DNA of 64,000 nt from Rhea pennata. Its lineage: Eukaryota > Chordata > Aves > Rheiformes > Rheidae. The position numbers were made by a program, and so were the translations under genes. The stretch is from assembly GCF_028389875.1 (NCBI RefSeq), contig NC_084663.1, forward strand, positions 214,172,876-214,236,875, given 5' to 3'. The notes under the pieces were generated by a model, which saw only the letters and a program-made list of their open reading frames with translations, searched no databases and was not told the DNA's origin. Shown here piece after piece: positions 1 to 64,000 of this stretch. Position 1 is the stretch's first letter, and each line of letters opens with the position of its first letter.

Positions 1-2084
1 TCTTCTTCACATTAAAAATACCCAGCCCTTGGCAGGTGACCCACAAAAGTCATTAAGTGCAAAGCCACAAGCATTAAAAAGATGAAAATGGAAACTTCCA
101 GGAAATGGAAACTGTCCAGGAACTTCAGGAACCTGCAGGGAAAGTGCAGTCATCATGATAGGTTGTACTGCTAACTCCAGAGCATGCAACTGGAAGGAAC
201 AGTGTGTGCTTGGAGGAGGAAGGAAAAGGAAGGAGAAGGGATGTGGCTAAGCTGAAGAGAAAAAGAGGAGAAAAGAGTGGAAAAGCCAAGAAGAAAGGCT
301 AGAGCTTCTGATAAACCAGATAACTAAGGTAACTGAGAAACAAGGGAGGTGGTGACCAGACTTAATCACATTGTGGTCTGCACTGCCAACCTCATGCTCT
401 GAGAAAAGGAAACACATCCTGTCCGGGACATCTATCCATGCACCATCATCTGCAGCTCCACCTCACCACAGAGTGTGTCAAGACACTATCCCAGCTGGTT
501 AACAAAAGCGAAGGGTAATCAATAGCAGGTAATCAATAGCAACCTGGAAAAGAGATTGAAGCATGAGAATCAAATAGATTAAGGCATCAGAGAAGCATCT
601 AGAGCAGAAATAGGCCTCTGGAAGGAGAAAATGGAGAAAACAAGAGAGGCTTATGAGGAAAAAGCCTAGTTTCATCTATTGTCACTACCTGCATTGAGCT
701 CAACATTTGTTCTAGTGCTCCAGCTGAAAAGACATTGCTTTGCTCTAGGAGCCAACAGGACAAGGAACCAGCCTTCACTCTCACATCTCATCTTCGGTTC
801 ACGTTGCAGCCTGACTTCTCGTTTTCCAGTTTGAACTTTGCCAAGCTCCTGAACACTGCACCACATTAAGGGTTAGGCTGATCTGAGAGAGCTCCTTCTT
901 AGGGCAGGCGCCTGCATAGGCCTAGGGCATGGTCACATCAGCACCACTTCCCAGACTTCAAGACTGCAACTCTCCTAGCAAATTTAAAGGGTTAGGAAGG
1001 TTCCCAGACACTAGAACTAACTCAGCTGCACTGCTGAGCTCTTATACATGAGGGCAGTTTTAGAGGGGCAGAAAGAGTTAAATGACATCAAAGTTGGCTG
1101 CCCCAAGCCATTTGGGCTCACTGCCCAGAGACTAATCCTCAGCTTTTTTATCTGAATAATATAAATGCAGCCAACATGACTTTCATTTCTCTTCTTTCAG
1201 CTTTCCAGTATCTTTCACTAGGGAACAGCAATAACAGCACCCAGTTACAAATTACTCTGTACTAGGGGATATCAGGAGCTTTACCCTCTCCCCAACGGCT
1301 TTTTTAAACACACAAATTGTACGTTCCTGAAGGCAGTCAAATTCATGACCATCCATCACCAATTGGTGAGAGCGATGAAAGGGATTAAAGCAAATACTAT
1401 CAACTAAATGCAGCCCTTCACAGGCTGCAGAAAACAGCAATTTAACAATGAAGAATCCATAAGAACTGCCATGTGGCTCAAATCAGATCCCCTCCTCACC
1501 AAAAGCATCCTCCGACCACAGCTAGGAGCGGATCCTGGAGCACAGTATGTTCAGCAAAGAGCTGCTAGGGACTTCCCAAGCTGGAAGCTGCAGCTGGACT
1601 GCTGGGTTTAATAGCTGCTAACAGGCACATGAGTCATTTATGCTTCTTTGAACCTGCTTATGCTTTTGGTCTTCACAATACCCTGGGGCAACCACTTGCA
1701 TAGCGCATGTTAAAAATAAATTGCTTACTCCGGTTTGGTTTAAAACTGCTGCCTGATCAGCTATATGGGTGCACCATTGCCCCTGCCCTGTGGCCACAAG
1801 CAGTGAACATTTATTTCTATAGTTACTGTTCAAGACAGAGCTCTGCAGAGTCATCTCCACCCCACTCAACTGCTTCCCAGCTACTATTGTATAAAATCTG
1901 GATGGAAGTGGGGATCTTCAAAAGCTCCTTTGTGCAGTTCCTCTCCCAAAAGGACCTGTGCGACCCCCACAAAGCATGGGCAATGAGAAACATGGGGAGA
2001 AGATCAACGCCAACGATGCAGTGAGCAAAGCACTGCCACGTTGCAAACAAGCCCCAAACACACAACACCATCACAGAGCGGCAG
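1..2084. other. 3' flanking DNA, no gene recognised
   Basis: The open frames here are short and match nothing I know. In mammals KLHL35 lies beyond the GDPD5 3' end; I looked for Kelch repeats and found none. A 14-bp tandem duplication (ggtaatcaatagca twice) sits at 514-541. Confidence 0.6.
514..541 (+). repeat. 14-bp exact tandem duplication
   Basis: ggtaatcaatagca occurs twice with no mismatch. Confidence 0.95.
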
Positions 2085-2098
2085 GGGAATACCGACAG

Positions 2099-2104
2099 TT
2101 TATT
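2099..2104 (-). terminator. GDPD5: Polyadenylation signal AATAAA of GDPD5
   Basis: AATAAA on the sense strand is followed 25-50 nt downstream (2050-2075) by a GU-rich element, gatggtgttgtgtgtttgggg broken into GU runs, as expected after a cleavage site around 2080-2090. A second AATAAA lies 24 nt upstream at 2123-2128, and another further down at 1810-1815. Confidence 0.6.
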
Positions 2105-2164
2105 TCACAGAGCATTGCAGAGTTTATTTTGGTCTAGCTCTATTTTCATCAAAAAAGTCTCATC

Positions 2165-2199
2165 TTTTTTTTTTTTTTTTTTTTTTCTTAAAAAAAAAA
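2165..2199. repeat. T22-ctt-A10 fold-back in the GDPD5 3'UTR
   Basis: A run of 22 T, then ctt, then 10 A. In the mRNA this reads U10-AAG-A22 and can pair with itself. The A22 run could also capture oligo(dT) primers. Confidence 0.9.
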
Positions 2200-2267
2200 G
2201 GTAGCAAATCTTCAGGATGATAGCAGTAACAGTCAGTGCATTATACATAAGGTTTGGGTCTCACTGT

Positions 2268-2290
2268 AAAAAAAAAAAAAAAAAAAAAAA
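2268..2290 (+). repeat. A23 homopolymer (U23 in GDPD5 mRNA)
   Basis: Unbroken run of 23 A on the plus strand, about 165 nt before the poly(A) signal on the gene strand. Confidence 0.95.
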
Positions 2291-4722
2291 GTCAGCAACT
2301 CTTCATTGGATTGCTTTTTACTCTTCCAAGCTTTTAAGCACTTGACCTTTCAATAAAATCATCTTCCAGGATAAGAACAGAACATGCAGGTGACTATCAA
2401 CAGATGCCAAGATTTAACAAAGTCTCTCACTTGGCAATGACAATCTGCCAGGAATGTTTCAATACAGCACCACATTTAAGGGAGAAGCAACTTGTTCTCA
2501 AAGGCCTTCAATTCCACCAAAATCTTGCAGTTCTGCAGGAAAAAAAAATCACTTTTTTTTTTCCCACAGGCTTGAAAGAGTACCATACGAAAGGACAGTG
2601 TACTAGGAAGGTAAGAGGGAGCACGAACTGGGGTCTTTGTCCACCTACATTCATGAAAAAAATAAAAACCCATGGCAGATATGAATGATTTAAAGTCTTG
2701 ATTTGCACTGCTTAGGGTGTGCACACTACAGCATCACAATTAAGGTTTAATGACTTGCTTGCATTAGTAGTAAGAGCGTTCTTCTTCTGTCACTTTGACA
2801 TTTCATTTCATTTCCTTCACACAGCTAAGTTGGCCAGTTTCGCCTCCAGTTCTTCTGCACTAAGCGTTAGACTGGGATTTCCAAACACCATTGGATTACA
2901 GCTAAAAAATTAGCAGTGCAGTGCTGCCGTGATAAGAACTTGCATTACGTCTTGTTTCTGGCTATACCAAACCTGCATTTGGTGTCCAACGCGATGCACG
3001 TCAGCACCCCAGAAACACTCCTCTCTTCCGCAAGGTCACCTCCTTCAGCTGCACAGGCTCTGCAGAGAAACCCCGGCTCTGCCAGTGCCCCGAGCCTCGG
3101 CCTTGGCTCCCGCTCCTTCCATAGGAAGCGGCTTTTGTACTTCCCCACATTTTCAAGGCAGTGCACGCCAAACTTCAAAGGAAGCCCGTGATCAATGGGA
3201 CTTCTCATATTGCACATCATGTCAACCGCGATGCAGCAAGGAAAGAAACTATCCAACAGCAGAAGGATGTGGGGAACAAGCCAAAACCTATTCACGCCAA
3301 CGGCAGCCTTTTGGCTGGCTCCAGCTGCCTTGGGAACCGGCTCCGTGTGAACAGCAAAGCGACCCAAAAACAGGCTCCTCTCAGCAAGGCCTTGAAGAGC
3401 AGAGAGCTGCAGGCTCTTGCAAGAAGGGGAAAAACGCAATTGTAATCTACTTAGTTTCTGCGGGTTTTTTTTGTTTTGTTTTGTTTTTTTAAATCTCTGG
3501 TCTAGGATTTTGGTTTATAGCCCCTTGCTTTGGAAAAATGCTGATGAGAGCTCTCGCCTTCATAAGCCCCTCAGCATCTGCTGCAAGACTGCCACTCCTT
3601 TGGAGGACACTAACATGCAGCCTCGAGAACATTCTGCTTTGAAAGCAAGGAGATAAGGCCTCCTTGAGGGAATAAATTATTTTCCTAGGTCATTTCCCCT
3701 GCCAAACTATTTACAAATCCTTCAATCCTCCTGGCTGGGCCCCAAAAGGCACAAGCTCGCACTGTAATGTCACCTCTTCTTCGGCAGGTGCAAGGACAGG
3801 CAAAGCCAGGAGTGACTGCAAATGCCACTTGAAGTGGCAGGCACTTTAGCCAGATCTCTGAGCAGTGGTGGCACCCACGGCATTGCTTTTTGCAAGCCAT
3901 CAGGGCTCTTGATAGAGCCCAAGGGAGAGGGAAAAAAAAAAAAAAAAAAAAGAAATCAAATCATTGCTGCCAGTGGATACCAGTTTACAGCCATTTGCCT
4001 TAAAACTGCGACTGGTCATTTTTCTCCAAAAAGGCCATTCTCCTGAAATCATTGTTTTGGGAAAGGGGGACAGAACAGGGAGAAAGTGCCCAAACGAACA
4101 AGCCAGTGCAATTCCTCCCCCAGCTCTGAACTTCAGCAGGGAAGAGCAGCGCTATCTTCTCTCGCCTCCAAACAGCCTCCTGTTAAAGTAGAGCTAAAAC
4201 TTCATTGCCCAGGAAGGGGGGAAAAAAAAACAAAACACAACAACAAAAAACAAAATAAGAATAAAAACAACATTTCACAAGAACTTCACAATGTACGTTT
4301 TAAACAGAGTTCAGCTACACAGTCGTTGCACCAAGGAAAGGAGTGGAGTCGAGCGGGGAGAGAAAGGGGAGTCACGTCCCACCTGCTTTCCCCGGGCTCC
4401 CCAAGGCTGTTATGTCAAGATTCAAATAACTTCAGCCATAAGGTGGATGATTTAATGAACAAGGTATTTCCATTTATGCCCTGGAAAAACAGATACACTC
4501 AAAAAAGACAAAAAAATTGGACTTTCTACATATTTACAAAAAAGCCCCACAACCTCACAACCAGGGAGGTGGAGTGGCTGCCGATGGGAGAACGGGAAGG
4601 GGTGTCTGCCCAACCAGCAGTTCCTCAAAGGTTCCCATCCCGGAGCAGGCAGGAGAGCACGGCTCTCGGAGCCCAAGGGAACGCGGGGAGCTGGCCAAGC
4701 TGCGGCGTTGGGTCCGAGCTCC

Positions 4723-4838
4723 TCAGTTCATCCGCAATTTGGTGTCCCGATGATCTGTGGGGGTCACCATCTCATTGGAGTAGCCGTTCTCAGAGCAGAG
4801 CGACAGTTCATCCGTGTTCTCCACACCGTTGTTGATCT
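4723..4838 (-). CDS. GDPD5: GDPD5 last coding exon 15: C-terminal tail and stop
   Basis: It completes Glu557 and encodes residues 558-594: [20 protein letters not shown], then a Thr/Pro/Asp-rich end finishing KLRMN and TGA at 4723-4725. The tail has one cysteine (571, or 576 with the microexon). In GDE2 a tail Cys forms a regulatory disulfide with an N-terminal Cys (C25, on the exon outside this window), reduced by Prdx1. The end differs from the mammalian tail, which is longer and Gly/Ser-rich. Confidence 0.95.
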
Positions 4839-7800
4839 CTGGTGAGAGCAGAGAAGGGGAGATACTGTGAAAACGCCGATAAAAAACAATAAAAGCATTA
4901 AAGAGCCTTGGAGCAGCTCATAGTCTTTCCTCCTGGGCACTGATGGGGAAACTGAGGCACCAAGCAGCTGTGAAATTCCAGTACAGCAGCAGTACGCAGA
5001 ACACGACCTCTAGGACCCTACAGGGATTTTCTCCCAGGCTTTAAACACTACCCTTGGTTTACACCCACTTACACCAAATCTGAACAGAATCTGGTTCCCA
5101 GCAAGATCTCACCTCTATATCTCAAGCCCTGATGATCCCACCAGCATGAGATGCAAAGCAGGACTCCCAAATATGGAACACGCTGTGCCACAGGCTGAAT
5201 TTTCCACCTTTGCCAGAGGATGCAAGGGAGAGCCTTAATCTCCTCAGCCTAGACTGTTATTCCGGAAACGTAGTCACTGGATTCACTGGGAAAAGTGTGC
5301 CTCAACTAATATTTTAATTGTAAATACCAAGCAAAAACTTTCATTTCAGACGTACAAAACTCAAATATCCCTCCCCTACCTCTAAGGGCGTTTTATGTTG
5401 AGAACATCTGGGGGAGGGCTAACTCTGATAGGACTAACAAGGCTTTTCTCGTTCTGAGTTGACTGGATTTGCTCCCAATGTTCACTGCCTCTGGAGAGCA
5501 GACTCAGGCCTGCATTTCACACAATAAGCTCTTTGAAGCGATACTTGTCATTTTGTCCTGCATGTGTGCAGTACAACAAACGCTGATCCCTGTTGGAGGT
5601 CTCTAGCCCCTAATACAAAGAAAGAAAACCAATAAAAAAAAACACCAAGGGGGGGGGATTATATTCACATTTCTTAAAATGCTTCAAAGCTTAATAAACT
5701 AACTTTAATCTTTCAAAGTTGAACAGATTTCTCTCATTGTGCGTGTTTTGGGGAGTTTTTTTTTGTTTGTTTGTTTGTTTGTTTGTTTTTTAAGAGCAGT
5801 GCTGAGATGGGCATGTGCGAAAGTTGCCCTTGTGGAGGGAGCCAACATTCACCAATGCAAATAAAAGTCAGGAGGAGCATGAGGACATCAGGAATCCCTT
5901 GATCTTTAGTACCGCTAACTGCCAAGCCCACCTCCAACTCATCACCACTGTTCATGGTGACTTGCAGTATTTTAGGATGCCACTATTTTACTTTGTTTTA
6001 TAGCTGTTCTCCCCTCTGAATCTCAACCGTACATGAAGCTGTGGGACATCTGAGAACATTGTGTGGCACAGTATGGGAAGTTAAATAGAGGATATCTGAG
6101 CAAATCAGTGTACAGAACCAGTTTGGGATGGGTGAGCCGGCACCAAATCCCTCCCATGGTTCAGTGCAGTGTGGTCAGCCCAGCCACTCCATCCCGTGTG
6201 CAGTAGGAGATACTATGCAGATGGAGATCATCTCCTCCATCAGCAGAGAACAGGGTGGAGCAGATGGACAGAGTATAGGGGTCTATCCCACCAGCTCCTG
6301 CCTTGCCCTGTACATACCTGAGAAGATCAGCTTCTCCTTCATGATCTTGACATCCCTGCTGGACCGGCGCACAGCAGCACTGAGCATGATCTGCTCTGGG
6401 TTGTAAGTCCTGATACTTCCTAGGCGCCACCTGCAAAAGAAGAGAGAGGTGTCACAGGCTGGTCCCCCCCACACACCAACCTCAGGAGCCTCGTCAAAGC
6501 AAGTGGCCACCAGTATGGACACCAGCAAGTCCTAAAGACCCTCATGCCTTCACTCCCTTGCATCTACGCAACCCCACTTGGTGGGTGGATGTTCAGAGAT
6601 GAGGAGGAGTATGTTATCTCAGGGGGGTACAGACAAAAAACAGGTCACCTTTCAGCACCTTGAACTTCCTGATTCCAACAGTGCCAATCCACAAATTTCA
6701 CCAATGACCACAGATGCCAGAAGCAACTTGCATCACATCAGCTACCCAACTGCCCTAAGAGATGACCACAAGTGAACCATACCAACTTTTGAGGATGGAA
6801 AGAGAGAGAGGAACACAGGACTGAGACAAGCAGAAGAAACTATGACCTTCTCTTCTGTGTGACATGCTCTCACTTGTGGGAGGGGAAAGCTCAAAGACAA
6901 ACTAAGGTCTCAAACCTGAGACATGAGGCAGAGACACTGGCACAAGCTGCTCTGAAGGAAAATACAAGCAGTCTCAACACAGGTAACTGTCAAATAAAGT
7001 GTTCTTGAACACAATTTCTGCCAGAGCACTTCCCGCCCAATTGCCGTGGGTGTTTGGTTAAATGTCTTAATCAACTCCTTTCCTCAGGTAGAGAGGATCT
7101 GAGGCTGGCAGGTAGTGAGGGATGTAGCCCATGCTGTCAGATTGGATCCAGAAGCCTGGTAGCTGTTTCTGCCCCAAAACCACACTCTTTAAGCCTCAGT
7201 AGAACTCAGCGTTTGCCAGAAGTTTCCACCACATGAATAATATGAGGAGGCTGATGGGAACTGGCTGCAAGGTTTTTTTAAAAAAAAAAACAGCCAGGCT
7301 TTTTTCCTCCTTACTGAATAAAGAAAATGGTTGCTGTTAGCAATGAGTGGTGGCAGCAGGTTAAAGGAGACTTTGCTTTTAAAGTTCTTTCTCAGCCTGG
7401 GAGCTCCCTCATCACACAGGGACACTTGGCTGTGGATCTGCTTGAAGAGCAAAAGGCAGGCTGCTACAGCAGGGTGGGGAGAGGAAGGCTGGTCGGGCTC
7501 AAAGAGGCCATATCCAAGATCCCTTCACAAAGGGATGCTCTTCAGCTTATGGAGTTTCTGATCTTCTGGCACCATCTAGTGGCTTACACACACATACATA
7601 CAAAAGGAGGTAAGTTTTAGGGGGCAACTGCCCTCTCCTAAATTTCTAACACCTTTCCATCCCTGGTTGCAGATGATTTAAGAAGCCCCAAGCATCTCTG
7701 GACTGGGCTCACAGCATCATGAGGTTCAACAAGGGCAAGTGCAGACTCCTGCACCTAGGCACCAGGACAGGCTGGGGACTGACCTGCTGGAAAGCAGCTC

Positions 7801-10800
7801 TGCAGAGAAGGACCTGGGAGTGTTGGTGGATGACAGATTGACCATGAGCCAGCAATGCGCCCTTCTGGCCAGGAAGGCCAGTGGTCTCCTGGGGTGCATT
7901 GGGAAGAGTGTTGCCAGCAGGTGGAGGGAGGTGATCCTGCCCTTCTACTCAGCCCTGGGGAGGCCTCGTCTCAAGCACCTGCCCTCTGAGGAACGGCTGC
8001 GAGAGCTGGGCCTCTTTAGCCTGGGGAAGAGAAGACTGAGGGGGGATCTTACCAATGTGTACAAGTACCTGAAGGGAGGGTGTCAAGGGGACAGGGACAA
8101 GCTCTTTTCAGTTGTCCCATGTGACAGGACAAGAGGCAATGGGCAGAAATTGAAGCACAGGAAGTTCTGCTTGACTGTGAGGGGGAATTTCTTCCCTGCG
8201 AGAGTGACAGAGCACTGGACCAGGTTGCCCAGAGAGGCTGTGGAGTCTCCTTCTCTGGAGATATTCAAGGCCCACCTGGATGCAACCCTATCTAACATGC
8301 TTTAGGTGACCCTGCTTGAGCAGGGGGGTTGGACTGGATGATCTCCAGAGGTCCCTTCCAACCTCACTGATTCTATGATTCTATGATCAGCCTGACAAAG
8401 TGACATCCGTAGAAGAGGTTCTGCAGTTTTTCCAGGAAAATCTAGCCAGTGCCAACCTCCCACTGTTTCCATCCCTTTCCTAGCTCCCTGTGGTAGCACT
8501 GCACTGTCAGGCTCTGACTGGGGTATGGATGAAGGCTGCTCTGCTACAGAGAAAAGAGGGAATGGGACAGCAAAGCTGCACATTTACAGTCCTACAGACA
8601 GAAGCAACACAGAGGAAGCACAAGGAGGTGGAGAAGTCCTTAAAGCCTAAAAAGATGAAAATAAGAAAATAAGAGCAATTTTGCTTCCATCATTACCTAA
8701 GCAGAGCCACACACTGGCGTGGAAGAAAAGTGTCTGCACTTAGTGTCCTGTGCGGGTAGCTAACCTGCCTGTAGCTCCCACTGCAGTCAGTGGGATTGCA
8801 AGCACCTAGGAGCTTGCAGGATCAGATCCTCTTAAACTATAATCAGGAACAAAATACAATGTTAGAGATGAGTCCTTTCTGTGCCTACAATATCAGCATT
8901 TTCAGCATCAAGCTGGATTGCTTGGCTGGAGGGCATAAGGACTACTTGCCTAGATGTCTCATGGAGGGCATGAGTCTTAAAGAGTGCAGGGACTGAAGGC
9001 TTTTCTCCTCCTGCCAAGGCAAGTGCTCATTGCTCTCTTCTCCCCACCTCACATGGTGGCTGCGGTCGTACCCATACCAGTTAACAGCACGAGAGGCCCA
9101 TGACCCCGCTTACAGGGGTGCAGGAGTGCATTGCTATGACCGAACGAGCTGGGGGGAGTGGGGGAATCCACTCAACTACTCAGACTGATTTGCTTAGTAG
9201 TGTTGTCCTGTGGCCTGTGCACCAGCCTGAGCTGGGACATACTGGCCTCAGGTATCCTGGGAGTCCCCTCTCCCCAAAAATCAGAGAACTCATAACACAG
9301 CCAGCACAGCAGGGTGGCAGGTCAAGCCAAGACTTCTTAGGGATCCAGGAGGGAATTTCACCTCCAGGTAAGAGAAGCAGAGCAGGGCTAGCAGCAGGAA
9401 TGTGTTTGCAAAGGGGAAACATCCAAGGAGCAAAACCAAAACCAGATCAAACTTGCAGGGATAATGCTTACTCTTTTAGCTCCTATGTAGCAGCTACAGG
9501 AAGGAAATCAGGGTCTCAATAACCATCCCTATTTTCAGGGGTATTTTGAAACATCCTCTTAGCTCAAGAGCCACCAGAGCATTTAACAGTGATGCAGCTC
9601 CAGTCAATGCCATATAAAACATTGTCTGCAGTAGTCAGGAGGCTCTGGAGAGCCAGAAAACTTATTTACTATACAATAACACCTTTCCTACCAGCTTGGA
9701 CACCACTGTTATCAGGCACGTGTAAGGACGGCAGTGTACAGAAAAGGCCAGGCCAGAGCAGGGCTCGCTGTGCCAAACAAGGGAGCAGGTCAGTCATGTT
9801 CTGAAACATTGGCAAAGCAGATCAGATGGACGTGGGGTGGGACACACTGAAAGACACAGAGGCAATGACACACATATAGCACACATTATGTCAGGGCGAC
9901 AACCGGGGCCTTAGTTTGGAGGGGAGATGCTAAACAGCATGGAAAGGGAATGGGGTTGGGGAGAAGTCAAGGGTAGGTTGGTGCCACATGAAGAGATGGA
10001 GTTGAGCAAAGAGCCAAGCCAGCCACAACTGCAGAGCATCCTCATCCTGCTACTGCTCTCATCTGAAGCCTGCCCTACTCCTCCATACCTTTCTCCTCTC
10101 CTTACCCATGCACGCAAGTTTGAGAACAAGAGGGAGGCAACAAGGGACCCAAGGAGAGCTCAGCTTGGCTCCATAGCCAGGTTCCATTTTGAAGGTAACG
10201 CAAGGATGCTCTCAGAATGGCCATCTGCAGATTGACATTGGGTGCACGAGTCCAGGGTACCTCGTGGGGCAGGCAATACGTACAGGTGGCAACCCCATCC
10301 CCAGGAAGTGCATGGGCTGAGGGAGAGGGGCAGGTAAGTGCACACACAGAGTAGCTGGTCCTCAGAAGATACAACCTCATTGCTCAAAGCAAAAGGAATG
10401 GAGAAGGTAACACACACACAGTTTGGTCCAAGTACAGAAGTGGTGAAGGCTTTACTGCAGAAAGATGATAGAGCCTCCCTCCGAGGGGATAAAAACTACC
10501 AGGAAGAAAATAGCCAATATAAAGAAAAATCTGGGCTTCGAGTTTAAGGAGCTTCAAATCCAACATCCCAGGCTCACTTGCTTCTTGGGTGCAATGCTAT
10601 TCATTTTCATACTATATTTCCGATTTTGCTGTGGTGTAACCAGGAAGAGGCTCCTGAAAGATTCCCAAGCTCAACCAAGTGCAACAGAGGAAGAGCCAAA
10701 TCCTTCATTCCCTACTGGTTCATTCCCAGGGCTGCACCAAAAAAAAAAAAAAAAAAAAAAAGGATTACATCTCTCTTCAGAAGCCTTGAAGCTTCATCAA

Positions 10801-13800
10801 TGGTAGCACAAAGTAGCACAAAGGCAGTCACAACAGAGAGCCATGCTGCTACTTCAAAAGCACTACAGAAGTCCAAAATAACTATTTTCCACAACAAATA
10901 GAGAGCAGGGTCTGCCCCAGGCTGTTAAATAGGGATTTTTCCACCAAGAGGGAAAGGGAATGAAGCAGAGGGGCACAGAAAAGCCCCAATCTCTAAAATT
11001 TGCTCCTGAAACATGCACCTGGAGAAGGTTAGTACACTATGATAAACTCGCTGCTTTTTCATTGCCCATCTCCCATGTTTTTAACATTTCAGGGAGGACA
11101 GGCAAACTAAGTCTCAAATATCAATACCAACTCCAAATTGGCCAACTTAGAGTAGGCTAGACTCAAAAACCTCTGGTAACCACAGTAAGGAAGGTGATCT
11201 TTTGCCGTGGGATCATTTCTGTGTGGAAAGCACTACATCCACAGGGAATTTCCCAATTACAGCACACTACAGGACATTAGAAAAGGGCAGTTTTAAAAGG
11301 CAGTGTCTTGGGTGAGGGTAACAGAACATCAGATTGCCTTCAAAACACCCACAGGCTTCAGCATCAGGCTCTCATGGTGTTCATTACAGACCATGCAAGT
11401 TCAGACTTTCCTGGTCCCATGTGAAGCCAGATCTTTGAAAGCATCATTAAAAGCTGTGTTCTGCCCTATCCATCTGCAGTGAAGCCTTAGCAAAGGAGGA
11501 GAAAGAGAGAAAGGAAGGTTGAATGAAAAAGAGAAAGGAGGAAAGCACCAGAATTACCTGATCATGTGATAGCTGTGAGATGCCAGAATGCAGCAGAGAG
11601 AGAAAGAGGAGGAACATGCATAACAGTCAGAGCAGTAAGAAAATAAACAAGGCAAAGAGGCAAAAAAGATTGGTTAGAAGTCATCACAGTTGGTATTTTC
11701 CCCTCCAGAGATGTTGCTCGGATCCTGTCATCAGGGCTGAAGCAGAGTAGCATGAGCAATTCCTACCCACCACTACGGAAGAGAGAAAAGCCATGCGTAG
11801 GAGAGAGAACAAGCACATCAAAGCGGTGCCTCTGTTCCCCACCACCACCCCCTTGTCCTTGCGTGGAGGAAGCAGCTCTTGTTTTGCCCCAGAAAAGACT
11901 TGGAAAAAAACAAAACAAAACAACACAACAAGGAAAAAAGAATGACATGGTTAAGGCCAAAGGCCAAGCTCTGTTTCCCAGATCTGAATCATAGCTGCAG
12001 GTAGCTGGGCAATTCTGCTGCGACTGGTTTTTGGTATATCCTCAACAAAACTATCAATATTTCAACATGGTAGGAGAAGCCACTGATAGCAGAGAAATGG
12101 GTCTCTCAAGTGGGATGCACAAGGTAGGATATCTTGGAAGAGTAAGCCTTCTCCTACAAAGAGTCCACTTTGTGGTCATAGTATTTCATCTTCTTCCTTC
12201 TACTGACTTGGGAGTTTCATGGTCAGTTACCCCAGTTGAGTGATCCAAACAAACAACGCTTGGCCCTGCTACTAATCGACATGGCTAGACCTCTCTGAGC
12301 AAAATGCTTTTTCTGTGTGACAGGTCCAAAGGCTGAGCAGGGAGCTCAGTGCTGCAGGTTGATAAACCCTAAGGAAAGCTTGTGGCAGCTTACAACTGTC
12401 CTTGCCTCCATGAGATCTACCCAGAGAGTGGAAGAGAAACTCCACAACAATCAATAATCCTTTCACCCCTTACCCTGCCCCCTCATTCTCTACCCCATCA
12501 AACCACTTCCAAATCACAGAATCATGGAATTATAGTTATTAACAGTTATTAACTGTTTTAACAACAGTTATTACAAAAGCCACGTAGCTGCAACTTCTCT
12601 CTCCAAATATGCATCATTTCACCCTCTTTTGGGACCTGCAGCTCACACTCAACTCTTTGAATCAGTTTGATTTCTTTATCTGTGGTCTCACTGAGTCAGA
12701 TTCAGAAAGCCTGCTTCAGAGGATGACAAGACAGACTCTGCCAATGTCACATCACCTTGGTCTTCAAATTCTGCTCCCAAGAGCAGTAAGAGAGATTCAT
12801 CTCTTCCTCCAGACTCTTCAGTGCATTTCTGTATCTGACAGTGTAAGAAAGAGTCTGAAGGGGGCGGGGGGGAAATCTCTTAGACCAATTGAGGAATTTG
12901 AAGAGGCAGAGAAAGCTTTCAGACACCACAGCTACGATTCGCATTTGGAGTTAAGGCTTCAACTGGCTGCAGTTCAAATCATGAGACTTTTCATTCCATC
13001 TCAGTATTCTGTAGCTCATGTTGTGATATGCATTTTGAGGGTAAGTTGTGTCCTTCAGACCTATAATCACCCGGAAAAAATTCTAATCACATTGCCCATC
13101 TCATTTTGAGGTGGATTTCATTAAATGTTAGGAAATATAATCCAAAAGTTGAGTTTTGAATCTGCGTCTCGCTTCCTTATTCTGTGCTGGAGTCAATGAC
13201 CCGCTGGGCACAGCTCCACCAACCTGGAGCCACGCAGGTCATGAACTCAGAGGGACATAACTAAAATAAAGCCAAAGGCATCACATGAGGTACAACAGAT
13301 CCAAAATTTCACCTGAAACCTGGACATATTGGGGGTGAGCAAGAGCAATAGTCTATTATAACAGGAAAAAGTGTGTTGTTCCCAGGAAATTACCCACCCT
13401 GGAGAAGGAAGGGGATCGCTACAAGCACATGATCTGGGACAACGTGAGAGCAAAATCACTAACTCATAAGGCTGAAGCAGACAACATTGCTACTCCTAAT
13501 GCTAAGGCATTTTGGATATCAATGAAGAAAGAAATTGTAGGTCCCTTGATGTCTCTAGGGCTGTACTTTGTGCATGTCAAAGCAGATGAGATTATAAAGG
13601 TGGGGGGTAGCGGGTGCGTTTCCAGATGACGCATTCTCCTAGGAGGAATCTGCTGCTTCTCTCTCAAAGGAGCACACCTCTCTTCCTGAGCTCATGCTTT
13701 CCTGGAGCGGGTTATTACATTGTCATCACTGACAGCTAAAATGCCTCCTGGGAGAAAAGTCGCATCACTGGGAAGACACCATGGTCTCCTCCAGTATAAT

Positions 13801-14529
13801 TAAGAGGAGGGCAGTTTGGCCAACTCTGCCATTAGGAAGCAGATTTATCACCTACTGATTTATCAATGTCTTAACTTGCCCTGCTCCTACATTTTCTGCT
13901 CCATGCTTATTTTCAGGGATTCTGGACAACTGAGTAAGATTTCCGCCATGTCCTCATTAAATCCTTGTTCTGTTCTCTCTCTTTTTTGGAAAAGTAAGGA
14001 GACTTTCTCCATGCATTAGACTAAGGCCAATATATAGACTAACTGCTTTGATCTGCTAAACCATAATAGATTTGAGTCACCTGAATGTTTCCATTTCATC
14101 TTTCAAATGGAAACAAACTGATTTTAAAAATGTCCAAATACAGAACTTTCTCAAACTACAATGTATCCTTGAAAACTATAGCAGTAGAATTTCAATATTT
14201 CCCCTTCTTCCCTTAAAGCATTTCAATCTTTCTCAATGTCCATTTCCCCAAAGTATTTAGTTTCTCTCCCATACACATTTATGATCAGAGCAAGGAGTCT
14301 ATCACTACTACTTTGAGATCACTCGTTCTTCTCACAGCATGAAGCAGTAGTGACTTCAACCAGTTCAATATCTTATCTCAGAAGTGGAAAGGACATGCCA
14401 CAAATACATAAGAGTTGGGTCATAACAATGCTACTTACTTCTGGAATATAAAAACTCCTACAATTACGATAAAGGAAATGAGATCAGATGTGATCCAGAT
14501 TAGACGGTACTCGTCTGGAGGCTGGAAGA

Positions 14530-14566
<37 letters not shown>

Positions 14567-17500
14567 GCAAACCTTATACCTTCTGGTTTGGACAATCACA
14601 CAGAAACTATATATTGTCAAGTTATCACCTGGGCAGAGAGAAATATCATAAACCTTGTGATTCACATGTGACCTCTGTTCTAATGTTAGCATGTCACCCA
14701 AAATGACTTCATCGGGAAAGACTGCAAACAGGAACAATTTTAAATTCTTCCTCCTTTCACGTGCTCACATTTTCTCAGAGCTTTGTGGGTTGAAAGCTTC
14801 CCATTTCAAACATACCTCTAGGTGAGGTAAGATGCTATTTACAAATCCAAGTCAATGTTACAACAGAAAAAAATATATATACACTCTGCACATGAGACAT
14901 TCAGGCATTTTGAGAGCTTTGCTAGAATAGCACTACTTATTCTGATGTTCATGGTCAAGCTTATTCTCATGTTTGCAGTTGAGCACAGTCCCTCATAGAA
15001 GGGGAGCCCTCTGCACTTTAAGCATGTACTTCCAATTTTTGTCCTTCAATGTTCAGGTAACTCAGTAATTATAAGCTATTCTGGTTCCATTTGCTAGTCT
15101 AAGTGACTATCATCATCGCACCAACCAACAGTCTGAACCTGGCACAGGAGCATGCTGCTTCAGATTCACTTTTGTGTTGTCCAGGAAGGAGAAAGCTGAA
15201 AAATCATGAGATAGTGAATAATAATAGACTCCTGATGGTGCTCAGAGGGCACCTACTCAGGAGAGCCATCGGTGATGGCTAATCAACTTCTGCTTTGCTA
15301 GTCCAAGCCTGAAAAACATGTTCACAATCAGAAAAAAGGTTGCTGATTTCAGAGCCAGGACGGATCCATCACAGCCACCAATACCACACGTACACAAGTA
15401 ACGTCTCATTAAAAAAGTAGAATCCGTAATGCAAGAAGGTGCATTCATGCAAGGGTAGGGTGATACGAGTAAACCAGTTTGAAGCCATCAACTGTGATCT
15501 CCTAACACAGTCATCAACTCCATCTCCTAGCACAGTACAGCTTGGGTGTTTTTCTTGTTATGTATCTCTTTATGGGATCTCAATTTGTACTGTGAAAACA
15601 CACTGCAGAATTAGCAGGGCAATGCTTAAATTAGCCAGTGGTGCTCATGGAGGTTTAATCCTTGTATTTTTTAATCCTTGTATTTTTCCAGCTTAATTAG
15701 AGCAGGATGACATCTGACATGGTGTTGACACTGCATGATGATCTGGCTGTAATGTTACATTTGCTGCATCTATTAAGATCAATAGCCACAAATTGATTGC
15801 ATTCACATTTGCAGGAGAATGCAATCATAACTGTCTTGAATGAAAACTCAGGAGCCTTCCAGCTTAGAACAAAATCTACACATCCAAATTTTGTTCCGTT
15901 CAAGTGCTGGTATTACAAAATGGAAGACTCAAAATAGCAGGATTCTCTGTGGGTCAAAAGTTGTATTTCCCAGGACATATAGGAAGTAATAGGTAGACAC
16001 GATTATGGGTATCTTTTTTTTTTTTACAGTCCTGCAAAAAGCTCAAAGCTAACAGTTTTGGTACTAAATCACGGCTTTATGGGCTGCAGATCTGCAATTG
16101 TAAGGCAGATCAATAGGGGAAAACTGGATTTTTTTCAAAGACGCGCACCCAACGTGCACAGTCGTTAGGCACACCCAGCGAGCAGACTCCTTCCCAGCTC
16201 TGCTGAGAAGCAGCACAGGCCAAACGTACATGTCGTGCAGAGACAACCCATTGCGTTGCCTCACGCACTCCAAGATCGGCACAGGATTTTGTTATTCCTA
16301 TCACCAATCTCACCACATTTCACCAACAGCTTCCCTTTTTCAGACAGGTCTGTTTTAGGGGAGGTTATTTTGTTTGTTACAAACGTTACACAAGCTATGT
16401 CCTGCTCTTGAAATCCTCAGGTTTGCCACCATTCAAACCAAGGATCAGTGCAGCAACCTCCTGTCCTACCTTCAACAGGATAAAAGAAAAAAAAGCAAGC
16501 TGAACTTACAGCTCTGCAGTAGAGTTTTTATTTGGGGAGTACTTTGGTGCAACTATTTTATCATTTCCTGTTTGTCCTGCTCTCTGACACAAATATTTCT
16601 ATTCAGTTCAGAGATCCAAAATGTTAGCCAAATTTTCAGAGAGCTGAGTGCTTTACAACGGACAAGGGGGCTACTTCTGGTCTCTGGCTGCCCTTGTTCA
16701 TCAGTAGAATAGCCAGAGGTAAAATCTGCTCGCTTGGTATAAATGCAAAAGAAAATAAAGGCAAAAAGGTAGTTTTCACAGCCTGCCTGAAAACCAGGTT
16801 AGCTAGTTCACCTGCATGCCTGCTTCTCTTACAACTCAAACAACTACTCCGCAGGTCTGGAAAGGTTTTTTCCCTTGAGAGGAAAGGAGAAAGAGCATGT
16901 GGGCTAAATGGGACATGCAGCGCAGTCTCCAAGGCCCCAAAGCCCTGCATGGGAAGAGACTGAGGCCATCTGAAACAAGAGATCGTGTAGGAGATCTGTT
17001 GCCAGCTCAGTGCACAGACAGAAGGCAAAAAACCCTCAATCCCAGCAACATGTTGAACCCAACCAAACCTTCATGGAGAAATACACTGGCCATATGGCTT
17101 CAGCAGTGATCAGTCACCTTTTCCACCCCTCCGCCACCTCCTCTCCTTCCAGAAGCCAGCAGTGCATTCCCAGGCGTCATGCTTACCATTAGCCAGATGG
17201 GAGAAGGCACCTTGCGAAGGATGTGGGAGCTGTCAGAGGTGACCGACTGGACGCCGGCGCACCACAGGATGGAGAACAGCCAGGGCTCGTTCACAGTGTA
17301 GAGATTCACACTCAGGTTCGCTGTGGCATAGTCCCTGCCGCGAGACAAGCAGATAGAGGGATTAGTGCTGCAGCAAGAAATCAGTCCCGCCATGGTCCAT
17401 CCCAGCGTCCTCATCTCAAAAAAAGGAGAGCTCTTGCCATCAGCCACTGAGATAACACTGCCTAGATTTATTGGGTTTTAATTACATGAGATAGGTTTTT

Positions 17501-20500
17501 AGTAGGACATAGTCGCTTCATAAGTGACAAGAGGACATTGCAATCAAATAGGCTGAACTCAAAAGGTTTCTTCTCCTCTCAGATGCTATCCAACCCAGGC
17601 TACATCCCATTTCCACCACTTCTTCACAAAGGATGGACCCACCACATTTTTTCTAATGACTATGTCATCATGTTGATGCAAGATTAACGTCTGGCTCGGA
17701 TGCCAGTAACACTTCAGAAGCAATTTACTGAATTGAAAACTGACAGACTGCATTTCCAACCTCAGTTCCTACAACCCCCATTCCCTTGCCCTGAGGACAG
17801 TCTCAGGGTTGCTGCTTCCAGTCTTATGGACAATCCCTAGTCTTCTAAGATCACTTTTCAAGAAGCTAAAACTTAAAGCTGGTGTACAGGACCTGCTGGC
17901 AGTAAGCCAAGAACTAATAGTGGACTCCCGCTAACCCACAATTTGCATAATTTGCTCAGTTTCCTTATCTGCAAAGCAGAAACATCACTAATCTGACTCA
18001 CATGAGCAGCACAAAGATTAATACTTGCGAATTAGTATCTGCAAAGCACTTTGAGGAAAAAAGCTCCTGTATAAGACATGAACAACTCAAAGCTTGAAAC
18101 ATGATCAAGCTGCTCTGAGAGTTACAGAATTCTCAAGGGCAGAGTCTGTTGTAGCGATGTTATGTCCAGACACTGATTTTGGGGGCCCGAGAACTGCCTT
18201 ACACCAGGACTTGTTGAACCTGTTCCAGCAGCAGCTTTGCTCTAACGCTTGTGCTGCAGGACTGCTGCGATGTTTCACTGGGGGCTGCACGGCCTTCAGG
18301 GGTCAAGAAATAATCAGGTGGAAGGTCTGATTTTAGCGGCAGCTCAGCAGGGATGAGTAGATAGATGAGAATATTGGTGGATGGTCCTCTCCATGAGGCA
18401 GAGGAAATAGTGGAAAATAGGCAGAAATTATCCTGCAGGTGAAGCACAGACCCGATGTTATGGCTAAGTAACTAGATCAACTGCTGGCACCCGCAGCAAG
18501 ACACCATTGGATCACACTTCCAAATAGCTGTAGGATCAGGTGTTCACTACTCCCATATCCACATGTATAGTAAGACAGCTTCTTTAAAGACATTTCTCCT
18601 CTGCAAACCTGTTTAATTTTCAATTATTTCTTTAGGGAGTAAAGTCAAACTCAAAAAAAATGCAAAAGCTCTGCTAGAGATAATCCACCTTTCCTGAATG
18701 CAAGAGAAGAGGACAGAGCTGCGAGTTAACACATCGCACATTTCAAATACACACTCAGGTGGAAGGAGGAAAACCCATGCTGTGTCAGTCTCAATAAGGA
18801 AGAAACTGCACCAGCTTAAATAGGTGTCAAGGGCAGAATCAAAACTAGTGATTTTTCCACAAAAACGATTTTCTAAAATAAACCCAGACTTTGGACTAAT
18901 CAAAATTCTACAGTAGGTGCTCTGGAGCAGAAGAACAGATGCAAAGGGCAGCTGCAAATGAGGATGAGCACCTCCAACTGCACTTTCAATGTGAGAAGCC
19001 TCAACTTCTTTCAAAGATAACAGTGGGATAAAAAATCATATACAACTCATATTTGTGTTTCAAAAAGGATTATCATGTCCTGAACTAGTACGTAAAGTTA
19101 TTAGAGTCTACTGTGCACTCCTGGGAAGAGCCTGGATTTGGGTTGATGAACAGGCACATCTTTGCACAGCTCAACATTTTAAGCACATTATGTCCATCTA
19201 AAATGATACCTGTGTGCAGACAAGGCAGCTTGGGACAGAATCACAGCATGGTTGAGGTTGGAAGGAACCTCTGGAGATCATCTAGTCCAACCCTCTTCTC
19301 AAGCAGGGCCACCTGGAGCACGTTAGACAAGGTTGCATCCAGGCAGGCCTTGAAGATCTCCACAGAAGGAGACTCCACAACCTCTCTGGGCAACTGGTCC
19401 AGTGCTCTGTCACTCTCACAGCAAAGAAATTCTTCCTCATATTCAGGTGGAACTTCCTGTGCTTCAATTTCTGCCCAGTGCCTCATGTCCTGTTACTGGG
19501 CACCACTGAAAAGAGTCTGCCCCGATCCTCTTGACACCCTCCCTTATGATATTTGTAGACACTGATAAGATCTCCTTCTCAGTCTTCTCCTCTCCAGGCT
19601 AAAGAGGCCCAGATCTTGCAGCTGTTCCTCAGAGGGCAGATGCTCCAGTCCCCTAATCATCATCTTAGCCCTACACCGGACTCTCTCCAGTAGCTCCATG
19701 TCTCTCTTGGACTGGGGAGCCCAGAACTGGACACAGCACTCCAGAGCTGAGTAGAGGGGCAGGATCACCTCCCTCAGCCTGCTGGCAACACTCTTCCTAA
19801 TGCATCTCAGGAGACCATTGGCTTTCTTGGCCACAAGGGCACATTGCTGGCTCACGGTCAATCTGTCATCCACCAACACTCCCAGGTCCTTCTCTGCAGA
19901 GCTGCTTTCCAGTAGATCAACCCCCAACCTGTGCTGGGTCACAGGGTTATTGGACCCTGCACCTGCCTTTGTTGAACTTCATTGGTTCCTCTCTGCCCAA
20001 CTCTCCAGCCTGTTCAGGTCTCTCAAATGCCAACACAGTTTTATGATGTATCAGCCACTCCTATCAGTTTTGTACTGTCAACAAACTTGCTGAGGAGGCA
20101 CTCTGTCCCTTAACATAGGTCATTGAGGAAGAAGCTGGACAAGACTGGACCCAGTCTTGACCCCTGCGGGACACCACTAGCCACAGGCCTCCAACTAGAC
20201 TCTGAATCACTGATCACAACACTGAGCTCTGCATTCAGCCAGTTTTCAATCACCTCACCGTCCACTCATCTAACCTGCACTTCCTGAGCTTGCATAGGAG
20301 AATGTTATGGGAGAGAGTGTCAAAAGCCTTGCTGAAGTTAAAGTAGACAACATCCACTGCTCTCCCCTCAACTACCCAGCCAGTCAGTCCATCAGAGAAT
20401 GAGTACGATTTCCCCTTGGTGAATCCACACTGACTACTCCTGGTCACCTTCTTTCCCTCCACATGCTTAGAGATGACATCCAGAAGGAGCTGTTCTATCA

Positions 20501-23500
20501 CCTTTACAGGGATGGAGGTGAGGCTGACTAGCCTGTAGTTTCCTGGGTCCTCCATTTTGAAGACTGCAGTGATACTGGCTTTCTTCCAGTCCTCAGATAC
20601 CTCTCCTGTTCTCCATGACCTTTCAAAGATGATAGAGAATGGCCTAGCAACAACATTCACCACAGTCCCCTCAGCACTCATGGGTACATTCCGCCAGAGC
20701 CCATGGATTTGTGGATGTCAAGTTTGCCTACATGATCTCTAACTCAACATCCTTGACCAAATGAAAGTCTTCATTTCTCTAGACTTTCTCTCTCGTCTCC
20801 AGGCTCTGGAATTCCTGAGGGCTGCCCTTAGCAGTGAAGGCTGAAGCAAAGAAGGCATTTAGTAACTCTGTCTTCTCTGTATCCTTCATCACCAGGACAC
20901 CCACCCCATTCAGCAGCGGGCCCGCGTTTTCCCTAGTCTTCCTTTTGTTACCAAAGTATTTGAAGAAGCCCTCCTTGTTGTCCTTGACATCCCTTGCCAG
21001 ATTTAATTCCAAATGGGCCTTAGCCTTCCACATAGTGTCCCTGCACACCCTGACAGCGTTCCTATATTCCTCTCAAGTGCCCTGTCCTTTTTTTCCACAT
21101 TCTTTGTACTTTCATCTTCTGTCTGAATTTTGCCAGGAGCTCCATGCTCATCCATGCAGGTCTCCTGCCTCCTTTGCTTGACTTCTTACTGATAGCCACA
21201 ATCACCCCTCCTCAGCTGGAGGGCACTGTGTTCCTCAATTGCAAGTCTTCAGGAGGAGTAAGAGCCATTCTCCTCCTATGAGGAGTGACCAGTTTCCAGC
21301 CTTCTTCTACAGCGTTATGATGTACCATTTCACATGGCACAGAGTCCTCCAGCAACTCCACTGCTGTGGGGGGTTGGGACTGCTGGAGCTGTATGGTCTT
21401 TGAGAAGACCCTATCTCTTGTTCATCTTCTCAAATGCTATGCAGCCTACTGATGTCCTCCTAGAACTCCTTTACCTGATGACACAAGCTCATCAACAACA
21501 GCACACCTTCTGCAGGAGAGCTGACTGTCAGTCCAGGCCTCACAGAGAGGTCCCAAGCACTCCCTGCAGCCTGAGACCTGTAGAGCTCCTATAAGTGGGT
21601 CTGTCTCGGTCAAAGTCTGTGACAGTTGATGCAGCAGCTCCAACAGCTACTGGGGAATGGGCTCTGCAGCATGTCATGACCATGTCTGAGGAAGCATACA
21701 CTACCAGGATTGGAAACAAAGGTGCCTTCTTGCACCCTTTTGTGCAAACTCAATCAGGAAAAAGATGCTGTGAAGCCAGGGTGCAAATGGGGCACAAGAG
21801 ATGCAAAGGGCTGAGGACATCCACCGCTGAGCAAACAGGCAACCACACGGTGTCCAAACGAAGGGCAGTACCTGACATCCTCGTTTGTGACCTTGGTGTA
21901 ACGCAGGTTAAGTTTCACGATTCCTTTCTCTTTCATGCGCTGCGTGTCCAGCTTGAGGCCAGAAGTCTGCTGGAAACCCGGTGCAATCTGTCTGACCAGC
22001 TGCCGCTCTGCGTCTGGCAGCCACATCACCTGCAGACAGAGGGAGATGGAGAAGGTGGCTATTGCAAAGATGGTTCACAAAGCAGGTAACGAGCTGTGTT
22101 TGCGGACACGCCGTTTAGACCAAGTCAGAAGCAAAACCGCATCAGACACTTGGCCTTATTTGTCACACAAATTGCCTTAGAAACACTTAGAATCTCCCAC
22201 ATCTCTATTCAAATGCAACTCAGGATTGCTGGCAAGCAGAGGGGGTTTCTAATGAACAAAAAAGCATCCCAGCTCTGTCTCTAAAGAGAGGGGTTGAGAA
22301 ACAAAGAGGTCAGGCAAAGGGCTCATGAGAAGAGGCACAGCATATCCCTTAAAACCTGTCCTCCTTTATCCAATTCAGGGCACAGAGAGAACTAAGGACA
22401 AGAGGCTCAAATTGACAGTGCAGACAGGACATACTGGAAGAGCCTCCCACAGTCCCATGGTTCAGACCAGTTCAACCTCTTTTTATCAAGGCTACATCTA
22501 TTCCAACCCAGGGCAAGGATTTCTCTGAATTCGTACCATGCTTCAAAAACATGTCAAATCATTTATCATTAACATGCTCGGCCGCCAGATATAAAGCGAA
22601 TGCAGAAGCCAAGCTGGATAGTTTTACAGCTTGTGCCACACAGAGTTTGGGCTCAGCCAGATGATCTCAGTAGTACCATCGGGCATTGCATTTAGCCTGT
22701 GTTTAATAGCTTATCAGTGCTCATTTACCAAGGCAGAGCTGTTTGAACAAGGCAGCGTGCATTTTTAAAGGGGAACCTAGGTCAGAAATTTCATTTCACA
22801 TCATTACATCTACATTTCAACTATTATCTTCCCACCCTCCATTCCACTATGCACTATCCAAGGAGAAGACAGCACAGTTCCCCTAGAGATCCAGCAAAGC
22901 TGGCAACAGCTTATGGAAAACACATTCTGTCACTGCAACCCCAGAGTTAATTGGAAATTGGGTGGCAGTGTCAGTCATCAGAAACACAGATGCAAGTTAA
23001 AAATAGCTCTGTTGCCTCCTGGGCCCATCATTGCACAAGTCAGAGCACTGAATATTCCCACTTTTCTGTGCATATAAACGAAAATAATTGGTACAGATGA
23101 AATGTCTGAGTTGCAAGTGATGTAGTCACTCTACTCGTCAGCCTCCCTAAGCTATTTTGATTCAGCCCAAATTCAAGGGAGACAAGTGAGAGAACCAGAT
23201 TTCCTTCCCAAGACAGACCAAAGAGAGAAGCTTTCCAAGGTCCAACCAGAGTTCCCAAGGATGGGTGTCCTCTTAACACACAGGAGGCGGGACTCTCCCT
23301 CCAGAAAAGTTCACTGCAGAGGGATCATGCTGGGTGAAACTATATACTCTGGGGTCAGAGGACACAGATAACAAGGCTGGCTGGACAGTGCAATAGCTCA
23401 AATGTTTAGCATAGCCCAGCAAGGACAATTTGAGATGGATTGAGAGCCTGGAGAAGGTCTCTGCGGGTTTATGTCTCCTTTTGCTGGAAGCCCCTCTTTT

Positions 23501-26500
23501 CCAGGGCACACATTTCTCTTCCAAACAGAGGCTGGGTCTGGGCTGTGGAGTTTCTTGGCCCAGGGAAAATGATTATTTAAAATTAAGGAGCAGGAAGGGC
23601 ATTCTGCTTTCACACTGCAACCAGCTTCCAGGTCTCAGCCTCTTCCCCTATGTCTGGAGGCTCTTATCAAAGTGCTTAGGTAAGAAAAGGCCTTAGGAGA
23701 TCTCTACTCCAACCTGTCCTCAAAGCAGGGCTACCATTAAGTTCAGACTGGGCTGCTGTGGGTTTTGCCCAGTCAGATCTTGAAAATCTCCAAGGATGGA
23801 GGTCTCACAGCCTCTCTGGACCCCAGACTCAATGCTTTCCTGTCCTCAGAGGGGAAACTTGTTTCCTTATATCCAGCAGGAACTTCTTCTATTTCAATCT
23901 ATGACAATGCATCTCACCCTCATGATATGAACCTCAGTGAAGAGCCTGGATCTGTCTTCTCAGTAACATCTTTGTAGGAATTGGACAGTTGCTCTTAGGT
24001 CTCCTCAAAGCCATCTCTCCTGGCTGAACAGATCCAGCTTCCTTAGCCTCTCCTCACACACCATGCATCCAGCCCCTGACCAGTTTAGTGGCTTCTGCAG
24101 GATTTGCCCCAGTTTATTAATGTCTGTCTTGTGCAGAAGAGCCCCATCCAGATGTGGTCTAAAGAGCACTGAGAAAGGGGATTAATTACTTCTCTCCACT
24201 AGTGTTAATACAGCCCAGGATGCTATTAAGCATCCTTACTGCCAGAGCACGTTGCTGCACTGGAAAAAACATTTCAAGAGGCTTTCAGAGGTCTGTGCTG
24301 ACCCTTGCAGGATGATATTGCCTCTTGGACAACCAGTCTGTGGTATGGTCCTCCCCAGCATGACTTCCTGGCATCAAGCAGCTCTGGACATTTCAAATTA
24401 TCAAGAGCCAAATGGACCAAGTGAGGACGTGGGGAGCACATGAGAACTGCAGTTTTGGAAACAAAGGTTGTTTGGAAACAGCCTGGTGACAGGGTGAAAG
24501 TGACTGGAGAGAGATCCCACAACTTTTAACAGCAGGGAAAGAAGGGCCAAAATAGATACCCCTAGAGAAAAAAAACACCCCCTAGTCTTCACATCCCCAG
24601 CCAAAGGAAGTCTCTGATTCCAAGTGCAGCAGATGCAAGTGGATAGAAATCAGCCCACTTCCTCCTGCTCCTAAAGCCCTTCCCTTTGGCACAATGTTAT
24701 CAACCCATTTTCCCAGTTTCCACAGAACTCACAGCCTGCTGCCGAATTCCTGATGCCAGGATGGTTTCCAGGGTGATGTTGATGTAAGTGCTGTAATAAG
24801 GATGAGCAGGTGGCAGGTCCTGGAAGTTCAAGATGACCGATGCGTTGTCCTTGACCACCTCTAGCATATCTGCCAATTTGCAGACAGACTGGTTGGCAGC
24901 TTCCAAGTAGTCAGACCTTGAGAGAGACCCAGCCGTCCAGAAAGGGTCATTCTGAAAGCAAAGCACATCGCAGTGTTACTGCTGTGGAGCCAGACTGCCC
25001 TGGTACAGGTGAAGCTCCTTTGCCACCCCATCTTGGCAACAGCAGGCAATGCCAACAGCTACACTCAATGTCCCTCTTGCAGCTTGCTGAAGTGCATCAG
25101 CAAGCCAACTCTATGCCTCAGTTTCCCCACCCCAGGGTAGGTGGCAGATCCTTACTGAAAGTAAGGTGTGCTTTGTTGGTCCCCCATTTCCAGGGGGAGA
25201 ACTGAACTAAAGGGTACAGGTCAGAAACAGGCAGTGACCAGAGATAGGAGGAAAGTCTAAAACGAGGAATGGGAGCAAGGAGCAGGAATTAAGAATGTTC
25301 ACATAGAAGATGGGTGAGAAGTAACAGCTTCCCCTGAGGGCTGGCTGAGCTCTTATACAGGGACTAACTCAAGGCATTCAATGCAATTTGCAAAGGTAGT
25401 AAGTCAAAAATATACTCTCCCACACTGTGTATGCTACTGCAAAGGATTCTTAAAGATAGAAATAAACAACAAAAAAACCCCACATCCTAGTTATTGTATA
25501 GGGTCATATCGCTGAAAGTGACCAGAGAGGAACTAGGGGTTTAGAAGAGATCTAGCCACCTCTGCTACCTTAAGGCAACCTCTCGAAGACCAGGGGAACA
25601 GACCTTCTCTTGGAAGCAGTCTGTTTCAACATTTAAATACAAGATCACCCTCCACCTCTGACCTTCCTCCACAAAGTGCTTCAAAGCAGAGGGAATAGGC
25701 AAACATCTGGATTTAAGGATATTCAGGAATTAATTTGTCTCAAGGAGCCAAGAACATCACTCAGAGATGCTCCCCAACTCTTATCTCAGCCCCCTCTTAT
25801 CTGGCAGAAAACAATTCTGTGACATTCCCACTCCTGCAATCACATCTGCAAGCCAGACAAGTTTCTGTGCTGCCCCACATGCAGCTGTGATATATAGACA
25901 ACCCAATCACATCTTCAAACCAGCTCAGGTTGGCACAGCAGTGCAGTCATGGTGGTTCAGGCCACCAGCAAGTAGGCACCCAGGGCACTCCAAGCAGGCA
26001 CACGAAACTCTTATCCAAGCTTGCATCACTCCAGCAACATCTCATCAAGCCATATTCAAGCTAGCTAGCACGAGTGTGCCCATTTCTGCCACCCTGCCTC
26101 CAGGCCATAGTTAATGGTCTCCAGGAGGGTTAAGGCTGCAGGCCAAAGAACAGCTCAGAAAGAAGTCACACCTGCAAGCTGGCTGCCAATTGACAGATGG
26201 ATCAGCCCATCCCACAGCAATTCCTTCCCCCTCAGACTGAGGGATTCATTTCCTGCTCTTTCTTTTTAAAGACAAATTCGTCCAAAATTAAATGAAGGAT
26301 AAAGGAAGAGAAATGCAAATTTAGTAGGAAAAAAGCCACATCCAGCAAAGCCTGGATCCAGCCTACTTCTTTGTTCGACTTCGCATATAGGAGGATGCTC
26401 TAGCACAGGAAATGCGAGATGTTATGCACAAAGCAGTTTGGACACAGTTAGGCTGACAGCACCACTTTGCTCTCCGCAGCCAGGAGAGCTGGAACCTCCT

Positions 26501-29500
26501 CTCACCATCCAGCCTGATGAGGTAAAGAGCATCTGACAGGCAAACGAGCAGACACTTGCCACAGAAAGACGGGTAAAGGTGGCAAGAGGGAAAGCCGAGC
26601 TGCACACTGGAATAATGAATTGCAAAAAGTATCTGAAATCTGCTATTAAATAGCAAGCCACGGCTTGCTCTTAGCATTGTTGCAGTCTCTCATCAAAACA
26701 CAGCAAGGCAGGAAGATGCAGTCACAAGCAGTTGTGTTTACACAGGTAGACTAAGAATCTGGTTGCAGCGAGAACTGTAGAAGGAAGACACACTACATCA
26801 TCTAGAAAAGGGATGGTCATATATAACACTCTTCTGTTCTCTTTATAACCAGGTTCCCCCCTCTCAGGATCTTGAAATTCCAAACAGTGTCAATCAGGCA
26901 TCAAGACCCCCTCTTCCAGGAGGTGGAAGAGGCACAGAAAGATGATGCAATTTCTCCTCAACCCCAAGTTGTAGGGCAGAGAGAGGAACGAGCACCTTGA
27001 ATCCCAACCAGGGCTCGCTCTTGGAGGCTATGAGCAGCATCTCAATGATGCACATTAACACATGGCAGCGACCTTGGAAAACTACCTGCACAACAATAAA
27101 TACTTAGTATTCAAATTTCCCAACAGCACAGGATGAGGAAAAGGAGGAACATGCAGCTTACAAGCTCGGGGAATGTTCCAGTTCTGACTTCTCATCTGCT
27201 GGGCCATTGCTCCAAACCCCTGGGCAGCAGTGCCCGAAAGAGGCCGTGAATGAAAACAGTAGAGTGTCAGGCTCTGAGGCTTGCAACACAGACAAGCAGA
27301 CCAGCACCCTAAAAGTGATTGCATGAACAGAGAGGCCCCTGACTACTTTTATTCACTGAGTGGAAAGATTTCTCTCTTTGAAAAGCTGACATTAGCTACC
27401 AAGATGCTCCAAACAGCAAATAAAAGGGCAAATTAAATTGAGTAGAGGCCAAAAGCTTGGTTTATAGAGGCCTGGTCTAGTCACATTTCACTTCACTGAG
27501 GACACAGATCTGCATTCATCCACCCCAGGGCAGGTTCAGGTTTGAACTTTCTGCCTGTGGCCTTGACACTAAGACACCATCACCATTGGCCACACGCACC
27601 TTTAGAAACCATTCTCCAGCATTGAGCTTTTCCAGGTCAGTCCAGTTGAACGTGGAGGCGTGCTCGTAGGCCAGCTCTGGAAACACTTCCTCCACATTAG
27701 TTGTTCTCCTGAGTGTCTTGTCATGCATCAGAAATGGCACTCCATCGTAGCTGCAAAGAGAGTCACAGTCCCCATTACCTGGTGGAGATGAGCAAACAGA
27801 TACACAATACTAGAGAAGGACACTCTCCATCTTCTCCCACGGCTTTGTGGGACCACATCAAAATCATTGTCAAAATCTCAACCAACTTAGCATACCTTGT
27901 TGAAACTTAAGACCTTTTCTCCCTGAGTGCATCTCATTTCAACTGATCTCAAGAACACAATGCACCCCCCAAAGGAAAGTCTCTTAGATATCTCCTAGAT
28001 GTTTACCTTCATTCAAATGCTGACATAAATGAGAAACACACAATAACCAAAGCTTATTGCAATGTTTACAGCTCCCAGTAACATCAGAGGTTTTCCATAC
28101 CTTGTACTCATACACATACACACAGAGAAATTATTCTCACACTGTAAATAGTAGATAACGGGTAACACATTCAAAGGCTAATGTTCACAGGCTTTCAACA
28201 AGGGACTCTAAGCTTTCAAAATTGCTTTGGAATTGCCTTTCCCAATTGAAATTTGTTTTCAGGAGATAGTCATGCTCACACAAGTAGCTGAGTTCACCCA
28301 TCTTAAAGAATACTCATTTCTCAGCTGAAACTAAATAACCAAGTGCATATGCCCTGTGGTTTTTAAGTCACCTGGATATTACAAAACAGTGGTTTCAGGA
28401 AACCTAAAAAGCTTTTCAAATTTTATTCCAGATCCATTATCTGTAGCTGGATCAGTGGCAACACTGCAGAGGACGATGATGATTTCTATCAAGCCTGGAG
28501 AACATGGAGTTATTCACGCTCAAAAAAAAAAAAAAATCAAAACAAACTCAGTACAGCCAGCATGGCCAAGAGCAGGAGATTATAGTGACATTTTCTAAAG
28601 CAAAAGGACAGAACCAACCTGAGCTAGCTGGTTAAAAAGTAGTGCTTCCTGTCCACCCCTCCCTGCCAGCTTCACATGGAGGGACTGGGAAGCTCAACCC
28701 CTGTAAGCAGCCCACCTTAGCACTGGGAGACTAAAATAAGGTCCAAAAAGGAGATCGGGTTAAAACTAAAACTCATAAAGCCAATTAGGAGACAATCCAA
28801 AGCATTCACCTCAGAGCAAGAGGAAGACCAAAAAGACCAATTTTGAGTGATGAAGCAAACACTGTCCTAGTTTTGCTATTGCTTGCAGAAGGCCCTTATC
28901 ACAAAGGTCACTTGCATCTTATTTTCTATTTCTAGCATGAATTATATGCTCAGTAACTTCTCCCCTCCTCTCCACTCAAAGTAATGCTGACACAGCAACA
29001 CCATACTCAGCAGCAAGCACACCAAGCTGCTGCAATGAGAAGGGTTTCTAATAAATACAGTTAAAAAAAATGCCAAGCGACTGCAGAATTAAGTGTGGAC
29101 TGTTTAAAAAAGATAGGAGCTCAAGTCTTAACATCTCTTAGCAGAGCATCATCAGATACTGCTAAGCTTTAACCACAGAGCAGAAATCCTATGAGGCTTT
29201 TGACATTCACTCCCTGCTGCCTAATCCTTCCCCTTATGCAAGTAACATGGAAAGCACAGTCCAGGGCTAACCACAATGTATCAGCAGGCTCAGGTTTGAA
29301 AAAGGAATTCAGAGAGGAAAAAAAGGAGATGCGGGAGGAGGCACAAGATGGGACTGCAGAGGATGCTGCTTGAAGCAAAGACGTTTTGAATGCACTAGCG
29401 CTGGCTTTATAACCAGGGCCACCCACTTTAGAGTGCATACTGGGTACAACAGTTTGCCCCAGTGAGAAGGGACCCATCCATGGCTGGCACCCACATGGAG

Positions 29501-32500
29501 GAGGAACAAGTAGGAAGTGTGAAGACATCCAAGGAGAAGTGATGGAGGGAGCCTGCCATGACTCAAGCACAAAGAACATCTTTCAATGGGATGAGGACAA
29601 CTCCTCAGGGCTGTGCTGCAAATCTTTGCCAAAACTGCTGACAGCTGTATTGATGGCTCTGCATTTAGTCTGAACTGAAGGTCTTTGTAGTCTCATTTTT
29701 ATTTTATTTATTTTATTTTAAGTCTCTTTAGGAGACCTAGGTCTCCTAAAGATGGATCCAGATAATTTGGCCATCAAGGGTGTCACTTCAGCTGTAGGAT
29801 GTCCCTTCAGGATGGCTGATGAGTAGCAACCTAGGAAGCTCTAGCAGCTTTTCCAGCTCTGTTCCCCCAAAAAGGCCGCCCTGCCTTTTCCCTTCTCCAA
29901 GGCTAAGGGAAACAACCAGTTCAGCTTACCTCGTGAGCTGAGGCTTCATTTGGTAGATGGGCAGTCAAGATGTTGTCCTTTTACAACAGTTAATGAACTA
30001 GTTTTCGAAGGAAGAAGAATTGTATCACAAATATCCCAATTCATCCTTCATCCTTCCACAATGACCTTCCATTCCCAGGGGGAAGAATTTCCATTAGTTT
30101 TTACATCATTTGCTCTCAAACAATTATGGAAAGAAAAAAAGCACTCTGATGATTAAACTGCTGAAGTCCACCTTTCACCAAGCAGAAACATCTTTTAATC
30201 AATGTCAGCCTCAAAAGAGGTCAAGAATAAATAAATAAATAAATGAAACAAAACAGCTATGAGACTTCCTTATATTAATATCTGCGACTAAAACATTGTC
30301 TCAAGCTCAGCCCCTAATCCCTGCTAAATTAGGCAGTCACAATTATCCTAGATAATCTGGAAAGGGTCACTGACTACTCAGTGCAGGCAGCTGAGACCTA
30401 AGAGGGACCCACCAAAGTAGAGAGCAGGATGTAGCTTCTAGCCTGGTAACAATCACCAGCGCCGTCTTCCTTCTCCAGGAGATGTCTCACAAGACATACT
30501 AAAGCAACATCTTGCCCTGCTCCTGTGATACGCCCTTATTCCTGCTTTCAATTGCATATTTTGTCCTTGTTCACTCCTAGCCACAGTGGCTTGTTTATAT
30601 AAGTGAGGCGGACCTCAACTTTTGCTGACCCACAGTCAACAACCTAAAGTAAGTACCACCAAATGGGTAACATCCAGAGTCTTGATGGGAACAAGGGAAC
30701 AACCTACCCTCAAGTTAAAGACAGAGGGTTCACCAAGGCAGGGCTTTGCCATCCCCTTCATGCCACTTCTGCTCTTGTACCTCTATATAACACATGCAGA
30801 AATACAGCTCAGGAAAGAAGCAAGAATATTTATAAAGATCACATTCCTGGAGCGAAGGATGATTCTTGAAATGACTCTTCTGGGATCCTCTCTAAACTGG
30901 CCTTCTCAACTCAACATTTACCTGCAAGGGTTGACACTTTGGCAAAAGTATCACCAGATTCTTTCTGCTGTCAGTATTACTGTCACGTGAGGGAGGGAAA
31001 GATGAGAATTAGCAGCACTCCTGTGTCATTAATTTTTTGCGACAGTTTTACTTCCTTGTTGTGCAGGTCATCAGGCAGGTTTTTACCAGTGTTGCAATTT
31101 TGGGATCTCTACTCTCTGCATATAGGGCTTCCCAGCAGCAGTCACATTTAAGTGATTCAGTCCCTTCCCTTGGAATACAGCTGCCAGCAGATTTCAAGTC
31201 AGGCTAGAAACCAAGTGCTTTGTTTCATGCAACAAAGTCAGTCCTAGGAAAGCGGACCCATAAATGAAGATTAGTTTAATGACAAAAGAATCCAGGTTTT
31301 ATCCATCTGGACAATTTTACCTTTAGTCATCATCTCAGCTGAACAATTAGTAACATTTACCCTGTCTAACATGCTCCAGAAGACCCTGCTGAGCAGGGAG
31401 GTTGGACTAGATGATCTCCAGAGGTCCCTTCCAACCTTACTGATTCTATGATTCTATGATCTGTGTACTACAAATGGAGGCAGCTGAGGAGTTACTGGAC
31501 ACATTCTCCATGAGAGCCCTTTTCAATGGGAAAGGGTGGTTATGACCAGAAAGACACCCCAAAAAAGAGAGTCAGGAATATAGGTTAGGCCATCCACAAA
31601 GAAAGTTTCTTTGCTAAAGCAAACCAGTGCACTGACTTACCTCAGTACAACATCAGCTTGGACTCCATATGTCTTCTGCTCCACTGCCTTCTGGAAGGAC
31701 ATCAGAGTGTTTTCTGGTGCCAACTATGTGGAAAAAAAATAAAAAAATAAAAGCAGGAAAAGATTAGTAGCAAGTGGAAAGGTTTACAAAGCTGTTCCAG
31801 CTTGAATGATGCTGGGAGGAAGGATTAGAGAGATTAGAGAGCCAAAACAATCTTGTTTTGAAGATTACGTGCTGGCCAGTTACACTGGGGTACCAATTTT
31901 CCAGAAAAAATTGTATCTCATTGAAACCTGAAGATGACCAATGGATCTGAACCCACTGATGGTATTTCACAGCAAGATAAAGCAGTGCAGGACTGTGATA
32001 GTCTGTGATGCTAGACACCCAACTAGCCCCAGCCTGCTGCAATAGCATTATGTTAGCAATATAGCACTATATCATTAATCGTACTATTAATAGTACTTTA
32101 ATAAACTATGAGATGTCCACCAACGTGGTTCCCAAACAGTGGCTTGCTGAGGATCCTTAGACAGTGACTGTTAATACAGTGCCAGTTGTCTATTCACAGG
32201 TTTTATCTGGAGCTACCTAAAACACCTTAGTAACTCTTCACTCTCCTACTTCTCTATACAAACAGCAGTTATAATGCCATTATAGAGACACAAAACAGTC
32301 CATGAACCAGGATATCATCCATAACATGGAAAAAAAACAAACAAAAAAAGCAATAACTAGATCACAGGTTCTGTAACACACATTTTATTTCCACATCTAC
32401 TCATTCACTGAAGTGGTGTCTTGCTAAGTGGGGGGAAACAATTGCTTTCTCTTAATTACAAATGTTCCAGTTAGTCTTAACAGCAGTAAATAACAATAAT

Positions 32501-35500
32501 ATTTTTAAAAAGCCTTAAACCTGGAAAATTTATGAGTCCTTATCTGTAAAAGCCATAGAGATAAGTTTTAATTTAAATTCCTTCCTGTTAAATGGAGCAG
32601 ACAGTAAAAGAGTCAGGGGCTATTTGAACAAACAACTACAACATGAAGAGAAATACTTTCTTCTTCTGCAAAAACAGTGTAGCCAACCTTACAAAATGCA
32701 TAAATCAAAACACAGACCAGGAAAAAAGAGACAACCATCTGGATAAAAACCTGAGACATTGCTATTAAACAAGTCCGCTTCATAATAAGCAAATTTTAAA
32801 AATCATTTTCTTTTTTTCAAATTTTGCTTTCAGGTTTAGAGCACTCGTAACAACCTTTTTCCCAGTTATCTCTACCACCATGAGGATCTGCGAGTAGCCA
32901 CCAAAACACACTGAATATTCCCAAGTTATGATTTTCAAAAATTATTTAGGAGTTGGAGAGAAGAATAATTTTAAGGACAAATACCTAAACATACAATGCA
33001 AGTAAAATACAAAGTACATACAAAAACCTGGTCAGGAGTTTAAAGCATCTTTAAGGAACATCCATTTTCTTATTAGCTGGCCAACTTCGGTGCTCAGGTC
33101 AGCAAAGCTTTGCTCCAAAAGCAATCAGATCAAATACTCTGCTCTGAGCTGTCTACAACCCAACCTTCACATAGCTCCAGTATCTCTACACTGCATTCCT
33201 CTGGCCCAAGCCACGCATCAGTATTTGTCCATTTTTCTCTTTGTTTACCAAAGAAAAAAAAAGAAAGAAAAAAAAAAACACCACTGCAGCATGTTATCTT
33301 CCCAGCAAAAGCTCCTAATCAAAGAGTGACTTGTCTAAGAGGACATGAGAGGTAACACCCCCATTACACCCTCTTGCACATGGCAAGGATGGGTCACATA
33401 AGGTCGGGCTAAAAGAGCCTTTCCTGGTAAATGCACGATGCCAGAGCTGCCAGCAGGGAGCAGCAACCGCGTAAAGATCCCAGTCAGGCAGATCAGCTTC
33501 ATCTTGTGTTGCTTTCAGCATCTCAGGTTTCTCCCCAAGTAGCTCAGGTTTCTCTGGGTGAACACTGCAAGGTGATCCTGTCTGTACAGAGCAATGCTCA
33601 GTATTTGCTTTCAGAGGCTTCGGCAATTGCACAGAAATAGAGTGAATAGCATTCAAACCAGAGACCACTGAGACAGAAAGACCAAAGGGCAACACACAGA
33701 TGCCAGCCTGAGCTGGAAATGGTGGGTGGGTGGATGCAACATAAGGCCAAAGTCAAGATGCCACATCATATCAAGTAGTGATTGAACCTGGACCCCTGCG
33801 AGCAGCCTCATCAGGGATGAAATCATATCAGGAATAGAACAGTAAAGTGTGTTATGTAATGTCAGTCAGCAATGTCAGTAGTGTCCAGTCAAGGAAGACT
33901 GGAAAGAGAGGCTTGGACTAGCCTCACCAAGCGATCAATGTAAAACCCTTCAACGAGGGTAGGACAAGGATGGGAAACACTGTTGTTACCCCACATATGA
34001 CCAGGAGCTCATCTTGCATGGAATAATGTTAACAAACGCGATCACTGTTGTTCCTCTTCTGTAGGAGCGGGCCAGGGTGACCACAGTCTTGTCCACATCC
34101 AGCCGAGGCACTGAACTCTGGCACGACAGAGGCCTAATCCAGTGAGGACACACAGGCTCTGCACGACTGGAAAAGACTATGTGCTCGTTGATAACAAGAG
34201 TAAAACACTTCTTGCCTCCTCCTCTTTCAGTGTATTTTGGTTTCTGCAGATCCAGGATCAGTCCTTGGTTGGATGCCAGCCCTCAAGATGCAGTCAATTT
34301 GATGACCCCAGAGGAAGCTTTAACCTACAAAAGCAGGGGAGTCACAGCCTCCACTTCCGAAGGTGCTCAGATGAAAGAGCCAAACAGATCTGATGTGGCA
34401 AATCAATAGGCAAGACACTGGGGAAAGGCAAGGTTACATGAAAGCCACAAAGGAAAGCAGGCTCTCTGGGATGGGCTTCTGGTTCATCAAACTGGGTAAA
34501 ATTGATAATCTGAAGATAGCGATGACACTGGCACATCTTAGAGGCAGTGCTACAGTATGAGCTCTAGTAAGCTGAAAACCAAGATTTTCTATCAATTTCA
34601 AAACTCAGCGCAGTTTGGCCAGCCCATTCTCAACACTCCAACAGATGCCACCGAGCCCAACCTCACAGAGAGGCAACCTCAGCCCAAGCAGTGTTGCTCT
34701 CTCATCTCCAGGTCCTTCTGAGCTCCTCAGCCGCTCTGAAACAGCAAATAGCACTGACGTCAACAGAATCGCTCCCTGTAACTCTGTGCCCACAAAGGCA
34801 TGGGCTGGTTAGTCTCTATAACGCTATGTTACTGTTACTTGACAGCCCAATTCCTGTATGTACCATATCCTTCCGCAAAGTAGATTATAAGTCTTCCAGG
34901 CAAAGACCTCATCTTCTCGTGAGCATGTCACGGGTAAGTTCCTAACCTGGCCAGAGCCAGTCACCCTTATATAAATAATTACATCTCCAAATCAGTCCAT
35001 CATCAACGCAAAGAGCTGTCCTCTGCTGTCTCTAAATCTCTCCATTGCTCCCAGCCCAGAGGGGACAGAGTGAGCTGGCATGCAGGGCTCGTCACCGCCA
35101 GGCTGATGACACAATCCAGGAAAGCAGCAGTCAGAAGCCAGGAAAGCAAATTTAACCCTGTCCCCTGAAATCAGATGGTGCCTATCCCCGGAGGATCCCT
35201 TGGCACCACCGGGGAGCCAGGTGTCTGTCTTTACAGCGACTTCACACACCCTGCAATGCAAAAGGGAGCATCAGGACAACAGATATTTCTGTCGTCCCAG
35301 GCTGCCTGTCTCTCTAACAATCTCCAGGGAAGAGGCAGCTGAGAAACAAAGATCTAGTATGTTTAGGGCAGAGCTGCACACAAGCAGGAGTCACTGCCAC
35401 AGAGGTTGCTTACTGACTTAGTGTTAATTTCTTCTTTTCCTCCCCCCCCCCCTTCAATTTTTAAAGCAAATCTGAAATAAACAAACTTTGCATTTTTATT

Positions 35501-38500
35501 TCCCTGTCTCCTCCCAGTCCCTCTGATTGGTTTTGTCCTGGATACGATACCAGCCCAAACTCAGGTTTGCAACACTCCAGGGTAACTGGACACAATCAAT
35601 TTCTTAAGGAATCTGTGTTGAAGTGAAGGAAGCCCTGGGACATAAAGCAATGATTTCCTCCAAAATCCTCATCATATAAACCATGACAACATCCACTGAA
35701 AGCCACAGACAGCCCCTGTGAAGGGTTTCTAGAAGCAGGGTTCCTTTTTTCTCTGTGCGGCTTGATAAAGTCATCCCTTGCAAAAATTAGTATGCAATTC
35801 ACTACTTCTTGCTAGATCAAGAAGATAGCAAATAATGTCTTGAAAAATTAATGCATTCTGACTATTTCTAAGTTAGAAGTCAGTTGCAAATGCTTTAAAA
35901 ATGGATCACTGAAATCAAGAACTTTGGACCTTCCTTAACAAACGTCCTCAAAGTGCACTATGTAAAGTGGCAGAGCCTTGCTACAGTTGGACATGACTAC
36001 ACTGCATTTTCCCCCTAATTAGCTAGCTTGGCAAGAGCGTCAAAAAAACAAAACAAAACCAAAAAAAAAAAGTATCATTTGCATGTGCAGGGAGACTAAT
36101 GAAAAAGTTAGCACAGACAAACCAAATTCTTTGCAAACCATAACAGCAGTCACAGCACCACTCTGGCACTGTGCACTGAGCTACACCAAAGGATTTGATC
36201 TTTGTTTTATTAACAAGCTTTAAGAATGTTTTCTGATCCTTTCAGAATCAGTAGCATCATCATAAAATTAAATTTGTAATTTACTTTGCTGACCAAGGAA
36301 ATAGCCCTCGAGAAGACAAACGAAAGAATCAAGATATTGATATCAACTAGGTAACTACTTGTAGAGGACGGGAAAGGCAGCAGAACCTCTGAGTTGCAGG
36401 AGGTCCAGGACACCAACACAAGAACAGCCAGCCTTGTCACACGGTGTCTTGCCACAAGCTGTCATCATCAAAACAGGAAAGTGCATGGCTCTGTATCAGT
36501 ATCAGGCAACAACAATACTTGTTTTTTTTTTTTTTTTAATTCTTATTTTAAACAGCATCTTTAACTCTCCAGGAATTCCAGGGGTCACATGCATAAAAGC
36601 CAAAGCCTGATTTAATGACAAACTACCTAACCCTACACAGATTTATGTTGAACACAGCTGAACACAAGCCTTTCTCCAGGTCTGATGGAAGGCAATAATT
36701 GCGACCGTTCATTGCTATCAGTTAGACCAACAGGCAGGTTAACTGCAAAATATTTAACAGCTGAGGGTGCACAAAATGCTTCTTGATTTCAGCAGCACAA
36801 ATGATACAAATTAAAGTGGTTCAGAGCCCTTCAAAAACAAAAGCCATTCCAATCAGATAGTGGTGAAGCTTTGGTACCCGAGATAAAAATGAGGGCCCTC
36901 AAAACAAAACAAAAAAAATAAATTAAAAAAGGAAAAGCCACCAGCTCTTCTACACTTAGACGACAGCTCTCCAATGAGTCATAACCACAAACAAAATCTT
37001 CTCTACTGCTCTCATCAGTATCTGGTATCGTGAAACGTCAACTCCACACGTTTAACGGGTGTTTGCTGGAAATTTCCTGGGACCAGCAAGATATGCTCCC
37101 TGCCAAGGCAAAATATTCCCATGCAGCAAAGAAAACGGCAAAGTATAAGAGCAGTTAAATGCTGGCTGCCCATCAAGGAGTCTCATCCCCCTCATAGGTA
37201 CATTCCTACCCCCCTCAGGTCACTTGCGTTTTCTGCCAATTGCCCTTTTTCACCTCTGGAGGTTGTGTAAAGCCAACGCTCCTGAGAAAGGGTCACCCCA
37301 GCCCGATGCCTCCGCGTGGGCAAGGAGCTCAGAGAGACAGCAGTGATCGAGAGCCGAGCGCTTTGGAGATCCGGAGCCCTTCCACACCCCGACAGCTGCT
37401 TCAGCACCGGCTTTCTCAGCGCTGTTAAGACACGTCGAAAGCCAGCTGTCTAGGTGGTTTGCCAGGAGTGTTTATTTTGATGCTATTTGTAGCTGCAAGC
37501 TCTGAAACTAAGCCATTCTTGCCTCCAACACTCTTGGCTTGTTTCCACAGGTTTACCCCAATTATTTTATTATTATTATTATTATTTAGAACAACCAGTA
37601 TTTTATTTGGTCCCAGGAAAGAGAGGTGACAATCTAGGTTTCATGTAGTTTCCTAGGAAGACAGATACAGTTAAAAAAAACTCTTGGTGTTATTAATCCT
37701 TTTGGTGATTTACAGAACAAAATTGAAGTCAAAAATCATGGCTTAATTTTTCTCATGAGGGATGTGCATTGAAGATCAACAACTTAAAAGCAAACAGGAC
37801 TCAACATCATAGATAGCAACTTCTTCAGGTCCCAAACCCAAAGACTACCTGGATCAAGTCTCAAGCATTTTGTGAGAAAAAATATCTGGGAGGAGACTTT
37901 AAAAAGACAAAAATGGCAGTAGAAGTTGGTGTCCTACTGGAAGAAGTTCCTTATTTCCATTTCAGATTTGGTCCTGGCTCCCACCTTCCACCTTTGTTTC
38001 GATTTATCCTCAACGTAAGTGACACACCACCACAGGGAGAAAACAGTCAAGTCTGTTAGCATTGAAACCAAAATGCAACTAGACTGCTGCAAGTAAAAAA
38101 GACTGCTTTGAAAACCAAAGACACCAGATATCAGCTCATAAAAGCGTCTGGGAGGTTTAACTTGTTAACATGAAATGATGGCAGCACCCTCATCTCATGC
38201 TTTAGGGTATCAGACAATTCCTCTACCTGTCAGGGCAGGACCCCTTCAAACTCTGGACATCACGTGGTTATGAGGGCTGGTCCCCTCGAGTTAACCTTGA
38301 TGCTTCCCTGAAAGAGTCCAGGAGAGCAGAAATGGATCTGGAGGCTGGAAAGTTTTGTCTTTTAAAGGAACCTTTAAAAAGAGACTACAACTGATCAGCT
38401 AAACTCCTGCTCAGAGAAAGGACGTATTTGTCACAGTGAAAACTGGGCACCACTGGACAACATTCAGGCAAGGGGAATTTAGGAGGAGTCATTCAAGAAA

Positions 38501-41043
38501 GCATTCCTCACAATGAATTAAAACACACAGGGGAACAGGATGATACCAAAGGGATTTTGAGGAGGGCTACTATATGCTAGTAGCTACATGCAAGCCAGTG
38601 TGGAACCAGCTGCTCTCCTGTACTGCAAAAAGTCCATGTTTCCTCCAGGTGTCAAAACAAGGATGCTTTCCAATCTTCTCTTGGGATGCTACTTAAAATG
38701 CAAGGACATTTCCCTCCACCAGTGTTTCAAGTCAAAATATAAGCCATATGACCTCTATTTTTCACTTTTACTCTTCACATCTGTGTCCCTCAGAAAGCAT
38801 GCACATCCATGGCTTTCCTGGAGAACTCTCCATTTCACACTAGAAGAGTGCTCCAGCTCAGGCTAGGACAGAGCACAAAGATCTGCCCGAGTCCTCATGC
38901 TGCTTGCTGCAGAGGGACCTCAGCTGACTACTGTAGGTAGGGTGGAGAAAAGATCTGAAGTGATCAAGTGCATCTAAATGAAATTCATTTTTCTGGCCAG
39001 ACTTTTTGCATCACCTGCAAGCTGTTCCCATCAGCCCCAGTAAATTGTTTCAGGACAGCCAGTATATTCAACCATCTCAGTCTCCTTTGCTGGCTTTTGT
39101 CAGAACAACACTCAATTCCATTTGTGTTTTCTTAGTATAAGGGTGTTCAACATGCAGATACAGTATTACAGAAACAGCCTCGCCAGCTTGGCCAAGCACC
39201 AGCTATCAGGCTCTATCAGATCAAGTATGCGTCTGCACAGCTCCCAAATCACATTTGGCCTGCTTTGGGAAATCTGAAGCAACCGTCGCTAAAGCAATGC
39301 TGTTTATCATCTTTCTTTCCACTAGATCCAGTATCACCTCAGGTCCCAACATACCAGGGTCTGCAGAGTTTCAGCCTTGACATTCCCTAGGGGAGGACAT
39401 CTAAGTTCTACAGTCCAATCTCTAGGCTTTTATCTGGGCTACTTCCTCCTCTCCAGCTCTGCTTGACCATTTCTCCAGACTAAAGCTACACGCGCCTGGG
39501 CTCAACAACAAAAGCGCAGTAAGTCTTCTTGTGAAAACTAGATTCTATTAGGAGACATGCCCTTTGACAAGGCATTACAATCATTAATTCCTAAGCAGGT
39601 ATTGCTAGTACAACCTGGGAATTTACACTGTCCATTAGATTGAACTCTTCAAACTCAAGGTGACATTTGAGATGGTGTCAGGCTGGGCAAGAAGGAAAGT
39701 ACAGCAGAAGGTTTTAACCACCTTTCTCTGGTTCTCATTTTTCTTTCAATTGCTGCAATTAGTTTCTTACCCCATCTCAGTTTCACTATTCAAGGGCATG
39801 GTCACCTGAGCCCCAGTTCCACACATGGTACAAACCATCCTCTACCACTGCACTCTGCACCGTAAAATGCAAAATAGATCTTTTCCAACAGGTTTATTCT
39901 GTACATAAGTAGTGTTTGCTGACTCCATACAAGAACAAGAAACAAATCAACAGACCAAGCCTCTGCCAGGGCTCTTGTTCAAGATAAGGCACTCTAAGGT
40001 TTGTCTAGTCCAGTTCAATCTGGAAGACAGAAGAATTTGGTTTGTTGCTTTGTTTTTTTTAAAAGGCTACAGGGGGGCACACAGGTCTAGAAATCTAACA
40101 GGAAGACAGCATCCTACCCTGTTTTTGTGATTTCCTGTCGTGCAGGAAGCACACAGAGCCCATGTTCTCACATGACTGCTTCTGGGCTTCAAGTTGATAC
40201 AAACTCAGCGGGACAGGAAAAAGTGTTTGTCATGCCCAGAACTTTATTCCACCACCCACAGAGGCAATATAGTTAAAAGAGCAGCTCAAATTAAGCTGGA
40301 GTTTCAAGGGATTCCTTAAAAAAAAAAAATCATTAAAAAAAGCAACAGAGAGAAAGAGAGAGAGAACTAAAATAAAATACTTCTGTGTCATGGCCAGCAT
40401 CCATCTCACCTAGCAAACTCCTAATGCACGCTCTTGGACTTGGAGAGGAGTTCAAGTAGGCTCCAGCTTGCCAAATAGGTTTTGGCAGCCTGCCTATATT
40501 TTTTCTTCTTTGAATGTCAGCAAGAAAGCCAGCCAGCTGCCTTTGAAGTCATTTGCAAGACCAGGGGGTTAGTGCTGTAACATACAAGTTTGTCATAGGC
40601 CAGTCAATGTACAGGTGGGAATGGAGCTACAAATATGCAATGGATCTAGGTGCAGAAGCACCCAGCCTAGAGCACACCCTGGCCAATACATCCAAGGACT
40701 ACATGACAGCATTACGCAAGCCCAGTGTTGTGCCCAAGCCAACAAGCCCATTCTGCAGTCTGAACGTGTCCAGACACGTTGGAGGAGAAAGGACTACATC
40801 ATCATTATTTCAAGGTCTAGCTAGTGGGCAGATAAGAAAAATTTTTCAATACCTCACTCAGCCTGATGATCTCCAACAGAAGAGTTCATCACAGGCTTTT
40901 TGCAGACCGCCACATGTCTGAGGCATCGCGCTGTAGGTTGGGTATAACCACTGCCAGTGATGTCCCACAAAGGGCGCAAACCCAACCCTCTAGGTCTAAA
41001 ACCACAAACCTCTAGTGCTGCGGTTCAAGGGCCAAGCATGGAG

Positions 41044-41080
<37 letters not shown>

Positions 41081-44000
41081 AGCAGAACTTCTAGCAGCCA
41101 GACCCATGCCAGGGCACAAAATACCCTGAACAAGTCAAAGGCCATCCTTTTGTTTGTACAGCAACTAGTGCAGGTGGGTCATGACTTGACCCTGGGAGTT
41201 GACTCCTGTTTTACCACCACAGTAATTTGGGACAGAGAAGCTACCATTATCACGTAGAAAAGTCAAACAACACAGCACTGATAAAATGAAACTACTCACC
41301 ATTGGTGCTCCACGATGACCTATAATGGCCGGCTTTGGTCCTAGAGCCTTCTTCTCCATAATGCAAGGGGATGAAATGGTGAGAGGGACGAGGTAAAGTG
41401 CAACTACAACTGCGAGGTATGCAGTGAACATCAGCATCTGAGCAGCTGAGGCAAAAGAGAGAAAAAGAGCTAGTGAAAATGCTAGTCTAGACTTCCTCAT
41501 ACCACAGCAGTGGTATGTCAAGACACCATCTTGCTCCAGAACAGAGACTTGTTCACAACCAATCCCTCCAGCAAAATAGCAGAGCTCAGTTTGGCATCAA
41601 CATATTCCATTAAAAAAGTCCATTTGAAATATTCATGTCCTGAGGGAGATTTTCACTTGATCTTTTTACATTTTGGGAAACAAGAAGTTAAGTGCACTGC
41701 CTGAAACCCCAACAATATAACCAGAGCACTGCTGATTTTCAGTCTTTTGGGTGGGAGAGCACCAAATATGGGACTTCTTGACAATGGAAATAAGGCATCA
41801 GTTAAACATTTTTGCACCTCAAGTGCCACACTGCTGCGTTTAAAATTGCTTTGGTTTACCTTGGTGGTTCACCAACATTACCCATTTCAGCCAAGGTAAG
41901 GCCACTTCAAGTGCTTCTGCATCAGGATTTGTGCCAGTTAGAACTGACTTAATTTGCAGTGAAGTTTTGCTGGTTAAGGTGGACACATCTGAGTAAGTCC
42001 CTCGGGCTGGGATGGTGCTGCATTCCCCAGGATCCCACTAAGCAGCTGCATTACAGGGCCAGAAAATGCAGGGAAGAAGGTCCTGGATGCAGTCCTGGGA
42101 CTTTCTGTGCAGAGGCAAAGCCTTTGATTTTCAGTGACTTCTTGCAAACAGCCACACTGGGAACCTTTAGAAGCACAACAGGCAACTTTGAACTCATGAG
42201 CTATTTAGAGTCACTTGAACCCACAAATATTAAAGCAAAAGACAACTTTGGGTTTTTTTTTTTTTTATTACTATTATTTTGCAAGCTACTTAAGACAGTG
42301 GAGCTTGAGGGAGAACCTCCAAAGAACTTAATTAAAAAAAATATTTATAGTAGAGGCAAGATGGAGAAAGCATTTTTTTTTCCAAGAGAAGGATGGATCA
42401 GCCCAGCTAGGATTCTGACAACAGCTGATCTAGTTTCACACAAAAATGAATGACATTTTGCTTCTAGCATCCAATAGTCTTATTCAAATGTTTTCCTACA
42501 TGCCAGAAAGTAGGAGTAGCAACTTTGCCAGCTCTGGCAGAGATGTCAATATCCCACAGAGCACTCAAGGAACTGAATGTTGCAATAGCATCTTGCTAGG
42601 TGAGGTCATGTTGTATCCTGCACTACAGAGGTATGGTACCCTAGAGCTGTGTCTTACCAGCACTGAAACCTCCAGAAGCCATAGGACATGGCCCTGACCC
42701 CATCCTTGCTCACTCCAGGAGCACAACACACCAACCAGGCTTTCAAAATCAGCCTAATTGTCTTCAAAGTCCCAGGTTGTGCAAAGAATTTGATCCTTTC
42801 CCTTATGTTACTGCAGTTCAAGGATTACGCAGCTCAGATTCAGATCGAAGTGCGCAGGCTTGAAAATATTTTGATCACTGGGCTGTACTCACCCATAAGG
42901 GCAGAACTGCTCCTGGCATGGATAATAGGCCACTTTAAAATGGAACCGAAGACCACAGCCAGCCATGCACACAGGACAGTGGAGGTCATACCAAAAACAA
43001 ACAAACAAGACCCCAAAAAAATCACAACACACTAGTTCTCCCCACAGAGCAAGAATGGAGTGAACCAAGAGCAGTAATTTCCCCTTTTCATTTTATTAAC
43101 GCACTGTTCCTTAACAGAGAACAGCAGCTGTAATGCCTTCAGCATACCAGTAAGGATGAAGGTGCTACACTTTGGCAGACACTGCCACAAAGCTATCTGG
43201 CAGATGATGAGGAGGACATGCAGAAGGTGCCTGAGATTCATCTGGAAGTCCTACATGATCATGAAACACATGCAAAGTACATGTTGTTCAGTTTGAAATG
43301 GGATGGCCTGTATTGAAGAAGTTCTCCTGGTGACCACCCAAGCCAAATGAGGAAGATTAAAGCTCTCACTTTCTATGACATGCAAACACAAATGTTGACA
43401 TTTAGATACAAGCTATCTGTCTCCACTCCTCCTGCTCTTCAGGACCACAGTGGTGTAGCCTGCGATCCTACAAGAACAGATCTGCCATACTCCCTTCACT
43501 ATTCAATGCTTCCAAGGCTGCTTTGAAGCCAGAAGCAAGCTTTGAAAACAAGCTACTATCTTTTAAAGCACTGGAGTCATTCAAGAAACGTCTATTCTTT
43601 GGGCCTAGAAAAAGTAGCAAAGAAAAAGAAAAGCGCGTGTAAATTTTATTCAGAAAAAAATCCATCTGTTGAAGTTCAGAAGCAAAGAAAGGACAAGAAC
43701 AGATTGTTGCACCAATGACTCCAGCTGCACCAGTTATTTCCAGATTACTATTACTGAGTGAAATGTTGCTTTCCCATTATAAGGCACCATAAATTCCAGT
43801 CTAAGGATTTTGTAGAGATTTCAGTTCTTCACTTCCATTTTTAACACTGTCATGTCAAGCATGTCTGCACCAAAAGGTCTGTAAACTCCGCCAGGTAGGA
43901 TATCTTTCACAAGTAAAATGACCTCTGCACACACAGGAAACTTTAGGATCAAGTGGTACAAAAGTAGTACATTTTTCCTTTAACAATAAATAAATAAAAT

Positions 44001-47000
44001 CCAGGAGCAGAACAAAAGAGATTTCTACCTTACTAAGCCAAGAAAAAAAAAGGGGGGGCCATTTTCAGAGAACTCAGCTCAATGAAAACAAGTACGAAGA
44101 ATTCAAAAGGAGCCCATAAAGTCTGCTTTAGGCATACCTGCAAATCCTCCCTCAAATGGCAGTCTAATTACACACTAAGACATATATTTAAGAAGAACCA
44201 GGTACAGCTTTACTGGTATGTTTATAAATTAAACCATAGCAACTCTTTCTTTGAAAGGTCTCCCTGGATATTAAGTCTTTCGATCTCCAGTCTTCTTCAG
44301 ACTCTGATTCCCTATGCTTAACATCCACTTCTTCAAAGTCTTTCACAACTGCTGCCAAATACTTCCCAGGCTTGTATTGTGCTGCAGGTTAAATACCAAT
44401 TAAAACCATTTTTTATGGAGCTGGCACAACAGTTTGAGGATATCTGTGACATCCTGAAGAAAAACACTTCTGAGTGAACAGAAGAGCAAACTATTCCCCA
44501 ATAAAAACAGAGGGAACAGGCCAGGACTGGGAAAGCCCATGGCAATGTGGCAGGGCTGTGGCAAAGCATAGAACAACTTATTTCAGTGGGCAGAACCAGC
44601 AGTAGATCTGGATTTAGTTCCTGGCTTTGCTGGGTGACACTCATCCAGGTGACCGCATGCCCTTCACCTGTCTGGTCTCTTTAGACCTTATACCATGTTT
44701 CAACATGCATTTAAGCAGCACACGATCATCCGGGGACCAGATTAGCTGAGCCCTCTAGATACTACTGTAACACAAAAATGCCCACAAAGTCCTTCAAAAG
44801 GCAGGTAAACCTAGGAACCAAGGTGAACAAGAGCCAAGAAGCCCAGGGAAGTGAAAAGTGCTTATGAGATACAGAAAAGAACATTGCATTAGCTGGGAAT
44901 GGCGTAATTATGTTTTCTCAAGCAGAATGATAGAAATTAAGATGCTTTTATCCACCTCATCATTGAAAATAGACCTTTCACCTCCAGGTCTGGTACGTTT
45001 CCAACATCAAAGCAGCAGCTGTGGGGATCTGGATGTATCCCCAGGCCAGGTGCACCTGCTCTGGTTTCAGCAAGGTTTTCCCAGAGAATATAGCCATGTC
45101 CCCAGGCTGGCAGGTGCTGAGACCGCCCAGCTCTAGGAAGGGAGCTTCAGGGCTGTCAACCTTCTGGGTTGGTCCAGATCCCAATGAGGGGAACCAATGT
45201 TGCTGACAGACATCTGACAGCCTCCAATTACGATACAAGGACATGAGTGGCACATAGGGTGAGAAAGACGACGATGACTAGCTGGTACTCACTGGCTTTC
45301 TCTGTTCTTGCGAACTGCCCAGCTATCAACCACGACAGGGCCGTGACCGCCGCGAGTGCTCCTATGTGCAGGAAAGGAGCTGTGGCCTGCAGGACATGGG
45401 AAGAGGAGAGAGAATCTGTTACGAACACCCAGCACCCTCCAAATTTGCTCAGCTTGCAGACTCTGTAGGGCACCAGCTCACTCCATTTCAAACTGGATTT
45501 TACTGCACTCCTATATTGCGCTTCTGCATCCATTTTTGGCCATCACTTGTTCCTAACCCTGCCACTGCCACTAAAAAGGCAAAGCAATAAATCTCTAACC
45601 TCCTTCTTAGGGGAGAGCTCACCCAAACAGACAGACATTTGAAACAGGTCTCCTGAGACGCTAGGCAATTTTCAGTAAGACTCTTGGTGCCAACTGAGTT
45701 TTAAATTTCCTGTAGTCCAATTGCTCGCCAGCTCAACACGCATCACCAGGTAGTGCAAGATAAAGTTTGAGATGGGTCTTATGAGTCACATTTCTGCTCT
45801 CCATTTGCCTTCCTAAACCTTTAGGAGCCAGGGAAGAATCAACCACTTTTGAGAAATGTTGATCACTTGCGGGAATGTTATTTTTTCCCCCCTGTGTATC
45901 CAAGCACTCCCAAATACAGCAGTGATCATCAGTAAAACTCCAGGCCTTTCATAGCCAAAATTCGTTTGTACACCATTTTGAAGAAGAGGAAAAAAGGCAA
46001 GAGAGCATCTCAAAGACATAAGCAGCTTGTAAGGCTTTTCTGCTAACACTTATAGAGCCCTCCAACAAACCAGAAGCGGTTCTTAAAATGGGACTAGAGC
46101 ACACACACTTTTTTTTTTTTAAACGTACAAACATGTAGTGTAAAAATAAACCCAGAGAAGCGTTCCCACGAGGCTGGAAAGAGCATGACATTTCAGGCCT
46201 GGACTCCATATCCAGAGCATTATTAGCCAAACCAAGATCATGGCTCTTTCAAAAAGGAATTGCCCTCTCCTTCCAGCAGCTCTGAGTCACTCCCAGTCTC
46301 TGTATTTCCCACCTCCAGGTCTGCAGCCAAGCCCTGTTTTGAGTTTAAAGAAAAGAACTCAGAAGACAGGGTGATGGCCTTCAGGAACCCATGGGAGTTT
46401 TGCCACAGACTTTCTCATGGCCAAGATTTCATTCTCACTGCTGGGAGAGACTGAACAAACACCAAGAGAGGGTTTTATACAGCAAAAAGACACAAAGTCC
46501 AGAACAAGTAGCTACACTGATCCATCACCTCTTTCTCCACCCAGAAGAGCATCCCTGCACACAACTTACTTGAAGTGAAATAAATACCATCTCCCATTCG
46601 TCATCCCAGAGCTGTGCTATCGATGACATGGTCACCACAGTAGTTATCAAGGTCGTCATCAGGCCAATCTGCAGCAAATATGAGTGTATTTACTTACTGG
46701 AGGCTTTGCATCATTATCATGGCAGTTTTACAGATGAGAAAACAGAAAGAGAAAGCTTTTCAGCACAATAAATGACCATTTCCTATAACAATCAATCTTA
46801 GGACCCATGAGGAAAGAGACTGTATTTGTATGCTCTCCCAACAGTCCCTCCCACCACTCCCCGTTTCCCCCACTGGAGACAAAACGCCAGGCTTGATGGT
46901 CCCAGAAGGGCACACTTTACGGGTGATCTCTCACTCTCTTCACACAGCAGCCAAAGTTATAGAGAGATGAAGTGATTTGCCATGGCAACAAATCAGATCG

Positions 47001-50000
47001 GAGGTTAGGGTCAGCCTGACATCTTCAGCAGATGATCCTGGCCTCTCCCAGCCCTGCTGCAAGAGTCTGTGATGCACCAATGCTATGAAAGGTCGGTGGA
47101 CTTTGCTACAAGCTCAGATTTGCCTCCCCTCCACTTCTGCTCACAAATAAGCCTTGAAAACACACAGCAGACAGCTATCGTTGCACTTTAGTAAGGAGTG
47201 AATGCATGTGCAAATAAGTCTGCACATCCTCACCTCTAAGCAGCCACTTCTCAAACGTAGTTTGACACAACTTTGTGCATGGATGTGACTTCAGTTAGGT
47301 CTGAAACAGCAACAACTGTGCTGTTATCATCCAGCCACATTGGCTGGAAGTGATAACAGGGATATTGCAACAAGAGGAGAGACTCTGGATGACCCACCAA
47401 CTGAGCTGAGATGTCAGGACAAGATCATCAGCCACCTCCCCCAACCCCAAGTTTAAGCTGAACAGTCCAAAGAAACAAAACAACAACAGCAACAAAACAA
47501 CAACAAAAAAACCCCACTATTTTGAAGGTTAAAAGTTCAAAAAGTTCAAACTGCCTTAGACACACCTCAAAAAATCTGGTAGGCTAAATCTAGCCTGTCT
47601 CTGTCAAAGAACAGTTGATCATGCTCTGCCTCGCTGTCTGGTATCTCAGCTTCTACCATACTGCAAGTCTGCTAGATTCAGAGGATGATGCTGCTCTATA
47701 TCTTGATCTTATGTACTGCCTAGATCTGTAATCCTTCTGGGAGATTTAGGGAAAAAGGGGGCTAAGTGACATATAATAACAAATTGATCATCTAGGATGT
47801 ACAGGACATTTCTAGACTGAGTTCAGATTTTCTTAACAGCTTAGATGCTTCTTGTCAGAGCAACAGGCAAATAGGAAAAAAAATCTATTTTCCCATCAAA
47901 TACACACACACGCTCCCAGCATTTACAAAAATCTTTTCTTTATGCAAGAAAGGGTAGTTTAGTCTCAGTTTCCCACTTGCCATTCCTCTTCTCCTGGCTA
48001 CCCACAGACAGATCTGTCAATGGTTACCTGTAGGACATCAGTGGTTTACCCTGAGCCTCCACCTTTTGGAGAACACAAAGCACATGGGGTAGCAAAAGGA
48101 GACAAGGGAGATGGCCTTTGAGATTACACTCACATGAGCAAGGATTGACCTTGTCCAAGTCTGAAAAGGATCCATCAGCCAAGAGGTTGCTGGCAAACTA
48201 CTTACTGCCCACCTCCGCACATGTAGCCAAGAGCTGGATTTTCTTGTCTGTTCGAAAGGCAACCCTTGCTCACTATAGTGGCGAGCCACAAAATGCTTAA
48301 TGAAACCTGAGATACAGTACAAAGAGAAGACCCAGCAATAACCCAGGAGCAACGGTGCAAGGCACTGGTGGCTGCTCATCTGCTGCGTGCACATCCATCA
48401 ATGGCACAGAGAACCTGGCTGATTCGATTAGAAATCGTCAGATTATTGGCCTCTAGATTTGGTCTGGAGACCTGACACAACATGGAAGGGGAACACAACA
48501 TTCTCCCTACCTGCATGCACATAGATGATTACCCTATGCCAAGCAGCCTTGCAGTAGTCATTCTGCTCCCGCCTGTCCTGTGGTCAGACCTCTGGGCTGC
48601 CTGCCAGAGTGTAACATCAGCATACAATATGGATCAAATGAACTTTGCATCCGTTTTATATCCAAAGCTGAATTCTCAATTCGGTGGCGATACAGAAGAC
48701 CTTGCCAATTAGATTGCTATACACCCAATTCCTATGGACACTCCTGTCCTGATGGAGGTGTCGCACACAGAGGTGTCGAAATACAAATGCATCTCCCATT
48801 ACATCATTTCTGTCTTGCATCAGTTCTCATTTATTGCTTCTTACCCTCCCCCATGCATCTTCAACTTTGCTTATGATCCTCAGCTCTTTTTGCAAGATCA
48901 CAGAAGAAAGCTGGAAGGAATCATGCTGCTCAAACAAACAAGCCTTTCCCCACACATTTTAATCTATTTTTGAAGGTAATTCAGCATGGCTACAGAGACA
49001 GGAATATTAACTTATTTGTCTCTTATCTCATCCTCTCTAGAAAGCTGAGGGAGGTGTAGGGAAGGGGAGAGGCCAAGCAGCACATCTAAGTTGTGATGAA
49101 AGTGGGACTTTTTTGGAAGAAGGGAAGGAAGGATGGGTTTCTATAGGCAAGAGGAACTAACTGATCTCCAACACATTCCTCCTCTCGACTTACTCATCCA
49201 AACCCACCAGCCACCTGGAGCACGTCTGAAAAAATACCATCTCCCCAATAAAGAAACATATGTTAGACTCAAGAATCAACAACTTGTTTTTCAGCAGCAG
49301 TCAGATGGCCTCCACCCCCTCTTTGCATCGCATCCCCTTCTCCCGAGGTGGGAACGTTGCCGGAAAGAGGAGGCTCAGGGAAGGAAGGGCAGAGCAGTGC
49401 TCTCCATGGCTCTGGGGGAAGATGCATCTGTTCAAACACTGATCCTACAAGACCTTGTCATGCGCAGAACAACCAATTTCAGGAAGCACTATATGTTGGT
49501 AGATTCAGGACTGGTCCCTTAATTACCTAGTAGCAGACTGTAAGAACTGAATCTTGCCAAGCCATTTTTTCTTTGGTGCTGTCTCTACCCACAGCTTCCT
49601 AGCTACCATTCCTATCCCCATCTACTAACCACCAAATCAGTATCTTCTATAATTTACTGAGATTTTCTCCAAACTGCTCAACACACGCTCATGCAAATCA
49701 AGGCCTTCTTTGGTTTCAGCAAACCCATACCCCAACCCACAGACTGAACACCTACACCTTCCCCCAAGGTTTTTCTGCAGTTACTCCAAGCACATCCTAG
49801 ATGGCTTCACATCTGCTAAGCTCCTCTGCCAGAACTGAGTTCAACAAAGAAAGGGGCACAAGAGAGGGACGTTACAGAGTATTACACCGAGCTGAGACAG
49901 AAGTCGGGATACTCTAGTGACATGGTGTTTCCTAGTCTTCAAAAATGGGTCCTTCATTAGCAGAGACAAAGTATTTCACCAGCTACAGATGAAAGTCTTT

Positions 50001-53000
50001 TTCCCAAAGCTCTGACTGCCACTACTGTATAATTTTGCTCTATCCTCTGAGGTGAGGACACAAGCACTGCAGCCACCTTAAGGTTATGTACTTCCCCAAA
50101 ACACCATAGCAGCAATAGTAGCCTGCGGACCACTCATTCCTTAGGCTCCTATGTTTTATTGAGATCCTGTTCACTTCCAAATGGAGAAGAGCCACTTACC
50201 TTGTGAAGCCAGTGCAGGTTCATTTGCTGTCCCACGGCTATGTGACATAGTGCTAGTATCTGGAAAGAGGAGAACAAGTCAGACAATGGCACATCACAAC
50301 CATGAAGTGTTTGCACATGCAGGAACATGACAGCAACCCAAAAGACAATGACAAGCCAGGACAGAAAGCAGGGCTAGACTGGGTTTGGTGACAACACCCA
50401 GCTTAGCTGCACAGACAGATCCTCTCCAAAGCGAGGACAAAGAGGACATGGTCGAAGAAGCCTTGACCACAAGAAGCAGAGAGTTTGGTCCATCCATGCC
50501 ATGGACTGCAAGATGCACTGCCTGCATGGGGCCAAGTATAATATCGCTGCCTGCATGGACACCACCTTGTAGCAACCTGGGATGCTAGGGAACAGCCTGC
50601 ACTTGCAATTCACAGATGCATCAAAGTTGGGACTGGACCATACCAGGGAAACAAGAACTATGTTTCTCTGCAAGCTAGCTACCCCACCAGCATCAGGGCC
50701 TCTGTCTTTGCTCTTGACCATCTGAGCTCAAAAGGCTATGTATTTTTCACTTTTCTTTTACTTTAGGCAACTTAAGGTTTTGAGAGAGAGAGAGAGGGAG
50801 AGAGAAATTACTTCTGAAAGGAAAATTGCTCACATCTTACATGGACTGAGAAGTTCGTGCCCTTTATAAAAACACACACACCTTTTACAGATAGCATTTT
50901 TATTTTACTCACCAATAACACTGTAATGTATGTAAAGCCAGCAGCAGTTGTTACAAGTATTGGAATGGACCAGTCACTCCAATATCCCATTCGGTTATAC
51001 AAAAACCTGAAAAGTAAGTATAAAATAGAGATTAAGAGGGGATTCAAGACCATAGCATTTCCACTAGGATTAAACAAAATTTCAGAAAATGTGGCTTTCA
51101 ATTTCCACCATACCGGTTAGAGATAGGCAGCAAAAAGTATGAGTCATTTTCAAACAAAACACAGTGTTTGTGCTTTGATCCCTCATGGGAAATTAACTCT
51201 GCAAAGAGGAATCAGACAATTATGTCAAGCAAAGCAACAATGTTACTTTAGGAAAAAATGCATTGGACTCTGCTTTTTCAGAAAAAGATATTCCATGTAA
51301 ACAAGAGAGAAATGGTATTCCTACGTGTATTGTAATTTGCTTAAACAATAGCTCGAAAGCTGTGCTACATGCTCAGAGCCTAATAAATACAATATAGAGA
51401 TAGCATCAAGGACAGAGGAAGAAAGAGAGTGGTGTTGTGCTAACTGTGCTATTTACTCAAGGGCTTAGCTCTTTGCACAGGGATGAGGCAATAGTTGGAA
51501 CTGGATCTCCACTACATATCGAAAGATACTCAATATCACTGTCTCTTATTCCAATAAACTGAAGAGAAGATCCAGCCTTGCAAGAATGGAGATGGTCAAC
51601 AATCAGCCTCAAGACTTCCAGAAACAGGGCTGGCTAGAGGAGGACATGCATCTTTTCAGTCTTCCCCTCTCCATCGACTGAAGGATTTGCCTGCCCAGCC
51701 CGAAGAAGGCCTGTGGGTTTTCTTTTCAGTGCATTGACGTGTCCTTCTGTTTGCTCTAAAGCTTAAGAGATGGGTCATTCAATGGCTCCATGACCCCACT
51801 GCGCAACCTTGGCAAGGGGCAGCCGCAGTGTCCTGATGCTCTGGAAGACAGAGCAGGGGCTGAAGTGAGGTTAGAGCAGTATTGAGATAGAGGTGACATC
51901 CTACCAGCAATATCTCCAAAGCACTGAACCAGCTTCTTGGGTTCCTCTAGACTGTCACTTGTCAGCAAATTTCTCACAGTTCCCCTATGCACAAGCAGAA
52001 CAGCCACCACTGTGTAAAGCTGAACAGCACAAAAATATAGAAGTCACATGCTTTACCTATAGCCTAGCAGTCACAGTACTGCTCTGAAACAGAGAAACTC
52101 ACGTTCACCCTGTGCCTTACGCTTTAGGATTGCGGTACTCAATCCCCACCAACTCTCTGGTCTATAGGCAAGGGGTAGACTCCATCCTCCTGTTCAAACT
52201 GTGAGACTGCAGCAATGAAAGCTAAATTAGAGCCTGCCAAGGGCATAGTCTGAATTGACTGGTCCAGTGACCTCGGATCTTTTCTTGAAGGGAGAGAGAG
52301 TCAACCATACTGAGTAGGCAGTAGGTGGCAAAATTTCCAAATGTTCTTCACCAGCGACCCCTATGACAGAGATTGAGAGCAGGTTAATAGAGGCCTACAA
52401 GGAATAGTCTGGCCATAGCTAAACCAGCTTTAGGGTGATGAATGGACAAGGTGACCTCCAAGTTTTTCCAGGTCCATTAAAGGTCAGTGATTCAATCTTG
52501 CAGATAAGCCAGTTCGCCTTCACTCATGGGTTGGACTGACTATATGTGATGAGTGTCCTTGCTGCTTCATTTCCAGTGTCCCCTTTGTTTCACCTCCTAT
52601 TCCTCATCACCCCTCTCTCCCTTGTAGAAAGTCTTATCTCCCTTCCTGTGTCCTTCTCCTCAATCCCTACTGCCAACACTGATGCTGACAAAAAAAACAC
52701 TACCCAAGCCACAAAACCAGCAGCTCATCCTCATGAAGATTTTATACTCCTACATCTCGCTCTTCTCCTTTACTTATTCAGGTATCCTCTCCACTCTCAT
52801 TCATTAGGTTTTCTAACTCTGATTTCGGAGGGTGGTTTATGCCCTACAACCTGTCTCTCCTTGTTGCTTTCATGAAGCCACAGAGTAATGACAGCTTTAT
52901 GAAGAGGTATACCGAGGTATACCAGAAGAAGCAGACCACTATTTGCAGTGGCAGCACTCTAAGAGACACTGTCCCTCATGCCTGGCAGCAGGTCTCAAAT

Positions 53001-56000
53001 GTCAAATTTGCATTTAAATAGCCATATGCTTCCCAATAAAGCTGTCCTGGCGTTGGACTAGAAAGTTGCTAAAGTACATTATAGCAATACACAAGATAGG
53101 TCAGAAAAGATAGTTGGCTGAATCTAAGAAAAGCGTCTAGAAGTGCAGAAAGGAATATAGCTCCAGGGAACATTACCATCCCCAAAACCATAGAATCATA
53201 GAATCAGTAAGGTTGGAAGGGACCTCTGGAGATCATCTAGTCCAACCTCCCTGCTCAACAGGGTCACCTAGCCCACGTCCATCCTAGTCTCTTATACTGG
53301 GGGGAGTGGAGGAGTCATATAGCAACAGGATTTCTGCGTGCCAAGACTTTTGAAAACACTCCAGATCCCAATATTTTTCTCAATAATAAAGCCACAGCAC
53401 GTGCATGCTTCTCTCTGTGCCACCCCCAGACACACGCCTGCCAAAAATATCACTTCTGTCAGTCTCCCAGAGGATTTCCCTCTCCCCATAGCCAAGCCAA
53501 AAAGGTGAAATAGCAGAGATGGAGCTGAGAGAACCAAAGCAGCAGCACACAGATGTGTGCTGAAGCTGTCAGAAAGCAGGGACACCTGTGACACCACAGG
53601 GACCACCAAAAGAAACACTTGTGTTCCTAGGGCTGCTGCTCAGATGTGGCCCTCAGCCTTTTTATGCACAAAGGTCTCTTAAAAGAGAAAGATAATCTGC
53701 ACACAATCACAAACAGCTGAAATTACGCTTGAGGACTGGAGGAAGGAAAACACTCTCGAAAGAGTAACAGTACAAACCAGGAGGAGTGAAAACTGCTTTT
53801 AAAAATTCATATTATTGGAAGTTTCTGCAAACCATCAGGAACCACCATCATCTCAGCACAGGAGGCAAGATGCTTGCACACTAGTCCACTGGCTTCCTTT
53901 CATCTCATGTATCAATGCTGTCTATGGCCACCTCTGTGTCCCAGGTCCAACCCTGCTCCCATTGAAACAAGCAAGAATCTCCCAAGAGCAGGGCCCTCAA
54001 GCATCCCCTGCTAGCACCAAGGCCCCATCACTCTAGAAGAGATATGGGCAAATCCTGGAACCCCTCCTTGTAATGTCTGAGCACTCAAATTTGACCCAGG
54101 TTAAAACATCCCTCAGCAGATTTTTAAAAGAATCATTGGGTTGACCTGGACCAGGGTTAATGCCTCTGAAAATCCTCTGGTAGAGCAGGGGCAGGGCAGC
54201 TATGTAGTAGGTGGTACAGCAGCACTGATTACATGCCTACCAGAAACATGGAGCCCTGGAGCACCACGGGGCTGCTGTGACCTCCCATGCACTTTTGGAC
54301 AAAAGGGCTGTATGAAGCCCATCCTGACCCACCCGTCTTTGGGATGAGATCTGCTGAGGAGCAATCAGGTTCATGGCCCTCCTAAGCAGAGACTCCAGAA
54401 GGTGGAGCTAAAGCAGACCTCACTGTATTAACTGATTCCCACAACATAGCAGATATCGGGCCTCTCCATCACCTGAAAACTCAAAGCTCAGGACAAAACT
54501 GTCCCATCGTCTTCCCCTGGCTCTACTCATCAGCTCATTCAGTGAACTGGCCAAGATCAGGACCAGTTTTAAGGACAACTGTTCCACTGGACTAGCAATA
54601 CTGCTGGTAGAGAGAAACGAGCAGGTTAGAGACTACTTCCTCCACAGCCTCCTCTCCAGCACCCAAATCCAGCATCATTCATCAGGCACAAAATCCTGGC
54701 TTGACGATTGCCGCATCCACTACATCCAGGAATAAAGCTCCCATGCAGATCTGGAGAGTGCAATCCTTGGGCTCAACGCACACACACAACCTGCATCCAG
54801 GCTCTGCTCAAGATTCAATGAGCCACAGTGAAAGGGACGCAAGGGGATTCAAACATGTGCTTGGAAAACTGGGGAAAGAAAGGAAAGAGGGTTCCTCTAA
54901 TTTCATTGTTCACACCACATCAACAGTTTCCTCAGCTCAGCTTCAGTGCTTTTCTCTCTCCTTTTTTTTTTCCCCCTCTTTTTTTTCCCTCTCTCTCTGA
55001 TGTCCCTTCAAGTTCCCCATCTGAGAGCATCAGGTCTCCACTTGATGTGGAGATGACACTTTTAAAATGCTATCTCCATGGTAGTTATGCCAGATCAGCC
55101 TTCTGTCAAACTACAAAAGAGGAGTTTTCTACATAGACTCGTATTTACAGTCCTTCTCCAAAGAGGATGCAGGCAGGCTCACAAACTACAGCATCTTCCA
55201 CATCAATCAAGGTTGAGCTTTCCTCCTGCTGCTGCACATAGCAGCAGTCTTTGTACACTGAAAATCTGAAGTAAAATGTAACTAAATACAGACACACAAA
55301 AGGGAAATGCCCAAAGCAATAAATTAAAAAATATTTACTTTAAATTTAAAGGGCACAAACCCCTTTCACTGAGAAGAGCCTCAATGCATATTCAGGGTAG
55401 GATGCCTTGCAGATAAAGAACAAAAGATTGCAGCAACACATGTCAGGGTGCCTTATCTTTCTAAAGCCCATGTTAACCCCAGAAGAGTCCCTTAAGTTTT
55501 TACAAGTTTAGAGGCCAACTCCTCATATTTACATAGGTTAAGCCCTACCACTGTCACAACTAGCCCTACTTTAATCAGGGGTTCAGTCTGCTTTTTACAT
55601 AGGTTAGTCCATACACTGCTGGATGCCAGATGCCTCCAGAGGTACATCTGGAGTTATATGAGGTACCAGCATTTCTTCAGCTGCAGTAGTGGGACAAGCA
55701 CAAAAGGCTCAATGTAGTTGTCTGCATGTGACATGAGAAAGGAGAGCTCATGAGGACAAGCTTTGCAGGGCAGGACCCAGCTCAGTAGCTCATCACACCA
55801 ACGTGACAGCAATTCTTTATCCTTCAGGGAGTCCATCAGCAGTTTGCTGTGCTGGGTGCTGTGCAGAGACTGTGTTTGCTCCAAAGAGATCTTCCTCTAG
55901 ACTGAAAGAGGACACACCTTGCAAATAAAGAGTCATCAGGAGCAGGGGGGAGGCAACAGGAACAACAAGCATCAAAGAAATACTGTCCACAAAGACGAAC

Positions 56001-57917
56001 TAGAAGCGACAGCCTCTGAGGAACAGCAAAAATGGGGTTTCTAAGAGTTGTAGCAATCAGCAACAGGCTCACAGCTCTGCTGGGACCAAAATGATGCTTT
56101 CATCTCTTTTGCACTTCATCTGGCTGGGAATTTTCCCCTAACAACTGTCACATTTTAACGGAGCCCACACATCTGCGATGGGGAGGGAAAAGGGCCAGGC
56201 TCAGCCTAAATGTACCCAGTGGAAATTGTTTCCTCCCTCTCTGGAACCAGTATGGCTGTAATTAAAATCTCACCCCATGTTATCATCCTCCCTCCCAGCC
56301 TTTCCACAGTATTTCAGGCTGTTTGTAAGAAATCCTGCTGTTTTCCTCAACCTCTGGTGTCAGTACATGGAGAAGGGGTCCAGTTGGGGTTATGACACAC
56401 ACAAAGCACTGGCCTATTTTCAACATTGAATAGCAGTGCTTGAATAGGCAGAATTAGCCCTGCTATTTTGCATCCAGAGAGCCTCTTTTGTGGCCATTAC
56501 GCTCAATAAGAGGGCTTTCTTTTCCAGTGCTGCCAAATCCAGCAGGGTTTCCAACACCCTGTGCACACTAGGTTGCATGTCAGGAGAAGAGGCTTTGGAC
56601 TGCAGGTGGTATGAGGAGTCATTTAAAGGCCAGTTACCTCCTGTGCACAGAGCAAACACATGCACCTCCTCCCGTTCCTGCATGAGGATTTGAGAACCCC
56701 CAAATTTCACCACATCAGTGCTGCAACAACCATTCATAGCATTGCCAGGGCATTAGTTCATCTCTGCATGATTTAGCAGATCTCAACTCTGAATTTATGA
56801 GAACTTGCCTTTGCACTGGAGCGGGCTAAGAGCGCTTATATCCTTTACTGAAGGTATAAAATAAGAGAGAGTCAAAAAAATAAAGCTACTGTTGCCTTGA
56901 GCAGGAAGGAATATAATGTTGTCGGTAAACTTTCAGGGAGGTTGATCTGCATGCCAGACTTCTGTTGATTGCATGGCATCTGCAGCAAGTGTTTACATCA
57001 GCTTCAACCATGTTGCTGAACCCCTGAGCACCAGCCTTGCTGCCATCATATCAAGGATGCTACAGGAATGCTAGGGCTGGATTTGAAAAGAAACATAGTG
57101 TTTTCTTTATGTTCATATTATAACAAGATACAAGCTGTTACTGCCACTGCAGGAGCCCCCAAGTCCTGGATGTCCCAGAAGATTGTCAAGAGCATCCCCA
57201 AAAATACATGGTCTACTCCAAAGTCAACAGCATCCAGCAGATCATAATGCACCCATCTCCCCTGTTTATTTAACCGGTAAAGGAAGAATGATTTTCAGCA
57301 CTGGGGGAGGGGGACTAGCAACCCCCTAGCACATCCCAGGAGAAAGCTTGTTTTCAGCTCCATTCAGCATTGCAAAATTTTCCACACCCATGTCTGCTTC
57401 AGGCTGAATTTTTTCTTTTATATTTTGTGGAAAGTTTCAGTCAAATTGCTCGGCCACTTCCAAAAACAGCCAAGTATAGAAAAAAAAAAAAGACAAAGAA
57501 AAATCAAGTAACAGCTTTTACATGATTCCAGTTCCACCTTTGCTTTCACTTGCTGTTTACCGGGGAGCACCTGCCCAGAGCTCCATTATGGCCAAGCAAC
57601 AGAGATGTGAGGCCATATTACATCTATTAGCGCAGACACAAGAAGCTCTCATTAAGCCTCACTTTCCATTTGCTGTCATTAACAAATGCATCAGAAGGAC
57701 CCAGATGCATCCAACCTGCTTTGAAAGAGCTTTGTAGAGGCATATGGCAGCAGCCAAACTCGGTAAGAGCTTGCCACTCCACCTGTCTTGCGGCAATGAG
57801 GATCTCTACTCACCAGTTGATTTCATTGTAGTCATTATGAACTTCCCACCAGAAGTAAAACCAGACCAGCGTCAGGAAGAAGGAGGAGGTGAGGATTAGG
57901 AACCAGAGGCGCTCCCA
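4723..57917 (-). CDS. GDPD5: GDPD5 (GDE2), six-transmembrane glycerophosphodiester phosphodiesterase, 5' partial, spliced
   Basis: Fourteen regular exons join in phase to 1668 nt (555 residues plus TGA): 57814-57917, 50913-51006, 50200-50259, 46570-46668, 45293-45386, 41300-41445, 31641-31723, 27600-27750, 24733-24951, 21872-22029, 17187-17334, 14439-14521, 6318-6430, 4723-4838. All introns are GT-AG. The protein matches vertebrate GDE2 from memory along its whole length: five N-terminal TM helices, an ectodomain with IGHRGAP, PENT and FLMHD motifs, TM6, and a cytoplasmic tail. The first coding exon is not in the window; if it encodes 39 residues the total is 594, or 599 with the microexon at 11558-11572. 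Known family role: a cell-surface enzyme that releases GPI-anchored proteins such as RECK and promotes motor-neuron differentiation; it also hydrolyses glycerophosphocholine. Residue numbers in other entries include the 39 missing residues. Confidence 0.97.
4930..4990 (-). mobile_element. MIR-like remnant
   Basis: gatggggaaactgaggcacc is the reverse complement of the conserved MIR block (gcctcagtttcccc). Flanks are too diverged to set the ends. Confidence 0.45.
5756..5790 (+). repeat. (GTTT)n microsatellite
   Basis: Six consecutive gttt units flanked by T runs. Confidence 0.95.
6318..6430 (-). CDS. GDPD5: GDPD5 coding exon 14: juxtamembrane cytoplasmic segment
   Basis: It completes Lys519 (or Arg if the microexon is used) and encodes [25 protein letters not shown] and IMKEKLIFS, residues 520-556, strongly conserved in GDE2. 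Basic residues after TM6 suit a cytoplasmic flank. Acceptor cttttgcag, donor gtatgt. Confidence 0.97.
7675..8387 (+). mobile_element. CR1 LINE, 5'-truncated ORF2 3' part and 3' end
   Basis: The plus strand encodes C-terminal CR1 reverse-transcriptase blocks in the usual order: [39 protein letters not shown], [45 protein letters not shown]. It then has the 3'UTR (ttggactggatgatctccag) and ends with repeated attctatgat. Compared with CR1 it has a frameshift after the first block and lacks about 35-40 codons between [10 protein letters not shown] and HLPSEERL. It lies antisense to GDPD5. A dead copy. Confidence 0.93.
10739..10761 (+). repeat. A23 homopolymer
   Basis: Unbroken run of 23 A in the intron downstream of the microexon. 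Confidence 0.95.
11558..11572 (-). CDS. GDPD5: Candidate 15-nt GDPD5 microexon (alternative)
   Basis: On the minus strand, tctcacag precedes and gtaatt follows the 15-nt segment CTATCACATGATCAG. Exon 13 ends in AA and exon 14 begins with G, so inclusion reads N-Y-H-M-I-R in place of a single Lys before WRLG, with no stop and no frame change. Upstream, the sense strand has a CT-rich tract, then tgctgc about 25-30 nt before the exon, and another tggc near the acceptor. Inclusion makes a 599-residue protein and puts the tail Cys at 576. Both numbers match what I recall for chicken GDE2; this is memory, not a search. Confidence 0.68.
11573..14438 (-). other. GDPD5: GDPD5 intron between exon 13 and microexon
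   Basis: No clear repeat family apart from a short CR1-tail-like piece (cacagaatcatggaat) near 12516-12531, next to a ttaacagttattaactgtt palindromic stretch. A 166-codon open frame at 12609-13109 on the plus strand has no recognisable content. Confidence 0.85.
14439..14521 (-). CDS. GDPD5: GDPD5 coding exon 13: TM6
   Basis: It encodes residues 492-518: [10 protein letters not shown], then the Ile/Val/Phe-rich TM6 (about 498-517) ending IFQ, and two bases (AA) of the next codon. On the sense strand the acceptor gtcttccag follows directly after a run of 31 T. Donor gtaagt. Confidence 0.96.
14531..14561 (+). repeat. A31 homopolymer (T31 on the GDPD5 sense strand)
   Basis: An unbroken run of 31 A ends about 10 bp from the exon 13 boundary, so on the gene strand it forms most of the polypyrimidine tract of that acceptor. 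Confidence 0.95.
15655..15686 (+). repeat. 16-bp exact tandem duplication
   Basis: ttaatccttgtatttt occurs twice with no mismatch. Confidence 0.95.
17187..17334 (-). CDS. GDPD5: GDPD5 coding exon 12: end of GDPD domain
   Basis: It completes Arg442 and encodes 443-491: [31 protein letters not shown] and KVPSPIWLM. The W-x-x-x-x-x-W-C-x-G-V-x-S-V-T-S-D block is the usual C-terminal GDPD strand. Sequon N448-L-S. Acceptor gcggcag, donor gtaagc. Confidence 0.96.
17945..18085 (+). mobile_element. MIR/CORE-SINE-like remnant
   Basis: gctcagtttccttatctgcaaa, then agattaatac and tctgcaaagcactttgagg, match the spacing of the MIR 3' half (cctcagtttcctcatctgtaaa ... gattaaatgag ... gtaaagcgctt), heavily diverged. 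Confidence 0.55.
19237..21185 (-). mobile_element. CR1 LINE, about 2 kb ORF2 fragment
   Basis: Minus-strand CR1 in the same orientation as GDPD5. From 5' to 3' (21185 down to 19237) it has fragments before the RT domain ([32 protein letters not shown]), RT ([39 protein letters not shown]), then the CR1 C-terminus and 3'UTR ending at the gaatcacagcatggttgagg side. Blocks lie in different frames, so it is not coding now. The tail repeat is worn. Confidence 0.93.
21872..22029 (-). CDS. GDPD5: GDPD5 coding exon 11: GDPD barrel
   Basis: It encodes residues 390-441 and two bases of Arg442: [23 protein letters not shown], then [14 protein letters not shown]. Acceptor gtctgcag. The donor gtactg is a weak match, but the joined codon AG|G and the following DYA agree with the family. 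Confidence 0.95.
22030..24732 (-). other. GDPD5: GDPD5 intron 10
   Basis: It contains an old, diverged CR1 fragment at about 23690-24265. The remainder shows nothing I can name. Confidence 0.88.
23690..24265 (-). mobile_element. Old diverged CR1-like LINE fragment
   Basis: The order of short matches (ctccaacctgtcctcaaagcagggctacc, cttgaaaatctccaaggatggagg, cctctctgg, the agcctctcctcacac region) follows the antisense CR1 3' part, but at much higher divergence than the copies at 7.7 and 19.2 kb. It probably belongs to an older CR1 subfamily. Confidence 0.75.
24733..24951 (-). CDS. GDPD5: GDPD5 coding exon 10: central GDPD barrel
   Basis: The longest internal exon: 73 codons, phase 0/0, residues 317-389, starting [14 protein letters not shown] and ending ASGIRQQA. 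It has three N-glycosylation sequons: N336-Q-S, N352-A-S and N374-I-T. Acceptor gctttcag, donor gtgagt. Confidence 0.97.
24952..27599 (-). other. GDPD5: GDPD5 intron 9
   Basis: It contains a MIR-like piece (tgcctcagtttcccc) near 25110-25125. No other identifiable element or exon. Confidence 0.88.
25100..25160 (+). mobile_element. MIR-like remnant
   Basis: ctatgcctcagtttccccacc matches the MIR core block; little else is recognisable. Confidence 0.35.
27600..27750 (-). CDS. GDPD5: GDPD5 coding exon 9: GDPD domain, catalytic HD
   Basis: It encodes residues 266-316. DGVPFLMHD carries the second catalytic His, which falls at 275 as reported for GDE2. [14 protein letters not shown] and LNAGEWFLK follow. 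N301-W-T is an N-glycosylation sequon on the extracellular side. Acceptor ctttgcag, donor gtgcgt (non-consensus at +4). Confidence 0.97.
30226..30244 (+). repeat. (AATA)n microsatellite
   Basis: Nearly five aata units. Confidence 0.9.
31361..31460 (+). mobile_element. CR1 3'-end fragment
   Basis: About 100 bp: tctaacatgctcc, ctgctgagcagggaggttgg, gatgatctccagaggtccc, and the tail attctatgattctatgat. Antisense to GDPD5. Confidence 0.93.
31641..31723 (-). CDS. GDPD5: GDPD5 coding exon 8: GDPD domain, PENT motif
   Basis: It encodes residues 239-265 and two bases of Ser266: [10 protein letters not shown] (metal-binding Glu242 by family analogy), then GVQADVVL. Where most GDPDs have E-x-D, this reads Q-A-D (Gln260, Asp262), as GDE2-type proteins do. 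The acceptor is preceded by T8 and cacatag; donor gtaagt. Confidence 0.96.
37275..37440. promoter_or_regulatory. CpG-dense patch in GDPD5 intron 7, possible regulatory element
   Basis: It contains ccgatgcctccgcgtgg, gatcgagagccgagcgc, gatccggag, accccgac and cacgtcgaaag against an AT-rich, CpG-poor intron. It has no recognisable coding content. Confidence 0.3.
37561..37587 (+). repeat. (ATT)n microsatellite
   Basis: About nine ATT units with one ATTTT interruption. Confidence 0.93.
41047..41079 (+). repeat. A33 homopolymer
   Basis: Unbroken run of 33 A in intron 7, about 220 bp downstream of exon 7 on the gene strand. Confidence 0.95.
41300..41445 (-). CDS. GDPD5: GDPD5 coding exon 7: TM5 and start of GDPD catalytic domain
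   Basis: It encodes residues 190-238. TM5 is at about 191-211, followed by the linker [13 protein letters not shown] and then IGHRGAP, the opening motif of the glycerophosphodiester phosphodiesterase fold. The His of HRG falls at residue 233 once 39 upstream residues are added, agreeing with the catalytic H233 known for GDE2. Acceptor tgcctcag, donor gtgagt. Confidence 0.97.
41446..45292 (-). other. GDPD5: GDPD5 intron 6
   Basis: No identifiable repeat family beyond short homopolymers (for example T around 42251-42266). Open frames at 41959-42453 and 43032-43241 have no recognisable protein motif. Confidence 0.85.
45293..45386 (-). CDS. GDPD5: GDPD5 coding exon 6: TM4
   Basis: It encodes residues 159-189 and the first base of Thr190. 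[14 protein letters not shown] starts TM4 (about 160-180), followed by [10 protein letters not shown]. Acceptor tcctgcag, donor gtgagt. The exon is GC- and CpG-richer than its surroundings (several GCG, TCG and ACG codons). Confidence 0.96.
45387..46569 (-). other. GDPD5: GDPD5 intron 5
   Basis: Short intron; I see nothing in it beyond a T11 run near 46110. Confidence 0.88.
46570..46668 (-). CDS. GDPD5: GDPD5 coding exon 5: TM3
   Basis: A 99-nt exon in phase 0/0 encodes residues 126-158. TM3 is at about 126-145, a Thr/Val/Ile-rich helix, followed by [10 protein letters not shown], conserved in GDE2. Acceptor tgctgcag, donor gtaagt. Confidence 0.95.
46669..50199 (-). other. GDPD5: GDPD5 intron 4
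   Basis: It contains two MIR-like blocks between about 46722 and 47000. The rest, including A/C-rich simple sequence near 47475-47515, is unassigned. Confidence 0.88.
46722..47000 (-). mobile_element. MIR-like remnant, possibly interrupted
   Basis: ttttacagatgagaaaacag (46727-46746) and, about 210 bp later, agagatgaagtgatttgcca (46963-46982) are successive MIR blocks in the same orientation, separated by unrelated sequence. Confidence 0.45.
50200..50259 (-). CDS. GDPD5: GDPD5 coding exon 4: end of TM2 and cytoplasmic loop
   Basis: A 60-nt exon of exactly 20 codons (residues 106-125) encodes [20 protein letters not shown]. Acceptor ctttccag, donor gtaagt. It is symmetric (phase 0/0), so skipping it would keep the frame but damage TM2. 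Confidence 0.96.
50260..50912 (-). other. GDPD5: GDPD5 intron 3 (653 bp)
   Basis: The shortest intron. It has a (GA)n run at 50782-50806, which is pyrimidine-rich on the sense strand but more than 500 nt from the next acceptor. Confidence 0.9.
50782..50806 (+). repeat. (GA)n microsatellite
   Basis: GA dinucleotides with one GGGA interruption. Confidence 0.93.
50913..51006 (-). CDS. GDPD5: GDPD5 coding exon 3: first loop and TM2
   Basis: The acceptor is cttttcag and the donor gtgagt. It completes Trp74 and encodes residues 75-105: the [12 protein letters not shown] loop, a GDE2 signature, then most of TM2 (about 88-110), which runs on into the next exon. Confidence 0.96.
51007..57813 (-). 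other. GDPD5: GDPD5 intron 2
   Basis: It contains a CR1 3' end at 53188-53281, pyrimidine-rich sequence at 54954-54998 and otherwise unassigned DNA. Open frames such as 52546-52875 and 56420-56737 have no recognisable motif. Confidence 0.88.
53188..53281 (-). mobile_element. CR1 3'-end fragment
   Basis: It starts catagaatcatagaatcag, then ggttggaagggacctctgg and ctgctcaacagggtcacc: the reverse complement of a CR1 3' end, sense with GDPD5. Confidence 0.93.
57814..57917 (-). CDS. GDPD5: GDPD5 coding exon 2: TM1
   Basis: It starts in phase 0 with a Trp codon after the acceptor ttgtgcag and ends TG|gtgagt, splitting Trp74. It encodes residues 40-73. The helix at about 43-63 is very rich in Leu, Phe and Trp ([20 protein letters not shown]) and is TM1. 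It is followed by WEVHNDYNE, which is highly conserved in GDE2. The cytoplasmic N-terminus lies on an exon outside the window. Confidence 0.96.
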
Positions 57918-58922
57918 CTGCACAAAGAAAGAAAAATCAGCATTAATGCTACTGCCTCTCAAGGCTGACTCCCCACCCAGGCCCACACCTCACCTAAACA
58001 CAGGTGAGGTTGGCATGGATGAACTGGACACTTTCAAGGGTGGGTTTTGCTCCAATGGGTATAAACCTCTAGCTTGGCTGCAACAAGCTTTCCAGGCAGC
58101 ATAGCCTGTAGGTTACACGTTGTAACAGACCAAACGTTTGATATAATAGCCTCAATTTAATTAGGTCAGAATTCAGTCTTTCCACAGATTTACAGATCCC
58201 AAAAGACTGTGCAGACATGGCCTAACACTGATTATTTTAGACAGCCATGCAGAGATGAGGAACTGCCCTCAGCACAGCAGAGGTGTCAGCAATGACAGCT
58301 GAACTTGGCTAGATGTGAAAAACAGCGCAGCTCTGATAGCTGGGCGAAGATCACACCTCCTCTTCTTTCTCAAGACTCCTCAGCTCAGCGAGAGATGGGG
58401 GAAAACAGCCTTCTCCCAGCAATGGGCGACGCTCATCCTGTCTCCAGCCTGGTCCCGTCTGGGTCATTTCCTACTCAACCACACCTCACATAGGGCAGCG
58501 TTTCTCCAGTTCTCGGGGCATACGGAGCAAGGCAGCCTTTCTGGGTAGGGAGGTGGGTTTTTGTTTGCTTGGGTTTTGTTTTGGGAGTTATTTGGGGGAT
58601 GAGGGGAGGTTGGTTTTTTTTTTTTTTTTTTTTGAGGTAACCATTTAATTAACATTTCCATTCACATGCAAGAGGTGCAACACAGCAACTTACACTCCCA
58701 GGGGTTCAGCCTGAATAACCGAGCCATTATCAGATCTCACAACTGTAGATGCTACTATATCGACATCTAAACCTTTCCTTCTTCTCCCAGGGTGCTCAGA
58801 TGCTGCAGAGCCATAGTCCCCAGCTGCAACATTTGTTGCTCCCCCCACACACATATGTAAGTCTTCTGCAAATTAAATGTTAGAAGGAGAGGCCACACCA
58901 GGCTTGGATGAAAGAGGTTTGC

Positions 58923-58977
58923 ATTGACACTCGGTTTTGATGAATGTTTTATTGACACTCGGTTTTGATGAATGTTT
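58923..58977 (+). repeat. 28-bp tandem duplication
   Basis: The unit beginning attgacactcggttttgatg and ending aatgtttt is present twice head to tail, identical for 27 bases. Confidence 0.95.
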
Positions 58978-59880
58978 CAAAAAAAAAAAAAAAAAACCCT
59001 AAAGCTGCTGTTCATTGCCCCACTCCAATAAGCCTGTCTAACCAACACCATTTCCATGTGTTTCTTGTTGGTTTTACTCCATAGGGATTAAATAGTCCTG
59101 CAGGCACGCATGCTTCCGCTTCAAAAAGCATCCTGTTTTCTTGGAACGAAACACTAAGATAAATTAGTAATGGAAAATATTCAAATGAATCCTCTCTTTC
59201 CAGAATGAAGGGATGAAAATGAAAAAAAGAGACATACGCGTAACTCTGCTACTATAATTTCTTTCCAAACCCTGGACACATCATTAATCTCTTCTGAAAA
59301 TATCCTTTTCTCTAGTGAACTGTTGCATGACTTTTCAATTATACAAAACAACGTAAGCAGCACCAACACTATTTTGGTGATAGATAAGAAACATGACTAC
59401 TCTCTGCCTTCCCTTTCCATCTTAAGAGCTGAAACTACTTACTTAACTATGCATTGACTATGTTTCATGATGAATCACCCTGGATACCAATCTTGTGACA
59501 CAGCTCTTCCCTTCAAGTCCAGGTCATAAATAGTGCCAAAAAAATCTACAATAAAAAGTGTTAGAATTATTTAATTCCTGCTGTGCCAAAAGTGATCTTT
59601 TCAGTTAGAAATTCCCAGTTCTTGGCCAGGAGTTGTGGCTCAAACTTTTCTTCAAGACAGCTCAAGTTTGTTATCCACTTTCCATCAAATCTCAGCTGGG
59701 TGCCTAATTCCCACGAGCAGCTTTGTGGTGTGGAAAAACAGCACAAGAGCAACGAGAAGGAGGTCTGTCAGGACTTTACTATGCAGCTACTAAGTATAAC
59801 CGAAGTCATGTGGCTAAAGTGCTCACTGCTCTGCCATGAGTTTCAGACTATTTTCTCTCCCTTTCACACTACGAGAGTTC

Positions 59881-60015
59881 AGAATCATGGAATGGTTGAG
59901 GTTGGAAGGGACCTCTGGAGATCATCTAGTCTAATCCCCCAGCTCCAGCAGGGTCACCTAGAGCACACTGCACAGGATCATGTCCAGGAGGGCTTTGAAT
60001 ATCTCCAAAGGAGGT
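59881..60015 (-). mobile_element. CR1 3'-end fragment
   Basis: It starts agaatcatggaatggttgag, then ggaagggacctctggag, cagcagggtcacctagagc and gggctttgaatatctcc. A CR1 3' end with a little of the ORF2 terminus, sense with GDPD5. Confidence 0.92.
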
Positions 60016-60252
60016 GACTTGGCACGCCGGACACAGATCTGCAAAGTCACATAGCAAGCGGCTAAAACTCGCACGGTTTGGTTCCCCAAGGGAAAGTGCT
60101 GAGGCTCAAGCCCTGTGCACCATCTCCACTGAAATGGGCATTTCAGCCTCCTTGCGTTGCATTTGCTTTTATCAAAGGCAGTCAAAACTCATAAGAGTCC
60201 ACCACCATGGTGTGCCACTAGCCAATCCCTTCCTCATAATCATGTACATGCA

Positions 60253-60279
60253 ATATATATACACACACACATATATATA
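60253..60279 (+). repeat. (TA)n(CA)n(TA)n microsatellite
   Basis: atatatat, then acacacacac, then atatatata. Confidence 0.9.
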
Positions 60280-63200
60280 AAAATGTAAATGCACGGACAC
60301 ACATACATAAATACTTTTTTCCTCCATTCACATGGAAGTAGCATAGCTTGTGTCAATCCCTTGGGTTTGGACCCATCTCTTGATGGCGTTCTTGTCAGAT
60401 CTACTTGCCTGGCTGACTTTGGGAAAACCCAGTCAAGCTCTTCACAGCATGGTTTGTGAGTCAACGCGTAGTTCTGGATGGGGCTTCCAGACTATCATGT
60501 CTCCCCAGCACCGCTGATGCAATTCAGTGCCAGCCAAACCAAATTCTGATATATCAAGTGCAATGTATTGAATTAGGTCTGTACAACCTCCCTCCATCAG
60601 CCCCTTGGCAGGAGAGCGTTACAGGTCCCTAGTTTGCAAGCTCTTGCAAACACTTTGCAGTTTTCACCCTACTTTAAAGCAACAGCTTCTAGCCTCAGGT
60701 GCTAAAAATATCAAAAACTTGAAAATTCTGTCATTCTGATCAAACACAGCCACAAGTAGGTGGAGGAAATGGTACCTCACCTACAGAAATTCAAGAAAGT
60801 TTGAAAACGTTTGAAAAACATCCATATTTTCAGCTCCACAAGACTTCATAAGAATGTCATCACCAACTTTTTGACAGTTCCTCTAGAAAGCCTTTTTTAC
60901 CCCCTCCTTCCTTTAGGCTTCTCCCTCTTCCCACTCATTTGCACTCTGGGACAAGACGGATGTGCTTGCTAGTTATCAGTTACTGAAAACCTCTGAAGGT
61001 TTCTGAAATGTGCTCTGCTCACCCAGCACTCGGCAAGGTCTTCCAAAGCCACCCGACAAAGGACATCTGCACTAGCACTTTCGTTCCTCTCAGGATGTGT
61101 TTTGGAAGTAGCTCATCCTTTTGCCCTGCTTATTGTGCTCTGGTTCACATTGCAGAATGTTTTTTGGTGAAGCCAAACCAGACAACGTGCTCCAGCAATG
61201 AACCTAATGCATTTCAACCACCAACAGGCGCTTGGTCAGCAGGACTGGACTAGAGACAATCCTAAGTGACCACACCACCATTATTAGACTCATATTACAT
61301 CAATATTTAATTTTAAAATAAAAGTAATAAATGAAGATTTACCCTTTTCCTCTAGTTAAAAACAGCTCCCTAGAAAGTCATTCTGGTGTATATAAAAATG
61401 GATGTCTTGGGCAGTTAATCTACAGTAATTTCCCCAATCCGAGCACCCCAGAAGAAATTCCCCATGACCCACTACATCCTGCATACCCAAATAACCTCCC
61501 TGTGACTCGCATGGCTCCCACCACATTCTGGTCAAGAGCTAAACACACGGCACTAGATGGATGGGTCAACACAGGAAACAGAAGGAGGTGAGACTGCTCC
61601 GGCAATTAACAGAGGGAACTTGGCAAAGTGCCACCAAGTGACTGACACAACACATCTTGCATAAATCTTCTTAGTTTGGGATGATTTTATTGGCCATGCA
61701 AGCATTAAGCCTCACAAAAGTCATTTTGCCACAGGGCAAAGCAAGAGAGAAGAAATATCTTAGAAGTATTTGCTGAAATAACAAGATGGTGCTCAGCTGC
61801 AACTGGAAGCTCCACTCCTAGGTCCTTCCTTTAGCAGCACAATCACCTTCCTTCCTTCTTGGCTCCTGCCCAGAGAGGCCAGGTACCATGTGCTCAATTA
61901 ATAAAATAAAAATAATAATAAATACCAAACAGTTGGTGCATGGATGAAGCCACTGCAAAGCACTCCCATCAAGATCGCCACAGCCCAAAGGAGGGTGAAA
62001 AGTCTCATTTCAGGTAAGAGAGTAAGAGAAGTGGCTTTGAAGTGAGAATACTGAGAAGGTCAGGCGTATGCTCAAGTTTCTGAACTTCTCCAGAAGCACT
62101 TCCAAAAACCTGCCTCACACACACCACTGTGCTTGAGATCTCAGGTCTATCGTGGAGCCGTTTCCAGCAAACGAGAACATGGTTTCTTTTTCTGAGAGTA
62201 TCTGCAGACCTAATCAGAAGAGGTCCAAAAGGAAACAAACGGAGACTGAGATATGCTGCAAAGCGGCTGTTACACTTTTAGTTTGTCTGTGATATTTAAT
62301 CACAGAATTGTTAAAAAAAAAAAAAAAGAAAAGAAAGAAAAGAAATCCAGTGTTTCATCCTCCTCCTCTGCTATTTTTGTGCATCTTCAACATGCACCCC
62401 ATGTCTGGTGGAAGCATTACTGCTTCCAAAGTGAGGGAACATGTCAAAAAACAAATCGAAACAAATCGCATGATACAACTGTGAAGCTGACTCGCACATT
62501 TTACTTGCTCCTGTGCTTCAAGTTTTTTTTAAAAAAAAAAGTTAAACAATCCTGAATATCATATCAAAAAGCACAGACTAGAGTTTTCCAGCTCTGGAAT
62601 TACTTTTGGATAAACCAAACATGCGTCATGCTTCCGCTGCAAACCCCCAAAGCATACCAAAGTTGCAGCCTAATTTATCACCCAGCACCAGTAGAGCAGA
62701 CGGGCTCAGGAAGATTTTTATGTCCTACAGATCTTACAGAAAATATGATGTTCGTACGCACATTTCTCATGCACACACCCTCCTACCTGCCCCTCCCACA
62801 AGCACTATTTCAATTTAGTCAGTCCTGTTATAGTAGGAGAGATGAAATTTCTCACCCGTTTCCACACTCCAGTTGATTACACATATGCTGGAAAACATCT
62901 TCTTGCTTAGCATGGTATCTTTTTTAAAAACCAAAGGAATTTGTCGACCAACAAGTCCATGCTGGGGGGTTTTTGTTTGTTTGTTTTCTTAAAAGATTTT
63001 CTTTTGGAGGAGGTAACCTGTCTATCACTAGAAAGGGATCATCTGCCAGAACTAGTGACACACAGAGTTAACGCACGTGTGTCTGTCACAGCTATTCACT
63101 GCTTGATTCGTAGGATGAACGCATTTCGGTGTTGGGCTGTTCCAGAGAGGACTGACGAGAGCCTATTTAATAATTACTTAACCAACCTTTTTCAAATTGG

Positions 63201-63580
63201 TCACTGTCTCGCCAAAAATCAGCACAGCACAATATCAGGATCCAAGTATTTGGACTCCCAACAGAGAAAAGACATGTAAGCTCTTAAAATCAAGATTCCT
63301 CAGGGTGAAGCACAATTGATAGGGAGTGGATATCATTCCAATTACGTGCATCCCTCTCCCTGTCAGGCTTAAATATTTTTTAATATTCTGGATCCATCAG
63401 AAAGTATGCTCCAACCCATGCTTTGGGCAGGTAAGCAGAACAGTGAGGTACAACGGGTTGTGAGGACACACTCAGCTGCTTATTTACTACTCATGCTAGT
63501 ACTTGCATTGCAGTGAGGTTATCTCCCTCAGGAGACACCTCTGCGCCACTTGTAAAGCAGTCCCACAACCCAACAGAAAC

Positions 63581-63685
63581 CCCGCGCAGTGCTCGAACGT
63601 GAGCTAAGCTGCTGCCCTCGCCCGTCCTGTGCACGCGGCTCGAGGAGGCGGTTGCGTTGTCGGAACAGATGGCACACCGTCGGCT
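63581..63685. promoter_or_regulatory. CpG-dense patch in GDPD5 intron 1, possible regulatory element
   Basis: About 15 CpG dinucleotides within roughly 105 bp (ccgcgcag, ctcgaacg, ctcgcccg, cacgcggctcg, ggcggttgcg, ccgtcgg) in otherwise CpG-poor intron. Too short to be called a CpG island; no TATA box or coding exon is evident. Confidence 0.35.
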
Positions 63686-64000
63686 TGAGGTCTGCTCTGC
63701 TAAAGCCCAGAAAAAGCTGAGGATAGAGCCAACTGACTTGCTGGCAGCTTACGGGTGAAGCAGAGCATAAGCATTTTGCTTCACTGAAGTTGCTGGAGTC
63801 ACCCCAGTTGACACTGGTCCTTAAATGTCCTTTTCCATCTATCAGCTGCCATCATTACCAAATACCTCTCTCCCCATGCAAGCAGCCAGTCTTGCACCCT
63901 TACAACATGCCTGCACCTCTCAGTGTTGGGATAAAAGCATGGGAGTCCACCTAAAGCAAACCCACCACCTCCAACATCCTCTGCGGCATCCAGAGGCAAT

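Follow-up and report, generated by a model that had tools for sequence, protein, structure and literature searches.

The intron between coding exons 13 and 14 of GDPD5 (GDE2) in Rhea pennata contains a 15 nt segment, CTATCACATGATCAG (11572..11558, minus strand), within the 64,000 nt stretch analysed here, referred to as the window. The question is whether this segment is a genuine exon, whether its use is regulated, and what its inclusion would do to the protein. It is directly preceded by CTCTCTCTGCTGCATTCTGGCATCTCACAG and directly followed by GTAATTCTGG. Exon 13 (14439..14521, minus strand), which encodes the putative TM6, ends in TTCCAGAA at 14439 in phase 2, and exon 14 (6318..6430, minus strand), which encodes the juxtamembrane tail through MKEKLIF, starts with GTGGCGCC at 6430. 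In conceptual translation, inclusion of the segment keeps the reading frame and, together with the flanking exon bases, exchanges a single lysine (K519) for NYHMIR, which occupies residues 519–524 of a 599 aa protein; the form without it has 594 aa. At 15 nt, the segment is within the 3–27 nt given for microexons in the available text of PMC8187152.

Coding exons 2–15 of GDPD5 (4723..57917, minus strand) were placed by exon joining, and they join without an internal stop whether the segment is in or out. The last of them (4723..4838, minus strand) carries the tail cysteine and the stop codon. The window corresponds to G000:C1:214172876-214236875 of the assembly searched (1.27 Gb), and the first coding exon was located in the same assembly about 55 kb past the window end, at C1:214292148-214292032, where it encodes exactly 39 residues (MVKHQ...DDTTK) with C15, C18, and C25. 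The complete model has these three cysteines, C340, C467, and the tail cysteine, and its best matches are named GDPD5, as expected of the GDPD5/GDE2 orthologue.

The first-pass annotation had proposed a 15 nt GDPD5 microexon here from the letters alone, with TGC motifs and a CT-rich tract upstream and with an exchange of one lysine for NYHMIR. Its place, length, and phase are borne out by the sequence and by homologous proteins, the exchange follows from the conceptual joining of exon 13, the segment, and exon 14, and the upstream motifs are present. The end of the upstream intron (11573..11616, minus strand) contains the CT-rich tract, TGCTGC at 11595-11590, and the acceptor CATCTCACAG; the donor is GTAATT (11552..11557, minus strand). 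Scored with simple approximate position weight matrices, the donor is ordinary (8.7, inside the 5.0–12.1 range of the 13 constitutive donors) and the acceptor is the lowest of 15, its own included (6.1; the next are E10 at 6.4 and E5 at 6.5). The TGCTGC is at −23 to −18 from the segment, placing UGC near the acceptor. Six TGC occur in the 100 nt upstream; 2.0 % of sliding 100 nt pieces of the window minus strand attain this number, and the stretch upstream of one constitutive exon, E10, has the same number.

Judged by splice-site score alone, the microexon is near chance. When both ends had to be as good and the frame preserved over 3–27 nt, the sense introns (51,527 bp) yielded one candidate, the segment itself, and the opposite strand (64,000 bp), which served as control, also yielded one; on summed score, five candidates at least as good were found in the sense introns vs six on the opposite strand. 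The identity of the segment is decided by homologous proteins and by published RNA-seq. Splice-site score alone would lead one to expect roughly one such candidate in each window, which favours a chance splice-like intronic motif that is never used. Against this, 61 of the 107 inserts among the matches listed, from independent records, read NYHMIR letter for letter at the same residue boundary, and a 15 nt GDPD5 microexon is reported from human brain RNA-seq (PMC8187152, available text). A chance origin has a negligible probability and is refuted in general by homology.

Two protein searches, from which the best 120 of 683 and the best 120 of 828 matches were taken, gave 197 distinct vertebrate GDPD5 records. 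Strict anchors left 50 of the 197 unassigned; a looser anchor rule classified all but two. Among these matches, 107 have the insert, 88 have the single lysine, and two are likely annotation artefacts. The proportion of 107 to 88 should not be read as an inclusion rate, because the first query held the insert and only the best-ranked matches were taken. In the 107 inserts listed, the residues are N in 105, Y in 106, H in 107, then M, L, I, or T, followed by I in 106 and R in 107. In the mammal records that have the insert, it reads NYHLIR at the same boundary, for example in gorilla (P0106). Insert-bearing records come from birds, turtles, a gavial, lizards, snakes, frogs, mammals, bowfin, bichir, many teleosts, and a shark (Stegostoma), with further examples in P0058 (crocodile) and P0115 (probably gar). 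Conservation in other birds, a check that had been asked for, is therefore found at the protein level in birds and far beyond, from shark to gorilla.

Inspection of the record names by eye finds both forms in at least 17 species, as expected of an alternatively used neural microexon. For example, Gopherus evgoodei has proteins of 599 and 594 aa; pairs of these lengths occur in many reptiles and equal the two conceptual forms in the rhea. One of the two Struthio records has the microexon and one lacks it. The isoform pairs P0009/P0027, P0001/P0006, P0084/P0119, and P0135/P0191, from reptiles, ostrich, frog, and fishes, have the same five-residue difference at the same place, although the records of such pairs are mostly computed and some pairs also differ elsewhere in the protein. 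A third form was considered in P0018 (Steatornis) and P0048 (Nyctibius), in which KPAPDIPLLSCR stands before WRLGS. This looks like annotated intron read-through; most likely, exon 14 has been extended by annotation into the intron just upstream.

A brain-specific GDPD5 microexon is already known. The available text of a 2021 paper (Nat Genet; PMC8187152), which covers six mammals and chicken, gives a brain-specific 15 nt microexon of GDPD5 at GRCh37 11:75150385-75150399 from human RNA-seq (Extended Data Fig. 5 legend) and mentions GDPD5 to illustrate microexons whose developmental patterns in brain are highly conserved. The human microexon and the bird segment share gene and length; the insert is NYHLIR in the mammal records and NYHMIR in the rhea, and the human microexon is brain-specific by RNA-seq, whereas the bird one is known here from genome sequence. 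In the literature searched, PMC8187152 was the sole publication with GDPD5 together with microexon or micro-exon, and none was found with GDE2 together with microexon. PMC11329687 was rejected as a report of a GDPD5 exon; in the part of that paper available, exon inclusion concerns TDP-43 cryptic exons.

It might also be argued that this is a constitutive small exon, not regulated, that gene models often fail to include. Small exons are often missed, the GDPD5 microexon is one that annotation can easily miss or drop, and some of the 88 records without it could be missed annotations. Against this, paired isoforms are found in at least 17 species, inclusion in human RNA-seq is brain-specific (PMC8187152, available text), and human functional work is numbered without the insert (PMC7033719, available text). 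A constitutive exon is therefore very improbable. The 15 nt segment is almost certainly a conserved, alternatively used neural microexon of GDPD5.

Neural microexons of the SRRM4 type have UGC close upstream of the acceptor. The known class of SRRM3/SRRM4-dependent microexons shares with the GDPD5 microexon a length of 3–27 nt, preservation of the frame, conservation, upstream UGC, and, in human, brain specificity; the class is defined by SRRM3/4 dependence, whereas the GDPD5 microexon is likened to it on its UGC and CT-rich context only. Skipping is probably the default for the microexon, with inclusion in brain, and given its weak acceptor and UGC motif, inclusion would most likely occur through a UGC-dependent neural microexon factor, SRRM3/4. 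As far as the available texts go, none of the literature that combines GDPD5 and SRRM4 appears to concern this microexon.

Published work on GDE2 was also compared with the two forms. GDE2 cleaves GPI-anchored proteins and thereby promotes the differentiation of motor neurons; its tail has a part in both redox gating and recycling (available text of PMC4432624 and PMC7033719). In the available part of PMC4432624, chick GDE2 constructs carry the mutations C15.18S, C25S, C340S, C467S, and C25.576S, of which C25.576S and C25S (panels f, g) are termed hyperactive; a Prdx1-sensitive disulfide between the N- and C-terminal tails of GDE2 is cited through the same paper. In the GDPD5 model from the rhea genome, C15, C18, C25, C340, and C467 coincide with the chick mutant numbers, an agreement that speaks against any shift in numbering ahead of residue 467. 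The tail cysteine in exon 15 is residue 571 without the microexon and residue 576 with it, confirming the move on inclusion that the first-pass annotation had claimed. Its further suggestion, that the form studied in chick includes the microexon, is upheld by the numbering of C25.576S in the text available, which would need the five extra residues.

The same numbering is seen in other vertebrates. Native N-termini are present in 81 included and 69 skipped records of the 197 listed. A cysteine at exactly 340 and at exactly 467 is found in 25 included and 36 skipped records; the remainder, among them many fish and amphibian records with a one-residue shift, did not enter this count. In the 25 included records, C576 is present in 20 and there is no cysteine beyond 560 in five. 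In the 36 skipped records, C571 is present in 29, none is present beyond 560 in six, and one has cysteines at 570 and 575. The included primate records P0106 and P0099 also have C340, C467, and C576, and the conclusion on the chick form is therefore independent of the species that supplied the clone. From the residue numbers, the form used in the chick redox work is most likely the one with the microexon included.

The human tail study points the other way. The available text of PMC7033719 gives the tail as 518–605, with a printed motif at 549–558 that includes Leu-553. Among the native-N-terminus records listed, the motif begins at 549 or 550 in 62 of the 69 skipped records, and in 70 of the 81 included ones its start is at 554 or 555; in gorilla P0106, which is included and has 610 aa, it is at 554. 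By this comparison of positions, the human tail-study constructs most likely have the microexon skipped. The chick redox mutants therefore most likely concern one splice form and the human tail-trafficking map the other, and separate studies seem to have used two forms that differ exactly at the start of the tail. The words splicing, isoform, and microexon are absent from the available main texts of PMC4432624 and PMC7033719, and that different splice forms lie beneath these two bodies of GDE2 work was not seen in print in the literature searched.

As to the effect on the protein, NYHMIR would replace Lys519 at the cytosolic end of TM6, where the helix leaves the membrane. AlphaFold2 models of a same-species tortoise pair have the TM6 helix at 493–530 with the insert vs 493–524 without it, at low confidence: mean pLDDT is 66.5 with and 71.2 without, and block means are 62 at 511–520 in both models and below 50 from 525 (with) and from 521 (without). 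The PDB search matched 21 sequences, of which none is named GDE2 or GDPD5, and the best stretches all lie inside residues 186–315 of the 560-residue query. Since these matches are confined to the GDPD domain, they give no template for the juxtamembrane site. On inclusion, the cytosolic end of the TM6 helix would most likely be about 1.4 turns longer, and the whole tail, with the MKEKLI endocytosis motif and the redox cysteine, would most likely be shifted by five residues relative to the membrane.

The available text of PMC7033719 reports that juxtamembrane residues 530–550 are needed for expression and exocytosis and that 551–570 hold trafficking information. This map makes the insertion point a sensitive one, and does not itself imply an effect of the insert. 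Human constructs whose numbering lacks the insert are trafficked and cleave their substrate (PMC7033719, available text), which argues that the insert is dispensable for basic activity. Inclusion would likely tune trafficking and the Prdx1-sensitive disulfide that links the N- and C-terminal tails, and would not act as an on/off switch. That the microexon has such a tuning effect is judged to be somewhat probable.

The alternative that survives best accepts the same identity and takes the insert as a near-neutral five-residue spacer, conserved mainly so as not to disturb TM6 and with little effect on GDE2. One insert position accepts M, L, I, or T, both forms occur throughout the jawed vertebrates in the records listed, and removal of microexons in zebrafish had minimal impact, according to the title of PMC12626420, as would be expected of a spacer. 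Yet at five of the six insert positions the same residue stands in at least 105 of the 107 records listed, a constancy that suggests a specific role and not length alone. For the functional step alone, a neutral spacer has an appreciable, if minority, chance of being correct.

The full proposal is offered tentatively and is possible rather than probable: the microexon would be a neuron-specific tuner of the GDE2 redox and trafficking gate, in which the longer TM6 and shifted tail may alter bonding between C25 and the tail cysteine and the presentation of MKEKLI, with the included form as the basis of the Prdx1 gate (chick) and the skipped form as that of the human tail-trafficking map. If tuning of this kind is true, the chick gate and the human map should not simply be merged. 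That the two bodies of work would rest on different splice forms gives a direct experiment, in which the two forms are compared side by side to see whether the neural form is gated differently.

Two paralogues of GDPD5 are present in the same genome, at C1:212875031-212879855, 1.3 Mb away, and at C11:3965293-3968998 (L010, L011). The former, at C1:212.88 Mb, we take from its position to be GDPD4-like. Pieces resembling exon 13 were seen by eye in both; a simple BLOSUM scan of 9.5 kb and 8 kb of sequence gave no tail exon that aligns with that of GDPD5. Elsewhere in the rhea gene, the exon 13 acceptor region (14522-14561, minus strand) contains a run of about 30 T, which is possibly length-variable and could influence exon 13 splicing. 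At the exon 5 donor (46570), ostrich and chicken records P0001 and P0005 read through (...ISLQVSC...) and are missing exon 6; the window shows read-through letters of a similar kind at this donor, and these records therefore look mis-annotated. The GDPD5 introns also contain CR1 LINE-like pieces at 20717-19244 and at about 8390-7700 (minus strand), recognised by eye from reverse transcriptase remnants and a CR1-type 3′ end.
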